This document shows, in pieces, positions 1 through 64,000 of a DNA stretch of 64,000 nucleotides. Both the position numbers and the translations under genes were made by a program. Positions within the stretch are counted from its first letter, which is position 1. Every line of letters begins with the position of its first letter. The notes beneath the pieces were generated by a model. That model was given only the letters and a program-made list of their open reading frames with translations, did not search any database and had not been told where the DNA came from. Origin of the DNA: Hoeflea phototrophica DFL-43 (GTDB taxonomy: Bacteria; Pseudomonadota; Alphaproteobacteria; Rhizobiales; Rhizobiaceae). Where the stretch lies: contig NZ_CM002917.1 of NCBI RefSeq assembly GCF_000154705.2, positions 2,791,659 to 2,855,658 on the forward strand, written 5' to 3'.

Positions 1-785
1 GAGAAATGGCGCCGGCCCCCGTGCGGCGTAAAGCCCCTGCCATCCCCATCCCTTGTTTTACCGGGCTGCGCCCCCCGGCCCGGTGTGCCTTTGCCCGTGG
101 CAAGGCCCGGAACAAGGGGTTACGACCGGTGAGGGCGGTGGCCCAAGGGTTCAACCTTTCGCCGGGGCGGGGGGGTAAATCTACGGGTTGGTTCATGATT
201 CGAGCAACTCCCGCCGGGCCCCGAGCCAACGGTTTGCCTTACTCGTGCCTTAACGCCCAGCGGCGCAAAGTCGGCCTCGGCGTGAAAGACCCCTGTCCGT
301 AGCCCCGACAACGGGGGAATTGGGGAGGGTAGTTGGCATCCCCCCATCACCCTGATTCATCGTTACCTCAAAGGGGAGGGGGCGTGTAATTGTGCCGGGC
401 ATTCCGGAGTAGTTACGTAGACGCCAGACCTATATGGTTTATTGGCACATGCAGCAATGCGCAGGCAACGTATCTGCGACCGGCCGGCCTCGGGGAGTCC
501 GAACACCGGGATGCGCCTGCTGTCCCCCCACTGCGCCGTCCCGGGCGCGTGCATGGACTCAGCCGACGCCAGTCTCTCTGGCTGGCACATGCGACCTCAC
601 CCTTGCGTTCGTGCGATTGCAGATACATTCCGGTCCCATACGGTATCGCTCCCCGCCCATCGGCACGATCTGCCGCAGATCCATTATCTCCCGGGCAACC
701 CCGAGAACCACCCCCGGCGACGGCTGGATGCCGCCGCCTTCAATTCCGTGAAAATCTCACGAAGCGGGCTTTGCCAACCGGTCCT
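1..785. other. Gene-free stretch of unknown nature
   Basis: I find no convincing gene here. The open frames on both strands are short, overlap one another, are rich in Pro, Arg, Gly and Cys, and match no family I know. The stretch has long G and C runs (for example around 165-176 and 370-384). It does not resemble rRNA, tRNA, tmRNA or RNase P RNA. It may be a decayed gene, a non-coding element or the edge of a mobile element; the sequence alone does not decide. Confidence 0.5.
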
Positions 786-790
786 TGATT

Positions 791-1429
791 TCAGTTGACC
801 AGCCTGGCCGCCGCATGCCGGGCATGGTCGGCAACACCGGGATCCTTGGTGATGAGGGCAGCGACGATGGCTCCGTCGATCAACAGCGCCAACTCATGGG
901 TCAGTCCCTCGGGATCGTCCGGGCGGACGTCCCTGGCCAGTTCGCCGATCTTGTCGAGCACGATTTTCTTGTGCTTCATCGTGATCAGACGGATCTTGTC
1001 GTCTTCCTTGTCATGCTCGCCCACAGCGTTGATGAACGGACAGCCATAGAAGTTTTCTTCGCGGAACCAGGACTTCAAGACATTGAAGACATGCAGCACC
1101 TTTTTCTCCGACGGACCGTCAAAGGCGTCTATCTCGTCGGAAAACCATTGCCGCCAGGTGCTGCCTTCGCGCTCAAGCACCGCCTCGATCAGCCCTTCCT
1201 TTGAACCATAAGCCTTGTAGAGCGTCGTTTTGGCGGTGCCTGCTGCCTCCACAATGCTGTCCACACCGGTCGCGTTGATCCCGTGCCGACAGAACAGATC
1301 ACACGCCGCAAGCAGCAGCCGTTCGCGCGCCGACCCCGGATGGCTTGGAATGTTTCGGATTGCCTGGTTCACGATATCAACCACCTTGTTCACAATAGAC
1401 CAATCATACAGACCGTTAGGTTTTTTCAT
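791..1429 (-). CDS. TetR/AcrR family transcriptional regulator
   Basis: A 212-residue one-domain repressor type. An N-terminal helix-turn-helix is readable as the segment with AATGVDSIVEAAG followed by KTTLYKAYGSKEGL, the usual TetR recognition helix. The C-terminal all-helical part is the ligand and dimer domain. An in-frame extension upstream to 1561 exists, but it lacks TetR features and is Cys-rich, so I start at the ATG at 1429. It is divergent from the ABC operon starting at 1688, with a 258-bp shared control region, so it may regulate itself or that operon. The ligand cannot be told. Confidence 0.85.
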   Translation of the reverse strand: MKKPNGLYDWSIVNKVVDIVNQAIRNIPSHPGSARERLLLAACDLFCRHGINATGVDSIVEAAGTAKTTLYKAYGSKEGLIEAVLEREGSTWRQWFSDEIDAFDGPSEKKVLHVFNVLKSWFREENFYGCPFINAVGEHDKEDDKIRLITMKHKKIVLDKIGELARDVRPDDPEGLTHELALLIDGAIVAALITKDPGVADHARHAAARLVN

Positions 1430-1483
1430 ACCCAGTACGCTCCACGGGATCAACGCCGCTCCACATTTTCCTAGGTGAACCCC

Positions 1484-1493
1484 GTGTACACCC
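1484..1493. promoter_or_regulatory. Candidate TetR operator half (GTGTACAC)
   Basis: An 8-bp perfect palindrome GTGTACAC lies at 1484-1491. The 9-mer TGTACACCC (1485-1493) recurs in inverted form as GGGTGTACA at 1649-1657, next to the predicted transcription start of the divergent operon. Paired short palindromes between a TetR gene and a divergent operon would suit a TetR operator. This is inference from sequence symmetry only. Confidence 0.25.
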
Positions 1494-1628
1494 GTCCATT
1501 TTTTTGGCGGGAACATCCCGACAGGCCTGTTATTTCCGCAGCGCACACAGGTAGCCGGCAACTCGATGAATCGGCGGTAGAAGCTCTAAGCATATGTAAT
1601 TTATAACCAATAATGCCATAGATTCAGT

Positions 1629-1645
1629 TTGGCACGGTAGATGCA
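1629..1645 (+). promoter_or_regulatory. Sigma-54 (RpoN) -24/-12 promoter
   Basis: TTGGCACGGTAGATGCA matches the RpoN consensus closely: TTGGCACG at -24, then GC at -12 with exactly ten bases between the invariant GG (1631-1632) and GC (1643-1644). It predicts a start near 1656, about 30 bases before the ABC ATPase start codon at 1688. A sigma-54 activator gene lies in the same locus (8635-10506). High-confidence motif; activity is not shown by the sequence. Confidence 0.85.
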
Positions 1646-1687
1646 TAGGGGTGTACAGAACAGTTTGTTTGAACCCTGGAGCCGTAC

Positions 1688-2533
1688 ATGCCCGCTGCAC
1701 ATCTTTCTGTCGACGGCATTTCCCACACCTACAAGCGGGGACAGGTGCGGGCTTTGGACAATCTGAATTTCCAGGTGGAGCCCGGCGAGGCGCTGGCGCT
1801 GGTCGGCAGATCCGGTTGCGGCAAATCCACCCTGTTGCACATCATGGCCGGCCTGATGACACCGACGTCGGGCAAGACCCTGATCGATGGCCGCACGGTC
1901 TCGGGCCCCTCTCCCAACTGGGTGATGATGTTTCAGAAGCCGTCGCTTTATCCCTGGATGACGGTCGCGCAGAATGTTGCGCTTGGCCTCAAATTCACCG
2001 GACGGACCGCGGAGATTGCAAAGCGCGTTCCCGAAATGCTCGAACTGGTGGAGCTGGCCGATTATGCCGACCGTAATGTTCAGGATCTCTCAGGCGGCCA
2101 GCAGCAGCGGGTAGCCCTCGCCCGCTCACTCGCGCCGAAGCCGGAAGTGCTGTTTCTCGACGAACCCTTCTCGGCCCTCGATGCCTTCACCCGCAACAAC
2201 CTTCAGCGCGACGTCCGCCGCATCGCCAAGGAGCTGGACATCACGCTTGTCCTGGTCACGCACGACCTCTCCGAGGCCATCATCATGGCCGAACGCGCTG
2301 TCGTGCTGAGCGCCAACCCGGGCCAGATCAGTGACATCATCGAGATCGACCTGGACAATCGCGACGATCTGCGCACGCCGGAATATGTGGCGGCACGCAC
2401 CAGGCTGACCAAAGCCTATGAGAAAGCCGCTGGCCTCGATTTCGAAGCCAGGCACGTCAACGCTTCAATGCCCTCATCACATGCCGACAAAAACATGAAA
2501 CCGGCTGCCGCGGACCGCGCGGCTGTCCTCTGA
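1688..2533 (+). CDS. ABC transporter ATP-binding protein, nitrate/sulfonate/taurine type
   Basis: First gene of operon 1. The 281 residues carry Walker A GRSGCGKST (residues 40-48), the ABC signature LSGGQ (134-138) and Walker B ending LFLDEP (155-160), followed by the D-loop Ser-Ala-Leu-Asp. It is the energy-coupling subunit of an SsuB/TauB/NrtD-like importer and should work with the binding protein at 2561 and the permease at 3820. The C-terminal tail after about residue 240 is longer than usual and low in conservation. Substrate class is inferred from the family and the cyanase operon nearby. The sigma-54 promoter at 1629-1645 lies directly upstream. Confidence 0.9.
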   Translation: MPAAHLSVDGISHTYKRGQVRALDNLNFQVEPGEALALVGRSGCGKSTLLHIMAGLMTPTSGKTLIDGRTVSGPSPNWVMMFQKPSLYPWMTVAQNVALGLKFTGRTAEIAKRVPEMLELVELADYADRNVQDLSGGQQQRVALARSLAPKPEVLFLDEPFSALDAFTRNNLQRDVRRIAKELDITLVLVTHDLSEAIIMAERAVVLSANPGQISDIIEIDLDNRDDLRTPEYVAARTRLTKAYEKAAGLDFEARHVNASMPSSHADKNMKPAAADRAAVL

Positions 2534-2560
2534 TCAATGCCAACAGGGAAGGCCAGAACA

Positions 2561-3823
2561 ATGACCGACAATGTGCCAGCAAAATCCGGGTCTCAGGATT
2601 GGGACGACGAGTACTTTTCCACTGATTTCACCCGTCGCCAGACGCTCGACATGTTTGCCGCCGGCGGCCTCATGGCAGCCCTTGGCCCCCTGATCGGCGC
2701 CATGAGTTCGCCCGCCTTCGCATCAACCGACGATGAGGTCGTGCGCATTGGCTATCTACCGATCACCGACGCCACCGCCCTGCTTGTTGCCCACGGCATG
2801 GGCTACTTCGAGGAGGAAGGCCTCAAGGCCGAGCGCCCGACACTGATCCGTGGCTGGTCGCCGCTGGTTGAAGGCTTCGTGGCAGGCAAGTTCAACCTCG
2901 TCCACTTCCTCAAGCCGATCCCGGTCTGGATGCGCTACAACAACAACATCCCGGTCAAACTGATGGCCTGGGCGCACACCAACGGCTCCGGCCTGGTTGT
3001 CGGCGGCCACACGGACATCACCGATTTCAGCCAGCTCGGCGGCAAACAGGTGGCAGTCCCGTTCTGGTACTCGATGCACAACATCGTGCTGCAATATGCG
3101 CTGCGCCAGTCCGGTGTCAAAGCCGTCATCAAGAGCCAGGGCGAGCCGATTGCTGCTGACGAATGCAATCTGCAGATCCTGCCGCCGCCGGAAATGCCGG
3201 CCGCGCTCGCCAGCCGCAAGATCGACGCCTACATCGTCGCCGAGCCCTTCAACGCCATGGGTGAAATCAAGGCGGGGGCACGGATGCTGCGCTTCACCGG
3301 CGACATCTGGAAGAACCATCCCTGCTGCGTGATCTGCATGCACGAACAGGCAACCACCGAAAAACAGGAGTGGACGCAAAAGGTGATGAACGCCGTGGTC
3401 AAGGCGCAGATTTACGCATCGCAAAACAAGGCCGAAGTCGCCCGCATGATGTCCAAGGATGGCGAAGGCTACCTGCCGATGCCCGCAGCCATCGTCGAAC
3501 GGGCCATGACCGACTACGAACAGGACCCGGACTACATCGAAAGCGGTGCAATCAAGCATGCCGCGGAATGGGGCAACGGGCGCATCGACTTCCAGCCCTG
3601 GCCCTACCCGTCGGCAACCAAACTGATTGTCGAGCAGATGAACAACACCCTTGTGGGCGGCGACACCACCTTCCTCAAGGATCTCGACCCGCAATTCGTC
3701 GCCGATGATCTGGTCAATTATGACTATGTCCGCAGGGCACTGGAAAAGTACCCGGAATGGATGAACGACCCTTCGGTCAATGCCGGCGATCCGTTCAACC
3801 GTGACGAGGTGCTGTCTCTGTGA
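2561..3823 (+). CDS. ABC substrate-binding protein, NrtA/CynA-like, Tat signal
   Basis: A 420-residue periplasmic binding protein of the NrtA/SsuA class. A twin-arginine signal is visible (RRQTLDMF at about 25-32, then a hydrophobic stretch ending in AFA), so it is probably exported folded. Family-like segments include PPPEMPAAL and an HPCC motif, both shared with the second binding protein at 10707 (PPPEM, HPCC), so the two are paralogs. I prefer the ATG at 2561, which has AGGGAAGG eight bases upstream, over the ATG at 2537. The ligand is probably a small anion such as nitrate, cyanate, thiocyanate or a sulfonate. Confidence 0.85.
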   Translation: MTDNVPAKSGSQDWDDEYFSTDFTRRQTLDMFAAGGLMAALGPLIGAMSSPAFASTDDEVVRIGYLPITDATALLVAHGMGYFEEEGLKAERPTLIRGWSPLVEGFVAGKFNLVHFLKPIPVWMRYNNNIPVKLMAWAHTNGSGLVVGGHTDITDFSQLGGKQVAVPFWYSMHNIVLQYALRQSGVKAVIKSQGEPIAADECNLQILPPPEMPAALASRKIDAYIVAEPFNAMGEIKAGARMLRFTGDIWKNHPCCVICMHEQATTEKQEWTQKVMNAVVKAQIYASQNKAEVARMMSKDGEGYLPMPAAIVERAMTDYEQDPDYIESGAIKHAAEWGNGRIDFQPWPYPSATKLIVEQMNNTLVGGDTTFLKDLDPQFVADDLVNYDYVRRALEKYPEWMNDPSVNAGDPFNRDEVLSL

Positions 3824-4656
3824 GCGTCGACGCGACCATGGTGCCGATAGAGCTGGAGCAGGCCGGTCAGACTGACCGGTCGGCTCAAATCAAGGCTGCT
3901 CGCAGCCTTGGTTATGCCCTTCTGGGGATGAGCCTTCTGCTCGCCTGCTGGTGGGTTGGCGGGTACATGATCCGCAACAATCCGGCAATGTCGGCCTTTG
4001 CCGACTTCGCACCAGGACCGGCCCTGACGCGGCTTGCCGAAATGGTCGCCTCGGGTGAAGCCTGGGCGATGACGCTGCCAAGCCTGGAGAGGATCATGCA
4101 CGGGATGCTGATCGCCATCGCGCTTGGCGTTCCTGTCGGCATCCTGATCGGCCGCTTCGGTTTCTTACGTGAGATCACCAACATTCCGTTCCAGTTCCTC
4201 AGGATGATCTCGCCGCTTTCCTGGATGCCGATTGCCGTCATGGCTTTTGCCACCTGGGACGGCGCCATCGTCTTCCTGATTGCGGTTGCGGCGGTCTGGC
4301 CGATCCTGTTTTCCACCGCGGCGGGGTTGCGGCGGGTGGAGCCGGACTGGTTCAAGGTCGCCCGAAATCTGGGGGCGCGGCCCTGGCACATGCTGTTCAC
4401 CATCATCCTGCCGGCGATCTCTCAGGACATCCTGACAGGGATCCGCCTGGCGCTCGGAGTGGCCTGGATCGTGCTGGTTCCGGCTGAATATCTCGGCATC
4501 ACTTCGGGCCTCGGCTACGCCATCAACGACGCCCGCGACACGCTCGAATATGACCGGCTGGCAGCCACTGTGGTCATCATCGGGGTCATCGGATTCACAC
4601 TCGATTTCATCTGTCAGCAGGTGATCTCGAAACTCAGTTGGCACCGCAACGATTAG
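3820..4656 (+). CDS. ABC transporter permease, SsuC/NrtB type
   Basis: A 278-residue inner-membrane permease with about six hydrophobic segments. It carries the BPD_transp_1 pattern (ISPLSWMPIAVMAF and, later, the EAA-like region around AARNLGAR-type residues before ILPAISQDILTGIRLALG). The GTG start overlaps the stop of the binding-protein gene in a GTGA junction, so translation is coupled. It pairs with the ATPase at 1688. An alternative ATG lies at 3838. Confidence 0.88.
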   Translation: MSVDATMVPIELEQAGQTDRSAQIKAARSLGYALLGMSLLLACWWVGGYMIRNNPAMSAFADFAPGPALTRLAEMVASGEAWAMTLPSLERIMHGMLIAIALGVPVGILIGRFGFLREITNIPFQFLRMISPLSWMPIAVMAFATWDGAIVFLIAVAAVWPILFSTAAGLRRVEPDWFKVARNLGARPWHMLFTIILPAISQDILTGIRLALGVAWIVLVPAEYLGITSGLGYAINDARDTLEYDRLAATVVIIGVIGFTLDFICQQVISKLSWHRND

Positions 4657-4700
4657 GCGGGCCACCAACCGTGTTCAAACACACAGAGGAGTAAAAAACC

Positions 4701-5237
4701 ATGTCTCAACCTGCAACCGCACTGACCGGCTGCCTTGCACCCATCTCAAAGGATGGTCTCGATGACCTGATTGCGAAGGGCAAGGCCGATCCAAAGGCCG
4801 TCAAGACACTCAAGTGCAAGACCGTGGCCGAAGGGCGCTTTCGCCACGCCAACTACATTCGCAATCTCGAGCCCTACATCGTCGATGAACCGCCTGGCCT
4901 GCTCGGTGACGACACCGCTCCCAATCCGTCGGAAGCCTCGCTCGCAGCCCTTGGCTCCTGTGTCGCTGTCGGCCTGCATGCCAATGCAGTCGCACGCGGC
5001 ATCCAGGTCTTCAAGCTGGAAGTGGAGCTTGAAGGTGATTTGAACATCACCGCTGTCTGGGGCACCGGCGACACCTCGGAAAAGCCCGTCGGCTTCACCG
5101 ATGTGCGCATCAAGGTGGATATGGAAGGCGATTGCCCAAAGGAAGAGATCGACGCGCTGGTCCAGCATGTCATCCAGTGGTCGCCCGTGTTCAACACCTT
5201 CTCGCGCCCCGTCAACATGGTTGCAGAAACGATGTGA
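4701..5237 (+). CDS. OsmC/Ohr family protein
   Basis: A 178-residue OsmC-fold protein. The conserved Cys in the ALGSC motif (Cys87) and a second Cys in GDCPKEE (Cys145) fit the redox pair that OsmC/Ohr thiol peroxidases use on hydroperoxides; some relatives handle persulfides. The strong Shine-Dalgarno AGAGGAG lies upstream of the ATG. Sitting in an operon with a rhodanese and two flavoproteins, it may protect against reactive sulfur or peroxide by-products. That role is inference. Confidence 0.85.
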   Translation: MSQPATALTGCLAPISKDGLDDLIAKGKADPKAVKTLKCKTVAEGRFRHANYIRNLEPYIVDEPPGLLGDDTAPNPSEASLAALGSCVAVGLHANAVARGIQVFKLEVELEGDLNITAVWGTGDTSEKPVGFTDVRIKVDMEGDCPKEEIDALVQHVIQWSPVFNTFSRPVNMVAETM

Positions 5238-5243
5238 TGAGCA

Positions 5244-5277
5244 GGGGCTGCGCCGCTGATCCTGGCGGCGCGGCCCC
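5244..5277 (+). other. Intercistronic GC-rich hairpin
   Basis: GGGGC-TGCGCCGC pairs with GCGGCGCG-GCCCC around a short loop. There is no T-run, so it is not a classical terminator. It is more likely an mRNA-stabilising or processing hairpin between the OsmC gene and the flavoprotein gene. Confidence 0.6.
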
Positions 5278-5329
5278 GCTTCAATGCCAAGCCACCGGCC
5301 CAAACATACCAAGCCAAAGGAGAGTGCAG

Positions 5330-6439
5330 ATGAACATTGCGCCACCCATGACTGCGGTAAATTTCGAAGAGATCGAGCGGATCTCCGGCTCCACGCTTGC
5401 CGGCCTTGTCCGCAAGATCGACGAGGAGCGGATCTACCCCGAGGAGGTCATGCGCGCCTATGGCGAGGCAGGCGCTTACACCAGCCATCTGAGCGGCCCT
5501 GCATCAAGCGTCGATCTGAGCCAGGCGATCCTGTCGATGGCGCGGGCTGCAGAGGAGTGCATGTCGACGGCGTTTTGTGTTTGGTGTCAGGATACGCTCG
5601 GCTGGTACATCGCCTCATCCGACAATGACTATCTCAAGACCCACGTGCTTCCCAAGGTGGCCAAGGGCTCGTCGCTCGGCGGCACCGGCATGTCCAACCC
5701 GATGAAAGCCATCGGCGACATCGAACCGATGAAACTCAAGGGCGTCCGCGTGGATGGCGGCTACAAGGTCAAGGGGATCCTGCCCTGGGTCTCCAATCTT
5801 CTCGAAGACGGCTATTTCGGCACCATGTTTCATGTCGACGTCGACGGCGAGGACAAACCCAAGCGCGTCATGACCATCATTCATGCGGCATGGGAGGGCG
5901 TGAAGCTAAGGCTCGACCACGACTTCGTCGCCATGGGCGGAACCGCCACCTGCAATGTCCAGATGCGCGATGTGTTTGTGCCCGATGAGTTCGTCCTCGC
6001 CGATCCAGCCGACGCGTTTGTGAAGAAGATGCGCCCGGGCTTCGTGCTCATGCAATGCGGCATGGCCGCAGGCATCATCAAGAACTGCATCGAACTGATG
6101 GAGCAGGTCCGAGGCCCCCTGGGCCACGTCAACTGCTTCCTGGAAAAGCAGCCCGAGGACATTCGCGCCGACTATGACGCCTTGTTGGCGGACATCATGA
6201 ACTTGGCCAAAACGCCCTACGACACGTCCAACGCCTACTTCAAGCGGGTGCTTGAAGCGCGATTGAAAGGCGGTGAACTGGCGGTCGAAGCCGCTCATTT
6301 CGCGCAACTTCATTGCGGCGCGCGCGGCTATGTCTCCACCGGCGCGGCGCAGCGGCGGCTGCGCGAAGCCTATTTCGTCGCCATCGTCACGCCGGCCACC
6401 AAGCATCTGCGCAAACTGATTTCAGAATTGGAGGAGTAA
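5330..6439 (+). CDS. Acyl-CoA-dehydrogenase-fold flavoprotein, possibly a monooxygenase
   Basis: A 369-residue protein of the acyl-CoA dehydrogenase superfamily (N-terminal helical, middle beta and C-terminal helical domains recognisable). The usual C-terminal catalytic YEG motif is absent; the equivalent stretch reads REAYFVAIVTPATKHL. That pattern is typical of flavin-dependent monooxygenases of this fold (DszC, SfnC, HpaB-like) rather than true dehydrogenases. The ATG at 5330 has AAAGGAGAG upstream; an open frame back to 5132 overlaps the OsmC gene and is not used. With the reductase at 7419 it could form a two-component oxygenase. The substrate is unknown. Confidence 0.75.
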   Translation: MNIAPPMTAVNFEEIERISGSTLAGLVRKIDEERIYPEEVMRAYGEAGAYTSHLSGPASSVDLSQAILSMARAAEECMSTAFCVWCQDTLGWYIASSDNDYLKTHVLPKVAKGSSLGGTGMSNPMKAIGDIEPMKLKGVRVDGGYKVKGILPWVSNLLEDGYFGTMFHVDVDGEDKPKRVMTIIHAAWEGVKLRLDHDFVAMGGTATCNVQMRDVFVPDEFVLADPADAFVKKMRPGFVLMQCGMAAGIIKNCIELMEQVRGPLGHVNCFLEKQPEDIRADYDALLADIMNLAKTPYDTSNAYFKRVLEARLKGGELAVEAAHFAQLHCGARGYVSTGAAQRRLREAYFVAIVTPATKHLRKLISELEE

Positions 6440-6501
6440 ACCGGCTTCCCGGCAACGATCCGGAAAGCCTCAACACCAACCAACCCCAGAGAGGTCTTGC
6501 C

Positions 6502-7353
6502 ATGAATTCTGCTCTTGTGACACCAGCTGAACTCCAGATGATGATTGATGCAAAGCAGGCAGTGATCATCGACACTCGTGACCCAGAAAGCTTCGCCGCC
6601 GGCCACATCGCCGGAGCGGTCAACATGCATGACATCTTCACCTACCTCGCCACCTCCGATGCCAACGGAATGGGGGAACTGAAAGAGAAATTCGCAGCCG
6701 AATTTGCCGCCGCAGGCCTTGATGGCGCCAAGACCGCCGTCATTTACGAAGCCTCGATGGCCAGCGGGTTTGGCCAGTCCTGCCGCGGCTATTTTCTCCT
6801 GTCCTTCCTGGGCTACCCGAATGTGAAGGTCATGCATGGCGGCTTTGCCGCATGGCTTGCGGCCGGAATGCCTGTTACCACCGACACAAGCGCACCTCAG
6901 CCTGGTGGCTTCGAAATCGATCCCGCGGCCGCATCCATCATGATGGATGCGGAGGATATGAAAGCGGCAATGGCCGATGAGAAAGCCGTCATCCTCGACG
7001 TGCGTGACATCGACGAATGGATCGCGGAATCCTCATCTCCCTATGGCAAGGATTTTTGTCCGCGCAAGGGACGGATACCGGGCGCGGTCTGGATCGAATG
7101 GTACCGCATGATGAAACCCACCGCCGAAGGGCCGATGATGAAGTCGAAAGCCGAAGTGCTGGCCGAATGCGCCACCGTGGGCATCACCGCGGAGACACCG
7201 GTGAAGCTTTATTGCTTCAAGGGCGCGCGGGCTTCCAACACCTTCCTCGCCCTCAAGGAGGCCGGCATCAAGGATGTCGCGATCTATTTCGGGTCCTGGA
7301 ACGAATGGTCCCGCGATCCCTCCTTGCCAATCGAGGAAGGCCTGCCGTACTAA
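6502..7353 (+). CDS. Two-domain rhodanese (sulfurtransferase)
   Basis: A 283-residue tandem rhodanese of thiosulfate/mercaptopyruvate sulfurtransferase type. The C-terminal domain (about 140-283) has the active-site loop CFKGAR with Cys238. In the N-terminal domain (about 5-125) the equivalent loop has Glu83 in place of Cys (IYEASMASG), so that half is structural. It moves sulfane sulfur to a thiophilic acceptor such as cyanide or a protein thiol. The ATG at 6502 follows GAGAGG. Its presence with cyanase points to cyanide/thiocyanate chemistry, but this is inferred. Confidence 0.88.
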   Translation: MNSALVTPAELQMMIDAKQAVIIDTRDPESFAAGHIAGAVNMHDIFTYLATSDANGMGELKEKFAAEFAAAGLDGAKTAVIYEASMASGFGQSCRGYFLLSFLGYPNVKVMHGGFAAWLAAGMPVTTDTSAPQPGGFEIDPAAASIMMDAEDMKAAMADEKAVILDVRDIDEWIAESSSPYGKDFCPRKGRIPGAVWIEWYRMMKPTAEGPMMKSKAEVLAECATVGITAETPVKLYCFKGARASNTFLALKEAGIKDVAIYFGSWNEWSRDPSLPIEEGLPY

Positions 7354-7372
7354 CCAGAATCAACCAAGCCAC

Positions 7373-7397
7373 GCGCGGGGGACGACAGCCCCCGCGC
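7373..7397 (+). other. Intercistronic hairpin
   Basis: A perfect 9-bp stem, GCGCGGGGG and CCCCCGCGC, around the 7-base loop ACGACAG, lies between the rhodanese and oxidoreductase genes. No T-tract follows, so a stabilising or processing hairpin is more likely than a terminator. Confidence 0.65.
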
Positions 7398-7418
7398 CAG
7401 ACAGGATAACGGACACTC

Positions 7419-8594
7419 ATGCCTTCTTCATTTGTCATCATCGGTGCGGGCCAGGCAGGCATCAAGGCTGCCGAGACGCTGCGCGCCAAGGGCTTTGATG
7501 GCACCATTACCCTGATCGGCGCCGAACATTGGCATCCCTACCAACGCCCGCCGCTGTCAAAAGCCTATCTGAAGGGTGAAATGAGTGAGGACCGGCTGCT
7601 GCTCAAGGCGCCCGACTGGATCAAGGGCGCGGGCATCGACACCCATCTGGGAAAGCGTGCGACCCGTCTTGATCCCGCCACCCGCACCATCACTCTCGAT
7701 GATGGCACCGAAGTTCCCTATGACAAGGTTCTCATTGCAACAGGCACTCACGCACGCTGGCTGCATCTGGACAGCGCAGACTTGCCAGGCGTTGAGACAC
7801 TGCGCGGGATCGATGACACAAGGCGCATCGGCGCCCGGCTCAAACAAGCGCACAATGTCGCGATCATCGGCGGCGGTTTCATCGGCATGGAGGTAGCGTC
7901 CGCCGTGCGTACCATGGGCAAGACGGTCAGCGTTGTCGAGGCGCAGGAGCGCATTCTAGCCCGGGTCGTCGCCCCGGAGGTGTCGGCCTATCTCGAAACC
8001 TTGCATTCAGAGCACGGCGTAAACCTGAGAACCGCCGTGGGCGTGGACGCAATTGTCGGCAACGGCCATGTGCAGTCAGTCGAATTGAGCGACGGCAGCG
8101 CGGTAGATGCCGATATCGTCCTCATCGCCGCCGGAGCCGAACCTACGATCGACCTCGCCTTCCATGCAGGTCTCGATCTGGCCCGTGGCATCATTGTCGA
8201 TAATGCCTGCAGAACCAGCGTGCCCCATATTTATGCGGCGGGTGACTGCACCGTGTTTCACTCCGCACGCTACGGCCGCCTGATCGGGCTCGAAAGCGTG
8301 CAGAACGCCTGTGACCAGGCAAAAGCCGCAGCAGCCTCCATGCTCGGCGAGCCTGTGGCCTATGATCCGGTTCCGTGGTTCTGGTCTGACCAATACGACA
8401 CCAAGCTGCAAATTGCCGGACTTTCCGCGGGCTATGACCGGATCGAAACCGTCGGCTCCATCCCGGAAGGCCGCTTCTCGATCCGATACTATGCGGGCGG
8501 AACTCTGCTGGCCGTCGATTCCATCAACGATCCGCGCGCCCACATGATGGCGCGGCGCGAGATTGCCGCCCAGCCTCCGGCGCTTGCCGCCTGA
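7419..8594 (+). CDS. NAD(P)H-dependent FAD oxidoreductase, ferredoxin/rubredoxin reductase type
   Basis: A 391-residue two-dinucleotide-fold flavoprotein. FAD motif GAGQAG at 9-14, substrate-side motif PYQRPPLSK near 40, NAD motif GGGFIG at 151-156, and the second FAD motif YAAGDCT near 270. The C-terminal part (WFWSDQYDTKLQIAG) is the reductase C-terminal domain. Relatives pass electrons from NADH to ferredoxins of oxygenases. It closes operon 1 and may feed the flavoprotein at 5330; no ferredoxin gene is adjacent. Confidence 0.88.
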   Translation: MPSSFVIIGAGQAGIKAAETLRAKGFDGTITLIGAEHWHPYQRPPLSKAYLKGEMSEDRLLLKAPDWIKGAGIDTHLGKRATRLDPATRTITLDDGTEVPYDKVLIATGTHARWLHLDSADLPGVETLRGIDDTRRIGARLKQAHNVAIIGGGFIGMEVASAVRTMGKTVSVVEAQERILARVVAPEVSAYLETLHSEHGVNLRTAVGVDAIVGNGHVQSVELSDGSAVDADIVLIAAGAEPTIDLAFHAGLDLARGIIVDNACRTSVPHIYAAGDCTVFHSARYGRLIGLESVQNACDQAKAAAASMLGEPVAYDPVPWFWSDQYDTKLQIAGLSAGYDRIETVGSIPEGRFSIRYYAGGTLLAVDSINDPRAHMMARREIAAQPPALAA

Positions 8595-8634
8595 GCCATC
8601 TCCGCCCTCGCGGTTGAGACCCCCATACAGACGC

Positions 8635-10506
8635 TTACGAATTGCCTTCGATCTGCTCATCGGCAATGCCGAATTTCTTGATCCTCGAATAGAGCGTGGT
8701 TGGCCTGATGCCCAGCAGGTTGGCAGCACCATCATCGCCCGAGACCTTTCCATTGGTCATCTTGAGGCAGGCGATGATGTTCTTGATCTGCAGGTCGCGC
8801 ATCTGCTCCTCGGTCATCACCTCTGTGTCCAGCTCCGAGAGGCGCTTGCGGCCAAGCTTGTGGAATTCAAGCACCAGCTTGTCGCCGCGTGAGAGGATCG
8901 CACCCCGTTCAATGACATTTTGCAGCTCCCTGACATTGCCGGGCCAGTGATAGGCCTGCAACTCACGGATATTGGCCTTCGTCACCGTCGGCTTGGGCAA
9001 GTTGAGGCGTTCGCAGGCGAGCTTGAGAAAATACTGCGTCAGTTCCGGAATGTCCGCGACCCGCTCGCGCAAGGGGCGGCATTCAATCGGAAACACATTG
9101 AGGAAGAAGTACAGATCCTCGCGGAAACTGCCCTGCTTGACGCAGAGCTCGAGATCCTTGGTCGAGGCGGCAATCACCCGCACATTGATCTTGTTTGTCC
9201 GTGATTCTCCCAGACGCTCGAAGGTCTTGTCGCGCAGCACCTTCAGGATCGTGCCCTGCAGATCGAGCGGAATTTCAGAGACTTCGTCGAGAAACAGCGT
9301 CCCGCCATTGGCAATCTCGATCTTGCCGGTCCTGTCATGAAGCGCGCCGGCAAACGCGCCACGCACATGCCCGAACAGCTCGCTTTCAAAACTGGCAGGC
9401 GAAATCCCCGCACAATTGACCCGGATGATCGGACGTTTGGCCCGCGAGCTTGCCTTGTGGGTGGCAGAGGCGACCAGAGCCTTGCCGGTGCCACCTTCCC
9501 CGGTGATCAGCACATTGCTCTCGGTTGCCGCCACAAGATTGATCTGTGCCAGCGTACGCTGGATCGCCGGTGAACCGCCAACCAGATCATAATGCGAACG
9601 CACCTGCTGGATCTCTTCCTGCAGATATTCGTTTTCCTGCTCAAGCCGTTCCCGCAACGCTTCGATCTGCTCCATCGCCTGATGCAGCTTGCGTTCATTT
9701 TCGCGCCGGTCGGTGACATCGCGAAACACCACCACCGCACCGGCCAGAACCTGCTGGTCGTAAATCGGCGTCGATGTGTATTCGACTTCGATCGGGCGCC
9801 CATCCTTGTGCCAGAAGACTTCGTCCTCGATCCTGGCAACCTTCTCGTTGCGAAAGCTGTGATAGATCGGACACTCCCGTGAAGGATAGACCGTGCCATC
9901 GGGATGGTGATGGTGTATCATCGCATGGATGTCCTGGCCAAGCAGGTCCTCTGCCGTCCACCCGAGAATGCTCTGCGCCGCTCGGTTGACGAAGGTGGTC
10001 TTGCCTTCGAGATTGATGCCGTAGATCCCCTCACCCGCAGCGTCCAGAATGAGTTGGTTCTCGCTTTCCATCTCGCGAAAGAAATCCCGCGCGCGGTTCC
10101 ATTCCATCAGGCCCTTGTTGTGCAAATCCGTTGTCGTGACCTGTTGGGTGCGGGCGTGGAAGCCAGCCAGGTCGATGATCTGGATGAGCAGATGGCGCCG
10201 GTTGCGGCTGCGGATCAGCTTGCTGTGCAGCTCCGCCTGGATCGCCGTCCCCGATCTCGCAGTCAGCGTGATGTCGCGGGTCCAGCTTTCTCCGTAATGA
10301 TCCACCGCTTCGGTAAAAACGATCAATTTGGCAAGCTCGCTGCCCAGCACATCGGCGAAGGCGCTGCCGGGCAAATCATCCTCTTCCAGAAGCCGCGATG
10401 CATGCCCGTTTGCGGCATCGATGACCCCGCTGTCGGTGTCGACGAGCAAGGTCGGCAGTGCCGTCAGTTCTATGGTTTTGGACAGGGCTTCGAGTGACAG
10501 ATCCAT
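8635..10506 (-). CDS. Sigma-54-dependent activator (PAS-PAS-AAA+-Fis HTH)
   Basis: A 623-residue enhancer-binding protein. An N-terminal PAS-like domain (about 10-120) and a second PAS (about 145-265) are followed by a coiled coil (265-305), an AAA+ domain (about 307-540) and a Fis-type helix-turn-helix (about 570-615). Walker A reads GEGGTGKA (336-343; normally GKE), the sigma-54 loop reads GAFAGA (383-388; normally GAFTGA), Walker B reads GGTLFLDE (401-408), and the arginine-finger stretch FREDLYFFL (461-469) lacks the second Arg. I start at the ATG at 10506; an in-frame ATG at 10539 is possible. It probably controls both flanking operons. Confidence 0.92.
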   Translation of the reverse strand: MDLSLEALSKTIELTALPTLLVDTDSGVIDAANGHASRLLEEDDLPGSAFADVLGSELAKLIVFTEAVDHYGESWTRDITLTARSGTAIQAELHSKLIRSRNRRHLLIQIIDLAGFHARTQQVTTTDLHNKGLMEWNRARDFFREMESENQLILDAAGEGIYGINLEGKTTFVNRAAQSILGWTAEDLLGQDIHAMIHHHHPDGTVYPSRECPIYHSFRNEKVARIEDEVFWHKDGRPIEVEYTSTPIYDQQVLAGAVVVFRDVTDRRENERKLHQAMEQIEALRERLEQENEYLQEEIQQVRSHYDLVGGSPAIQRTLAQINLVAATESNVLITGEGGTGKALVASATHKASSRAKRPIIRVNCAGISPASFESELFGHVRGAFAGALHDRTGKIEIANGGTLFLDEVSEIPLDLQGTILKVLRDKTFERLGESRTNKINVRVIAASTKDLELCVKQGSFREDLYFFLNVFPIECRPLRERVADIPELTQYFLKLACERLNLPKPTVTKANIRELQAYHWPGNVRELQNVIERGAILSRGDKLVLEFHKLGRKRLSELDTEVMTEEQMRDLQIKNIIACLKMTNGKVSGDDGAANLLGIRPTTLYSRIKKFGIADEQIEGNS

Positions 10507-10541
10507 GCCGCAAAGAATGCAACAGCTTTCCACTATCATCA

Positions 10542-10561
10542 ACGAAATTTCGTAATTTACG
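10542..10561. promoter_or_regulatory. Candidate enhancer (UAS) palindromes
   Basis: Two overlapping perfect palindromes: ACGAAATTTCGT (10542-10553) and CGTAA-T-TTACG (10551-10561). They lie at the 5' end of the activator gene, about 90 bases before the candidate -24 element of the divergent operon, a usual distance for an activator binding site. A relative, GTAATTTAT, occurs at 1596-1604 upstream of the first sigma-54 promoter. Binding by the neighbouring activator is inference. Confidence 0.4.
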
Positions 10562-10628
10562 ATATTTCATAAATATTTGACTTTCCTAATTCGTTTTTTT
10601 CTTCATTTTTTCAATATTTTACCGAATC

Positions 10629-10641
10629 TCGGAGTTTCCGA
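10629..10641. promoter_or_regulatory. Short palindrome TCGGA-GTT-TCCGA
   Basis: A 5-3-5 perfect inverted repeat just upstream of the candidate sigma-54 promoter, in an AT-rich region. Part of it can also pair with AAAACTCC downstream (10652-10659). It may be a regulator site; no known consensus is matched. Confidence 0.3.
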
Positions 10642-10646
10642 TTTTT

Positions 10647-10664
10647 TCGGGAAAACTCCTGCGG
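10647..10664 (+). promoter_or_regulatory. Candidate sigma-54 promoter for the cyanate operon
   Basis: GG at 10649-10650 and GC at 10661-10662 are separated by exactly ten bases, as RpoN promoters require. The flanks fit poorly (TCGGGAAAA instead of TTGGCACG), so the site is weaker than the one at 1629. It lies about 45 bases before the ATG at 10707. Just downstream is a 7-6-7 inverted repeat, GACCAAA and TTTGGTC (10664-10683). Confidence 0.45.
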
Positions 10665-10706
10665 ACCAAATTAACCTTTGGTCATCGAACACGTCAGGAG
10701 ATCAAG

Positions 10707-12086
10707 ATGACCATGAAAAGCCTGGGCAACCCTTTTTCGTCGAAGACCGATCTGCGCCATGGTGCGGATTGCGGCTGCAAATCATGCGCGTCGGGCGAAT
10801 TTCGTGCGGATGACGCTTCCCCGCAATCATCAGAAGCAATGCTCGAGCGCGCTGTTGAAAGCGCAATCGTTCGCTCGGTCTTCGGACACTCCGACATTGG
10901 TCGCCGCTCATTCATGGGCATGGTTGGCGGAGCAACCGCTGCCGCGGCTCTTGCTTCAGTGTTCCCGATGGACAAGGCGAAAGCAGCCATCCTCGACAAT
11001 CTGGGGACACCGGAGAAGACCGACCTCAACATAGGCTTCGTTCCGATCACCTGCGCCACACCAATCATCATGGCTCAGCCATTGGGCTTTTATGAGCGGT
11101 ATGGCCTCAACGCCCAGGTGATCAAGACCGCCGGCTGGGCCGTTGCCCGCGACAAGTCGCTCGCCGGCGAGTATGACGCCAGCCACATGCTGACCCCGAT
11201 GCCGCTGGCCATGACGCTCGGCGCCGGATCGACAGCGACCCCCTACATCATGCCCGCCGTGGAAAACATCAACGGCCAGGCCATCGTCTTGTCCAACGAG
11301 CACAAGGACAAGCGCGATCCCAAGCAGTGGAAGGGCTTCACCTTCGGCGTGCCGTTCGAATATTCGATGCACAACTTCCTGCTGCGTTACTATGTGGCCG
11401 AATTCGGCCTGGATCCCGACGTCGACATCCAGATCCGCGTCGTTCCGCCCCCGGAAATGGTCGCCAACCTTCGCGCAGGCAACCTCGATGGCTACCTCTC
11501 GCCCGACCCGTTCAACCAGCGTGCGGTCTGGGAAGGCATTGGCTTCATCCACATCCTCACCAAGGAAATCTGGGAAGGCCATCCGTGCTGCGCCTTTGCG
11601 GCTCCCCTCTCCTTCGCCGAACAACTTCCCAACACCTACGGGGCGCTGTTGAAGTCGATCATCGATGCGACCCAGTACGCCTCCAATCCGGACAACCGGA
11701 AAGAGATTTCGGAAGCCATCGCGCCGACCAACTATCTCAACCAGCCGGTTCCGGTGATCGAGCAGGTCCTCACGGGCACCTATGCCGACGGACTTGGCGA
11801 AGTGAAGCAGGTTCCCGACCGGATCGACTTCGATCCGTTCCCCTGGCATTCGATGGGCGTCTGGATCCTCACCCAGATGAAGCGCTGGGGCTATATCGAG
11901 GGCGACATCGACTACAAGGCCGTGGCCGAGCAGGTCTACCTTGCTGCCGATGCGCGCAAGATCATGACCGATCTCGGGTACGACGCGCCCACCGAGACCT
12001 ACAAGAGCCATGTCATCATGGGCAAGACCTTCGATCCGGAGACCCCTGAGGACTACGTCTCCAGCTTCGCTATCGGCAAGGGCTGA
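10707..12086 (+). CDS. cynA: ABC substrate-binding protein, nitrate/cyanate (NrtA/CynA) family
   Basis: A 459-residue binding protein. The N-terminal region has a Cys-rich stretch (CGCKSCASG), then a twin-arginine-like signal (GRRSFMGMVGGAT, near 72-84). The mature part has the family segments PPPEM and HPCC. The ATG at 10707 is preceded by AGGAG. Followed by permease, ATPase and cyanase in the order of cyanobacterial cynABDS, it is likely the cyanate (or nitrate) receptor. The unusually long, Cys-containing leader before the signal is odd. Confidence 0.75.
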   Translation: MTMKSLGNPFSSKTDLRHGADCGCKSCASGEFRADDASPQSSEAMLERAVESAIVRSVFGHSDIGRRSFMGMVGGATAAAALASVFPMDKAKAAILDNLGTPEKTDLNIGFVPITCATPIIMAQPLGFYERYGLNAQVIKTAGWAVARDKSLAGEYDASHMLTPMPLAMTLGAGSTATPYIMPAVENINGQAIVLSNEHKDKRDPKQWKGFTFGVPFEYSMHNFLLRYYVAEFGLDPDVDIQIRVVPPPEMVANLRAGNLDGYLSPDPFNQRAVWEGIGFIHILTKEIWEGHPCCAFAAPLSFAEQLPNTYGALLKSIIDATQYASNPDNRKEISEAIAPTNYLNQPVPVIEQVLTGTYADGLGEVKQVPDRIDFDPFPWHSMGVWILTQMKRWGYIEGDIDYKAVAEQVYLAADARKIMTDLGYDAPTETYKSHVIMGKTFDPETPEDYVSSFAIGKG

Positions 12087-12089
12087 TCA

Positions 12090-12923
12090 ATGGCAACTCT
12101 CTCGCTCAATCAGCGCGCGGCCATCCTCTCGCTTGTTCTGCTTTTTGCGGGATTGCTGGTCTGGGAGGCAGCGATTCCGGCCCAGAAGGCGGCGGGTGAG
12201 TTGACGGAGTATGAGCGCCTGACAGGCGGCGGCGCGCCAAAAGCCGGCGTGCCGCCGCCCAGCCAGGTGTTCCAGAAGGCATGGAACGAGCTGAGCAACC
12301 CGTTCTACGATGCCGGCCCCAACGACAAGGGGATCGGTATCCAGATCGGATATTCGATCTACCGGGTCTTGAGTGGCTACGCCCTGGCAGCCCTTGTTGC
12401 CATTCCGCTCGGCTTCCTCATCGGCATGTCGACGGTGGCCTACAAGGCGCTCAATCCCTTCATCCAGGTGCTACGGCCGATCTCGCCGCTGGCCTGGATG
12501 CCACTGGCGCTGTTCATCATCCAGGACAGCGAACGCAGTGCGATCTTCGTGATCTTCATCTGTTCGATCTGGCCGATGCTGATCAACACAGCCTTTGGTG
12601 TCGCAGGTGTCAGGAAGGACTGGGTCAATGTTGCAAAGACCCATGAACTGGGCGCATTGCGGACAGCTTTCATGGTGATCCTGCCGGCCGCAGCCCCAAC
12701 CATCGTGACCGGCATGCGGATTTCCATCGGGATTGCCTGGCTGGTGATCGTCGCCGCCGAGATGCTCGTGGGCGGCACCGGCATTGGCTACTACGTTTGG
12801 AACGAATGGAACAATCTCGACCTCACCTCGGTGATCTTCTCGATCCTCATGATCGGGGTCGTCGGCATGGCCCTCGACGCAATGTTTGGCATTCTGCAGC
12901 GCCTCGTCGCCTACAGTGAATAG
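12090..12923 (+). CDS. cynB: ABC transporter permease, nitrate/cyanate type
   Basis: A 277-residue NrtB/CynB-type permease with about six membrane segments. Family signatures include QVLRPISPLAWMPLALF and the EAA-type loop before ILPAAAPTIVTGMRISIG. It starts 3 bases after the binding-protein stop. A loop with TEYERLTGGGAPKAG lies in the periplasmic segment after the first helix. Paralog of the permease at 3820. Confidence 0.78.
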   Translation: MATLSLNQRAAILSLVLLFAGLLVWEAAIPAQKAAGELTEYERLTGGGAPKAGVPPPSQVFQKAWNELSNPFYDAGPNDKGIGIQIGYSIYRVLSGYALAALVAIPLGFLIGMSTVAYKALNPFIQVLRPISPLAWMPLALFIIQDSERSAIFVIFICSIWPMLINTAFGVAGVRKDWVNVAKTHELGALRTAFMVILPAAAPTIVTGMRISIGIAWLVIVAAEMLVGGTGIGYYVWNEWNNLDLTSVIFSILMIGVVGMALDAMFGILQRLVAYSE

Positions 12924-12932
12924 GAGCAGCAA

Positions 12933-13817
12933 GTGAGCAAAAGCTATCTCAGTGTCGAAGGCCTCACCCAGCGTTACGCCGATGGAAGCGGCGGCGAGAT
13001 GACCGTGTTCGAAGGCGCCAATTTCACTGTCGAAAAGGGCGAGTTCGTCGTCATTCTGGGTCATTCCGGCTGTGGCAAGTCCACCATCATGAACATTCTG
13101 GCCGGGCTCGCGCAGGCCACCGAAGGTGTTGTGATCATGGATGGCAAGGAAGTTTCCGGGCCGAGTCTTGATCGCGGCGTGGTGTTTCAGAACTACTCGC
13201 TGCTGCCATGGCTTTCGACGATCAAGAACGTCACCTTCGCAGTCGCCGCCCGCCATCCCGACTGGTCGCGTGAACAGGTCCTGGCCCATTCCAAGAAACA
13301 TCTGGAAATGGTTGGCCTCAATGAAAGCGTGTTTCATCGCAAGCCCAGCCAGTTGTCGGGTGGCATGCGCCAGCGCGTCTCCATCGCCCGCGCCTTTTCG
13401 ATCAGCCCCAAGCTGCTTCTGCTGGATGAACCCTTCGGCGCGCTCGACGCGCTCACACGCGGCACCATTCAGGATGAGTTGCTCAAGGTATGGGCGGGAA
13501 CCGAACAGACCGTGTTCATGATCACCCATGACATCGACGAGGCGATCCTGCTCGCTGACCGCATCCTGCTGATGACAAACGGGCCTTTTGCCCGCGTGGC
13601 TGAATCGGTCGAGATCACGATCCCGCGTCCGCGCAACCGAACCGAGATCGTTGAGCATCCGAACTACTATGCGATCCGCAATCATCTGGTTCAGTTCCTC
13701 GGCGTCCGCTCTAAGGAACTGGCCGGAACCACCGGCTCGGAAGACAACAGACCCGAAACCGTGCGTATCGACCTCACCAAGGCGGGCAAGACAAAGACTG
13801 CCAAGATCGCCGTTTGA
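12933..13817 (+). CDS. cynD: ABC transporter ATP-binding protein, nitrate/cyanate type
   Basis: A 294-residue ATPase. Walker A GHSGCGKST (near 47-55), signature LSGGMRQRVSIA, Walker B LLLLDEPFGALD and an H-loop THD are present. The start is GTG with AGGAGC upstream. Gene order (binding protein, permease, ATPase, cyanase) is that of the cyanate transporter operon. The nitrate transporter ATPases are nearly identical in motif, so substrate rests on context. Confidence 0.78.
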   Translation: MSKSYLSVEGLTQRYADGSGGEMTVFEGANFTVEKGEFVVILGHSGCGKSTIMNILAGLAQATEGVVIMDGKEVSGPSLDRGVVFQNYSLLPWLSTIKNVTFAVAARHPDWSREQVLAHSKKHLEMVGLNESVFHRKPSQLSGGMRQRVSIARAFSISPKLLLLDEPFGALDALTRGTIQDELLKVWAGTEQTVFMITHDIDEAILLADRILLMTNGPFARVAESVEITIPRPRNRTEIVEHPNYYAIRNHLVQFLGVRSKELAGTTGSEDNRPETVRIDLTKAGKTKTAKIAV

Positions 13818-13840
13818 CCAAACCAACAGGAGGCATTCCC

Positions 13841-14293
13841 ATGACCAAAATGATGACAAAAGAAGATGTGACCGAAATGATCCTGTCGGCAAAGCGCACC
13901 GCAGGTCTCACCTGGGAAGGCATTGCCGAACAGATCGGAATGTCGCCGGTCTGGACCCATTCCGCCGCCATGGGCATGAACGCAATGCCCAAGGACAAGG
14001 CCGATGCGCTGGCATCCGCAATGGGCCTGCCGCAGGAAGCCTCGCTGGTCCTGCAGGAATCCCCAACCAAGATCTGGGAGCAGTCAGTTCCAACAGACCC
14101 CTGCATTTACCGCCTCTACGAGATCGTCGGCGTATATGGCCCGACCATCAAGGCGCTCATTCATGAGAAGTTCGGCGACGGCATCATGTCGGCCATCGAT
14201 TTCGACATGCAGATCACCCGCGTCGAGAACCCCAAAGGCGACCGCGTCAAAATCGAAATGTCGGGCAAGTATCTGGGCTATAACTCCTGGTGA
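13841..14293 (+). CDS. cynS: Cyanate hydratase (cyanase)
   Basis: A 150-residue cyanase. It converts cyanate plus bicarbonate to carbamate and CO2, then ammonia. The N-terminal helix-turn-helix-like helical domain is followed by the catalytic domain. The active-site residues fit E. coli CynS Arg96, Glu99 and Ser122 as Arg91 and Glu94 (in YRLYE) and Ser117 (in GIMSAIDF). The conserved KALIHEKFGDGI block is intact. The start has a perfect AGGAGG seven bases upstream. Its place after a dedicated ABC importer gives imported or internally generated cyanate as nitrogen source. Confidence 0.97.
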   Translation: MTKMMTKEDVTEMILSAKRTAGLTWEGIAEQIGMSPVWTHSAAMGMNAMPKDKADALASAMGLPQEASLVLQESPTKIWEQSVPTDPCIYRLYEIVGVYGPTIKALIHEKFGDGIMSAIDFDMQITRVENPKGDRVKIEMSGKYLGYNSW

Positions 14294-14330
14294 TGTCGGG
14301 CACGGCCATTCCGGATAATTGGACAGGTTC

Positions 14331-14795
14331 ATGACACGGCCACCCATCCCGCCCTTTACCGAAGAGACGGCCCGGCAGAAAGTCCGGGCCGCAGAAGATG
14401 GCTGGAACGGCCGCAATCCTGCAACGGTTGCACAGGCATACACGCCGGACAGCGTCTGGCGTAACCGCTCGGAATTCCTCAAGGGCCGGGCCGAAATCGA
14501 AGCCTTCCTTACACGCAAGTGGGAGAAGGAGCGCGAGTACCGTCTGATCAAGGAGCTTTGGGCCTTCACGGGCAACCGTATTGCCGTGCGTTTTGCCTAT
14601 GAGTGGCATGATCACGAGGGCAACTGGTTCCGCTCCTACGGCAACGAGAACTGGGAGTTCGATGAGGGCGGCTACATGTCAGCCCGCCACGCCAGCATCA
14701 ATGATCTTCCGATCGACGAGAGCGAACGCAAATTCCTCTGGCCTCAGGGCCGACGCCCGGATGACCATCCCGAATTGTCCGATCTGGGATTCTAG
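14331..14795 (+). CDS. NTF2-like (DUF1348-type) protein
   Basis: A 154-residue protein resembling the DUF1348/SnoaL-like NTF2 fold: [14 protein letters not shown], then [18 protein letters not shown] and, near the end, [18 protein letters not shown]. Such small cone-shaped barrels bind or convert small hydrophobic ligands; the role of this subfamily is unknown. It starts 37 bases after cynS on the same strand and is probably the last gene of the cyanate operon. I use the ATG at 14331 rather than the TTG at 14319. Confidence 0.8.
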
Positions 14796-14855
14796 ACCTG
14801 CGATGCCGTCGCAGGAATTTGTGCCGCGCGATTGGCTCCCGACAGACCTGGTGAT

Positions 14856-16349
14856 CTAGCCCGTATAGCCTCGGATCGCAGCGCGCGCCCCCTCGCTCCA
14901 GATCATATCGAGCGCACGAACGAAGGCTTGCGAAAAGCGCTCATCCCGAGCGAGGTCGCCATAGATATGGCTTTGCGCAAGCCATGTGTCAGGCTTCTCT
15001 CGCGCAATTTCTGCCGCGGCCGCCAAAGCGGGCCATTCGGGATCGTTGGCTTCGATCGCGCTGCCATTCTCGCGCACGCCGGCGCACATGCGCGCCCACA
15101 GCGCCTCAACAAGCGCCAGCCCGTCTACAGGGCGGCCATCTGCAAGCGCATCCCGGATGATCGGCACCACAAAGCCCCGGTGCCGCGACAGCCCGTCAAA
15201 GGCAACACGTCGGGTGGTGTCATGAATTTCCGGGTTTGAAAAACGCGAGGTGATCAACGCCACATACTCGAGCGAGGTCATTTCGGGCGTGCCCCCGACC
15301 AGCGGCGCGATCTCGGTGTTTTGGACCTTGGCAAAGAGCGCAGCAATGTCGCGGTCCGCCATGCAGCCGGCAATCGTTTCAACCGAAAGCAATTCACCTG
15401 CATTGGCAAGCACCTGATGGCCTGCATTGAGGATGCGGATCTTCATCGCTTCATAGGTGTGAACCTCAGGGGTGAAGGTCGCGCCGACGCAGTCCCAATC
15501 GGGCCGTCCGGCGCAAAAATCATCCTCGATGATCCACTGCCGGAAATTCTCATGTGTAACGGGCGCCGCATCGTCGATGCCGAACTTTCGTGCAAGCGCA
15601 ATTTCCGCCGGACCGGTCGCGGGCACGATGCAATCGACCATCGAGTTGGGAAAGGCACCCTTGGCGTCGATCCAGTCTGCCAGATCCGGATCCGTTTGCC
15701 GCGCAAGTGTGACGACCGCGGTTCGGGTAATGTCGCCATTGCCCTTGAGATTGTCACAGCTCTGCACCGTGAATGGGCCCTCGCCGGATGTCCACCTCAC
15801 ACGAAGACCGGCGACGATTGCGCCAAAGACGGTACGCGGTGCATCGGGATTGGCGATATCATGCCGGATGTCGGGATGCGCCAGATCGAGGCCGCCGCTT
15901 TGAGCAGACACGAAATACCCGCCCTCGGTGACGGTCAGTGAGACGATGCGGATGGCTGGATCGGCGATACAGCGGATCAGGGCTGCATTGCCCTCCTCGA
16001 CCGGCAGGAAATCAATCATCGCACCGGTGATCTCCACCGAGATGCCGTCGGGGTCGAGTTCGATCAGCGTTGTCAGGCAATCCTGCGCCAGCAGTTTCTC
16101 ACGCATCACCGCGTCGGTGGCGCGCACACCGGCGCCGACTATCGCCCAATCCAGCGCTGCACCTGTCTGCATCAGCCGGTGCAGGTACCAGGCCTGATGA
16201 GCCCGGTGGAAATTGCCAAGCCCGACATGGACAATACCCGGCTTGAGCCGGGCACGGTCATAGCCGGGGCGTGCAATATCGTTGGCGAGATCGGAAACTG
16301 TCTTGTTGCAAAGCCTGATCGCATCTTTGCCGTGGACGGGGGTACTCAT
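14856..16349 (-). CDS. mtlK: Mannitol 2-dehydrogenase family polyol dehydrogenase
   Basis: A 497-residue long-chain NAD-dependent polyol dehydrogenase (mannitol to fructose, also arabitol or sorbitol in relatives). The N-terminal Rossmann domain has IVHVGLGNFHRAHQA, the family signature. The C-terminal helical domain has the catalytic Lys block (SMVDCIVPATG, then KIRILNAGHQ). Its ATG overlaps the smoS stop by one base (ATGA). It is the last gene of the smo operon, in the same order as in Rhodobacter. Confidence 0.92.
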   Translation of the reverse strand: MSTPVHGKDAIRLCNKTVSDLANDIARPGYDRARLKPGIVHVGLGNFHRAHQAWYLHRLMQTGAALDWAIVGAGVRATDAVMREKLLAQDCLTTLIELDPDGISVEITGAMIDFLPVEEGNAALIRCIADPAIRIVSLTVTEGGYFVSAQSGGLDLAHPDIRHDIANPDAPRTVFGAIVAGLRVRWTSGEGPFTVQSCDNLKGNGDITRTAVVTLARQTDPDLADWIDAKGAFPNSMVDCIVPATGPAEIALARKFGIDDAAPVTHENFRQWIIEDDFCAGRPDWDCVGATFTPEVHTYEAMKIRILNAGHQVLANAGELLSVETIAGCMADRDIAALFAKVQNTEIAPLVGGTPEMTSLEYVALITSRFSNPEIHDTTRRVAFDGLSRHRGFVVPIIRDALADGRPVDGLALVEALWARMCAGVRENGSAIEANDPEWPALAAAAEIAREKPDTWLAQSHIYGDLARDERFSQAFVRALDMIWSEGARAAIRGYTG

Positions 16350-17122
16350 CAGCTCATCCAGTTTCCGCCGTCCACATTGTAGGTCTGGGCGACGATGTAG
16401 CCGGCCTCTTCTGAAGCGAGAAACACTGCCATCCCTTCAAGGTCTGCCGCGGTTCCCATACGGCCATAGGGCACGGCCTCGCCCACTTCCTTCTTCTTCT
16501 GCCCCGGGGCCTTGCCTTCGTATCTCGCAAAGAATGCATCAACGCCATCCCAGTGCTCGCCATCCACCACACCCGGCGCTATTGCGTTGACATTGATGCC
16601 GTGCTTGATCAGATCGAGCCCGGCCGACTGGGTCAGGCTGATGACAGCGGCCTTGGTGGCACAGTAGACGCCAACCAGCGCCTCGCCGCGGCGCCCCGCC
16701 TGAGAGGCCATGTTGATGATCCGCCCCGGAATGCCCTTTTCAATCATATGGCGCGCCACCGCCTGCAAGGTGAACAGCGTTCCGCCAACGTTGATATCGA
16801 AGGTTGTGGCGTAGTCGTTGCGGTCGATTTCGACAATCGGTGCGGCAGTAAAGATGGCGGCATTGTTGACCAGGATGTCGATCTGTCTGAAAGCGGCCAC
16901 GCTTTGTGCTACCGCGCTGTCGATGCTCTCCTGCCGTGTCACATCCATCTCGACGGCAATGGCTTCGTCTCCGAGTTCGGCTGCAGCCGCACGCGCACGG
17001 GCAAGATCGATATCGCCTATCGCCACGCAGGCGCCTTCGGCCACATAGCGGCGCGCAAAGGCAAGACCGATCCCGCGCGCTGCCCCGGTAATGAGCGCCG
17101 ATTTGCCCTCAAGACGTTTCAT
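16349..17122 (-). CDS. smoS: Sorbitol (L-iditol) 2-dehydrogenase, SDR family
   Basis: A 257-residue short-chain dehydrogenase oxidising sorbitol to fructose. The nucleotide motif TGAARGIG lies at 13-20, the NNAA motif near 90, the catalytic Ser in NMASQAG and the YxxxK pair in YCATK near 155. The C-terminal GGNWMS matches sorbitol dehydrogenases of Rhodobacter type. ATGA junctions with smoK and mtlK show translational coupling. Confidence 0.93.
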
Positions 17123-18120
17123 AGGCGCAGGCCTGCACTGTCGAACCGGTGGATCACATCGTCGCGCGGTGTCAGATGGACCGTGTCACCATGCCGGAAC
17201 CCGACCTCGCCATCGGCGCGAACCGTGATGGTGTTGGCAAGGCCGGTGTCGTGGATATGGAAAAACGTATCTGACCCGAGATGTTCCGATACTCCGACAC
17301 GCCCGCTCCAGGTGCCGCCGCTGTCGGACACCGAGATATGCTCTGGCCGGACACCGATCGTATGGGCGTCGTATTTAGCGGCCTCGCTGCCTTCAATGAA
17401 ATTCATCCGGGGCGAGCCGATGAAACCGGCGACGAACGTATTGCGCGGATTGCGGTAGAGGTCCAGCGGCGAACCGACTTGCTCAATGTTGCCGGCGCGC
17501 AGCACAACAATCTTGTCAGCCATCGTCATCGCCTCGACCTGGTCATGGGTCACATAGATCATCGTCGTCTCGAGCCGCTTGTGCAGTTCGGAAATCTCGA
17601 GCCGCATACCCACGCGCAGCGCCGCATCCAGGTTGGAGAGGGGCTCATCGAAAAGGAAGGCCGAGGGTTCGCGCACGATGGCGCGGCCAATGGCGACGCG
17701 CTGGCGCTGACCGCCCGACAACTGACCAGGCCGCCGGTCCAGATAGTCGGTGAGATTGAGAACCTGCGCCGCGTTCGACACCCGGCGGTCGATCTCGGCC
17801 TGGTCAAGCTTGGCCATGCGCAGCGGAAAGGCGATGTTCTTGCGCACCGACATATGCGGGTAGAGCGCATAGGACTGGAACACCATCGCCAGTCCCCGCT
17901 TGGCCGGTGGAACCTGCGAGACATCGGAACCGTCGATTTCGATCTTGCCGGAGCTGAGGTCCTCCAACCCGGCAATCAGCCGCAATAGGGTTGATTTTCC
18001 GCAGCCCGACGGGCCGACGAACACAGTGAACTCGCCGTCTTCGATGGTCAGATCCAGCGGCGGTATCACCTCGACCGAGCCGAAGCGCTTGGTCACCTTG
18101 TCGAGTACAATGCGTCCCAT
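17119..18120 (-). CDS. smoK: Polyol ABC transporter ATP-binding protein
   Basis: A 333-residue MalK/UgpC-type ATPase. Walker [10 protein letters not shown] (near 37-45), signature [14 protein letters not shown], Walker [13 protein letters not shown], and a C-terminal OB-fold (TOBE-like) domain with GVRPEHI. It powers the SmoEFG importer. It overlaps smoS by four bases and follows smoG after 12 bases. Confidence 0.93.
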
Positions 18121-18132
18121 GGAGTTGGTCCC

Positions 18133-18963
18133 CTATTTCACGGCGCCGAAGGTCAGGCCCCGGACGAGTTGCTTCTGGCTGAACCAGCCCAGTATCAGGA
18201 TCGGTGCAATGGCCATCGTCGAGGCCGCGCTGAGCTTGGCGTAGAACAGGCCTTCCGGGCTCGAGTAGCTGGCAATGAACGCGGTCAGCGGAGCGGCTTG
18301 CGCGGCGGTCAGGTTGAGTGTCCAGAACGCCTCGTTCCAGGCCAGAATGAAGTTCAGAAGCATGGTGGAGGCGATGCCCGGCACCGCCATCGGTGTGAGC
18401 ACGTAGATGATTTCCTCGCGCAGCGACGCGCCGTCCATCCGGGCTGCTTCAAGGATTTCGCCAGGGATTTCCTTGAAGTAGGTGTAGAGCATCCAGACGA
18501 TGATCGGCAGGTTGATCAGCATGATCACCACCACCAGCCCGATGCGGGTGTCGAGCAGTCCGAGTTCGATGAAGATCAGGTAGATCGGATAGAGCACACC
18601 GACCGCTGGAAGCATTTTGGTCGAGAGCATCCAGAGCAGGATATCCTTGGTGCGCCTGGAAGGCACGAAGGCCATCGACCATGCAGCCGGAATGGCGATC
18701 ATCACACCGATCAGCGTTGAGCCGCCTGCGATGATGACCGAGTTCCACAAAAAGCGCATGTAGTCCGAGCGTTCCTGAACCACGGAATAATTCTCAAGCG
18801 TCCAGTCAAAGAACAGGAACAGCGGCGGATCATTGATCGCCTGCGCCTCGGTCTTGAAGCTGGTCAGGATGGTCCAGAGGATCGGGAAGAAGATCAGGAT
18901 ACCAATGCTCCAGGCAAGCACCGTGTTGATCGTCTTGCGGCGTGTGGTGACGGCACGGGACAT
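18133..18963 (-). CDS. smoG: Polyol ABC transporter permease 2
   Basis: A 276-residue MalG-type inner-membrane permease with about six transmembrane segments and an EAA loop with EAARMDGAS. It forms the pore with SmoF; the genes are 12 bases apart. Sorbitol/mannitol specificity comes from the operon. Confidence 0.92.
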   Translation of the reverse strand: MSRAVTTRRKTINTVLAWSIGILIFFPILWTILTSFKTEAQAINDPPLFLFFDWTLENYSVVQERSDYMRFLWNSVIIAGGSTLIGVMIAIPAAWSMAFVPSRRTKDILLWMLSTKMLPAVGVLYPIYLIFIELGLLDTRIGLVVVIMLINLPIIVWMLYTYFKEIPGEILEAARMDGASLREEIIYVLTPMAVPGIASTMLLNFILAWNEAFWTLNLTAAQAAPLTAFIASYSSPEGLFYAKLSAASTMAIAPILILGWFSQKQLVRGLTFGAVK

Positions 18964-18975
18964 GGGTCTATCTCC

Positions 18976-19845
18976 TCACGCGTCCAGATTCTTGCCGACA
19001 ATGCGCATCAGGAAGATGGCAATGATGTTGGCGAGAATGATTGCGTAGACACCGCCCGCACTGCCGAGCCCGACATTCTGGCTTTCCAGCACCCGCTGGA
19101 AAATCAGATAGGTCAGTGTCCGGGTGCCGAATGCGCCCCCGGTGGTCACGAAGATCTCGGCGAAAATCGACAGCAGGAAGATGGTCTGGATCAGAATGAC
19201 GATCGTGATGGCACGGCTCAGATGCGGCAGAATGATGTAGAAGAAACGCGACAGCGGCGGCGCACCGTCCATCTCCGAAGCTTCCAACTGCTCGCTGTCG
19301 AGCGACTGGATCGCCGTGAGCAGGATCAGCGTGGCAAAGGGCAGCCATTGCCAGGATACGATCAGGATGATGGAGAAAAGGGGCGCGTCGCTGAGCCAGA
19401 CGACAGGTTCTGCGCCGAAAGCGCGCCAGAGATGGGAAAACAACCCGTTGACCGGATCCATGAAGATGTTCTTCCAGACCAGCGCGGACACGGTGGGCAT
19501 GACGAAAAACGGTGCGATCACCAGAATTCGCACAACGCCCTGCCCCCACATCGGCTGATCGAGAAGCATCGCCAAGAGCACACCAAGAACGATGGTGATC
19601 AGCAGCGCGCCGCCGACGATAATCAGCGTGGTCTGAACACTTGGCCAGAAAGCGCTCGAGGTGACGAACCGGACATAATTGTCGAAGCCAACCCAGCCAG
19701 GCACGATATCAGGACGGTTCGGCAAAAAACGGCGGAAGGAAAACCACAGGGTCATCACCAGCGGCACAAGCATCCAGCCAAGAAGCAGAATGACTGCCGG
19801 CGCCATCATGAACCGGGCTGCAGATCTGGAATGTTGGGTCGCCAT
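18976..19845 (-). CDS. smoF: Polyol ABC transporter permease 1
   Basis: A 289-residue MalF-type permease. The EAA loop reads EASEMDGAP, and about six hydrophobic segments are seen. It follows smoE after 123 bases that contain a stable hairpin. The N-terminal region starts in the cytoplasm (MATQHSRSAARFM) without an extra leader domain. Confidence 0.92.
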   Translation of the reverse strand: MATQHSRSAARFMMAPAVILLLGWMLVPLVMTLWFSFRRFLPNRPDIVPGWVGFDNYVRFVTSSAFWPSVQTTLIIVGGALLITIVLGVLLAMLLDQPMWGQGVVRILVIAPFFVMPTVSALVWKNIFMDPVNGLFSHLWRAFGAEPVVWLSDAPLFSIILIVSWQWLPFATLILLTAIQSLDSEQLEASEMDGAPPLSRFFYIILPHLSRAITIVILIQTIFLLSIFAEIFVTTGGAFGTRTLTYLIFQRVLESQNVGLGSAGGVYAIILANIIAIFLMRIVGKNLDA

Positions 19846-19922
19846 GACGCAAATCCTCTGTGGCCGGGCACACTGGCCCGTTTGTCGCCGGCTTTACGGG
19901 AACCTTACAGACAGTAAGCGAG

Positions 19923-19953
19923 CCGGAAGGCGGCGCACTGCGTCGCCTTCCGG
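19923..19953 (-). other. Hairpin downstream of smoE
   Basis: A perfect 10-bp stem (CCGGAAGGCG with CGCCTTCCGG) with an 11-base loop lies 16 bases after the smoE stop. There is no T-run. Such hairpins after binding-protein genes usually protect the 5' message or reduce read-through, giving more receptor than permease. Confidence 0.65.
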
Positions 19954-19968
19954 TCCCGGGAGGAAGGC

Positions 19969-21270
19969 CTAGCGGTAACCCGCGGCCTCCATGGCGTCGT
20001 TGGTGATCGCCTGCGCCTTTTCAAGCGCCTCCTCGACAGTCTGCTGACCTGCATAGACTGCCGAGAACTCTTGACTGACTTCGGTCGCGATACCCGCAAA
20101 CTCCGGGATGGCCGCGAACTGGATCCCGACATAGGGGCTCGGTTCAACGGTGGAGTTGTTGGGGTCCGCCGACAGAATGGACTCGAGCGTCATCTTTGCA
20201 AATGGAACCGCCTGATAGTTCGGGTTCTCGTAAAGTGAGGTCCGTGCACCAGGAGGGACGTTGGCCCAGCCTTCCTTTTCGGCAACAAGCTCAATGTAAT
20301 CCTTCGAGGTTGCCCATTCGATGAACTGTTTGGCAGCAGCTTCCTTGGCAGTGCCGGCAGGGATCGCAAGAGCCCAGGCCCAGAGCCAGTTGGAACGCTT
20401 GCCAAGGCCAGTGTCCGGCGCAAGTGCGAAGCCTACGCTGTCAGCAACGGTGGAATCATCAGGGTTGGTGACGAAGGAGGCGGCAACGGTGGCATCAATC
20501 CACATCCCGCATTTGCCCTGCTGGAACAGCGACAGGTTTTCGTTGAACCCGTTCGTTGCGTAACCGGCCGGGCCCGACTCATTCATCATGCCGACGTAGA
20601 AGTTGAGCGTGTCGGCCCAGGGCTTGGTGTCAAACTGTGCATTCCAGTCCATGTCGAACCAGCGCGCGCCGAAGGAATTCGACATCGCTGTGATGAAGGC
20701 GCCGCCCTCACCCCAACCGGCCTTGCCGCGAAGGCAGATGCCGTTGATGTCGTTGTCGCGATCAGTCATCGCCGCCGCAGCCTCGCGGATGAACTGCCAG
20801 GTTGGCGCTTCCGGCATTTCCATGCCGGCCTTTTCCATCAGGTCGGTGCGGTACATGATCATCGAGCTTTCGCCGTAGAACGGCGCGGCATAAAGCGTGC
20901 CGTCGTGGCTCAGGCCACCTGCCATTGCCGGCAGGATATCGTCGACGTCGTAATCCTCGGAAAGATCATCAAGCGGAATGAGCCAGCCATTGGCACCCCA
21001 GATCGGGGTCTCGTACATGCCAATTGTCAGAATATCGAACTGGCCGCCCTTGGTGGTGATGTCGGTTGTGACACGCTGGCGAAGAACGTTTTCCTCAAGC
21101 GTGACCCACTCGACGGTGTGGCCGGTCTTGGTGGTGAAATCGTCGGTCAGACCCTGCATGCGGATCATATCGCCGTTGTTCACTGTTGCGATGGTGATGG
21201 TTTCGGCCTGGGCTGCGGTTGAAACAAGCGCGAGCGCCGACGCCGCAAAAAGTGCGTTCCTCAAAGACAT
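19969..21270 (-). CDS. smoE: Polyol ABC transporter substrate-binding protein
   Basis: A 433-residue periplasmic receptor of the sugar-binding family 1 type. A Sec signal peptide is clear (MSLRNALFAASALALVST ending AQA-E, cleavage near 22-23). Family-like segments include YGESSMIMYRTDL and CGMWIDATVAASF. It binds sorbitol/mannitol or related polyols and is the first gene of the smo operon, with GGAGGAT upstream. A LacI-type operator candidate lies 70-90 bases before the ATG. Confidence 0.93.
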   Translation of the reverse strand: MSLRNALFAASALALVSTAAQAETITIATVNNGDMIRMQGLTDDFTTKTGHTVEWVTLEENVLRQRVTTDITTKGGQFDILTIGMYETPIWGANGWLIPLDDLSEDYDVDDILPAMAGGLSHDGTLYAAPFYGESSMIMYRTDLMEKAGMEMPEAPTWQFIREAAAAMTDRDNDINGICLRGKAGWGEGGAFITAMSNSFGARWFDMDWNAQFDTKPWADTLNFYVGMMNESGPAGYATNGFNENLSLFQQGKCGMWIDATVAASFVTNPDDSTVADSVGFALAPDTGLGKRSNWLWAWALAIPAGTAKEAAAKQFIEWATSKDYIELVAEKEGWANVPPGARTSLYENPNYQAVPFAKMTLESILSADPNNSTVEPSPYVGIQFAAIPEFAGIATEVSQEFSAVYAGQQTVEEALEKAQAITNDAMEAAGYR

Positions 21271-21317
21271 CCTAATCCTCCCTAAACTGGATGTTAGGAG
21301 GCAACGGTAACCGCAAA

Positions 21318-21358
21318 ATTATCGCGCGGTCAATATAAATTTTTCGCGCGTAAATTTT
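21318..21358. promoter_or_regulatory. Candidate LacI-type operators of the smo operon
   Basis: Two copies of a TCGCGCG core, at 21322-21328 and 21344-21350, are embedded in AT-rich flanks. The second sits in a near-palindrome TTTTCGCGCGTAAA (21341-21354) with a central CG as in LacI-family sites. They lie between the regulator gene and smoE. Likely binding site of the regulator at 21358; inferred. Confidence 0.45.
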
Positions 21359-22389
21359 TAAGCTGAACTTCTCAGAATAAGCCGGGCGGGAAACAGCGTC
21401 TCGGTCCGGTTGGGCAAGCGCCCTCCGCTTTCAACGAGCTGAACCAGTGTTTCGACGGTTCGGCTGGTAACGTTGTCATAGTCATGAGCGGCCGTTGTCA
21501 GCGATGGACAGGTAAACCGCGAGAAGGGATGGTCGTCATTGGAGGCGACACGCAAGGCACAATCCTCCCCCCTTCCGACACGCATTCCCATCTCGTAACA
21601 GGCGGATAGAAAACCGATCGCAAGCCGGTCATTGCTGCACAGGACAGAGTTCGAATTCATCCGGCCGGAGGTCAGAACCTCAAGCGCGCCGTTGCGGCCG
21701 ATCTCCTCGAACGCCCAGCCCTGCCCCTCAATGCTGACGACATTGGGCTCGTAGCCGAGCTTGTCCATTATCTCGACATAGGCGATCCGCCGCTTGTTGG
21801 CGTTAGGGTTGGCCGGGGTCGCCATTTCGAAGAAGGCAGGCGGGGCACCGGTGCGCGTGAGATACTCCACCGTCTGCGACACGAAGCTGAAATTGTCCGA
21901 CCCGACAAAGGCCGCGCCCATGCCTTCGATGTTGCTGTCAAACAGCACCGTAGGCACGTCCCGGCAGAATTTCTCGACCTCCAAATGATCGGACGCCCGG
22001 CCAAGCGGCGCGAGCAGCACACCCGCCGGCTTGAGCGAGCGCAGGCTGTCGAGAATGTCGATTTCCAACTCCTTCTGCCCGTGTGCGCTGTAGAGCGTTG
22101 GCCGGTATCCCGCAGCAATGCAGCGTTGCTCGAGACGGCGTGCCATCTCTGCAAAGAACGGATCGGCGAGGTAGGGAACCACGATGCCGACATTCTTGGT
22201 CAGCTTGCGGTTCTGGTTCATCGCAAAGATGTTCGGCCGGTAATCATAGCGCGCCAATGCCTCCTCGATGCGCGCTCTCGTGGTCGGCCGCACACTGTCG
22301 GGGTCATTGAAGTATTTGGAGACGGTCGGACGCGAGATCCCGCTCAAGGCGGCAAACTCTTCCATATTGCGAATTTTTGCGTCACTCAT
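21358..22389 (-). CDS. LacI family transcriptional regulator of the polyol operon
   Basis: A 343-residue LacI/GalR-type regulator. The helix-turn-helix lies at the N-terminus (MEEFAALSGISRPTVSKYF), followed by a linker (RARIEEALARYDYRPN) and the periplasmic-binding-protein-like sensor. I start at the ATG at 22389, with AGGAGGG upstream; the open frame extends to 22470 but that part lacks features. It sits directly upstream of smoE on the same strand and probably represses the operon until a polyol binds. Confidence 0.9.
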   Translation of the reverse strand: MSDAKIRNMEEFAALSGISRPTVSKYFNDPDSVRPTTRARIEEALARYDYRPNIFAMNQNRKLTKNVGIVVPYLADPFFAEMARRLEQRCIAAGYRPTLYSAHGQKELEIDILDSLRSLKPAGVLLAPLGRASDHLEVEKFCRDVPTVLFDSNIEGMGAAFVGSDNFSFVSQTVEYLTRTGAPPAFFEMATPANPNANKRRIAYVEIMDKLGYEPNVVSIEGQGWAFEEIGRNGALEVLTSGRMNSNSVLCSNDRLAIGFLSACYEMGMRVGRGEDCALRVASNDDHPFSRFTCPSLTTAAHDYDNVTSRTVETLVQLVESGGRLPNRTETLFPARLILRSSA

Positions 22390-22618
22390 CACAAACCCTC
22401 CTGATGCAGGCCGCACCAAATTGGAATCGCGGCGCTGTAGGTTGCGCCAGACGTTAGACGAGTTTCGCAATGCTTTACAAGAATTGCCGCGCGCAAAGAA
22501 CGGTTAAGCGCCACAAACACCCCAATTGAGCAGTTTGAATGCCAACCACGAGCGGCATTCGGCCTCACACCGGCTTGGGAAGCATCAGCAACTATGGCCT
22601 TGCCGGTGAGTCGGACGC

Positions 22619-23818
22619 TTACCCGAAGGCTTGCAGCCCGGTGATCGCCCGGCCGAGAATCAGCGCATGCACATCATGGGTGCCTTCATAGGTGTTCACC
22701 GTTTCCAAATTCTGGGCATGCCGCATGACATGGTACTCGATCTGAATGCCGTTTCCGCCATGCATGTCCCGGGCCATCCGGGCGATGTCGAGCGCCTTGC
22801 CGCAATTGTTGCGCTTGACCACAGAGATCATTTCGGGCGCGAACCGCCCCTCGTCGAACAGGCGCCCCACCCGCAGGCTGGACTGAAGCCCCATGGCGAT
22901 TTCGGTCTGCATGTCGGCGAGCTTCTTCTGGAAAAGCTGGGTTGCGGCCAGCGGCCGGTTGAACTGGTGGCGGTCAAGCCCGTATTGGCGCGCCCGGTGC
23001 ATACAATCCTCGGCGGCGCCCATCACACCCCAGGAAATGCCATAGCGCGCCCGGTTGAGACAGCCAAAGGGACCGCCCATGCCCTGGATGTTGGGCAGGA
23101 TCGCATCTTCACCGACCTCAACATCATCCATGACGATCTCACCTGTGATCGAGGCCCGCAAACTCAGCTTGCCGCCGATCTTGGGTGCCGAAAGCCCCTT
23201 CATCCCCTTCTCCAGGATGAAGCCGCGAACCTTGTCGCCATGGGCCTCGGACTTCGCCCAAACGACAAAGACATCGGCGATCGGGCTGTTGGAAATCCAC
23301 ATCTTGGAACCGCGCAGCACATAGCCGCCATCGGTCTTGATGGCCCGGGTCTTCATCCCCGCAGGGTCTGATCCGGCATCGGGTTCAGTCAGACCGAAAC
23401 ATCCGATAAATTCGCCGCTCGCCAGTTTGGGCAGATATTTCCGCCGCTGTTCTTCAGAGCCATAGGCATAGATCGGAAACATCACCAGCGAGGACTGCAC
23501 CGACATCATCGAGCGATAACCGCTGTCCACCCGCTCAATCTCTCGCGCGACCAATCCGTAGGAGACATAAGAGGCTCCGGCACAGCCATACTCTTCCGGT
23601 AAGGTGATACCAAGCAGACCATTCTGCCCCATCTCCCGAAAAATCTCCGGATCGGTGTCTTCGTTCAGATAGGCGCTCTCGACCCTTGGCAGCAACCGGT
23701 CAGCGGCAAAGGCAGCCGCACTCTCACGGATCATGCGTTCTTCATCGCTGAGCTGATCATCAATCAGGAACGGATCAGACCAGTTAAATGGGATACCCTT
23801 GTGATTTGATGATGACAT
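22619..23818 (-). CDS. gcdH: Glutaryl-CoA dehydrogenase
   Basis: A 399-residue acyl-CoA dehydrogenase that oxidises and decarboxylates glutaryl-CoA to crotonyl-CoA in lysine/tryptophan/glutarate breakdown. Motifs: [13 protein letters not shown] near 140-152, KMWISNSP, and the C-terminal catalytic Glu in [17 protein letters not shown], typical of this branch. Length is standard. It is a lone catabolic gene, divergent from a LysR regulator at 23926. Confidence 0.95.
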
Positions 23819-23879
23819 AGCGGCAGACCTTCCTCAGGCTTCATGCATATTTTGAGGAGATACCAGTGCCATTGGCGTC

Positions 23880-23921
23880 AATATAGCTATATTACCGCAT
23901 AAGATCATTCCAAGATGGAAT
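23880..23921. promoter_or_regulatory. Divergent LysR-type control region
   Basis: Two symmetrical elements lie between gcdH and its divergent LysR gene: a perfect 14-bp palindrome AATATAGCTATATT (23880-23893) and ATTCC-N5-GGAAT (23907-23921), which contains the T-N11-A pattern of LysR boxes. The second ends four bases before the LysR start codon, so autorepression is plausible. Confidence 0.6.
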
Positions 23922-23925
23922 ATAA

Positions 23926-24831
23926 ATGCGCCAAAGACGTTTCATTCCCTCGACCCGGCTGCTGCTCGCCTTTGACGCGGTGATGCGTCACGGAACAGTG
24001 ACGGCAGCCGCCAGTGAACTCAGCCTGACGCAAAGCGCGGTCAGCCGCTTGATCCTCACCTTGGAGGAACAATTGGGAAAAGAGCTGTTCTCGCGGGTGC
24101 GACGGCGTCTTGTCCCCAATGCCACGGCACAGAATTACCACAAGGACATCGCCCGCGCGCTCGACATCGTGCAGCGTGCCAGCATGTCGCTGGTGGCCAA
24201 TCCCGAAGGCGGCACTCTGTCACTGGCGGTGCTCCCGACCTTCGCCACGCGCTGGCTTGGGCCACGGCTGGGCGGCTTCATGGGCCTGCATCCAGGCATC
24301 GCCGTCAACCTTTCAACCCGGATCGGCTGGTTCGACTTTTCAGGTGAGACCTTCGATGCGGCAATCTATTTTGGCCAGTCGGACTGGCGCGGCGGTGAGC
24401 ATATCAAGCTTTTCGATGAACGCGTCACGGCATGCGCGTCCAGGGCCTTCATAAAGACCCACAATCTGACATCAATCGAGAATCTGGCGGGGCTGCCGCT
24501 TCTGCATCTGGAATCAAGACCCACCGCCTGGGCGGACTGGTTTGCCGGGCAAGGCGGCACACCATCGGGGGCCGGCGGCATGCTCATGGATCAATTCTCG
24601 ATGATGATCCAGGCGGCGATCTCCGGCCTCGGGGTGGCACTGCTGCCCGATTACCTGGCCCGAATCGAAATCGATGCGGGGCGGCTGGAGCCGGTTCTCA
24701 AACCAGCCGTGCCGATCCGTGGCGCTTACTGGCTGGTCTGGCCCGAAGACAAAAACACCAGCGCACCGCTTGCAGCCTTCCGCTCATGGCTCGCCGAGCA
24801 AACTGTCTCCGCCAATCCAGACATCGCCTGA
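23926..24831 (+). CDS. LysR family regulator (GcvA-like), likely for gcdH
   Basis: A 301-residue LysR regulator. The N-terminal winged helix has RLLLAFDAVMRHG and TLTQSAVSR-type residues (SLTQSAVSRLI). The rest is an effector-binding domain of the GcvA group (HLESRPTAWADWF, then DQFSMMIQAAISGLGVALLP). Divergence from gcdH, with a T-N11-A palindrome between them, makes it the probable glutarate or glutaryl-CoA responsive regulator. Confidence 0.9.
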   Translation: MRQRRFIPSTRLLLAFDAVMRHGTVTAAASELSLTQSAVSRLILTLEEQLGKELFSRVRRRLVPNATAQNYHKDIARALDIVQRASMSLVANPEGGTLSLAVLPTFATRWLGPRLGGFMGLHPGIAVNLSTRIGWFDFSGETFDAAIYFGQSDWRGGEHIKLFDERVTACASRAFIKTHNLTSIENLAGLPLLHLESRPTAWADWFAGQGGTPSGAGGMLMDQFSMMIQAAISGLGVALLPDYLARIEIDAGRLEPVLKPAVPIRGAYWLVWPEDKNTSAPLAAFRSWLAEQTVSANPDIA

Positions 24832-24993
24832 GACCAAGTCCGGCACAGCGCCCTCACCGGCTCAGCAGTGATGAGGCTGACAGCGATATCCGCCGCCCGG
24901 CGTTCATGTCCCGGCACCCGTTTTCAGTGGGAAATCTGATTTTGCAATCAGTGGGCTTGCGTTCCGATCCAGAGTCGCGTTTGATATGCAGAA

Positions 24994-25010
24994 TACTATT
25001 CCGCATAGTA
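24994..25010. promoter_or_regulatory. Inverted repeat upstream of the TRAP operon
   Basis: TACTAT-TCCGC-ATAGTA, a 6-5-6 perfect inverted repeat, ends 20 bases before the dctP start codon. Position overlapping the promoter/leader suggests a repressor site, probably for the IclR regulator encoded at the end of the operon (28008). Inferred. Confidence 0.5.
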
Positions 25011-25030
25011 GAATTAGAGGAGGAGAAACC

Positions 25031-26077
25031 ATGAAATTCTGGACCAAAGCTGCGCTTGTGAGCGCCATGATTGGAACTGCCGGCGTTGCGCAGGCTGAAA
25101 CAACACTGATTTTCGGAGAGGCCGGCCCGAACCGCGGCGCGCGCGCAGCATCAACGAACTGGTTCGCTGAGAAAGCGACCGAACTCTCAGGCGGAGATCT
25201 GAAATTCGACATCCAGTGGGGTGGTGCGCTGTTCAAGGCGGGCGCCGCACTCAACGGCGTTGCCGATGGCGTCGCTGATATGGGCACCGTGATCAGCGTC
25301 TACTTTCCGCAGGAAATGGTTGCCTATGGCGTTGCCGATCTGCCGCTGAAGAACGATGACGCATGGGTCGGCATGCGCGCGACCGATGCGCTTATGCGCA
25401 ACAACGCCCAGATCCGGCAGAACCTGGCTGACAAGAACCTGGTCTATATCGGCACCTTCACCACCTCGGCGGTCCATATCGGCTGCAAGGGCACGGCGAT
25501 CCGATCCGTCGAAGACATCGAGGGCCTGAAGGTCCGCGGTGTGGGCGCTTATGGCGACACGTTCAAGGATTTGGGCGCGAACATGGTCCCGATGTCGATC
25601 TATGACGCCTACCAGGGCCTCGATTCGGGACTGCTGGATTGCTCGCAGGGCTACAGCTATGCCACTGCCGCACTCAAACAGCAGGAAGTGATCAACAGCT
25701 ACACGCTGCTCAACTGGGGTCAGGTCGGCGGACTGGGAGTCTTGATGAACAAGGACGCATTCGACAGTCTCTCACCGGAAAACCAGCAGGCACTGCTGAC
25801 CGCCGGCGAAGGCATGGCCGATGAACTGGGCCGCCTGATCACTGCCGACAACGAAAAGGCCATCGAAACCATGAAGGCAGCCGGTGTTGAAGTCATCGAA
25901 CTGCCGGAAGCCGATCGTGAAAAACTGGTCGAAACCGGCGCGAAATATGTCGATGCCTGGATGGAGCGCGCCAATGGATCCGGCCTCGACGGGGCGGCAA
26001 TTCTCGACGAGTACCGCGCATTGATCGCCCAATACACCGCCGAACGCGATGAAAAAGGCTATCCCTGGACACGCTGA
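25031..26077 (+). CDS. TRAP transporter substrate-binding protein (DctP type)
   Basis: A 348-residue periplasmic receptor with a Sec signal peptide (MKFWTKAALVSAMIGTAGVA ending AQA-E). The DctP-family features include the conserved Arg segment EGLKVRGVGAYGD and QGLDSGLLDCSQG. Ligands of the family are organic anions bound through that Arg. The ATG at 25031 has AGGAGGAG upstream. Together with DctQ and DctM it should import an acid for the beta-oxidation operon downstream. Confidence 0.92.
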   Translation: MKFWTKAALVSAMIGTAGVAQAETTLIFGEAGPNRGARAASTNWFAEKATELSGGDLKFDIQWGGALFKAGAALNGVADGVADMGTVISVYFPQEMVAYGVADLPLKNDDAWVGMRATDALMRNNAQIRQNLADKNLVYIGTFTTSAVHIGCKGTAIRSVEDIEGLKVRGVGAYGDTFKDLGANMVPMSIYDAYQGLDSGLLDCSQGYSYATAALKQQEVINSYTLLNWGQVGGLGVLMNKDAFDSLSPENQQALLTAGEGMADELGRLITADNEKAIETMKAAGVEVIELPEADREKLVETGAKYVDAWMERANGSGLDGAAILDEYRALIAQYTAERDEKGYPWTR

Positions 26078-26086
26078 GCATGACTT

Positions 26087-26113
26087 GCCGGCCTCTTTTG
26101 AAAAGGGGCCGGC
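26087..26113 (+). other. Hairpin with short T-run between dctP and dctQ
   Basis: GCCGGCCTCTTTT pairs with AAAAGGGGCCGGC (one G-T pair), 10 bases after the dctP stop, followed by CTTTTT at 26118-26123. It resembles a leaky intrinsic terminator, as often found after TRAP and ABC receptor genes, lowering expression of the membrane subunits. Confidence 0.7.
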
Positions 26114-26152
26114 ATATCTTTTTCTGGCAAGTTAATTTCCATAGGTGTCGCC

Positions 26153-26662
26153 ATGCTGCGCCGGATCGAGCGTCTGCTCGTTGATCTTTCGATATTAGCC
26201 GTCATCGGCCTGGGTGTGATGATCACAGCCAATGTGCTGATCAGGACGCTGTTCAACTCCGGCGTACCGGATACCACATTCATTGTGGCTGAACTCATGG
26301 TCGCAGCCGTGATCCTGCCCATGGCCGCCACCACGGCTGCCCGCGCTCATATCGCGGTGGAGTTGATTGCCAATCAGCTGCCGGTGCGCATTCACGACGG
26401 GCTGATTGTCTTCGGTTCCATTTTCGGATTGCTCGCCTTGGCGCCGTTGATTTGGGCCGGATGGCGTGAAGCCGTCCACGCGTTTGAGGCAGGCTCCTTC
26501 TTTTTCGGTGAACTGCACCTGCCCAAATGGCCGGGCCGCGTGATCTTTCTGGTCGGGATCAGCTTCTGCTGGCTGCGTCTGGCAATCATGGTCATCACCG
26601 ACATTCGCACCATGCGAGCCGGAGGCAACCTCTCCGGAAACCACCCAGAGGAGGCCGCATAA
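26153..26662 (+). CDS. TRAP transporter small permease (DctQ type)
   Basis: A 169-residue membrane protein with four predicted helices and the DctQ-type segment RAHIAVELIANQLP. It is the small subunit of the TRAP transporter. The stop overlaps the dctM start in a TAATG junction. Confidence 0.9.
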   Translation: MLRRIERLLVDLSILAVIGLGVMITANVLIRTLFNSGVPDTTFIVAELMVAAVILPMAATTAARAHIAVELIANQLPVRIHDGLIVFGSIFGLLALAPLIWAGWREAVHAFEAGSFFFGELHLPKWPGRVIFLVGISFCWLRLAIMVITDIRTMRAGGNLSGNHPEEAA

Positions 26663-27999
26663 TGGACGGCACGCTGGTTGGCCTCACTGCCTTTGCTTTC
26701 CTGATCCTGCTGCTGGGACTGCGCGTCCCGATCGCCTTTGCACTGGCAGGCGTGGCGACCATCGGCACATTCGTGATCTTCGCCTTCCGCACCGGGACAT
26801 TTTCCCCGGACCGGGCCTTCCGCCCCACGTCCAGCCTGGTCTTTTCCAACAGCTTCGATTTGATCCACAGCTATGATCTGTCGATGATCCCGTTGTTCGT
26901 GGCGCTTGGTCATATCGCCTACCGGGCCGAAATCACCACCCGGATCTACCGCGCGGCCAGGGTCTGGCTGGCGGCGATCCCTGGCGGCGTGGCGATGGCC
27001 AGCGTTGTCGGCTGTGGCGGATTTTCCGCCATCACCGGTTCTTCAATTGCCTGCGCCTCGACCATGGGCAGGATCTGTGCACCGGAAATGCTGCGCATGG
27101 GCTATGACAAGCGTCTGGCAACCGCATCGGTTGCGGCAGGCGGCACACTGGGCAGCCTGATCCCCCCTTCGGTCCTGTTCATCATCTACGGCATCTTCAC
27201 CGAAACCTCGATATCGTCGCTGTTCCTCGCAGGCATCATTCCCGGCCTGATTTCGCTGCTCGGCTTTCTGCTGGTGATCTGGGTCTGGGTGTTGCGCGAT
27301 CCGTCCGCAGCGCCCGTGGAAGACGGCGTCACGTCGGCCAAGGAGCGGCTTCACGCCGCAATCGACGCCTGGCCGGCCATGCTTCTGTTCGTCATCATCG
27401 TTGGCGGAATCTATGGCGGCATCTTCACCGCCACGGAAGCCGCAGCCGTCTGCGTCAGCGCCGCATTGCTGATCGGTTTCGCCCAGCGCCGCCTGACGGT
27501 CAAATCCGTCATCGAAGCGCTGCGCGAAACGGTTATTCAGACCACCTCGATCTTCATCATCGCCGCAGGCGCCAAGATCTTCGTGGCGTTCATTGCCCTG
27601 ACCGGCGTCGCTGGCGAGATCGTGGGCGCAGTACAGGCCGCCGACCTCAATGTGGTGGTGCTGATGCTGGCAATCGCAGCAATCTATCTGCTGCTCGGCA
27701 TGTTCCTCGATCCGATCGGGATCATGGTGCTGACCCTGCCCCTGCTTGTGCCGCTGGTAGAGGGCTACGGGCTCGACCTGATCTGGTTCGGCGTCGTCGT
27801 GATCAAGCTTCTGGAGATCGGGTTGATCACGCCACCCGTCGGCCTCAATGTGTTCGTGATCGCATCGGTCGTGGGCCGCGAAGTGCCGATCGACCGGATA
27901 TTCTCAGGCATCATGCGTTTCCTCACCGTCGATGTAATCGTGCTGGCGCTTATCATGGCGTTCCCGATATTGTCCTTGCTGATCCCGAATTCGATGTGA
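26662..27999 (+). CDS. TRAP transporter large permease (DctM type)
   Basis: A 445-residue membrane protein with roughly a dozen hydrophobic segments. Family blocks include SIACASTMGRI, AAGGTLGSLIPPSVLFIIYG and MFLDPIGIMVLTLPLLVP. It is the sodium-coupled channel subunit. The ATG at 26662 overlaps the dctQ stop. The upstream in-frame extension to 26527 runs inside dctQ and is not used. Confidence 0.93.
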   Translation: MDGTLVGLTAFAFLILLLGLRVPIAFALAGVATIGTFVIFAFRTGTFSPDRAFRPTSSLVFSNSFDLIHSYDLSMIPLFVALGHIAYRAEITTRIYRAARVWLAAIPGGVAMASVVGCGGFSAITGSSIACASTMGRICAPEMLRMGYDKRLATASVAAGGTLGSLIPPSVLFIIYGIFTETSISSLFLAGIIPGLISLLGFLLVIWVWVLRDPSAAPVEDGVTSAKERLHAAIDAWPAMLLFVIIVGGIYGGIFTATEAAAVCVSAALLIGFAQRRLTVKSVIEALRETVIQTTSIFIIAAGAKIFVAFIALTGVAGEIVGAVQAADLNVVVLMLAIAAIYLLLGMFLDPIGIMVLTLPLLVPLVEGYGLDLIWFGVVVIKLLEIGLITPPVGLNVFVIASVVGREVPIDRIFSGIMRFLTVDVIVLALIMAFPILSLLIPNSM

Positions 28000-28007
28000 G
28001 GCCATTG

Positions 28008-28817
28008 ATGAGCGAAATGCATGACAGCCGCGACCGACGCTTTGCCAGCACACTAGCCAGGGGCCTGTCGGTGCTCAGGGCGTTTCGCGCCTCAGATGAC
28101 GGGCTCGGCAATGCCGAGATATCCGAACGCACGGGCATCCCGAAAAGCACCGTGTCGCGGCTGACCTTCACGTTGCAAAGCCTGGGTTACCTCAGCCACG
28201 CGCGGCGGCACGATCGCTACCGCCCAGGTCCGGCGCTGCTAGCGCTTGGCAATGTAGCGCAGGCCTCGATTTCCTTTGTGGATCTATCCGGCCCGATCAT
28301 GCAGCGGCTGGCCGATGAAACTGGCACTCTGTCGCTGCTTCTGGTGCGTGACGACACGCGCCTGCTCATCGTCAAAACCTGGCGCCCGCGCGATGTGCCC
28401 TCGCTCTGGCTGGAGGCAGGGCACCGGCTGCCGCTCAACGGAACCTCCTCCGGCCACACCCTCCTGGCCGCAATGCCAAAGGACCTGTTCGAAACCACCG
28501 TTGCCAACGCGGCAGGCGATCGCGGCTTGACGGAAGAGCGGGCAACGCAGGCCCGCAGCGACGCTTATTCACAGCTGATCACCCGTGGTTTCAGCATCAC
28601 CCCGCCAGAGCAGTATTTTTCCGGCAACATCCATGCCGTATCCAAACCGTTCCAGTCACGCGATCTGGCCGAGCCGGTGGTTTTCACTTGCGGAGCAATG
28701 CCTCAGGACCTCACTGTCGAACGCATGGAAAACGAGGTCGGGCCAAAGCTCAATGATGCGGTCAAGGAGCTTGAGCGGATCATGGGGCAACCGCCCTCGA
28801 TGAGCGTTCGGGAATGA
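28008..28817 (+). CDS. IclR family transcriptional regulator
   Basis: A 269-residue IclR regulator. The winged helix has LARGLSVLRAF and GIPKSTVSRLTFTLQSLGYL; the effector domain has the usual LWLEAGHRLPLNGTSSGHTLLA. It lies between the TRAP genes and the beta-oxidation operon on the same strand, 8 bases after dctM, and probably senses the imported acid or a CoA ester. I use the ATG at 28008. Confidence 0.92.
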   Translation: MSEMHDSRDRRFASTLARGLSVLRAFRASDDGLGNAEISERTGIPKSTVSRLTFTLQSLGYLSHARRHDRYRPGPALLALGNVAQASISFVDLSGPIMQRLADETGTLSLLLVRDDTRLLIVKTWRPRDVPSLWLEAGHRLPLNGTSSGHTLLAAMPKDLFETTVANAAGDRGLTEERATQARSDAYSQLITRGFSITPPEQYFSGNIHAVSKPFQSRDLAEPVVFTCGAMPQDLTVERMENEVGPKLNDAVKELERIMGQPPSMSVRE

Positions 28818-28870
28818 CCACAAAACGCCCAGTAAGACATGAAATTCAATCACATTAGCAAGGAAAACAG

Positions 28871-30951
28871 ATGACAGAGGCAGTTCGGTACGAACGCGAA
28901 GGTTCTGTGGCAGTGATTACGGTGGCAAATCCGCCGGTCAACGCACTGGGACTGGCCGTGCGGCAGGGCTTGTGGCAGGCCATCGACCGCTTTGCAGAGG
29001 ATGACGCAGAGATCGCCCTGATTGTCGGCGAAGGCCGCCTCTTCATCGGCGGCGCCGATATCTCGGAATTCGGCAAGCCGCCGGTTGAACCCTATCTGCC
29101 CGACGTCTGCACCCATATCGAACGGAGCACCAAACCGGTGGTCGCCGCGGTGCATGGCCCGGCACTGGGCGGCGGCTGCGAAGTTGCATTGGGCGCCCAC
29201 TATCGTCTGGCCATCAAGGGCGCGCAGTTCGGCTTTCCCGAGGTCAAGCTCGGCCTCATCCCGGGCGCTGGCGGCAGCCAGCGGATGCCGCGCCTGACAG
29301 GCGTAGGCCCGGCTCTCGAAATGATGCCAGCCGGCGGATCGGTGACGGCCGATGAGGCACTTGAGATCGGTCTGGTTGATCGCGTAGCTGAAGGTGATGC
29401 GCGCGAGGCGGGCCTCGCCTATGCCCGCGAGCTTCTGGAGAGCGGAGCGCCGGTGCGCGCGGTGGGCACCCTGCCCCGCCCTGCCGATGATGCCGCTGCC
29501 TTCGACGCCGCGCGCGCGCTCTGGCAGAAAAAATCCCGCGGCGAGGTTGCCCCCTTGCGCGCCATTGACGCCATCGAGGCAGCCACCAAAATGGATCTCG
29601 ATGAAGGTGTGCGTGAAGAACGCCGGATCTTCCTGGAACTGATGGAGACGCCGCAGCGCGCCGGTCTGATCCATGCGTTCTTCAATGACCGCAAGGTCGC
29701 AAAACTGCCGGAGATCGAAGGCATCGCACCGCGCAACATGGCACATGTCGGCGTCATCGGCGGCGGAACCATGGGCGCGGGCATCGCCACCGCCTGTCTA
29801 CTGTCCGGACTGTCCGTAACCCTGATCGAACGCGATGCGGCGGCCGCAGACAAGGCGCGCGGCACAATTACTGCAAACCTCGATGCGGCGGTCAAGCGCG
29901 GCAAGCTGCCCGCTGATCGCCGCGACGCCACCCTGTCGCAGCTAAGCACTGTCACCGATTATGCCGAGCTGTCGGACTGTGATCTGGCCATCGAGGCCGT
30001 GTTCGAAGACATGGCGGTCAAGCACGAGGTCTTCGCCCGCCTGGACGCCGTTATGAAACCGGGTGCGATCCTGGCGACCAACACCTCCTATCTCGATGTC
30101 AACGAAATCGCCGCAGCAACGAGGCGGCCTAGTGACGTGATCGGCCTGCACTTCTTCTCGCCCGCCCATGTGATGAAGCTGCTTGAGGTCGTCGTCGCCG
30201 ACGCCACCGCAGCGGATGTAACCGCGACCGCCTTTGCGCTGGCGAAGCGGCTTGGCAAGATCGCCGTTCGCGCAGGCGTCTGCGACGGCTTTATCGGCAA
30301 CCGCATGCTCGCCACCTATCGGGGCGCGGCCGACCGGATGATCCTCGATGGCGCATCGCCCTGGGAGATCGACGCTGCGATCAAGGCGTTTGGCCTGCCG
30401 ATGGGACCGTTCGAAATGAGCGATCTGGCTGGCCTCGACATCGGCTTCATGACCCGCAAGCGCAAGGCTGCGACACGAGACCCGCGCGACGTCGTGCCGA
30501 CATGGGCGGATGCGATGTATCATGAAGGCTGGCTGGGACAGAAGACCGGGCAAGGCTACTACGTCCATGAAGGCCGCAAGGCCACGCCGAACGAGGCGGT
30601 CAAGCCGCTGATCGAGGCCGCCCGCGGCGACCGACCGCAACGAACCTTCACACCCGAAGAGATCCAGCGCGTCTATATGGCGGCTATGGTCAATGAGGCG
30701 GCGAAGGTCCTTGGCGAGGAAATCGCCCGACGTCCACTCGATGTGGATGTGACGCTTCTCTATGGCTACGGCTTCCCGCGCTGGCGCGGTGGTCCGATGC
30801 AATGGGCCGACACAGTTGGCCTGCCCGCCCTGCTGACAGACATCAATGAATGGTCGAAAGCAGACCCCTATTTCTGGCAGCCCGCACCACTTCTTGAACA
30901 ATTGGTGACTGAGGGCCGCTGTTTTGCAGATCTCAACAAGGAAGCCGCACA

Positions 30952-30955
<4 letters not shown>
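28871..30955 (+). CDS. Fused enoyl-CoA hydratase / 3-hydroxyacyl-CoA dehydrogenase
   Basis: A 694-residue bifunctional beta-oxidation enzyme. The N-terminal crotonase domain (about 1-190) has GGADISEF, GGGCEVALGAHY and the catalytic Glu block GFPEVKLGLIPGAGG. The dehydrogenase domain (about 295-690) has the NAD motif GVIGGGTMGAGIA, NTSYLDVNEIA and the His in HFFSPAHVMK. Length and order fit FadJ/PimF-type proteins. It begins an operon of five overlapping genes that ends with the CoA ligase at 36345. Confidence 0.95.
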
Positions 30956-32127
<1,172 letters not shown>

Positions 32128-32140
32128 TGGAGGGCCCGAA

Positions 32141-33337
32141 ATGGACCTGAACTACACCGACGATCAACGCGCCTTTCGCGACGAGATCCGCGCCTTTCTC
32201 AAGGAAAAGCTGCCTGCACGCCTCTCTGCGAAGGTTGCGGCCGGCAAACGCCTGACCAAGGCCGATTACGAGGAGTGGCATGCCATCCTCAATGCCCGCG
32301 GCTGGCTCGGCGTGACCTGGCCCGAGAAATATGGCGGCACCGGATGGGATGCGGTGAGCCGCAACATCTTCGAGGAAGAGATCACCGCCGCAAATGCGCC
32401 GCGTATCATCCCCTTTGGCCTCAATATGCTTGGCCCGGTGCTGATGGCCTTCGGCTCCGAAGCACAGAAGGCCCATTACCTGCCACGCATCCTCAGCGGA
32501 GAGGATTGGTGGTGCCAGGGCTATTCCGAGCCCGGCGCCGGATCCGATCTGGCCAATGTCCAGACAAGCGCGGTGCGCAATGGCGATCACTATGTCGTCA
32601 ATGGCCAGAAGACCTGGACCACCCTTGGCCAATACGCCGACAAGATTTTCTGTCTTGTCCGCACCTCCAAGGAGAGCAAGCCGCAGCAAGGCATCTCGTT
32701 TCTGCTGATCGACATGAACACCCCGGGGATCGAAGTCCGCCCAATCGTGCTGATCGACGGTGAGCCGGAGGTCAACGAGGTCTGGTTTACCGATGTCTGG
32801 GTGCCGGTCGAAAATCTCGTCGGCGAGGAAAACAAGGGCTGGACCTACGCCAAATATCTGCTGACCCATGAGCGCACCAACATTGCCGGTGTTGGCTTTG
32901 CCCGTGCGGGACTGGCATCGCTCAAGCGGATCGCCGGCGAGCAGGCCCACAATGGCCGGCCATTGATCGAGAACCCCTATTTCGCCGCAAAGGTGGCGCA
33001 GGTGGAAATCGATCTGATGGCCATGGACACCACCAATCTGCGCACCATCGCGGCTGCAGCTGCCGGCCAGGCACCAGGGGCCGAAAGCTCGATGCTCAAG
33101 GTCAAGGGCACGGTGATCCGCCAGCAGATCAATGCACTCGCGCGCCAGGCCGTGGGCCCCTATGCGGCGCCATTCGTTTCAGAAGCGCTGGATGAAGGCT
33201 CCAATGTCGAGCACGCCGGCCCGGCCTACGCAATGCCGGTGACGCAGACCTACTTCAACAACCGGAAACTGTCGATTTATGGCGGCTCGAACGAGGTGCA
33301 GCGGCAGATCATTTCCAAGACCATTCTGGAGCTTTGA
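32141..33337 (+). CDS. Acyl-CoA dehydrogenase, large (catalytic) subunit of a two-subunit enzyme
   Basis: A 398-residue acyl-CoA dehydrogenase of the PimC/FadE26 kind. FAD/substrate motifs: CQGYSEPGAGSDLANVQTSA near 125-144 and QKTWTTLGQYAD. The usual C-terminal catalytic Glu is a Gly (IYGGSNEVQRQ), but Glu244 in LTHERTNIAG occupies the alternative base position known from isovaleryl- and long-chain-acyl-CoA dehydrogenases. The paired small subunit starts one base after its stop. I start at the ATG at 32141. Confidence 0.9.
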   Translation: MDLNYTDDQRAFRDEIRAFLKEKLPARLSAKVAAGKRLTKADYEEWHAILNARGWLGVTWPEKYGGTGWDAVSRNIFEEEITAANAPRIIPFGLNMLGPVLMAFGSEAQKAHYLPRILSGEDWWCQGYSEPGAGSDLANVQTSAVRNGDHYVVNGQKTWTTLGQYADKIFCLVRTSKESKPQQGISFLLIDMNTPGIEVRPIVLIDGEPEVNEVWFTDVWVPVENLVGEENKGWTYAKYLLTHERTNIAGVGFARAGLASLKRIAGEQAHNGRPLIENPYFAAKVAQVEIDLMAMDTTNLRTIAAAAAGQAPGAESSMLKVKGTVIRQQINALARQAVGPYAAPFVSEALDEGSNVEHAGPAYAMPVTQTYFNNRKLSIYGGSNEVQRQIISKTILEL

Positions 33338-33338
33338 C

Positions 33339-34442
33339 GTGAATTTCCAACTGACCGAAGAACGCCAGATGCTTCAGGACGGCCTGCGCCGCTTCCTGGC
33401 CGGCAGCGTCACACATGAGAGCATCATTGCTGCCACCGAAAGCCCGGCCGGATTCGACACGACCCTTTGGGACGGGCTGGTCGAAATGGGCCTTCCGGGC
33501 GCCATGTTCAGCGAAGACCAGGGCGGATTCGGCGGTGCGGGCTTCGACATCATGGTCGTGTTCGAGGAGCTGGGCCGGGCCGGTGCCCCTACCCCGCTGA
33601 TCGAAACCAGCCTCCTGGCCGGAAGTGTTTTCGGCACCCCGCATCAGAAACTGATTGACGAGATCATCGGCGGACGCGTCTTCGCCTTTGCCCATGGCGA
33701 ACCGACGAGCCGTTATGATCTCTCCCATGTGCAGACCAGAGCCGAAAAGACCGCCGAGGGTTGGCATCTGAGCGGAGCCAAGGCCGTGGTGCACCATGCG
33801 TCCGCTGCCGATGCGCTGGTCGTCAGTGCCCGTACCGGTGGCGGCATGACGGACCGGGCCGGAATCTCCCTGTTCCTGGTGCCGGTGGATCAGGTCAGGC
33901 TGCGTGATTATCCGCTCAATGGCGGAGGCCGGGCCGCCGAAGTGAGTTTCGACTGCATTCTCCCCGAGACCGCCAAGATTGGCGAAGCAGGTCAGGCCCT
34001 GAGCATGATCGAAACCGCTGATGCGCGTGCTTGTGCCGCCCAGTGCGCCGAAGCCCTCGGGATGATGGAAACCATCAAGACACTGACCATCGATTATCTG
34101 CGCCAGCGCCGCCAGTTCGGCCAGCCGATCGGCAAGTTTCAGGCTCTGCAGCACCGCATGGCCGATGTGGTGATCGAAATCGAGCAGGCCCGCAGTGCTG
34201 TCATCAATTTGTGCGGCAATCTCGATGGCCCCGGACGCGATCTGCATGTCTCGGCGGCCAAGAACCTGATCGGCCGCGTCGCAAGACTGGTGGTTGAGGA
34301 ATCGATCCAGATGCACGGTGGCATCGGCATGACGCAGGAATACGCATTGGGGCACTTCGCCAAACGGCTGACCATGGTTGATCACCGTTTCGGAGACACC
34401 GATTTCCATCTCGAACGCTTCATCCGGCTCGCTGTCGCATGA
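33339..34442 (+). CDS. Acyl-CoA dehydrogenase, small subunit of a two-subunit enzyme
   Basis: A 367-residue acyl-CoA-dehydrogenase-like protein (PimD/FadE27 kind). Neither base position carries a catalytic Glu: the helix reads ETADARACAAQ and the C-terminus HRFGDTDFHLERF. The dehydrogenase fold is otherwise kept, including the MHGGIGMTQEY motif. It should form an alpha2beta2 enzyme with the product of the preceding gene. GTG start at 33339, 1 base after the previous stop. Confidence 0.88.
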   Translation: MNFQLTEERQMLQDGLRRFLAGSVTHESIIAATESPAGFDTTLWDGLVEMGLPGAMFSEDQGGFGGAGFDIMVVFEELGRAGAPTPLIETSLLAGSVFGTPHQKLIDEIIGGRVFAFAHGEPTSRYDLSHVQTRAEKTAEGWHLSGAKAVVHHASAADALVVSARTGGGMTDRAGISLFLVPVDQVRLRDYPLNGGGRAAEVSFDCILPETAKIGEAGQALSMIETADARACAAQCAEALGMMETIKTLTIDYLRQRRQFGQPIGKFQALQHRMADVVIEIEQARSAVINLCGNLDGPGRDLHVSAAKNLIGRVARLVVEESIQMHGGIGMTQEYALGHFAKRLTMVDHRFGDTDFHLERFIRLAVA

Positions 34443-34852
34443 TCGAGACCATCGTTGGGGAAACCGGGACCCAGACCACCCTTGGCTATCTGTTGGAGAT
34501 CGGTCATGACGATGGCGGCGCGCGCTGCCATCTCGACGTGACGGAAGCCCACACAAACCGGCATGGCGTGCTGCATGGCGGGATCGCGACAACCGTGCTC
34601 GACAACGCCATGGGCGCCACATCATCGCTGACGGTCGATGACACGGGACGCACGCCGTTTCAGACGATCTCCTTGACGACGCAGTTCCTCGCACCTGCCT
34701 TTCTGGGCAAACGGGTCACGGCTGTTGCCCGTGTGACCGGCGGCGGGCGGTCACTGCTGTTCCTGGCGGCCGAGCTGCACGATGAGGATGGCCGTCTGAT
34801 CGCAAGCGCGACAGGCGTTTTCAAGCGCGCGCGGACGGAGCAGACACAATGA
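34439..34852 (+). CDS. Hotdog-fold acyl-CoA thioesterase (PaaI-like)
   Basis: A 137-residue hotdog thioesterase with the signature NRHGVLHGGIATTVLDNAMG. It hydrolyses small or aromatic acyl-CoA esters; it may relieve CoA trapping by dead-end intermediates. ATGA overlap with the preceding gene and ATGA overlap with the ligase. Confidence 0.88.
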   Translation: MIETIVGETGTQTTLGYLLEIGHDDGGARCHLDVTEAHTNRHGVLHGGIATTVLDNAMGATSSLTVDDTGRTPFQTISLTTQFLAPAFLGKRVTAVARVTGGGRSLLFLAAELHDEDGRLIASATGVFKRARTEQTQ

Positions 34853-36345
34853 GCATCACCCGCATCCATCAGCTTGTGGCCCAACATCTCGAGATCCGCC
34901 CCGATGAGCCCGCGATCAAGGATTGTGACGGGCAGGTCTATTCGTGGGCGGGCTATTCCGTCTTGATCGATGAAGCAGAGGCCCTGTTGCGCAAGCATGG
35001 TGCCGCATCCGGCGAACGGGTGCTGGTGGTTGCGGAGAACTGCCTTGCCCTTCCGGTCCTGATGATGGCGGCGTCACGCATCGGCGCCTGGTGCGTCCCG
35101 GTCAATGCGCGCATGTCGGCAGCTGAAATTGCGCGCATCTCCAACCATGCCAGGCCGGTGGTGACGCTCTACACCTCACATATCTCGAAAGAAGCCGCCG
35201 CCCATGCCGGTGCAGCCGCCTTTCGCACGACCGGTTTCGGCGCGCTTCAGATCGCCCCCGGGACACCGGATGCCGAACCCGTTGATGAGGGTAAGGATGC
35301 CACCGCGATCCTGCTTTACACCACCGGCACGACCGGCGACCCAAAGGGTGTGATGTTGACACATTCAAACCTGATCTTTGCCGCCCGGGCCTCCGCCGAA
35401 CTTCGCGATCTGTCGCCTCGGGACCATGTCTATGGCGCCCTGCCGCTGACCCACGTCTTCGGCGTTGCCTCGATGCTGATGGCATCAGCCCATGCGGGCG
35501 CAATGGTCGAGCTCTCCACCCGGTTTGATCCAAAGCAGCTGCTGCTGGCGCTCAGCAACGGCACCACCGTGATGCCTGCGGTGCCGCAGATGCATGCGCT
35601 GCTCATGGCTCAGGCCAAGGCCGAGGGCCAGGCGCTTCTCGGCTCCGACACACTTCGTTATGTCTCCTCCGGCGCTGCCCCGCTTGATCCCGCTTGGAAA
35701 CGCAATGCCGAAGCTTTTTATGGCCTGCCGCTGCAAAACGGCTATGGCATGACCGAAAGCACCGCCGGGATCAGCGGCACCCGCAACGCCATCGGGGATC
35801 CGGACACCAGCGCCGGCCCACCTCTGCCGGGCATCGAAATCTCGCTTGATCTGTCATTGGGCGAAGACCCTGATGTGGGTGAGGTCCTCACCCGCGGCCC
35901 GCATGTGATGAAAGGCTATTTCCGCAGCCCGGAAGCCACGGCCGCAGCCATTACCCCGGACGGCTGGTTGCGAACCGGTGACCTCGGCCGGATCGATCCT
36001 GACGGCCGGCTGCACATCGTCGGCCGCGCCAAGGAACTGATCATCCGCTCGGGCTTCAACGTCTACCCGCCCGAAGTCGAGGCCGCGCTGAACGATCACC
36101 CCGAGGTGGTCCAGTCCGCAGTGATCGGGCGGACCATCGATGGCGACGAGCAGGTGCTGGCCTTTGTCCAGGCCCACGCGCCCGGCGCGGTGAGCGAAGA
36201 AGACTTGCGTGCGTTTGTGAGCGATCGTCTGGCCGGCTACAAGCGGCCGTCGCACATCCTGCTGGTCGATGCCCTACCGGCGGCAGCCACCGGCAAGATC
36301 CTCAAGCACCATCTGCTCAAGCATTTTGCGGACCTGCTGGATTAA
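34849..36345 (+). CDS. AMP-forming acyl-CoA ligase
   Basis: A 498-residue adenylating enzyme. The P-loop-like motif YTTGTTGDPKGVMLTH lies near 158-173, the aromatic motif NGYGMTEST near 296-304, and the hinge/C-terminal motifs GRAKELIIRSGFN and ATGKILKHH (catalytic Lys near 485). It activates the acid imported by the TRAP system, feeding the beta-oxidation genes upstream. It is the last gene of the operon. The pim operon ligase PimA is a plausible counterpart; the substrate is not proven. Confidence 0.92.
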   Translation: MSITRIHQLVAQHLEIRPDEPAIKDCDGQVYSWAGYSVLIDEAEALLRKHGAASGERVLVVAENCLALPVLMMAASRIGAWCVPVNARMSAAEIARISNHARPVVTLYTSHISKEAAAHAGAAAFRTTGFGALQIAPGTPDAEPVDEGKDATAILLYTTGTTGDPKGVMLTHSNLIFAARASAELRDLSPRDHVYGALPLTHVFGVASMLMASAHAGAMVELSTRFDPKQLLLALSNGTTVMPAVPQMHALLMAQAKAEGQALLGSDTLRYVSSGAAPLDPAWKRNAEAFYGLPLQNGYGMTESTAGISGTRNAIGDPDTSAGPPLPGIEISLDLSLGEDPDVGEVLTRGPHVMKGYFRSPEATAAAITPDGWLRTGDLGRIDPDGRLHIVGRAKELIIRSGFNVYPPEVEAALNDHPEVVQSAVIGRTIDGDEQVLAFVQAHAPGAVSEEDLRAFVSDRLAGYKRPSHILLVDALPAAATGKILKHHLLKHFADLLD

Positions 36346-36362
36346 CCTGCCGCTGGAGAGGA

Positions 36363-37352
36363 TCAGGCCGGAACAGGCTCGACCCCGATACACGCAGCCA
36401 TGCCTGCAGCCGTGGGCCGTGGCTCCGGCACTGCCAGCTTGCACTCGTCCCGCATGAGCGGACAGCGCGGGTGAAACGCACAGCCTGCGGGCGGCGAGAT
36501 CGGGTTCGGAATTTCCCCGGTCACCGGCGTCCGGCGCCGCCCGGACAGCGCCAGATCCGGCACCGCATCCAGCAGCATCCGCGTATAGGGATGCTGGGGC
36601 GAACGGAACAGCGTCTTGGCCTCGGCAACCTCAACCAGGCGGCCCAGATAGAGCACACCGATGCGCGTCGCCATGTGCCGCACGACCGAAAGATCGTGCG
36701 AGATAAACAGGTAGGTGAGCCCGAATTCATCCTGCAGATCACGCATGAGATTGAGGATCTGGGCCTGCACCGAGACATCGAGTGCCGAGGTCGGTTCGTC
36801 GCAGACGATGAATTCCGGCCGCGATGACAGTGCCCTCGCAATGGCGATACGCTGGCGCTGCCCTCCCGAAAATTCATGCGGAAACTTCTCGGCATCCTTT
36901 GCCGACAGGCCGACAATATCGAGAAGCCGGCCAACCTCCTTGGCCGCGTCAGCCCCCGAGGCGAGATCAAATGTACGCATAGGTTCGGCGATGATGTCGC
37001 CAACCCGCCAGCGCGGATTGAGGCTGGCGAACGGGTCCTGGAAAATCATCTGGAACCGCCGTCTGAGCGATCTCAGCGCACCGGGCGCCATCGCGGCAAC
37101 ATCCTGATCATCGAAGAAAATATGCCCTTCAGACGCTTCGAGCAGCCCGACGATCATCCGCGCGATGGTCGATTTGCCCGAACCGGACTCGCCCACCAGC
37201 GCGAAGGTTTCCCCCTTGCCGATCTCGAAGGAGACATCGGCCACGGCGGTCAGAAACTGCATCTCTTCACGCTCGATCACCCGGTTGAGCCAGGGCTTCG
37301 AGACGTCGAAATGCCGCCAGAGATGTTCGATGCGGATCAGCGGGTCAGCCAT
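36363..37352 (-). CDS. Oligopeptide/dipeptide ABC transporter ATP-binding protein (OppF type)
   Basis: A 329-residue ATPase with Walker A GESGSGKST, signature FSGGQRQRIAIARA and Walker B EFIVCDEPTSALD, plus the C-terminal Cys-containing oligopeptide-transporter domain (CAFHPRCPL). I use the ATG at 37352, eight bases inside the previous gene. It ends the opp-type operon. Confidence 0.92.
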   Translation of the reverse strand: MADPLIRIEHLWRHFDVSKPWLNRVIEREEMQFLTAVADVSFEIGKGETFALVGESGSGKSTIARMIVGLLEASEGHIFFDDQDVAAMAPGALRSLRRRFQMIFQDPFASLNPRWRVGDIIAEPMRTFDLASGADAAKEVGRLLDIVGLSAKDAEKFPHEFSGGQRQRIAIARALSSRPEFIVCDEPTSALDVSVQAQILNLMRDLQDEFGLTYLFISHDLSVVRHMATRIGVLYLGRLVEVAEAKTLFRSPQHPYTRMLLDAVPDLALSGRRRTPVTGEIPNPISPPAGCAFHPRCPLMRDECKLAVPEPRPTAAGMAACIGVEPVPA

Positions 37353-38325
37353 GGGCGGTCTCCTTGGCAAGCCAGCAGGCGACCTGGCGGTTGCCCGGAC
37401 GGTCGATCGGCACTGGCCGTTCCACACGACAGCGGTCGAAAACCTGCGGGCAACGTGGATTGAAAGCACAGCCCTGCGGAATTGCCGACAGCCGCGGCAT
37501 CGAACCGGGGATCTGAACCAGCCGCTCGCTTTCCTGCGTCAGCGTCGGGATCGATCCCATGAGCCCCTTGGTGTAGGGGTGTTCGGCTTTCAGGATCACA
37601 TCGCGAACCGGGCCAATTTCTGCCAGCCGCCCGGCATAGAGCACCGCGACCCGGTCGGCAGTTTCCGCAATCACACCCATATCATGGGTAATCAGCATCA
37701 CCGCCGCCCCACGCTCGGCACAGATCTCCTTGATCAGATCAATGATCTGCGCCTGCACCGACACATCGAGCGCAGTCGTGGGCTCGTCGGCGATCACCAG
37801 TTCGGGCTCTGCGCAAAGTGCCAGTGCAATCACCACGCGTTGGCGCATGCCACCGGAGAAATGGTGCGGGTAATCATCAATGCGCCGCGCGGCAGCGGGA
37901 ATCCCAACCCGGTCAAGCAGAGCAACTGCACGTTTGCGTGCCTCCGCCTCGCTCAGATCCATATGGGTCCGGATCGTCTCGATCAATTGCTGCGCAACGG
38001 TGTAGAGCGGATTGAGGCTGGTCAGCGGATCCTGAAACACCATGCCGATCCGCTTGCCCCGGATCCGCCGCATCGCCTCGGGCGCAAGCCCCTCGATGCG
38101 TTCGCCGCGCAGGCTGATCTCGCCGCCGGCAATCCGGCCCGGCGGCTCCAGCAGCCCGATGATCGCAGCCCCTGTAAGGGACTTGCCAGCCCCACTCTCG
38201 CCAACCATGCCGAGCACCTCACCCGGAGCAATGTCAAAGGAAATCCCGTCAAGCGCGGTCAGCGTGCCGCGCCGGGTCGGAAACTCGACCTTGAGGTCGC
38301 GTACGGAAAGCAGCGGCGCGGTCAT
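37345..38325 (-). CDS. Oligopeptide/dipeptide ABC transporter ATP-binding protein (OppD type)
   Basis: A 326-residue ATPase: Walker A GESGAGKSLTGAAI, signature FSGGMRQRVVIALAL, Walker B ELVIADEPTTALD and a C-terminal CAFNPRCP motif. Coupled to the OppC gene by an ATGA overlap. Pairs with OppF. Confidence 0.92.
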   Translation of the reverse strand: MTAPLLSVRDLKVEFPTRRGTLTALDGISFDIAPGEVLGMVGESGAGKSLTGAAIIGLLEPPGRIAGGEISLRGERIEGLAPEAMRRIRGKRIGMVFQDPLTSLNPLYTVAQQLIETIRTHMDLSEAEARKRAVALLDRVGIPAAARRIDDYPHHFSGGMRQRVVIALALCAEPELVIADEPTTALDVSVQAQIIDLIKEICAERGAAVMLITHDMGVIAETADRVAVLYAGRLAEIGPVRDVILKAEHPYTKGLMGSIPTLTQESERLVQIPGSMPRLSAIPQGCAFNPRCPQVFDRCRVERPVPIDRPGNRQVACWLAKETAHG

Positions 38326-39236
38326 TTCAGCCTCGGATTCAAAGCATCGCGCAGCCAGTCACCCAGCAGGTTGACCGACAGCGCCAGCGCCAGCAGCGCA
38401 ATGGAAGGGAACAGGATGATCCACCACTCGCCTGAGAACAAGAACCCCTGCCCGATCCGGATCAGGGTTCCCAGGCTCGGCTGGGTGGGGGGCACACCGA
38501 CACCCAGGAACGACAGCGTGGCTTCGGCGATGATGGCCAGCGCAAGGCCGATCGTGGCAATCACCAGCACCGGCCCCATCACGTTGGGAAGAATGTGAGT
38601 AAGCACGATGCGCACCGGATGCACGCCGATCACCCGCGCCGCCTGCACATATTCTCGCGCCTTCTCCACCATCGCAGCACCACGTACCACGCGGGCAAAC
38701 TGAACCCAGTCGGACAGGCCGATGGCCACGATCAGTACCCAGATCGCCATTGCCTCGCGATGGGTGGGCGGGATCACGCCGCGCGCCACACCAAAGATCA
38801 AGAGCGCAATCAGGATCGAGGGAAAGGAGAGCTGAACATCGGCAATGCGCATCAACAGGCTGTCCACCCAGCCGCCGCGCCAGGCCGCCAGAAGCCCCAC
38901 CGTGATGCCCAGAACCATGGCGAACAACACCGCAGCAAAGCCGACAAACAGCGAAATCCGCGCGCCATAGAGAATGGCCGAGAAGATATCACGGCCCTGA
39001 TTGTCAGTGCCAAGCCAGTAGACGCTGCCGGTAAAGGCATTGGGTTCCATGGGCGGTGTAAAACCATCCATCAGGTTGAGACTTGCGGGATTGAAAGGAT
39101 CATGCGGCGCAATCCAGGGCGCGAGTGCAGCCGCCAGGATAATTGTCAAAGCGACGAAGGCAGCCACGATCGCCACCGGCGAATGCCGGAAACTCCAGAC
39201 AACATCGCTGTCCCATGCACGGGCGAAGCGGTTCAT
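38322..39236 (-). CDS. Oligopeptide ABC transporter permease (OppC type)
   Basis: A 304-residue permease with an N-terminal helix, the LGTDNQGRDIFSAILYGAR motif typical of DppC/OppC and an EAA loop (ARVIGVHPVRIVLTHILPN). Encoded between OppB and OppD. Confidence 0.92.
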   Translation of the reverse strand: MNRFARAWDSDVVWSFRHSPVAIVAAFVALTIILAAALAPWIAPHDPFNPASLNLMDGFTPPMEPNAFTGSVYWLGTDNQGRDIFSAILYGARISLFVGFAAVLFAMVLGITVGLLAAWRGGWVDSLLMRIADVQLSFPSILIALLIFGVARGVIPPTHREAMAIWVLIVAIGLSDWVQFARVVRGAAMVEKAREYVQAARVIGVHPVRIVLTHILPNVMGPVLVIATIGLALAIIAEATLSFLGVGVPPTQPSLGTLIRIGQGFLFSGEWWIILFPSIALLALALSVNLLGDWLRDALNPRLK

Positions 39237-39274
39237 GGTCGGCCTCCGGTTATGTCAGAAAACGTGCCCATCGA

Positions 39275-40258
39275 TCAGTGCCTCGCCGCTGCGCGGTCGA
39301 CGCGAAGGCGCGGATCGACAACATAGTAGAGCAGATCAACAATCAGGTTGATCACCACGAAGATCAGCGCGATCAGCATCAGATAGGCCGCCATCACCGG
39401 AATATCGACGAACTGCACCGAGTTGATGAACAGCGCACCGACGCCAGGCCATTGGAACACGGTCTCGGTGATGATCGCAAAGGCAATGATGCTGCCCAGC
39501 TGCAGACCGGTGATGGTGATCACCGGCACCAGCGTGTTCTTCAGCGCATGACCGAAATAGACAGCCCGGTCCGACAGGCCGCGGGCGCGCGCAAACTTGA
39601 TATAGTCAGAGCGCAACACCTCAAGCATTTCGGCCCGCACCAGCCGCATGATCAGCGTCATTTGGTAGAGGCCAAGCGTGATGGCCGGAAGCACGATCGA
39701 GGCCCGGCCGGATTCCGTCAGAAAACCCGTTCGCCATGGACCGATATCAACCGTATCGCCACGGCCGAAACTCGGCAACCATTGCAGCTCGACGGCAAAA
39801 ACCCAGATCAGAAGCACACCGATCAGGAAGGTAGGCAGCGACACACCGATCAGCGACACAGTCATGATCGTTCCCGAAAGCCAGCCTTTCCGGTTGAGCG
39901 CCGTGTAGACGCCAAACCCGACACCCAAGGTAAAGGCCAGCAGTCCTGAAACCAGCGCCAACTCGAGCGTCGCGGGCAAACGCGACAGGATCAGTTCCAT
40001 CACCGGCTGCTGCAACCGGTAGGAAATGCCGAAATCGCCGGTGGACGCGCGGGCGATATAGCTGCCAAACTGAACAATGACCGGCTCATTGAGCCCGAGC
40101 CGGTCGCGCAGGGCCTCGCGGTCGGCCTGGCTCGCCTCCTGCCCCATCATGGTGGCGACAGGGTCGCCCACAAAGCGGAACAGCGAAAACGAGACCAGCG
40201 CCACGACCAGCATGACAAGCACAGACTGCACAATCCGTCTGAGGATATAGGCTAGCAT
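39275..40258 (-). CDS. Oligopeptide ABC transporter permease (OppB type)
   Basis: A 327-residue permease with the family start MLAYILRRIVQSVLVM and the EAA loop (FARARGLSDRAVYFGHALKN). Thirty-eight bases separate it from oppC. Typical length of the DppB/OppB family. Confidence 0.92.
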   Translation of the reverse strand: MLAYILRRIVQSVLVMLVVALVSFSLFRFVGDPVATMMGQEASQADREALRDRLGLNEPVIVQFGSYIARASTGDFGISYRLQQPVMELILSRLPATLELALVSGLLAFTLGVGFGVYTALNRKGWLSGTIMTVSLIGVSLPTFLIGVLLIWVFAVELQWLPSFGRGDTVDIGPWRTGFLTESGRASIVLPAITLGLYQMTLIMRLVRAEMLEVLRSDYIKFARARGLSDRAVYFGHALKNTLVPVITITGLQLGSIIAFAIITETVFQWPGVGALFINSVQFVDIPVMAAYLMLIALIFVVINLIVDLLYYVVDPRLRVDRAAARH

Positions 40259-40322
40259 TTGCGCCCCCTCTGCGTAACGAAACCCGACAATAGCCGGTCC
40301 CGCCGCAGATCACCAATGGCAC

Positions 40323-40352
40323 GGGGCCGCCGCAAAAGGATGCAGCGGCCCC
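40323..40352 (-). other. Hairpin between the receptor and permease genes
   Basis: GGGGCCGC and GCGGCCCC form an 8-bp stem around a 14-base loop, 19 bases after the oppA stop on the minus strand. No T-run follows. Likely a message-protecting hairpin downstream of the receptor gene. Confidence 0.6.
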
Positions 40353-40370
40353 GCCCTTTGTGCGGTTGGA

Positions 40371-41969
40371 TTACTTGAACGTGACGTCTGTCATGCTCGG
40401 CTGGTTTTCCGGGTGAACGGCCACATTGATGTTGTCCTTGGCAGCGTAGGCCAGAAGCTGGTTGTGGACCATGAGGAAGACACGGTCTTCCTGGATCGTC
40501 TTCCAGATTTCAGCAATCGTTGCATCACGCTTGACCAGATCGGTCTCTGTGGCGAGCGACTTGATCATAGCATCGACTTCAGCGTTGTTGTAACGCGAAC
40601 CGTTCCAGCCACCGCGGCCTTCTTCCGGGCTGTGCACCAGGAAGTCGAAGACATACTGCGAATCGAAGGTCGGGACGCCCCAGCCGAGCAGGTAGAAATC
40701 CACCTGACGGTTCTGAATTGCCGGGAAATGAATCGTGCGCGACTGGCTGACGAGGTTGGCCTTGATGCCGATCCGGCCGAGCATGCCGACATAGGCCTGG
40801 CAGATCGCTTCATCATTGATGTAGCGGTCGTTGGGGCAGTGCATGTCGATTGCGAAGCCGTCGGGGTAACCCGCAGCCGTCATCAGTTCCATGGCCTTGT
40901 CATAGTCAGGAGCCGTGTAGGCATCCAGCGCCTCGTCATGGCCGTTGACGAATGGCGGCACGTTCTGCCCGCCTGGCACCGATTGGCCACGCATCACCAC
41001 CTGGCGGATCGCGTCGCGATCAAGCGCAAGCGCCATGGCTTCACGAACTTCGGGCTTCTTGAACGGATTGTCACCCGGCAGCGAAATCAGGCTGTCAGAA
41101 GTGACATCATAGGCGAAGAAGATGGTGCGGTTCTCGGCACCGGCCGTCACTGCCACACCAGGCGTGTTCGACAGACGCTCAATGTCCTGCACCGGCACGT
41201 CCTGCACAAAATCGACTTCACCCGACAGCAATGCGGCGACGCGTGTCGCGGCCTCCTTGATCGGCGTGTAGATGATTTCGGTCACCTGCGGTGCTTCATC
41301 CCAATGATCAGGATTGGTGGTCAGCACTGTGCGCACTTCCGGATCGCGGGACTCAAGGACATAAGGCCCGGTGCCGTTGGTGTTGCGCACGGTGTACTTC
41401 TCTTCACCGGCCTTGAAGTCCTGCGGCAACTCGACCCCATTAGCCTCGACCCAGCCCTTGTCGACGATGAAGAAGTTGGTCAGGTTCTGGACGTAGAGCG
41501 GGCTCGGCCCACTCATCTTGATATGGACGGTGTAGTCATCCACGGCCTCGGCGCCGGCAACAGCGGTGTGCAGGCCCTTGAAGTCCGACGTTTCTGCAGT
41601 CACGCGGGTGACCGAAGCAACCACATCTTCGGCGGTGAAATCAGAGCCGTCGTGGAATTTAACGCCTTCGCGCAGCTTGAACACCCAGACAGTCGGGTCA
41701 TCGGGATGGATAAACCATTCCGTTGCCAGCCGTGGCTTGAGCGAGCCGTCGAGATCGCGGCGCACCAGTGTTTCATAGATGTGGTGCAGCAATGTCGAGG
41801 TGGGGCCTTCATTGGCCGAATGCGGATCGAGAGTCAGCGCATCGCCGACCCGCGCCCAGCGAATGGTTTCTGCATTGGCGGCAGTCAGTCCGGCGCTCAT
41901 TACGGCAGCCGAAATCATAAGGCCTGCTGCCAAACGGCGCAGCGGTGAGCGTGTGATTGGTCTTGTCAT
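40371..41969 (-). CDS. Oligopeptide ABC transporter substrate-binding protein (OppA/DppA type)
   Basis: A 532-residue SBP family 5 receptor with a clear signal peptide (basic start RRLAAG, hydrophobic core, cleavage after AANA-E). The mature start RWARVGDALTLDPHSANEG is family-typical. Substrates include peptides, nickel, opines or glutathione. Start chosen at the ATG at 41969, with GGAGGA upstream. The M24 peptidase next door suggests peptides or derivatised amino acids. Confidence 0.92.
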   Translation of the reverse strand: MTRPITRSPLRRLAAGLMISAAVMSAGLTAANAETIRWARVGDALTLDPHSANEGPTSTLLHHIYETLVRRDLDGSLKPRLATEWFIHPDDPTVWVFKLREGVKFHDGSDFTAEDVVASVTRVTAETSDFKGLHTAVAGAEAVDDYTVHIKMSGPSPLYVQNLTNFFIVDKGWVEANGVELPQDFKAGEEKYTVRNTNGTGPYVLESRDPEVRTVLTTNPDHWDEAPQVTEIIYTPIKEAATRVAALLSGEVDFVQDVPVQDIERLSNTPGVAVTAGAENRTIFFAYDVTSDSLISLPGDNPFKKPEVREAMALALDRDAIRQVVMRGQSVPGGQNVPPFVNGHDEALDAYTAPDYDKAMELMTAAGYPDGFAIDMHCPNDRYINDEAICQAYVGMLGRIGIKANLVSQSRTIHFPAIQNRQVDFYLLGWGVPTFDSQYVFDFLVHSPEEGRGGWNGSRYNNAEVDAMIKSLATETDLVKRDATIAEIWKTIQEDRVFLMVHNQLLAYAAKDNINVAVHPENQPSMTDVTFK

Positions 41970-42031
41970 TGTTCGTCCTCCGGTTGGACGGGGTTGGATC
42001 CCCGGTTTCTCAGCACGTCCAGAAAAGCATA

Positions 42032-42048
42032 GGTAAAATGATTTTACC
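42032..42048. promoter_or_regulatory. Perfect palindrome GGTAAAAT-G-ATTTTACC
   Basis: An 8-1-8 perfect inverted repeat about 65 bases before the oppA start codon. A related GTAAAAATTTTTTGA stretch lies before the XRE-cupin regulator gene (43901-43915). It is the probable operator through which that regulator controls the transporter; inference from symmetry and location. Confidence 0.6.
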
Positions 42049-42125
42049 ATGGTCAAAATTGCCAATAGGCACTTTGCGGAGAAACCCTGCAAAACCCGAG
42101 CACCTCCAACAAAGCCGGCATTCAA

Positions 42126-43202
42126 TCAGGCCACATACAGGCTACGTGGCAGCCCGGAGAGAATGTCGCACCCGTTCGAGGTTACCACAGCCACCTCCTC
42201 CAGACGAATTCCGAAACGGCCCGGCAGGTAGATGCCCGGCTCCACCGTGAACACCATGCCCTCTTCGAGAATCGTTTCGCTTGAAGCGGTGACATATGGC
42301 GGCTCGTGAATTTCGCAACCAAGCCCGTGACCTGTCCGGTGAGTGAAGAACTCTCCAAAACCCGCAGCGCGGATCACATCGCGGGCAGCCGCATCGATGG
42401 CGTTCGCCTCAACACCGGGGCGAATTGCCTGAAGCGCCATCTGCACCGCGCCCTCGACCACTACATGCACTTCCGCGTAGTCCTCCGGCGGCGTGCCAAG
42501 GCAAGCCATGCGGGTGATGTCGGAATAATAGCCCTGTTTTGTGCCGCCAATATCGACCACGATGACATCACCGGGCCTGACCGGCATGTCGCCAGTATGA
42601 TGATGCGGATAGGAGGAGTGAGCGCCCGCGCCCACAACCCCGAACCCCATATGCGCGCCCTCGGCCTCGAAAACCGCCTTGGCCACATTGGCCAATTCAC
42701 GCTCGGTGACGCCGTCGCGGATTGCACTGCGCAAGGCGCTTTGCGACAGGTCAGCAATCAGGGCGTTCTCACGCAATGCGGCAAGTTCGCCCGGTTCCTT
42801 GATCATCCGCAGCGCGCCGACCGTTTCAGATGCAAAGCCCCGTGCCGAATTCGGAACCGCATCAAGCAGCAGAAATGCATGGTCGGCGCGCATCCTCTCG
42901 TCCACTGAAATGCTCCGCACTGAGCGGCAGACTGTCTGCAATCCAGCATCAAGCGCAGCATCCGGCCCATCATCGTCCGGCCATTCCCAGAATGGAAGAT
43001 CCGTGTGCTGGCGGGCGTCCGATGCATTGAGTGCAGGCATCACAAACCCCGCCTGCTCCTGACCGACGAGCAGAAAACAGGCGCGTTCATCTGGAGACGG
43101 GGCGAACCCCAGGAGCCAGCGCATATGCGGTCCCGGAGCCAGCACCACAAGATCGGTGTTGGTGGCCGCCATCCGGCTGCGCAATCGTTCAAGACGGGTC
43201 AT
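42126..43202 (-). CDS. M24 metallopeptidase (Xaa-Pro dipeptidase/aminopeptidase P type)
   Basis: A 358-residue pita-bread-fold hydrolase. The five metal ligands are visible: Asp in VVDIGGTKQGYYSDITR (both Asp), His in THRTGHGLGCEIHEPP, Glu in VFTVEPGIY and Glu in IRLEEVAVV. An N-terminal creatinase-like domain (about 1-125) precedes. It likely cleaves an imported peptide or amide from the adjacent ABC system. Confidence 0.92.
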   Translation of the reverse strand: MTRLERLRSRMAATNTDLVVLAPGPHMRWLLGFAPSPDERACFLLVGQEQAGFVMPALNASDARQHTDLPFWEWPDDDGPDAALDAGLQTVCRSVRSISVDERMRADHAFLLLDAVPNSARGFASETVGALRMIKEPGELAALRENALIADLSQSALRSAIRDGVTERELANVAKAVFEAEGAHMGFGVVGAGAHSSYPHHHTGDMPVRPGDVIVVDIGGTKQGYYSDITRMACLGTPPEDYAEVHVVVEGAVQMALQAIRPGVEANAIDAAARDVIRAAGFGEFFTHRTGHGLGCEIHEPPYVTASSETILEEGMVFTVEPGIYLPGRFGIRLEEVAVVTSNGCDILSGLPRSLYVA

Positions 43203-43260
43203 GCCAATGCCTCAGGTCCACTCGAAAACAAGACTGCATACAGCTTAGCGGCATGTGGCT

Positions 43261-43872
43261 CTATGCCGGCCAGGACGAAATCAGCCGAGGCGAGGTTCCT
43301 GTCCACAGCAGACGGGCCGGGACATCACCAACATTGGCGAATGAATGCGGCGTATCGCCCATGAAATGGAGACTGTCACCCGGATGCAGCACAAAGGCCG
43401 CATCACCCAGCGTCTGCCGCACGGTGCCATCGAGCACGACGATCAGCTCTTCCCCAACATGGGCTGTGATTTCAGAGGCATAGCCCACCGGAATGTGCAC
43501 GATCAGCGACGACAGCGTCCCGCCCGGCAGAACGGTCGATATCCGCTCATATTGCAGCGAGGAATCCGCCAGCACGAAGCTTGGACGCTCACCCTCGCGG
43601 GTCACACTGTCGGCGGGCTTCGGCGTCGAGATGAACACATCAACATCCACCCCCAAGGCCGCAGCAACACTTGCCAGAGTACCCAGGCTCGGCGTCGCCT
43701 TGTCGCGCTCCACCTGGCTAAGAAACCCGACAGAGATCCCGGACTGATCGGCCAGCGTCTGAAGCGTCAGACCCGCCTTGTGGCGCATCTCACGGATCCG
43801 CTCACCAAAGGCGGGCGGTGAAACGGGATCGGCCGGTCGTGACGGCTGCGGCTGACGCAAGGGTTCGGCCAT
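43261..43872 (-). CDS. XRE family regulator with cupin domain
   Basis: A 203-residue regulator. The helix-turn-helix (about 30-85) reads IREMRHKAGLTLQTLADQSGI and FLSQVERDKATPSLGTLASVAAA. The C-terminal cupin_2 barrel (about 120-195) has GEELIVVLDGTV and HPGDSLHFMGDTPHSFANVG. Relatives sense small amines or amino acids. It is upstream of the M24 peptidase on the same strand and is the likely local controller. I use the ATG at 43872, with GGAGG upstream. Confidence 0.9.
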   Translation of the reverse strand: MAEPLRQPQPSRPADPVSPPAFGERIREMRHKAGLTLQTLADQSGISVGFLSQVERDKATPSLGTLASVAAALGVDVDVFISTPKPADSVTREGERPSFVLADSSLQYERISTVLPGGTLSSLIVHIPVGYASEITAHVGEELIVVLDGTVRQTLGDAAFVLHPGDSLHFMGDTPHSFANVGDVPARLLWTGTSPRLISSWPA

Positions 43873-44108
43873 GATTTTTCCTCCAACGGACTTAACCGTA
43901 GTAAAAATTTTTTGATCAGTCAAAAACTCCCGCAAACGACGGGATGTATTGCACTCCCCCATGCAAGGATGGTCCCTCCGGCAGCCTGTGAGACCCGCAA
44001 AGTGCGCCCATATGTCGATTGAAAACCGGAGTGACCAGCTTCCCAAAGCATCATTCGGGATTCACCCGGCGATGCCAACCGCCAAACTGGCTGGCCACTG
44101 GCTTCTTA

Positions 44109-44870
44109 CTAAGCCGCAGAGGCGGCCGGCCCATCGACGATCATCATGGGATTGCCTTTCGAACACCGCTCAACACGGCTGTCAATGCCGTAGAGGCGGC
44201 GGATCAGATCCGGCTGCAGCACGTCCAGCGTTGCACCGCAGGCCAGAATACGGCCTTGGGACAAAGCCATGGTGGTGGTGCAGCACCGCATGACCTGGTT
44301 GAGGTCATGCAATGCCAGCACCATCACCGCGCCGTTCTCCTCGGCATATAAGCGCAGCGCTTCGAGCACCTCATACTGGCGGTAGAGGTCGAGCGCCGAT
44401 GTGGGCTCATCCATCAAGACCAGTTTGGGGCGTGCCACAAGCGTCTGCGCAATCGAAACCACCTGCCGCTGTCCTCCGGAAAGCTCCGGAAGTTGACGGT
44501 CAGCAAGCGACGCAATCCCGAACCGGGAGAGAACCCCATCGACAGCAGCAAGTTCACTGTTGGACAGCCGCCAACCGCCATTTCCCTGCTTCAACGCCAG
44601 GATAATGGACTCATAGACGCTCAGAGCCGCTGTCATTGCAGTGTCCTGCGGCATGTAGCGCAGATCATCCTGCGTCGCACCAGTCAGCCGGACTGTGCCG
44701 GCGCCGCGCATCTGGCCCGCAATCCGCCGGAACAATGTTGACTTGCCCGCCGCGTTCGGACCGACCAGCGCGGTCAGAGACCCGCCCTGGATCGAGGGCG
44801 TCGTTGCATCCGTGAGGATTTCGTTGCGGCCGTAATGCGCAGTGATACCTGCAAGTTCGAGCGTTACCAT
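44109..44870 (-). CDS. Iron-siderophore-type ABC transporter ATP-binding protein
   Basis: A 253-residue FecE/FepC-type ATPase. Walker A GPNAAGKST, signature LSGGQRQVVSIAQTL, Walker B LVLMDEPTSALD. It overlaps the permease gene by seven bases. The third component of the FecBCD-type uptake system encoded here. Confidence 0.9.
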   Translation of the reverse strand: MVTLELAGITAHYGRNEILTDATTPSIQGGSLTALVGPNAAGKSTLFRRIAGQMRGAGTVRLTGATQDDLRYMPQDTAMTAALSVYESIILALKQGNGGWRLSNSELAAVDGVLSRFGIASLADRQLPELSGGQRQVVSIAQTLVARPKLVLMDEPTSALDLYRQYEVLEALRLYAEENGAVMVLALHDLNQVMRCCTTTMALSQGRILACGATLDVLQPDLIRRLYGIDSRVERCSKGNPMMIVDGPAASAA

Positions 44871-45943
44871 CCCTTGCGCCCCTTGGTCAGGATGAGAGCT
44901 GCAAAGAAAGGCACGCCGACCAGCGCCGTGATGATGCCGATTGGCAAAACGGCGCCCGGCAGGATCGCCTTGGACACAACCGAGGTTGCCGACAGGATAA
45001 GCGCACCCGCGAGCATCGAACCCGGCAGGAAGAAGCGCTGGTCTTCTCCCAGCAGCAGCCGCGCCACATGCGGCCCGACAATCCCGATAAATCCTATGGT
45101 TCCGACAAATGACACCGGAACTGCGGCAAGCAATGACACCAGCAAGAGCGCTTCAAGCCTCAACCGCTTGACCGGCACGCCCATCGCCGCAGCGCGGCTT
45201 TCGCCAAGCCGGATCGCTGTAAGCGCCCAGGCTCTGCGTATGAACAGCGGCGTGCAGACCAAAAGGATCAGGGCCGTCACGCCGACCTTGCCCCAGGTTG
45301 CCTTGGTCAGGCTGCCCATGGTCCAGAACACCACCGCAGACAAGGCCTGCTCGGAAGCAAAATACTGCAGCAGCGCCAGCGCCGCATTGAAGCTGAACAC
45401 AAGTGCAATGCCCAAAAGCACAATGGTTTCGACGGTCACGCCCCGCATGGTTGACAGGCCAAAGATCAGCAGCGATGCCGCCATCGCCATGGCGAAAGCG
45501 TTGACCGGAACCATCAATGAAATCGCGGCGGGAAACAGCGCCACGCCAAGCACCATGGCGAGCGCTGCGCCAAAGCTGGCGGCAGCCGAAAGCCCCAGCG
45601 TGAAAGGACTTGCGAGCGGATTGGCAAGGATCGTCTGCATCTGTGCGCCGGCCATTGAGAGGCTGGCGCCAACGGTGACGGCCAGCATGGCCATCGGCAT
45701 ACGTATATCCCAGACGACCACCCGCATCTGCAGTTCGGCGGAGCCTGGAAAAAACAAGGTACTGAGCACATCGCCAACTGCATAACGCGCAGGCCCAAGC
45801 GATACGTCGACTGCGACCGACAGAATGAGCAGTCCGGTCAGAATGGCCAGGATCAGAAGCCGCCGGGCAACCAGCCCGCGATAGGCCTTCCCCGCAACGC
45901 GGGAATGAGTATTGGTCTCTGTATCGGCGATCAGACCGGTCAT
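44864..45943 (-). CDS. Iron-siderophore-type ABC transporter permease (FecCD family)
   Basis: A 359-residue permease with about ten hydrophobic segments. FecCD-family stretches include IRMPMAMLAVTVGASLSMAG, GMMQT-like MQTILANPLASPFTLG and GPHVARLLLGEDQRFFLP. One permease gene only, so it would act as a homodimer. Start at the ATG at 45943. Confidence 0.92.
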   Translation of the reverse strand: MTGLIADTETNTHSRVAGKAYRGLVARRLLILAILTGLLILSVAVDVSLGPARYAVGDVLSTLFFPGSAELQMRVVVWDIRMPMAMLAVTVGASLSMAGAQMQTILANPLASPFTLGLSAAASFGAALAMVLGVALFPAAISLMVPVNAFAMAMAASLLIFGLSTMRGVTVETIVLLGIALVFSFNAALALLQYFASEQALSAVVFWTMGSLTKATWGKVGVTALILLVCTPLFIRRAWALTAIRLGESRAAAMGVPVKRLRLEALLLVSLLAAVPVSFVGTIGFIGIVGPHVARLLLGEDQRFFLPGSMLAGALILSATSVVSKAILPGAVLPIGIITALVGVPFFAALILTKGRKGW

Positions 45944-45990
45944 CAATGCACTCCGGCGAAAGGGCGGCCCGAAGACCGCCCCACGCTGTT

Positions 45991-47112
45991 TCAGTTGATC
46001 GAGACCCAATATCCAGGCTGGTAATCGACCGGCAGGAAACGCTCATGCAGATCCTTCAGTGTCTGCTCGGGATCCAGGTCCGCAAACAGCTCCGGATGCT
46101 GCCACTTGGCAAGCTGCTGAACCGCAATGAAGCTGTAGGGATTGTTGTAGAACTGGTGCCAGATCGCATGCACCTTGCCATCCTCAACCGCCTTGACGCC
46201 GGTGAAAGCCGGGCGCTCCATCAGCACCTTGAGCTTCTGACGGGCAACGTCTTCATCAGAACCGGGGCCCACGCCAATCCACTTGCCGCCGGGAACATAG
46301 GCATCCCAATTGCCGCCGGTCACGACGATCTGGTCGGGGTTGGAGGCAATCACCTGCTCGGCATTGACCGTGCCGAATGTGCCGGGAATGAAAGGCTTGG
46401 CCATGTTCTCGCCACCGGCAAGTTCAACCATGCGGCCAAAATTGCCCGACCCGAATGACATGCAGCAATCCTCGGAGTAACCACCCGCACGTTCGACGAA
46501 CACCAGCGGACGCTGAAGGTTCTCCTGCGCATCGATGACGTCGGTGACCCGGGCCAGTTGCTCCTCGTAGAATGCATTGAATTCCGCAGCGCGCTCATCT
46601 TTGCCGAACAGCTTGCCAATGATCTCCATCGACTTCGAGGTGTTCTCAAATGGCTTTTCGCGGAAATCGACATAGACGATCGGGATACCGACCTTGGCCA
46701 GTTTCTCTTCGTACCCGGCTTCCTCGGTGGCCTGCTTGGCCTCAAGGTTCATGATCATCACACCGGGATCAAGGGAAACGGCCTGCTCGATGTCGAAGGT
46801 GCCGTCCTTGAAGCCGCCGAATGTCGGGATTTCTTTCAGTTCCGGGAACTTCTCTGCGTAGATCTCATAGCTCTCCGGCGAGGCCTGGCGGAAGTCGTCA
46901 CGCCAGCCGACGATGCGGTCGAACGGTGCGTCCCCATCAAGCACTGCGGCAAAAAAGATCTGCCTGCCTTCACCAAGAATCGCGCGATCCACCGGCGCGT
47001 CCACGGTGACTTCCCGGCCAGCAATGTCGGTAATGGTGATCGGGTCGGCGAATGCCGCGTTGATTGCAAGTAGGCTCACCGCAGCGGCGCCGATAAGGGT
47101 GCGAAATGACAT
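45991..47112 (-). CDS. Iron-siderophore-type ABC substrate-binding protein
   Basis: A 373-residue receptor with a signal peptide (MSFRTLIGAAAVSLLAINAA then FADP) and a mature domain opening with ITDIAGREVTVDAPVDR, the hallmark of FecB/BtuF-like receptors. The ligand could be a ferric siderophore, haem or cobalamin; context (IRO-type operator upstream) favours iron. A short hairpin (45962-45981) separates it from the permease gene. Start at the ATG at 47112. Confidence 0.9.
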   Translation of the reverse strand: MSFRTLIGAAAVSLLAINAAFADPITITDIAGREVTVDAPVDRAILGEGRQIFFAAVLDGDAPFDRIVGWRDDFRQASPESYEIYAEKFPELKEIPTFGGFKDGTFDIEQAVSLDPGVMIMNLEAKQATEEAGYEEKLAKVGIPIVYVDFREKPFENTSKSMEIIGKLFGKDERAAEFNAFYEEQLARVTDVIDAQENLQRPLVFVERAGGYSEDCCMSFGSGNFGRMVELAGGENMAKPFIPGTFGTVNAEQVIASNPDQIVVTGGNWDAYVPGGKWIGVGPGSDEDVARQKLKVLMERPAFTGVKAVEDGKVHAIWHQFYNNPYSFIAVQQLAKWQHPELFADLDPEQTLKDLHERFLPVDYQPGYWVSIN

Positions 47113-47151
47113 TGTCTTCAATCCTGTTTGGTTCGGAGACAAAGGCCTAGT

Positions 47152-47176
47152 AATCTTGACCAAAACAGTCAAGATT
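47152..47176. promoter_or_regulatory. IRO-box-like inverted repeat (RirA-type iron operator)
   Basis: AATCTTGAC-CAAAACA-GTCAAGATT is a perfect 9-7-9 inverted repeat. It contains TGA-N9-TCA (TGA 47157-47159, TCA 47169-47171), the published consensus of the rhizobial RirA iron-responsive operator. It lies 40 bases before the iron-type receptor gene and 60 bases before the divergent methyltransferase gene. Confidence 0.7.
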
Positions 47177-47236
47177 AAAGTTGACTATTTTATTCAGGAT
47201 TGGCATTTCCTGCTGTGAGCCTCAGGAGACGCCACC

Positions 47237-48001
47237 ATGACCACCGCTTTACCCTCCAACAGGGACCTGCGCGACGACATTCGAGATTATTGGTCGGACC
47301 GCGCGGCAACCTTCGACAACGACCCCGGTCACAAAATATCCGAGGGCACGGAACTTGTCGCATGGGCCAATCTCTTCCGCCGCCATCTGGGCGCAGCCAA
47401 CGGACGCAAGCTTCTCGATCTTGCATCAGGCACCGGAGAGATAGCACTGCTCTGCCAGGAACTCGGTTTTTCGGTTACGGGACTCGACTGGGCGGAGCCG
47501 ATGCTCGAACGGGCACGCGCGAAAGCCCCAAACGCAACCTTCCTCCAAGCCGATGCCGAACAGACCATGCTGCCAGATGCAAGCTTCGATGTGGTGGTGA
47601 CGCGGCATCTGGTCTGGACGCTGGTGGATCCTAAAGCTGCCTTTGCTGAATGGCAGCGCATCCTCAAGCCTGGAGGACGATTGCTGATCGTTGATGGCGA
47701 TTTTGTCAGCCGCACTTGGCTTACCAGGATGATCGAGCGGTTTTCAGGCTCAACCAGCCATGGAATGGTCTCTCGCCATCAGGACATTGTTGCACGCGTC
47801 TATTTCAACCAGGGCGCCCGCTCCGATGCGGTCGCAGAACTGCTGGTGAATGCTGGATTTGAAGGCCTTCGCATCGAGAATCACCTCGGTGAAATTCACC
47901 GGGCCCAGGCCCGCCTGTTTGGTTGGCGCAAGTCACTGCTTCGCCGATCCGAACACCGCTATGCCATCAGCGCCTTGGCACCCATGGCGACCAAAGGGTA
48001 A
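47237..48001 (+). CDS. SAM-dependent class I methyltransferase
   Basis: A 254-residue methyltransferase. Motif I LLDLASGTGEIALL lies near 55-68, followed by VTGLDWAEPML and the acidic/hydrophobic motif DVVVTRHLVWTLVDP. It resembles the UbiE/type 11 group. It is divergent from the iron-type transporter and shares its IRO-type operator region, so it may modify a siderophore or be iron-controlled. Target unknown. Confidence 0.85.
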   Translation: MTTALPSNRDLRDDIRDYWSDRAATFDNDPGHKISEGTELVAWANLFRRHLGAANGRKLLDLASGTGEIALLCQELGFSVTGLDWAEPMLERARAKAPNATFLQADAEQTMLPDASFDVVVTRHLVWTLVDPKAAFAEWQRILKPGGRLLIVDGDFVSRTWLTRMIERFSGSTSHGMVSRHQDIVARVYFNQGARSDAVAELLVNAGFEGLRIENHLGEIHRAQARLFGWRKSLLRRSEHRYAISALAPMATKG

Positions 48002-48344
48002 TTTCACTGGCTACATGCCCCTGGCACGGGCGACTGTTGGCATCCGCGCAAAGATTCCCGCGGCAGTACGGCGGGCATCCGGGACGGCTTCACTTTGATG
48101 CAGCATGCTCGCGGGTTAAGCCTTGGAAACAAGACACGGCACCGCAAACATCCATCATGCATGAGCAAGGGTGATCGAAGCCTGGTTTGGCTTTTGGATG
48201 ACCCATTCGGGCCGCCAATCTGAAACAGCATACCCGGCAATGCGCGGTGAACGCACCTCGGCGTCACAAAAAATTCACGCAAATAGAGTCTGACTGACAC
48301 AACCTCGACATAGCCATTTGGATGAAACCCAAAAGGAGAGTGTC
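48002..48344. other. Intergenic control region before phnD
   Basis: No credible gene is seen here. The distal part (48250-48280) holds a Pho-box-like direct repeat. The rest has no other palindrome or terminator I can support. Confidence 0.6.
48261..48278 (+). promoter_or_regulatory. Candidate Pho box
   Basis: GCGTCAC-AAAA-AATTCAC: two 7-mers with an 11-base period, matching the layout of PhoB boxes (CTGTCAT-N4-CTGTCAT). A third, weaker unit (AACGCAC) lies exactly one period upstream at 48250-48256. It sits about 70 bases before the phnD start codon. Identity to the consensus is partial. Confidence 0.5.
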
Positions 48345-49214
48345 ATGGACTTCAAATCTATCGTCTTTGGTCTTGGACTGGTCGCAGCATCAACGATTGC
48401 TGCTGCCGCCGACAACTGGAAGCTCGCAGTCACCGACGTCGAGGGCATGGAGCGCCTTCAGCTTGAGTGGGGTCCGTTCAAGGACGCCCTCGAAACAGCA
48501 ACCGGCGATACTTTCGAATTCTTCCCGGTCAATTCCCGCACGGCTGCCGCAGAGGCGCTTCGCGGCAAGACGGTCGATTTTGTCGTCTCCGGCCCTGCCG
48601 AATATGTCGTCATCAACAAGCTCACAGAAGCAACCCCGCTGATCGGCCTTGGCCGTCCGGACTATTTCTGCGCAATCATCGTGCGCGCCGACAGTGGCAT
48701 CAACGTGCCTGCCGATCTCAAGGGCAAGAAAGTGGCTTTCGGCGACATCGGCTCCACCTCCAACATGCTCTGCCCGATGCAACTGCTGGCAGACTATGGA
48801 ATTGATCCGGTCAACGACATCAAGAAAACCCATACGGCCCGCAACATTGCCCACGAAGCCCTCAAGAACGGCGATGTTGCGGCAATCGGCATGAACGCCG
48901 GCAGCTTTATGGGAGTCCGCGCCAAGGATACCGGTGTCCCCTATGGCTTCTACAAGATGATTGCCCGCTCCGGCGACCTTCCCAATGACATGATCATGGT
49001 CGGTTCCCACCTGCCCGTGGAAACTGCAAATGCGGTACGCGATGCCATCCTCTACAACAAGGGCGCCATCATCGCCGGCATCACCGCCCATGAAGAGAAT
49101 GACAAATATGTCGGCATGGATCTCGTCGCCATCGAAGACAGCGCCTACAACTATGTCCGCTCGATGTACACCAATGCAGGCTATCCTCAGTTTGACAGCT
49201 TCATCGGTGACTGA
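48345..49214 (+). CDS. phnD: Phosphonate-type ABC substrate-binding protein
   Basis: A 289-residue receptor with a Sec signal peptide (MDFKSIVFGLGLVAAST ending AAA-D). The PhnD-family fold is recognisable (GSTSNMLCPMQLLADYGID; NAGSFMGVRAKDTG). Start at the ATG at 48345 with AAAGGAGAG. It begins the phn-type operon and has a candidate Pho box upstream. Ligand may be a phosphonate, phosphite or phosphate ester. Confidence 0.88.
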   Translation: MDFKSIVFGLGLVAASTIAAAADNWKLAVTDVEGMERLQLEWGPFKDALETATGDTFEFFPVNSRTAAAEALRGKTVDFVVSGPAEYVVINKLTEATPLIGLGRPDYFCAIIVRADSGINVPADLKGKKVAFGDIGSTSNMLCPMQLLADYGIDPVNDIKKTHTARNIAHEALKNGDVAAIGMNAGSFMGVRAKDTGVPYGFYKMIARSGDLPNDMIMVGSHLPVETANAVRDAILYNKGAIIAGITAHEENDKYVGMDLVAIEDSAYNYVRSMYTNAGYPQFDSFIGD

Positions 49215-49228
49215 CCTCGGTCTAAAGC

Positions 49229-49257
49229 AGCCGGATGCACCTGAGGTGCATCCGGCT
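49229..49257 (+). other. Hairpin downstream of phnD
   Basis: AGCCGGATGCACCT pairs perfectly with AGGTGCATCCGGCT around a single central base (14-bp arms), 14 bases after the phnD stop, without a T-run. It is a typical hairpin after a receptor gene, and it argues for the downstream start of phnC at 49285 rather than the GTG at 49207. Confidence 0.7.
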
Positions 49258-49284
49258 CTCCACAACTCACAAACCGCGCCCGCA

Positions 49285-50043
49285 ATGCGCGATTTGGCGC
49301 CTCCCTGCATCGATGTGGAAGCACATCAGCTGTCCAAGCGTTTCGGCAGCAACGAGATTTTCTCTGATGTCAGCTTCCGTTTGCTGCGTGGCGAAGCCGT
49401 CGCACTTGTCGGGGCGAATGGCACCGGCAAGTCAACCCTGCTCAGATGCATGATGGGGCTGATTCCGGCGGCCTCCGGCAAAGTGGTCGTCTTGGGCCAG
49501 GATGCCTCGAGCACGAGTTCCCGCGAACTTCGGGCCTTGCGCGCACGCATGGGTCTGGTGTCTCAGAAACACAATCTGGTGCCGCGTCTCTCGGTTCTTT
49601 CCAATGTCATCCAGGGGCTTCTGGGGCGGCATCCCGGAATTCGGCATTGGAGCCACAGGTCCGCGCCGGCAGCGTCACGCGAAGCTGCAATGGAAGCGCT
49701 CGGCAAGGTCGGGCTCGCCGAATTCGCACTGCGCCGTGCAGACCGTCTGTCAGGAGGCCAGTCGCAACGTGTCGCGATCGCCCGCGCAATCGTCGGCAAA
49801 CCCGAAATCCTGATCGCCGACGAGCCCTGCGCCTCGCTCGATCCGGCGGCAGGAGAGGACATTATGAAGCTGTTTTTTGATCTCGCGCGGCAGGACGGCG
49901 TCACGGTTGTCTTCACCTCGCATCACATCGACCATGCGCTGCGCTATGGCGACCGGATCCTGGGGCTCGTTGATCATCGCCTGAAACTGGATGCCAGAGC
50001 CTCTGAGCTCAATGCGGCCGATTTGCGTGGGCTCTATGACTGA
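49285..50043 (+). CDS. phnC: Phosphonate-type ABC transporter ATP-binding protein
   Basis: A 252-residue ATPase: Walker A GANGTGKST, signature LSGGQSQRVAIARA, Walker B EILIADEPCASLD. It is the PhnC-class partner of PhnD and PhnE. The start is set at the ATG at 49285; an in-frame GTG at 49207 would overlap phnD and the hairpin, which I consider less likely. It overlaps phnE by eight bases. Confidence 0.88.
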   Translation: MRDLAPPCIDVEAHQLSKRFGSNEIFSDVSFRLLRGEAVALVGANGTGKSTLLRCMMGLIPAASGKVVVLGQDASSTSSRELRALRARMGLVSQKHNLVPRLSVLSNVIQGLLGRHPGIRHWSHRSAPAASREAAMEALGKVGLAEFALRRADRLSGGQSQRVAIARAIVGKPEILIADEPCASLDPAAGEDIMKLFFDLARQDGVTVVFTSHHIDHALRYGDRILGLVDHRLKLDARASELNAADLRGLYD

Positions 50044-50839
50044 TCTTGCCCCATCTCGGTATGAACGGCCCTCGGCTTTTGCGTTCCTGGGATACCTGCT
50101 CGGTCTGGCATTGATCGTCTGGTGCCTGGCTGGCGCGGGACTGTCGCTGGACAAGATGCTGACCGCCCCACCCCGCTTCGCCGACTTCATTGACCGCGCC
50201 TTCCCTCCGAACCTGGAGCCAACGGTGCTCGTCAGGCTCGGCTGGAAGATGGTTGAGACGCTTCAGATTGCAGTGGCAGGCGCCGTGATCGGAGTGATCC
50301 TGTCGCTGCCAATCGCACTTCTGGCTGCGCGCGGGCTGATCGCCGGCCTGTGGGTCAATCAGATCATCAGAACCCTCATGGGTTTCATCCGGGCTGTCCC
50401 TGACATCGCCTGGGCGTTGGTCTTCGTGGTTGCTGTCGGCCTCGGCCCCTTTGCAGGCATGTGCGCGATCATTGTTGATACGATCGGATTCTGTGGGCGC
50501 TTCTTCGCCGACGACATGGAAGCCACCGACAAGGGACCTGCAGAATCGCTGACAGCCACCGGTGCCCGCAAGATAGATGTCGTCGCCTGCGCCACCATTC
50601 CCGCGGCAATGCCGGCCTTTATCTCAACGTCGCTCTATGCGCTGGAAAAAGCGGTCAGGTCCTCAAGCGTTCTCGGACTCGTCGGCGCTGGCGGGATCGG
50701 CATCGAACTCAAGGTGGGGTTTGATCTCTTCGATTACCCCACCGCCATGACCGTGATCCTGATGATCGCGGTTGTGGTCATAGCCATTGAACAAGTCAGC
50801 GGCTGGGCCCGCACCAAAATCATTGGAGAACAACGTTGA
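50036..50839 (+). CDS. phnE: Phosphonate-type ABC transporter permease
   Basis: A 267-residue permease with about six transmembrane helices and the PhnE family segment LMGFIRAVPDIAWALVFVVA, then the EAA region (ESLTATGARKIDVVACATIPA). Starts inside the end of phnC. A single permease, so it acts as a homodimer. Its stop overlaps the TTG start of the methyltransferase gene. Confidence 0.9.
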   Translation: MTDLAPSRYERPSAFAFLGYLLGLALIVWCLAGAGLSLDKMLTAPPRFADFIDRAFPPNLEPTVLVRLGWKMVETLQIAVAGAVIGVILSLPIALLAARGLIAGLWVNQIIRTLMGFIRAVPDIAWALVFVVAVGLGPFAGMCAIIVDTIGFCGRFFADDMEATDKGPAESLTATGARKIDVVACATIPAAMPAFISTSLYALEKAVRSSSVLGLVGAGGIGIELKVGFDLFDYPTAMTVILMIAVVVIAIEQVSGWARTKIIGEQR

Positions 50840-51480
50840 AAACAGACACCGCGGATCAGCACTGGAACGAGCAATGGGCCAATATCGAAGCGGGCAGCAA
50901 ATGGCTCACCCCGGAAGCCGATGTGCAGTCATGGGCGGCATCGCTCACGCCCGGTGCCCGGATTCTCGATCTGGGCGCCGGCGTGGGCCGGCATGCGCTC
51001 TGGCTTGCCCGCGCAGGGTTTGAGGTCACAGCCCTGGATGCTGCGCCGGAGGGCCTGGCCGAAATCGACAATGCGGGCGGCGTCAAAACCATTGAGAGCC
51101 GGATGCATGCCCTGCCCTTCGAAGACGGCAGTTTCGATCATGTCTTGAGCTGGAATGTCATTTATCATGGTGACGAGGACATCCTGCTGCGCACCATCGG
51201 CGAAATCCGGCGCGTTTTGACGCCGAAGGGCTCCTTTCTCGGAACGATGCTTTCAGACCGCCGCCTTCCGCATGAACTGGCCAAGGCCCCTGGCCGGGAG
51301 ATCAGCCGCAACACCTGGGTTTTCGACAGCCCCGGAACTGACAAGATGCACCCGCACTATTTTTGCAGCGCAGCCGATCTGCTGGCGCTCTTCTCGGGCT
51401 TCGAAGTCCTCAAACTGGAAAACCGCGAGCATGAAAGCCCGGGCTCGTTCCATTGGCATGTGACCATGGAGCGCCTCTAG
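50836..51480 (+). CDS. SAM-dependent methyltransferase in the phn operon
   Basis: A 214-residue class I methyltransferase. Motif I ILDLGAGVGRHALWLA (near 44-59), post-I VTALDAAPEGL and DHVLSWNVIYHGD. It uses a TTG start in a TTGA overlap with phnE and has GGAGA upstream. It sits between the phnCDE importer and phnM, two bases before phnM, so it should belong to the same pathway. No standard C-P lyase operon I know of places a methyltransferase here; the substrate is unknown. Confidence 0.82.
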   Translation: MKTDTADQHWNEQWANIEAGSKWLTPEADVQSWAASLTPGARILDLGAGVGRHALWLARAGFEVTALDAAPEGLAEIDNAGGVKTIESRMHALPFEDGSFDHVLSWNVIYHGDEDILLRTIGEIRRVLTPKGSFLGTMLSDRRLPHELAKAPGREISRNTWVFDSPGTDKMHPHYFCSAADLLALFSGFEVLKLENREHESPGSFHWHVTMERL

Positions 51481-51482
51481 GC

Positions 51483-52694
51483 ATGACACTTCAGACATTT
51501 GAGGGCGCGACTGTCTATCTTCCGGGCGAAATCGCCGAGACATCCGTGACCATAGCTGATGGCAAGATCGCCGAAATCGGCGGGCCGGCGCAAGGCGAAA
51601 CGATCGATGCCCGCGGGTTGATCCTGGCGCCAGCACTCATCGACGTCCATGGCGATGCATTCGAGCGCCAGTTGATGCCGCGCACCGGCGTGTATTTTCC
51701 GCTCGAGCCGGCCGTTCTCGAGACCGACCGGCAACTGGCCGCCAACGGCATAGCAACCGCCTACCACGCAATCACCTTGAGCTGGGAGCCGGGCCTGAGA
51801 AGCGTGGACCGGGCCCGCGAGCTGATGCAGGCAATGATTGACCTTGCCCCGCGCCTGCTCGTGGAAAACCGCGTGCAACTGCGCTGGGAAACCTTTGCCT
51901 TCGAAGCTCTTGATCTCATCGATTGGGCGCTCAAAGCGCCATTGCTGCCGTCAATCGCATTCAACGATCATACATCCATGACCATGCGGGCCTATGATGT
52001 CGCAATCCAGGATCGGCACTTCGAACTGTCACCGGATTTCTCCATCGCAGCGCTCGATGATGAAAGAATGAAAAAGCGGACGGCTTCGAAAGCGCACCGC
52101 GCGGGCATGGCGGATGAGGATTATATCAAGCTTCTGGGCGAGGTCTGGGAGCGGCGTGACCAAGTCGGCTCCACCATCGCGCGCGTGGCAGCTGCCGGCC
52201 GCGCAGCGGGCGCTCCAATGCTCAGCCATGACGACACAAGAGCTGAAACCCGGAGCTGGTATCGCGACCTGGGAGCCCTGACATCGGAATTCCCGATGGT
52301 TCTCGAAGCCGCGCAGGCAGCACGCGATGCGGGCGACACGATCATTTTCGGCGCGCCGAACGCAGCAAGGGGCGGCAGCCATATCGGCTCGTTGAGCGCG
52401 GGCGATATGGTCGAGGCCGGGCTCTGCGATGCACTGGCGTCCGATTATTATTATCCGGCGCTGCTGGCGGCAATCGAACGGCTCGACCGTGAAAAGCGGG
52501 CCGATCGCAGCCGTCTTTGGTCGCTGGTTTCCGGCGGTGCCGCCACAGCCATGGGTCTGAATGACCGTGGCGAAATCCGCGCCGGAAAGCGGGCCGACCT
52601 TGTTCTGGTAGACTGGCCCGAGGCACAGACACCTGCAATTCGCGGCACATGGGTCAATGGACGCTGCGCCTTCCGCTCAACACCTGCGGGATAG
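51483..52694 (+). CDS. phnM: PhnM-like amidohydrolase (ribose 1-methylphosphonate 5-triphosphate diphosphatase family)
   Basis: A 403-residue amidohydrolase. The HxD-type motif DVHGDAFERQLMPRTGV matches the PhnM block LHTDNLEKH-xTPRPGV. The later block SHDDTRAETR with EFPMVLEAA and GAPNAARGGSHIGS is PhnM-typical. The enzyme removes pyrophosphate from alkylphosphonate ribose triphosphate in the C-P lyase pathway, but no phnGHIJKL is within 12 kb downstream or upstream in this window. Start at ATG 51483, two bases after the methyltransferase stop. Confidence 0.88.
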   Translation: MTLQTFEGATVYLPGEIAETSVTIADGKIAEIGGPAQGETIDARGLILAPALIDVHGDAFERQLMPRTGVYFPLEPAVLETDRQLAANGIATAYHAITLSWEPGLRSVDRARELMQAMIDLAPRLLVENRVQLRWETFAFEALDLIDWALKAPLLPSIAFNDHTSMTMRAYDVAIQDRHFELSPDFSIAALDDERMKKRTASKAHRAGMADEDYIKLLGEVWERRDQVGSTIARVAAAGRAAGAPMLSHDDTRAETRSWYRDLGALTSEFPMVLEAAQAARDAGDTIIFGAPNAARGGSHIGSLSAGDMVEAGLCDALASDYYYPALLAAIERLDREKRADRSRLWSLVSGGAATAMGLNDRGEIRAGKRADLVLVDWPEAQTPAIRGTWVNGRCAFRSTPAG

Positions 52695-52717
52695 AACCTC
52701 AACACAGGGCCACATCT

Positions 52718-53617
52718 TCAAGCCGTGCCGCGCGACAGAATGCTTGCAAAGGCACGCGCAGCAGCAGACGGGATTTCCTCGGACCGGCTCATGATCCCGA
52801 CGGCTCCCACCGTAGCACTTGTGTCGACGTCGAGCATGGCCAGCCGCCCTTCCTTCAGATCATCGGCGACCACGCCACGGCTGATGAACCATACGGTGCG
52901 GGTATCAGCCAGCGTAACGGCGCGCCCGAACGCCGAAGACGCGGACTCGATCCGGTTGGAAAACAATGGCACGCCTAGCGAAATCAACAGCCGCGCCACC
53001 AATGGCCGGATCGCGGAATCCTCCGGCGGATACAGCACCTGGAAATTCTCAAGCTCGGCAAAGGAACGGACCGTCGCCGCCGGCCCGCCGGCAGCCGTGA
53101 CCACCACCACCTCCTCTGTGTAGAGCTGACGGAAACTCAGGCCATCCATGGTCTTTGGCCGGCCCAGCCGGCCGACCACAAGATCAAGTGCGCCGCTGCG
53201 CAGCCGCGAGGTCAGATCATAGTGGGGCCCTTCGTGGATCTCGAGCTGCGTGTCGCGGCTCGCGCGGGCAAACTCAAGCACGGCCCGTGGCAGAAGCCCG
53301 GAGGCAACGCTTGGAAGCGCGCCGACCTTCAGACGTCCCGATGCGCCGCCAATCCCGCGAACGCTGTTGAGCCCGACGCGAAGCGCCGATGTGCTCTGTT
53401 CCGCAAATTGAAGGAACACCTCCCCCTCCGGCGTCAGGCTCACACCCGAGCGGCTGCGTTCCATCAGCGTCACGCCAACGATCTCTTCGAGCTCCTTCAA
53501 CGTTCGCGAAATGGCCGGCTGGGTCAGCCGCAATTGCTCGGCCGCAATTTTCAGGCTCCGCGCCCGGGCGATGGCGCTGAAGGCGTCAAGATGTCGGAAC
53601 TTGATGCGGCGATCCAT
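52718..53617 (-). CDS. pcaQ: LysR family regulator, PcaQ-like
   Basis: A 299-residue LysR regulator with the PcaQ-like start RRIKFRHLDAFSAIARARSLK, the helix-turn-helix RLTQPAISRTLKELEE and an effector domain. It is divergent from the pobA-pca genes, 94 bases away, and probably activates them in response to a ring-fission product. Start at the ATG at 53617; the upstream extension is in the shared control region. Confidence 0.85.
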   Translation of the reverse strand: MDRRIKFRHLDAFSAIARARSLKIAAEQLRLTQPAISRTLKELEEIVGVTLMERSRSGVSLTPEGEVFLQFAEQSTSALRVGLNSVRGIGGASGRLKVGALPSVASGLLPRAVLEFARASRDTQLEIHEGPHYDLTSRLRSGALDLVVGRLGRPKTMDGLSFRQLYTEEVVVVTAAGGPAATVRSFAELENFQVLYPPEDSAIRPLVARLLISLGVPLFSNRIESASSAFGRAVTLADTRTVWFISRGVVADDLKEGRLAMLDVDTSATVGAVGIMSRSEEIPSAAARAFASILSRGTA

Positions 53618-53711
53618 ATACTTACCGGAAATGTCAATCAAATCACTCAAAAACTCAATATCATTATCATCACCAATATGTAAGCTCTGCGCTTGAGTTA
53701 GGGAGAGTGAA

Positions 53712-54881
53712 TTGAAAACCCGGATCGTCATCATCGGCGGTGGGCCGTCCGGCCTGCTCCTGTCGCAATTGCTTCATAGCCGCGGCATCGACAGCATCGT
53801 GCTCGAGCGCAAGACCAAGGACTATGTTCTCAGCCGCATCCGCGCCGGCGTTCTCGAACGCGGCATCGTCAAGCTGATGGAAGAGGCAGGCTGCGCCGAT
53901 CGGCTCCATGCCGAAGGCATTCCCCATGATGGCACGCTCGTGTCCTACGGTGACGAGATGTTCCGCATCGATTTCACCGAACTGACAGGAACACCGGTCA
54001 TGGTCTATGGCCAGACCGAGGTCACCCGCGATCTTTACAAAGCGCGCGAGGCGGCCGGTGGCCGCATCGAGTTCGAAGTCGACTGTGTGGAAATCCACGG
54101 AACCGATGGCGATGCGCCGCATGTCACCTATACGGTCGACGGAGAGGCACGCCGGATTGATTGCGATTTCATCGCCGGCTGCGACGGCTTTCATGGCGTC
54201 AGCCGTCAGGCAATCCCACTCTCGGTCCGCACCGAGTATGAGAAAGTCTATCCTTTCGGCTGGCTCGGCATCTTGAGCGAAACGCCGCCGGTCAGCGAGG
54301 AGCTGATCTACGCCAATTCGAGCCGCGGTTTTGCACTATGCTCGATGCGCAATCCGCAGCTGAGCCGCTACTACATCCAGTGCTCCCTGTCGGACAGCGT
54401 GAACGACTGGACCGATGAAGCCTTCTGGCAGGAACTCAATCGCCGCATCCCCGCAAATGTGGCAGAAAAGCTTGTCACCGGCCCTTCAATCGAAAAGAGC
54501 ATCGCGCCATTGCGGTCCTTCGTGACAGAGCCGATGCGCTGGGGAAAATTGTTCCTGTGTGGTGATGCCGCTCATATCGTGCCGCCCACCGGTGCCAAGG
54601 GCCTCAACACCGCCGCCTCAGACGTTCACTATCTTTATGAGGGCCTTTGCCAGTTCTACGAAACCGGCTCGAGCGACGGCATTGATCGCTATTCCGAAAA
54701 GGCGCTCAGCCGCGTCTGGAAGGCCGAGCGGTTCTCCTGGTGGTTCTCCTCGCTGCTGCACCGCTATCCGGACCAGTCGCCTTTCGATCTGAAAATGCAG
54801 ATCGCGGAGCTAGAATTTTTGCGCTCCAACAAGGCGGCCCAAAAGGCGATGGCTGAAAACTATGTAGGATTGCCCTATTGA
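53712..54881 (+). CDS. pobA: 4-Hydroxybenzoate 3-monooxygenase
   Basis: A 389-residue FAD monooxygenase making protocatechuate from 4-hydroxybenzoate. FAD motif VIIGGGPSGLLLSQLL at 5-20, DYVLSRIRAGVLE near 37-49, the DG motif GCDGFHGVSR near 158-167 and GDAAHIVPPTGAKGLN near 284-299. The start is TTG with GGGAGAG upstream; the N-terminus agrees with known PobA lengths. First gene of the pca-type operon. Confidence 0.95.
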   Translation: MKTRIVIIGGGPSGLLLSQLLHSRGIDSIVLERKTKDYVLSRIRAGVLERGIVKLMEEAGCADRLHAEGIPHDGTLVSYGDEMFRIDFTELTGTPVMVYGQTEVTRDLYKAREAAGGRIEFEVDCVEIHGTDGDAPHVTYTVDGEARRIDCDFIAGCDGFHGVSRQAIPLSVRTEYEKVYPFGWLGILSETPPVSEELIYANSSRGFALCSMRNPQLSRYYIQCSLSDSVNDWTDEAFWQELNRRIPANVAEKLVTGPSIEKSIAPLRSFVTEPMRWGKLFLCGDAAHIVPPTGAKGLNTAASDVHYLYEGLCQFYETGSSDGIDRYSEKALSRVWKAERFSWWFSSLLHRYPDQSPFDLKMQIAELEFLRSNKAAQKAMAENYVGLPY

Positions 54882-54959
54882 TGGCATTTGGTCCAATGCC
54901 CAAACCCCAGGCCGTCAATCTCCGCCAGTCTGCGACCCCGAATACAAAGGAACCTGCCC

Positions 54960-56062
<1,103 letters not shown>

Positions 56063-56063
56063 C

Positions 56064-56681
56064 ATGCAAAAGCTCGATTACCTCAAGGAAACACCGTCCC
56101 AGACCGCGGGTCCCTATGTCCATATCGGCCTGGCCCCGGGCGCTGCAGGCTTCGATATATACGACCACGAACTGGGCTGGGACATCGCCGGCCCGAACGC
56201 CAGGGGAGAGCGGATCCGGATTGAAGGACTGGTCATCGATGGCACCGGCAGCCCGATCAAGGATGTGCTGCTGGAGGCCTGGCAGGCCAATTCCGAAGGC
56301 AATTTTGCCCATCCGGAAGGCGGCGGCCCGGTCGAAGACGGATTTTGCGGCTGGGGCCGTGTGATCACCGATTTCGGCACCGGCGAATGGGCTTTCGAGA
56401 CCATAAAGCCCGGGCCTGTCCCGGGCCGGAACGGCAAGATCCAGGCGCCGCATATCAGTCTCTGGATCGTCGCACGCGGCATCAATGTCGGGCTCAACAC
56501 CCGGGCCTATTTCGATGATGAAACAGAGGCCAATGCCGCCGATCCGGTGCTCAACACCATCGAATGGGAAAACCGCCGGCCAACGCTGATCGCCAAACGC
56601 TCCGAGCGCGACGGCAAGCCGGTCTACCGCTTCGACATCCGCATTCAGGGAGACGGCGAAACCGTGTTCTTCGACATCTGA
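56064..56681 (+). CDS. pcaG: Protocatechuate 3,4-dioxygenase alpha subunit
   Basis: A 205-residue alpha subunit with the same fold but without the iron ligands (PHISLWIVARGINVGLNTR in place of the His pair). Family start KETPSQTAGPYVHIG. Start at the ATG at 56064, with GGAGGGAAA upstream, 1 base after pcaH. Confidence 0.96.
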   Translation: MQKLDYLKETPSQTAGPYVHIGLAPGAAGFDIYDHELGWDIAGPNARGERIRIEGLVIDGTGSPIKDVLLEAWQANSEGNFAHPEGGGPVEDGFCGWGRVITDFGTGEWAFETIKPGPVPGRNGKIQAPHISLWIVARGINVGLNTRAYFDDETEANAADPVLNTIEWENRRPTLIAKRSERDGKPVYRFDIRIQGDGETVFFDI

Positions 56682-56797
56682 AGCCGCGTTTGTCAGGAAC
56701 CGGGCAGGCTCAAGACCGCCCAAGCACATCCCCAAGGAGTTGCCTCATCGCGTAGCACATGCGAAACCTGCGATGCGTTTCAGAGTCAGGGGGGATC

Positions 56798-57223
56798 ATG
56801 ACTGTCAGCTACACCACCGATCGCATGCTGCATTTTGGCGATTGCGATATCTCCGGCACGGCCTACTACCCGGCCTACCTCAATCTGCTCAATGGCGTGA
56901 TCGAGGAATTCTGGTCGGCCATCGGCTATCCGTGGCATGAAATCATCTGGAAGGAGCGCTGGGGCACGCCCACCGTTCATCTGACCTGCGATTTTTCCAA
57001 GCCGTCCTTCTTCGGAGACAGGCTCACCTTCGAGCTGACCGTGACCAAGGTCGGCAAATCCTCGATGACGGTGGAACACAAGGTGCTTTGCGGCGACGAG
57101 CACCGCTGGTCCGGAAAGCAGGTTCTGGCCGCAAGCTGGCTCGACAAGCACACCTCGATGCCATGGCCCGACGATGTCCGCGCAAAGCTGCTCTCGTTTC
57201 TCCCCGAACAACCCAGCGCTTGA
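56798..57223 (+). CDS. 4-Hydroxybenzoyl-CoA-type thioesterase
   Basis: A 141-residue hotdog thioesterase with the signature HFGDCDISGTAYYPAYLNLLN (Asp nucleophile/base block of the 4HBT-I branch). It would release 4-hydroxybenzoate from its CoA ester, feeding pobA upstream. ATG at 56798 with GGGGGGAT upstream, 116 bases after pcaG, so it can be in the same operon. A 15-bp region at its end meets the IS remnant. Confidence 0.85.
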   Translation: MTVSYTTDRMLHFGDCDISGTAYYPAYLNLLNGVIEEFWSAIGYPWHEIIWKERWGTPTVHLTCDFSKPSFFGDRLTFELTVTKVGKSSMTVEHKVLCGDEHRWSGKQVLAASWLDKHTSMPWPDDVRAKLLSFLPEQPSA

Positions 57224-57517
57224 ACATCCCGCCGCAGAATTTGTGAAACCGTTGCATCAGACATCCTGCCGTCGTGATAACGCGCCGAGTACCAAACGAT
57301 CCACTTTGGGCGCACGTGGTATTTGCGACGAATATAAAGCGCCAGTTCCTCGCGCGGAGACAGCATCTTATTTGCGCTCAGGCGTCGTGCTGTTGGCGGA
57401 ATGTTTGGGGAAGAATGGCGCATTGGTCAGGCCAGCCTCTCCGCACTCTGAATAGGCCTTGCGCCAACGGTAGAAACTGGCGCGGCCAATCCCAAAACAC
57501 CGACAGATTTTCGCAAA
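57224..57517 (-). pseudogene. IS481-type transposase remnant (frameshifted)
   Basis: Two halves of an IS481/IS3-like DNA-binding region lie in different minus-strand frames. The 5' half (57517-57367) reads FAKICRCFGIGRASFYRWRK then GLTNAPFFPKHSANSTTPE, and ends at a stop. The 3' half (about 57360-57224) reads LSPREELALYIRRKYHVRPK and WIVWYSARYHDGRMSDATVS. The N-terminus and the whole DDE catalytic domain are missing. It marks an old insertion between the pca and kyn clusters. No terminal repeats could be identified. Confidence 0.75.
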
Positions 57518-57539
57518 TTGGCCACTCCGACCGCAAAGC

Positions 57540-58382
57540 TTACAATTCGGTGCGCACCCGCCACAGTTCCGGAAACAGTTCCACCTCGAGCATCCGCTTG
57601 AGATAGCTGGTCCCGCCCGTGCCGCCGGTTCCGCGCTTGAGCCCGATCACCCGCTCCACGGTGGTGACGTGATTGAAGCGCCAGCGCCGGAAGTAGTCCT
57701 CAAGGTCCACCAGCTTCTCAGCCACCTCGTAAAGCGCCCAGTGCTCTTCGGGCGCCTCATAGACCTGCTTCCATCCGGCGATCACGCCTTCGCTCAGTTC
57801 ATGCGTATGCTGGACATCGCGCGACAGCACCGCTTCAGGCATGTCGACGCCGCGCCGTTTGGCGAGACGCAGCGCTTCGTCGTAGAGGCTTGGCTTTGTC
57901 AGCTCGTCTTCCAGTTTCGCAAGGATGCCCGGAACATGCGCATGCGGCCGGATCATTGCGTGGTTGCGGTTGCCCAGCGCATACTCAATCATGCGATACT
58001 GCCAGGACTGGAACCCGGAAGACTGACCGAGCTTCCGCCGGAAATGCGTGTAGTCCGCAGGTGTCATGGTGCGAAGCACGTCCCAGGCCGAATTGAGCTG
58101 TTCAAAAATCCGCGAGACCCGCGCGAGCGTCTTCATGGCGGGCTGCAACTGGTCGCTCTGGATCGCAGCCCGGGCGGCACCGATCTCATGGATCGCGAGC
58201 TTCATCCACAACTCAGACGTCTGGTGCTGAATGATGAAAAGCATTTCATCATGCGCATCGGTGCGCGGGTTCTGCGCGCCCAGCACACCCTCAAGGCATA
58301 GGTAATCGCCGTAGGACATGCGACCATCGAAATCCATCGCAGCACCCTCTGTCGATGGATCGTAATTGCGTTCTTCGCTCAT
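57540..58382 (-). CDS. kynA: Tryptophan 2,3-dioxygenase
   Basis: A 280-residue haem dioxygenase making N-formylkynurenine from tryptophan. Family blocks [38 protein letters not shown] (haem-pocket His) and the C-terminal [18 protein letters not shown] are intact. It is the last gene of the operon and overlaps kynU by four bases. Confidence 0.97.
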
Positions 58383-59572
58383 GTGACTGCCTTACGCGTC
58401 TTGAACTGCGGCTGATCCCATTCCCTGCTGGCAATGATCTCGCTCAGCACCGCAGCGGCACGGCTTACATCTTCGCCCGTGTTGTAGAGAGGGCAGAAGC
58501 CAAAACGCATGATATCAGGCGCACGGAAATCCCCGATCACGCCGCGGGCAATCAGTGCCTGCATTGCTGCATAGCCCTCTTCGAAGCGGAACGACACCTG
58601 GCTGCCTCGCGCGTGTGGATCGCGCGGACTGGCAAGCTCGACCTGCTTGCAGCTCGCCTCGACCTCCGCAATAAACTGCTCCGAGAGCTCAATCGACCGG
58701 GCGCGGATATCGGCCATGTCAACGCCATCAAAAGCATCCAGCGCCGCGTCGAGCACCGCCATTTGCAGAACCGGCGGAGTTCCAACCCGCATCCGGCTGA
58801 TCCCCTCGCCGGGGCGATAATCGAGATCGAAGGCAAAGGGAGCCGCATGCCCAAGCCAGCCCGACAATGCGGGACGAACCTGATCGATCAGGTCGGGCCT
58901 GACATAGATGAAGGCCGGCGCGCCGGGACCGCCATTGAGATATTTGTAGGTGCAGCCAACCGCGAAATCCGCGTTGCAAGCGGCAAGATCCACCGGCAGC
59001 GCGCCGGCGGAATGGGCCAGGTCCCAGATCATCAGCGCTCCGGCCTCATGTGCCTTGCGGGTGATCGCCGCCATATCGTGCAGCCGCCCGGTGCGGTAGT
59101 CGACATGGGTCAGCATTACCACTGCAACGCTCTCGTCAATCGCATCCTCGACAGCCTCCGGGTCCACAACCTTGAGATCATGCCCTTGCCCCAAGCTGTC
59201 AATCAGTCCTTTCGCCATGTACAGATCGGTCGGGAAATTGCCATTGTCCGAGAGCACTCTCTTGCGCCCAGGCCGGAGTTCCAGCGCCGAAGCCACCGCC
59301 TGGTAGACCTTGATCGACAGCGTGTCCCCCACCACCGTGCTGTCCACCGGCGCGCCGATAAGGCGTCCGATACGGTCGCCAAGGCGACCAGGCAGCGCCA
59401 TCCAATCGGCCTTGTTCCACCCCATGATCAACATCTCGCCCCACTGGTCGGTCATGGTCCGGCGGGTCTGATCAACCGCATGTTTGGGCAACGGCCCCAG
59501 CGAATTGCCATCCAGATAGGTGATGCCCTCGGGCAGGTTAAACATGTCGCGCCGTGTCTCGAATGCGCTCAT
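58379..59572 (-). CDS. kynU: Kynureninase
   Basis: A 397-residue PLP enzyme splitting kynurenine to anthranilate and alanine. N-terminal [19 protein letters not shown], the PLP Lys in [15 protein letters not shown] and the C-terminal region [11 protein letters not shown] are family-typical. I use the ATG at 59572, four bases after the ridA stop. A kynurenine formamidase gene (kynB) is missing from the cluster. Confidence 0.95.
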
Positions 59573-59576
59573 GGCC

Positions 59577-59987
59577 TCAAGCCTCCTTGGCCGATTTGCC
59601 GATCTCAGCCGTGGCCTCGATCTCGACCAGCGCCGCATCTTCGATCAATCCGGCAACGACAACCACTGACATTGACGGGAAATGCCGCCCCAGAACCCGG
59701 CGATAGGCAGCGCCCACCTCTTTCTGACGGGCCAGATATTCTTTCTTGTCGGTGATGAACCAGGTCAGCCGGACGATATCGGTCACCTCACCGCCAGCCG
59801 AGCGCACGATTGCCGCGATGTTGGCAAGCGTTTGCTCCAATTGGCCGACAAAATCATGGTGCTCGAACACCTGATCCTTGTTCCAGCCAATCTGGCCGCC
59901 CGTGTAGAGGCGCTCGCCGTCGACCAGCATGCCGTTGGCATAGCCCTTTGGCTTTTCCCAGTCCGGCGGGTTGACTGCTTCGATCAT
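59577..59987 (-). CDS. RidA/YjgF family protein
   Basis: A 136-residue Rid protein (enamine/imine deaminase fold): NGMLVDGERLYTGGQIGWN near 20-38 and VVVAGLIEDAALVEIEATAE at the C-terminal barrel. Such proteins are found in 2-aminobenzoyl-CoA gene clusters. In this operon it may hydrolyse reactive imine/enamine intermediates of ring breakdown; the exact role is inference. Confidence 0.85.
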   Translation of the reverse strand: MIEAVNPPDWEKPKGYANGMLVDGERLYTGGQIGWNKDQVFEHHDFVGQLEQTLANIAAIVRSAGGEVTDIVRLTWFITDKKEYLARQKEVGAAYRRVLGRHFPSMSVVVVAGLIEDAALVEIEATAEIGKSAKEA

Positions 59988-60032
59988 GAATATTGGTCCT
60001 TGTGTTGCTCTGGTTCGCCGACGAAACAGCGG

Positions 60033-61679
60033 TCAGCCCGCGTCGTCGCTGCGCAAACGAAATCGCTGGATCTTGCCAGTCTGGGTTTTGGGAAGTGCGT
60101 CGGTGAAGATCACCGAGCGGGGATATTTGTAGGGCGCGATAACTGCCTTGACGTGGTCCTGCAAGCGCTTGATAGCAGCTTCGTCGGGCACAATGCCCGC
60201 TTTGAGAACCACATGCGCCTGCACGATCTGCCCGCGCGCCTCATCGGGGACACCGATGACGCCACATTCGACCACATCATCATGGGCAAGCAGCGCCGCC
60301 TCGACCTCGGGGCCTGCGATGTTGTAGCCGGCGGAAATGATCATGTCGTCGCTGCGCGCGGCAAAATGAAAAAATCCGTCTTCGTCCTGGGTGAAGGAAT
60401 CTCCCGTGAGGTTCCAGCCATCGCGGACATATTTCTGCTGCTGCTCCGGATCGTCGAGATAGCGGCAGCCGGTCGGCCCGCGCACCGCCAGACGGCCAAC
60501 CTGACCGCGCTCGACCTCGTTCATCTCGCCATCGACAATGCGGGCTTCATATCCCGTGACCGGCTTGCCGGTGCAGGCTGGCTGCGCGGTCTCAAACCGG
60601 TTGGAGATGAAGATGTGCAGCATTTCGGTGGCACCGATCCCATCAAGCATCGGCTTGCCGGTCTTTGCCATCCACTGCTCGTAAACCGGACCCGGCAAGG
60701 TTTCACCCGCCGACACCGCTGCACGCAAGGACGACAGGTCTGCCCCCTCCTCCATCGCCGCAAGCATGGCTCGATAAGCAGTTGGAGCGGTAAAGCAGAC
60801 GGTGGCTTTGTGGTTCTGGATGATCTCGACCATATTGGCCGGAGTTGCCTGTTCGAGAAGGGCCGCAGCCGCACCGAACCGCAGGGGAAAGATCGCAAGC
60901 CCGCCAAGTCCGAAGGTGAACGCCAGTGGGGGCGAGCCGATGAAAACGTCCTCGGGCGTCACGCCAAGAACTTCCTTCGCATAGCCATCAGCGATCATCA
61001 GCATGTCGCGGTGAAAATGCATCGTCGCCTTGGGTTTTCCGGTGGTGCCTGATGTGAACCCCAGGAGCGCGACATCATCGCGACCGGTCTTTACCGTCTC
61101 GAAACGAACGGGCTTGGACAGAGCCAACCGGTCGAGCTCGGCATCATGATTGGCTGTGCCGTCGAACCCGACCACCTTGTCGAGGAACCTGCTTTCCTTG
61201 GCGCAGGCAACCATTTCATCCATCAGCCTGGTGTCGCACAGTGCCAGCGTAATCTCCGCCTTGTCGACGATCTTGCCAAGCTCCACGGCGCGCAGCATCG
61301 GCATGGTGTTGACCACCACGGCTCCGGCCTTGGTCGCCGCCAGCCAGGCTGCCACCATGGCCGGATTGTTGGCCGAGCGGATCAGGATCCGGTTGCCCGG
61401 TTTGACGCCATAGTCCTCGACCAGCACATGGGCGATCCGGTTGGTCCAGTCGGTGAGTTCCTTGTAGGTCCTGATCCGGCCATTGCCGATCAGCGCTGTA
61501 TGATCGCCAAAGCCCTTCGCAACCATGGCATCGGTCAGCTCATAACCGCAATTGAGCCATTCGGGATAATCGAAGCCATCGAGCAAAAACTCCGGCCACT
61601 GCTCCCTCGGAGGCAGCCTGTCGCGCGAGAATGTATCGATATGGCCCGATGGTCCCAGCACGTCAGTCTCCTTTGGCAT
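60033..61679 (-). CDS. Aromatic acid-CoA ligase (benzoate/2-aminobenzoate-CoA ligase type)
   Basis: A 548-residue adenylating enzyme of the benzoate-CoA ligase group. Motifs: GFTSGTTGKPKATMHFHRD near 195-213, IGATEMLHIFIS, SDDMIISAGYNIAGPEVEAA and the catalytic Lys in TQTGKIQRFRL. Its position before ridA and kynU makes anthranilate the likely substrate, giving anthraniloyl-CoA. Start at the ATG at 61679, 17 bases inside the preceding gene. Confidence 0.88.
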   Translation of the reverse strand: MPKETDVLGPSGHIDTFSRDRLPPREQWPEFLLDGFDYPEWLNCGYELTDAMVAKGFGDHTALIGNGRIRTYKELTDWTNRIAHVLVEDYGVKPGNRILIRSANNPAMVAAWLAATKAGAVVVNTMPMLRAVELGKIVDKAEITLALCDTRLMDEMVACAKESRFLDKVVGFDGTANHDAELDRLALSKPVRFETVKTGRDDVALLGFTSGTTGKPKATMHFHRDMLMIADGYAKEVLGVTPEDVFIGSPPLAFTFGLGGLAIFPLRFGAAAALLEQATPANMVEIIQNHKATVCFTAPTAYRAMLAAMEEGADLSSLRAAVSAGETLPGPVYEQWMAKTGKPMLDGIGATEMLHIFISNRFETAQPACTGKPVTGYEARIVDGEMNEVERGQVGRLAVRGPTGCRYLDDPEQQQKYVRDGWNLTGDSFTQDEDGFFHFAARSDDMIISAGYNIAGPEVEAALLAHDDVVECGVIGVPDEARGQIVQAHVVLKAGIVPDEAAIKRLQDHVKAVIAPYKYPRSVIFTDALPKTQTGKIQRFRLRSDDAG

Positions 61680-62829
61680 TGGCCAGTGTCTGCCTGGCAA
61701 TCACGACTTTCTGGACGTCAGATGCGCCCTCATAGATCCGGAGCGCCCGGATCTCGCGGTACAGGCTCTCGACGATGTGACCCTTGCGCACGCCGTCGCC
61801 GCCATGCAGTTGCACGGCCTTGTCAATCACATCCTGGGCGTGGTCGGTGGCATAGAGCTTGGCCATCGCCGCCTCGCGGCTGACCCGCGGCGCACCCTGA
61901 TCCTTGAGCCAGGCGGCCCGGTAGACCAACAGCGCGGAAGCATCGACATCCAGCGCCATTTCGGCAATATGCCCCTGCACCATCTGCAGATCGCTCATCG
62001 GCGCGCCAAACAATTCACGCTCCGACACCCGGGCGAGGCTCTCGTCCAGCGCCCGCCTGGCAAAGCCCAGCGCGGCTGCGGCTACCGTCGAGCGAAACAC
62101 ATCCAGCACCGACATCGCAATGCGGAACCCGGCACCAGGCGCGCCGATCATCGCCGAGGCTGGAATACGGCAATCGGCGAAGCGGAGCCGCGCCAGCGGA
62201 TGCGGCGCAACCACATCAAGCCGTTCGGCAATCTCCAGCCCTGGCGTATCCGCAGGAACGATAAACACAGACAGTCCCTTGGCGCCCGGCGCTTCGCCTG
62301 TGCGGGCAAAGACCGTGTAGACATCGGCGATACCGCCATTGGAGATCCATGTTTTCTCGCCGTTGAGAACATAGCCATCGCCATCTCGCGTCGCTGTCAT
62401 CGCCATGTTGGCGACATCGGACCCTGAAGCGGGCTCGCTCAAGGCAAATGCCGACAAGGCCTTGCCTTCACGTGTCTGCGACAGCCATTCCAATTTCTGC
62501 TCTGCCGTCCCGAACAGCGAGATTGCGCCAGTCCCAAGCCCCTGCATGGCAAAGGCAAAATCTGCCAGCCCGTCGTGCCGCGCCAGCGTTTCGCGCAGAA
62601 TGCACAGACTGCGCACATCGATGCGCGAGGTGTCGTCCATTGGATCGACGGCTGTCAGACGAAGCCAGCCGGCATCACCCAGCGCCGAAACCAGCGTCTT
62701 GCAGGTGGTGTCGAGATTGGAGTGATCAATATCGCCAAGCGTACAGGCCGCCCAATCATCGGCGCGATCAGCGATATCCCGGTGAACATCGTCAAAGAAT
62801 GGCCATTGAAGAAAACTGCGATCCGCCAT
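61663..62829 (-). CDS. Acyl-CoA dehydrogenase
   Basis: A 388-residue acyl-CoA dehydrogenase. FALSEPASGSDVANMAMTAT near 127-146, KTWISNGGIADVY, and the canonical catalytic Glu in IYEGASDVQKVVIAR are present. In the anthraniloyl-CoA context it may act on the ring-opened or alicyclic acyl-CoA. Its start overlaps the hydratase stop in an ATGA junction. Confidence 0.9.
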   Translation of the reverse strand: MADRSFLQWPFFDDVHRDIADRADDWAACTLGDIDHSNLDTTCKTLVSALGDAGWLRLTAVDPMDDTSRIDVRSLCILRETLARHDGLADFAFAMQGLGTGAISLFGTAEQKLEWLSQTREGKALSAFALSEPASGSDVANMAMTATRDGDGYVLNGEKTWISNGGIADVYTVFARTGEAPGAKGLSVFIVPADTPGLEIAERLDVVAPHPLARLRFADCRIPASAMIGAPGAGFRIAMSVLDVFRSTVAAAALGFARRALDESLARVSERELFGAPMSDLQMVQGHIAEMALDVDASALLVYRAAWLKDQGAPRVSREAAMAKLYATDHAQDVIDKAVQLHGGDGVRKGHIVESLYREIRALRIYEGASDVQKVVIARQTLANAKGD

Positions 62830-63632
62830 CAGTTGCCCTCAAACACGGGTTTCTGTTTGGCCGCGAAGGCTTCATAGGCGCGGCGGAAATCCTCGGTCTG
62901 CATGCAGATTGCCTGCGCCTGGGCTTCTGCTTCAATCGCCTGCTCAATCCCCATGTTCCATTCCTGGGCGAGCATGGTCTTGGTCATCATGTTGGCGAAG
63001 GTCGGGCCGTCGGCCAGCCTTTGGGCGAGCTTGCGTGCTTCGGCCTCGAGGTCATCAGCACCAACGAGCCTGTTGTAAAACCCCCAGCGCTCGCCCTCTT
63101 CAGCACCCATCGTCCGGCCGGTGTAAAGCAAATCCGCCGCCCGGCCCTGGCCAATGATCCGCGGAAGGATGGCGCAAGCACCCATGTCGCACCCCGCAAG
63201 GCCCACGCGATTGAACAGGAATGCGGTCTTGGCTTCCGGTGTGGCAATGCGCAGATCGCTTGACATGGCGATGATGGCGCCTGCACCAACGCAGATTCCA
63301 TCAACTGCAGCAATGACCGGCTTGCCGCATCCGATGATGGCCTTGATCAGATCGCCGGTCATGCGGGTGAATTCCAAAAGCCCCTTCATGTCCTTGTCGA
63401 GAAGCGGCCCGATAATCTCGAACACATCCCCACCCGAGCAAAAATTACCGCCATTGGATCCGAAGATCACAACCTTCACATCGTCGCGATAGACGAGGGC
63501 ACGAAACCAGTCGCGCAACTCGGCATAGCTTTCAAAGGTCAAAGGGTTCTTGCGTTCGGGCCGGTCGAGCGAAACCTCGGCGATACCGTCGGCCAGGTTG
63601 AGGCGGAAGTGCTGGGGTGTTTCAGACGTCAT
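62829..63632 (-). CDS. Enoyl-CoA hydratase/isomerase family protein
   Basis: A 267-residue crotonase: oxyanion-hole residues in [12 protein letters not shown] and [20 protein letters not shown], and [19 protein letters not shown] at the second catalytic loop, where the usual Glu is replaced (AGCDMG). Members with this pattern act as hydrolases, isomerases or ring-opening enzymes. Start at ATG 63632; 4 bases after the MarR stop. Confidence 0.88.
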
Positions 63633-63636
63633 CCGA

Positions 63637-64000
63637 TCAGCCCCCTTTCCGACCGCTCTTGCTGGCAATTCGCTCTAGCTGGTCGGACATCCCCTGGATG
63701 TCTCCAACGTCAACGTCCCCGAGCATGGCATCGACCCATTCCTCATGCTTCGCGGCCATTGTGGCAAATTGTTCACGCCCTGCCTGGGTCAGCCGTACCG
63801 TGGTGGCGCGGCGGTCGTTGTCGACGGGCACGCGGATGATTATCCCATCCTCGACCAGGCGGTCGACGATGCCGGTGACGTTGCCATTTGAAACCCTCAG
63901 CACACTCGACAATTCGCTCATCTTGAGCCCGGCCTCGGCGCGATAGAGTGCCGCCATTACATCGAAGCGTGGCAGTGTGGTGTCGAACTCGGTGCGCAGG
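63637..64000 (-). CDS. MarR family transcriptional regulator (5' end outside window)
   Basis: The C-terminal about 120 residues of a MarR regulator; the 5' end lies beyond base 64000. The wing and recognition helix are visible: [20 protein letters not shown], then [19 protein letters not shown] and [18 protein letters not shown]. It is the first identified gene of the anthranilate operon and may respond to the CoA thioester of the substrate, as other MarR proteins of aromatic-CoA clusters do. Confidence 0.9.

Follow-up and report, generated by a model that had tools for sequence, protein, structure and literature searches.

Why does a bacterium keep a second importer, an OsmC-family protein, two flavoproteins and a rhodanese next to a cyanase operon, and which compound would these proteins handle? 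The question is raised by a locus of Hoeflea phototrophica DFL-43, which we analysed within a stretch of 64,000 nucleotides, hereafter the window. On the basis of sequence comparison we favour, with moderate confidence, the reading that the locus encodes a pathway for scavenging of nitrogen (and probably sulfur), in which thiocyanate would be assimilated in an oxygen-dependent manner via cyanate.

Layout and promoters of the locus

Operon 1 is encoded on the plus strand and begins with importer type 1, consisting of an ABC transporter ATPase (1688..2533; PF00005 3.2e-36), the periplasmic receptor SBP1 of the NMT1_2 type, which is distantly SsuA/NrtA-like (2561..3823; PF13379 5.2e-41), and a permease (3820..4656; PF00528 4.6e-23). 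These genes are followed by genes for an OsmC-family protein (4701..5237; PF02566 7.5e-18), an ACAD-fold flavoprotein and putative oxygenase (5330..6439; PF02771 3e-6), a two-domain rhodanese/sulfurtransferase (6502..7353; PF00581 in two stretches, 3.5e-37) and an NAD(P)H:ferredoxin-reductase-type FAD protein, the proposed electron donor (7419..8594; PF07992 1e-67, PF14759 2.5e-22). A gene for a sigma-54-dependent activator with a PAS domain, CynF-like by position (8635..10506, minus strand; PF00158 5.8e-60, PF00989 4.8e-19), is convergent with operon 1 and divergent from operon 2. The latter, again on the plus strand, comprises the CynA/NrtA-type receptor SBP2 (10707..12086; PF13379 7.1e-87; matches to NrtA/CmpA-type structures with E 4e-46 or better), a CynB-type permease (12090..12923; PF00528 3.7e-22), a CynD/NrtD-type ATPase (12933..13817; TIGR01184 310.6 bits, cut-off 291.8) and the cyanase gene cynS (13841..14293; TIGR00673 and PRK02866 above cut-off, PF02560 1.2e-35). 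Thus, all genes named in an earlier note on this DNA were located, including the two operons flanking one sigma-54 activator gene and cynS behind an NrtA/CynA-type importer.

Two genes had escaped that note. Operon 2 is closed by a gene for a DUF1348 (SnoaL/NTF2-like) protein (14319..14795, plus strand; PF07080 1.1e-67), an occasional member that is present also in two loci of relatives (L060 and L076). Divergent from operon 1 lies a gene for a TetR-family regulator (791..1561, minus strand; PF00440 1.3e-12 in the scanned stretch 791-1483), which is part of the locus. Proteins of its family were met in 45 of 87 annotated loci; the 20 positions listed place them some 5 kb upstream of the ACAD gene, and the members in loci L003 and L005 are annotated as TetR/AcrR. 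BLAST matches of the window protein, with 42-59% identity, were obtained in 7 of 20 genome loci.

Inspection of the upstream regions revealed a near-consensus -24/-12 element (TGGCACGGTAGATGCA) in front of operon 1 (1630..1645, plus strand), which scored 22 of 23.2 and was equalled by 0 of 60 shuffles. Upstream of operon 2 no significant element of this kind was found; the best site scored 16.5 of 23.2 and was matched by 40% of shuffles. Of the shared -24/-12 promoters claimed previously, only that of operon 1 passes in the window, and a common sigma-54 promoter for both operons is rejected here. Among relatives, 26 of 51 promoters homologous to that of operon 2 carry a -24/-12 element at p 0.05 or less, and a sigma-54 element precedes 45 of 59 OsmC-first operons. 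The nine single-row loci of Rhodobacterales (L033-L041) have no significant -24/-12 element, and nitrogen control is therefore not general.

Co-conservation of operon 1 with cynS

To define the gene neighbourhood, the best 80 of at least 532 ACAD relatives were used, of which the 50 loci with full flanks were counted and 30 shorter ones excluded. OsmC is present in 50/50 of the counted loci, rhodanese in 46/50 and cynS in 42/50; cynS is visible in 15 of the 30 shorter loci as well. In 38 of the 50 loci cynS lies on the ACAD strand, in 18 of them at most 2.5 kb downstream, and several Rhodobacterales hold importer 1, OsmC, ACAD, cynS and reductase in a single row without a CynABD-type importer. 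The linkage has gaps: cynS is absent from 8/50 full-flank loci and from four of the seven focal plasmid loci (L003-L009), and rhodanese is missing from 4/50 and from the plasmid loci of Marinobacter, Caballeronia, Acetobacter and Moraxella (L006-L009). When either kind of reductase was looked for, none was visible in 26/50 full-flank loci.

In a phylum-wide sample of 299 genomes, cynS occurs in 11 of 13 genomes with the cassette ACAD as compared to 35 of 286 lacking this protein (p = 2e-8), at a cut-off of E < 1e-100 that was picked after a gap from 5.9e-102 to 6.0e-53 had become visible. Eight of the 13 cassette genomes have the genes together in a stretch of about 10 kb, three have cynS elsewhere, and two have no cynS; conversely, 35 of the 46 genomes with cynS lack the cassette ACAD. 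Relaxing the cut-off to E <= 1e-45 yields 18 genomes, 13 of them with cynS; five of the 18 hold the sister ACAD form only, two of these with cynS outside the locus. No new genome came from the class-level sample: 2/289 genomes pass E <= 1e-90, each of them has cynS, and each (the genome under study and G012) was already contained in the phylum sample. The sister ACAD clade, serving as control, has cynS in the locus in 0/9 cases. Carriers of the cassette ACAD include Bradyrhizobium, Xanthobacter, Roseibium, Celeribacter and Thioclava.

Hence, the co-conservation of operon 1 with cynS, whose absence had been named beforehand as refuting, is found. As to the idea that a cyano or sulfur-cyano compound is processed jointly by operon 1 and cyanase, the genomic association speaks for it; sigma-54 control of operon 2 gained no support in this genome. 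Operon 1 is the new part of the locus, and its tie to cyanase holds up.

A proposed oxidative route to cyanate

The two importers are paralogous, as the earlier note had proposed: in local alignments the receptors are 28%, the permeases 35% and the ATPases 35% identical, and the PPPEM and HPCC motifs occur in both receptors. The Cys-Cys pair of HPCC, Cys255-Cys256 in SBP1, is invariant in 38/38 and 42/42 aligned receptors that share 35% identity or more. Importer 1 accompanies cynS without a CynABD-type importer in the Rhodobacterales loci L033-L041 and in Marinobacter (L006), and CynA/NrtA-type importers, which are carriers of small inorganic anions, stand in for importer 1 in many relatives. 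Parsimony places 16 switches of importer type on the ACAD tree, some of which may reflect incomplete loci, and the importers consequently look interchangeable. This FastTree phylogeny has long branches, excludes loci under 12 kb and gives heavy weight to a Bradyrhizobium-type clade of 24 rows; incomplete loci can mimic losses in it.

The ACAD-fold protein belongs to the ACAD family by its PF02771 match and aligns by profile with SCAD structures (E 1e-22). The absence of the dehydrogenase base, noticed earlier, is borne out: the column of the SCAD catalytic Glu holds Thr in the window protein and Glu in none of 99 aligned members of its clade, Asp occurring in L078 only; L022 has Glu one column beside it. 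A further column in helix G, which by hand alignment to the motif we take to be the base position of isovaleryl-CoA dehydrogenase, is Phe in 107/107 proteins. An acyl-CoA dehydrogenase of the fatty-acid type is rejected on account of the missing base. Group D flavin monooxygenases (DszC/HpaB/SfnB type) combine an ACAD fold without base with a C-terminal Acyl-CoA_dh_2 domain and a two-component reductase. Among 39 ACAD-fold members, PF08028 was found in one, and weak matches were obtained to models of HsaA (10/39), SfnB (3/39) and 3-sulfinopropanoyl-CoA desulfinase (23/39).

In the OsmC protein, Cys87 and Ser161 are each conserved in 95/95 aligned sequences. Judged from the OsmC/Ohr motif, position 161 is presumably the site of the resolving cysteine, and the Ser found there weakens the case for the usual OsmC/Ohr peroxidase cycle; another cysteine could serve instead, since Cys11 (83/95) and Cys39 (85/95) are common. 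The rhodanese has the two-domain rhodanese/mercaptopyruvate sulfurtransferase architecture with the active cysteine, Cys238, in the second-domain loop YCFKGARAS, which is identical in 78/78 aligned proteins. In cyanase, R91, E94 and S117, which we take to be the catalytic residues, are retained in 62/62.

In the pathway we propose, importer 1 would bring thiocyanate into the cytoplasm, and importer 2 (CynABD type) would serve cyanate uptake, or perhaps carry both anions where it is the sole importer. The ferredoxin-reductase-type FAD protein would deliver electrons to the ACAD-fold flavoprotein, which would use O2 to oxidise the thiocyanate sulfur, e.g. to a hypothiocyanite-like species. Cys87 of OsmC would then accept the sulfur as a persulfide with release of cyanate, the rhodanese would pass the sulfane sulfur onward, and cyanase would convert cyanate and bicarbonate to CO2 and ammonia. 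Expression of operon 1 would be activated by sigma-54 RNA polymerase, presumably at nitrogen limitation, with the TetR protein as a gate. Production of cyanate by the operon 1 pathway is very probable from the gene associations, and the conservation of the rhodanese and of the OsmC cysteine speaks for handling of sulfur by operon 1. Thiocyanate appears to be the substrate on balance; we infer it together with O2 use, electron flow, the persulfide relay and nitrogen control.

The same pathway logic could apply to another substrate, i.e. an organic thiocyanate, an isothiocyanate or a small S-C-N compound that is oxidatively cut to cyanate and a sulfur species. Co-conservation with cynS and sulfur genes says more about the products than about the substrate, SBP1 is a distant match to the SsuA-family model (93.1 bits, below the cut-off of 163.5), and models of organosulfur ACAD-fold enzymes are among the weak matches mentioned above. 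However, no enzyme for the organic remainder is present among the recurrent neighbours listed, and the replacement of importer 1 by carriers of small inorganic anions in many relatives argues against this substrate class, which we regard as unlikely while giving it more weight than any other alternative. The ACAD-fold protein might instead be the proposed cyanide monooxygenase, converting cyanide to cyanate, with rhodanese as a side arm for cyanide detoxification. Its product would fit cynS, and according to the accessible part of one source such an enzyme has been proposed, though never demonstrated (PMC11049912). The same part reports that P. pseudoalcaligenes assimilates cyanide independently of cynS; moreover, HCN does not depend on an ABC importer for entry, although many relatives keep one in the same row, and rhodanese would be a competitor for cyanide. 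Altogether, this makes a cyanide monooxygenase improbable.

A protective rather than assimilatory role of operon 1 against pseudohalides, e.g. removal of carbamoylated or thiocyanated thiols, would agree with the adjoining TetR regulator, a type common in toxicant response, with the lack of a clear sigma-54 element at the single-row Rhodobacterales loci and with the fact that OsmC proteins are in general stress proteins. We likewise consider it improbable: the operon encodes an ABC importer of its own, and a near-perfect sigma-54 element precedes it in the window, as it does most OsmC-first operons; both features point to scavenging, and the Ser at the presumed resolving position of OsmC argues against the usual peroxidase cycle. 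That two unrelated operons adjoin by accident is scarcely credible. The activator gene separates them, a clear -24/-12 element is confined to operon 1, and most cynS genomes of the phylum sample lack the cassette ACAD, but linkage is kept in 42/50 relatives and in 8/13 cassette genomes, often in a single row, which contradicts chance adjacency.

Thiocyanate users and known systems

If confirmed, the thiocyanate pathway would account for feeding on this compound by some ordinary soil and marine bacteria. The accessible part of one source names Klebsiella, Sphingomonas, Ralstonia, Methylobacterium and Arthrobacter as heterotrophs that draw nitrogen from thiocyanate (PMC5328954), and in the literature covered, as far as accessible, thiocyanate hydrolase and thiocyanate dehydrogenase are the only enzymes named, in sulfur oxidisers or autotrophs. 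The accessible part of a metatranscriptome study of a thiocyanate-fed system reports cyanase transcripts and some reads of thiocyanate hydrolase, with no transcripts of the dehydrogenase (PMC6172326). A thiocyanate-degrading consortium from groundwater required air and was inhibited by ammonium; it contained a Thioclava-like OTU, Xanthobacter (5.4%) and Martelella (4.0%) (PMC6440457). The cassette is present in these genera (Thioclava L039; Xanthobacter L070, L079, L081, L085 and L093; Martelella L069), the match to the consortium being by genus from 16S data. The air requirement fits but is compatible with other aerobic routes too. The largest members, a Phyllobacteriaceae OTU (27.8%) and Novosphingobium (12.5%), are not among the cassette carriers found, and about 4% of the consortium were Sphingomonadaceae of genera already tied to thiocyanate (PMC6440457). 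With a relative from Beijerinckiaceae as query, neither Methylobacterium nor any other reported thiocyanate user occurs among the named entries, a minority, of the best 120 proteins. The conserved cassette, which very probably makes cyanate, offers a testable gene set for the gap in heterotroph thiocyanate use. It also provides a marker for surveying the environment and the waste water of mines and coke plants, and it may extend the chemistry of the ACAD and OsmC folds.

The closest known counterpart of the right half of the locus is cynFABDS of Pseudomonas pseudoalcaligenes CECT5344: like this cluster, positions 8635-14293 of the window encode a divergent sigma-54 activator, an ABC cyanate importer and cynS in a row. 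The cluster, as described in the accessible part of the source, lacks counterparts of the OsmC and ACAD-fold proteins, the rhodanese, the reductase and the second importer (PMC6627978); operon 2, for its part, has no clear -24/-12 element before the cynA-type gene. Further marks of the cynFABDS cluster are a sigma-54 promoter in front of cynA, induction by cyanate and repression by ammonium. Operon 2 with its activator is therefore a layout already known and not novel. For the composition of operon 1 no description was found in the open-licence literature, subscription papers being outside this coverage.

An AhpD-ACAD-ABC cassette, present in the sampled genomes L111 and L113-L118 and by annotation in Variovorax, Agrobacterium, Deinococcus and Roseomonas, encodes a related ACAD; its receptor in the sampled genomes shares 49-51% identity with SBP1-type seeds. 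It differs in that an AhpD/CMD protein replaces OsmC, cynS is present in 0/9 rows of the clade (pANL included), and Glu occupies the base column in 4/8 aligned members as compared to 0/99 in the window clade. A distant cassette on plasmid pANL of Synechococcus elongatus PCC 7942, a plasmid that encodes many sulfur-related genes according to the accessible part of PMC8049743, has ACAD-fold protein (31% identical), receptor (46%), permease (49%) and ATPase (38%) in one row. Here an SCO4226-like (DUF4242) protein takes the place of OsmC, and the row lacks rhodanese and cynS; the S. elongatus control genome has a cynS family match outside this row. A Synechococcus cysR mutant, described by Laudenbach and Grossman in 1991, reportedly cannot use thiocyanate as sulfur source.

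Thiocyanate hydrolase (scnABC) also frees nitrogen from thiocyanate but yields COS instead of cyanate. A hydrolase elsewhere in the genome was considered and rejected: the sole PF02979 match lies far from the window, was read by inspection as a nitrile hydratase alpha subunit and adjoins a second open frame read as the beta subunit. The net result proposed here, thiocyanate to cyanate and sulfur followed by cyanase, is the same as in the cyanate pathway of Thioalkalivibrio, as far as its accessible description goes (PMC5328954). According to the accessible parts of the respective sources, thiocyanate dehydrogenase is a copper protein (PMC8061750) that accompanied a cytochrome c during purification from the periplasm (PMC9456337), whereas the window encodes a flavoprotein-type enzyme, presumably cytoplasmic, together with importers. 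Set beside these systems, the operon 1 cassette has in our view an even prospect of representing a third enzymatic route for thiocyanate, in which an O2- and flavin-dependent oxygenase of the ACAD fold and an OsmC sulfur acceptor would yield cyanate; the cassette, carried in part by plasmids, would have spread among alpha-, beta- and gammaproteobacteria and would serve nitrogen scavenging in heterotrophs, while the sister form may scavenge sulfur.

Conservation of operon 1 and its linkage to cynS

Every gene named in the earlier note was found in the window where it had been placed; the source genome measures 4.47 Mb and forms one contig (G000:C1). Operon 1 (1688–8594, plus strand) encodes the ATPase, receptor SBP1 and permease of importer 1, OsmC, the ACAD-fold protein, a rhodanese and a ferredoxin-reductase-type flavoprotein (FdR). 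The sigma-54 activator gene (8635–10506, minus strand) is convergent with operon 1 and divergent from operon 2 (10707–14795, plus strand), which comprises SBP2, permease, ATPase, cynS and a DUF1348 gene. A divergent TetR gene (791–1561, minus strand) had been absent from the earlier note; TetR-type genes are present in 45 of 87 annotated loci, and matches with 42–59% identity to the window protein occur in 7 of 20 genome loci. Further downstream (14856–22470), translations read by eye indicate an apparently separate polyol/sugar locus with a mannitol-dehydrogenase-like protein, an SDR, an ABC importer and a LacI-type regulator.

Operon 1 is the new part of the locus. A genome scan with the ACAD-fold protein yielded at least 532 relatives, the best 80 of which were kept as loci, and linkage was counted in the 50 of these whose sequence extends over 20 kb or more. 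Among these 50 loci, OsmC is encoded in 50, rhodanese in 46 and cynS in 42, importer 1 in 26 and SBP2 in 21. Of the reductases, the FdR type occurs in 22 loci and a rubredoxin-FAD reductase fusion in 2; a DsbA-fold isomerase gene is part of 10 loci, and 11 have a sigma-54 activator gene. The cynS gene is on the same strand as the ACAD gene in 38 of the 50 and at most 2.5 kb downstream in 18. Bradyrhizobium accounts for 15 of the 50 loci, and at least one linked case is seen in 18 of their 22 genus-or-higher labels. The 30 shorter loci among the best 80, omitted from the counts, show cynS in 15 cases. In Pseudothioclava, Celeribacter, Pseudopelagicola, Thioclava and Thalassovita, importer 1, OsmC, ACAD, rhodanese, cynS and FdR form a single row, and an SBP2-type receptor is absent within these loci (L033, L034, L035, L038, L039, L041); rhodanese is missing from loci L036, L037 and L040. 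Carriers of the cassette include the strains Celeribacter persicus DSM 100434 (L034) and Xanthobacter autotrophicus DSM 432 (L079). A DsbA-fold gene annotated as 2-hydroxychromene-2-carboxylate isomerase often adjoins rhodanese (L004, L044, L045, L057, L060, L064, L072, L079–L081, L085, L088, L093, L096), and its product is perhaps a thiol or glutathione partner.

The co-occurrence of operon 1 with cynS anticipated in the earlier note is also borne out in a sample not chosen by cassette, namely 299 genomes sampled evenly across the phylum, of which 46 contain cynS and 13 a cassette ACAD (E < 1e-100). Here, cynS is present in 11 of 13 cassette genomes versus 35 of the 286 genomes lacking the cassette ACAD (Fisher p = 2e-8; p = 1e-7 once the window's own genome is removed). 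Both genes lie within about 10 kb in 8 of 13 cassette genomes (7 of 12 when the own genome is set aside), whereas cynS is on another contig in 3 of 13 and absent in 2 of 13. The association is not reciprocal: 35 of 46 cynS genomes are devoid of the cassette ACAD, and cyanase therefore mostly occurs without the cassette. A class-level sample returned only the own genome and G012, both already in the phylum sample.

Searching annotated plasmids with the ACAD-fold protein retrieved seven focal loci (L003–L009), from a Rhodobacteraceae strain, Pseudosulfitobacter, Methylocystis, Marinobacter, Caballeronia, Acetobacter and Moraxella, which suggests transfer of the cassette between genera. Three of the seven contain cynS (Marinobacter shengliensis, Acetobacter ascendens and the unannotated Caballeronia plasmid, where it was detected by BLAST); none was found in the loci of Rhodobacteraceae SC52, Pseudosulfitobacter, Methylocystis and Moraxella osloensis, and in the last of these a CynA/NrtA-type importer adjoins ACAD.

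Conserved residues and the sister clade

OsmC Cys87 is retained in 95/95 aligned sequences, and the position that we take, by the OsmC/Ohr motif, to be that of the resolving cysteine is serine in 95/95; Cys11 and Cys39 are found in 83/95 and 85/95, respectively. The rhodanese loop YCFKGARAS is present in 78/78 aligned sequences. At the SCAD glutamate column the window ACAD has threonine, and glutamate occurs in 0/99 focal members, L078 having Asp there and L022 a Glu one column earlier; in the sister clade, glutamate occupies the column in 4/8 aligned members. The helix-G column, matched by hand and presumably equivalent to the isovaleryl-CoA dehydrogenase base position, is Phe in 107/107 aligned sequences. 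No NCBIfam model is named for this family; the 39 members compared match distant models only (among them 3-sulfinopropanoyl-CoA desulfinase, 23/39, and SfnB, 3/39), and its profile weakly matches structure entries of Rv3094c (E 6e-6), an enzyme that oxidises thioamide sulfur. The vicinal cysteines of the receptor HPCC motif are invariant in the families of SBP1 (window 2561–3823; 38/38) and SBP2 (10707–12086; 42/42).

On the ACAD tree, the sister clade, which serves as an internal control, comprises 9 rows, including Synechococcus elongatus plasmid pANL. The sister ACAD adjoins an AhpD-family protein in 7/9 rows (L111, L113–L118), an SCO4226-like protein on pANL (cassette at L002 11301–15760) and neither of the two in L112; an SBP1-type receptor is encoded in 8/9. 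Within the locus, cynS is found in 0/9 sister rows, some of these genomes having it elsewhere, versus 65/85 focal rows, which makes the association a feature of the focal clade specifically. Parsimony on the tree gives 16 changes for importer type and 15 for cynS presence, both inflated by truncated loci. The AhpD-ACAD-ABC row is also carried by annotated plasmids of Variovorax, Agrobacterium, Deinococcus and Roseomonas, and the sister cassette as a whole, which lacks cynS in its locus, spans several phyla including Deinococcota (L111, L113–L118, L131–L134, L002). Its substrate is possibly a sulfur compound.

Thiocyanate as a candidate substrate

The company of cynS suggests cyanate as product, while sulfur in the substrate is suggested by the presence of rhodanese, by the conserved cysteine of OsmC and by the relatedness of SBP1 and ACAD to the pANL cassette. 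Numerous sulfur-related genes are described on pANL, among them srpI, which sulfur starvation induces (PMC8049743). The substrate would most simply be SCN-, since this would supply both cyanate and sulfur and fits receptors of the nitrate/cyanate/sulfonate class. Judging from residues and gene company, an oxygenase would feed an OsmC persulfide and then rhodanese.

A groundwater consortium degraded thiocyanate only with air, was inhibited by ammonium and contained few recognised degraders. Rhodobacteraceae made up 12.8% of it and included a Thioclava-like OTU, while Xanthobacter contributed 5.4% and Martelella 4.0% (PMC6440457). Cassettes with cynS occur in all three genera (Thioclava L039; Xanthobacter L070, L079, L081, L085, L093; Martelella L069), an overlap that lends independent, albeit correlational, support to thiocyanate. 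However, the largest member of the consortium, an unclassified Phyllobacteriaceae OTU (27.8%), and Novosphingobium (12.5%) (PMC6440457) are not among the cassette carriers found in the best 80 of at least 532 relatives. Moreover, about 4% of the consortium consists of Sphingomonadaceae of genera already linked to thiocyanate (PMC6440457), and the air requirement fits any aerobic route, both of which count against the link to the cassette. Reported thiocyanate users carrying the cassette were not found among the best 120 matches of a protein search, most of them without organism name.

Promoters, cyanase and the known cynF-cynABDS cluster

Promoters were scored with our own weighted consensus (maximum 23.2) and 60 mononucleotide shuffles each. 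The -24/-12 promoters proposed to be shared by both operons were recovered for operon 1, whose element scores 22 and is reached by 0/60 shuffles, but not for operon 2, upstream of which this scoring detected no significant site. Among relatives, promoters at 0.05 or less precede 45/59 OsmC-first operons, 13/38 importer-1-first operons and 26/51 SBP2 genes, in counts that include each related locus, over-represent Bradyrhizobium and use uncurated gene starts; a significant element is absent in 9/9 single-row loci (L033–L041).

The window cyanase retains R91, E94 and S117, which we take to be the catalytic residues, as do 62/62 aligned sequences. The DUF1348 protein encoded at 14319–14795 is an occasional member of cyanase operons, also seen in L060 and L076. 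Elsewhere in the source genome, an apparent nitrile hydratase alpha/beta pair (G000:C1 about 1626458; L135 1450–2786) is present, and this genome may therefore handle further cyano compounds.

In Pseudomonas pseudoalcaligenes CECT5344, a sigma-54 regulator gene, cynF, lies divergent from cynABDS and is required for cyanate use (PMC6627978). The likeness to this cluster, as described there, fails in one feature, the significant upstream -24/-12 site that operon 2 lacks in the window, whereas the gene order is the same. Thus, operon 2 and the activator are already known in kind.
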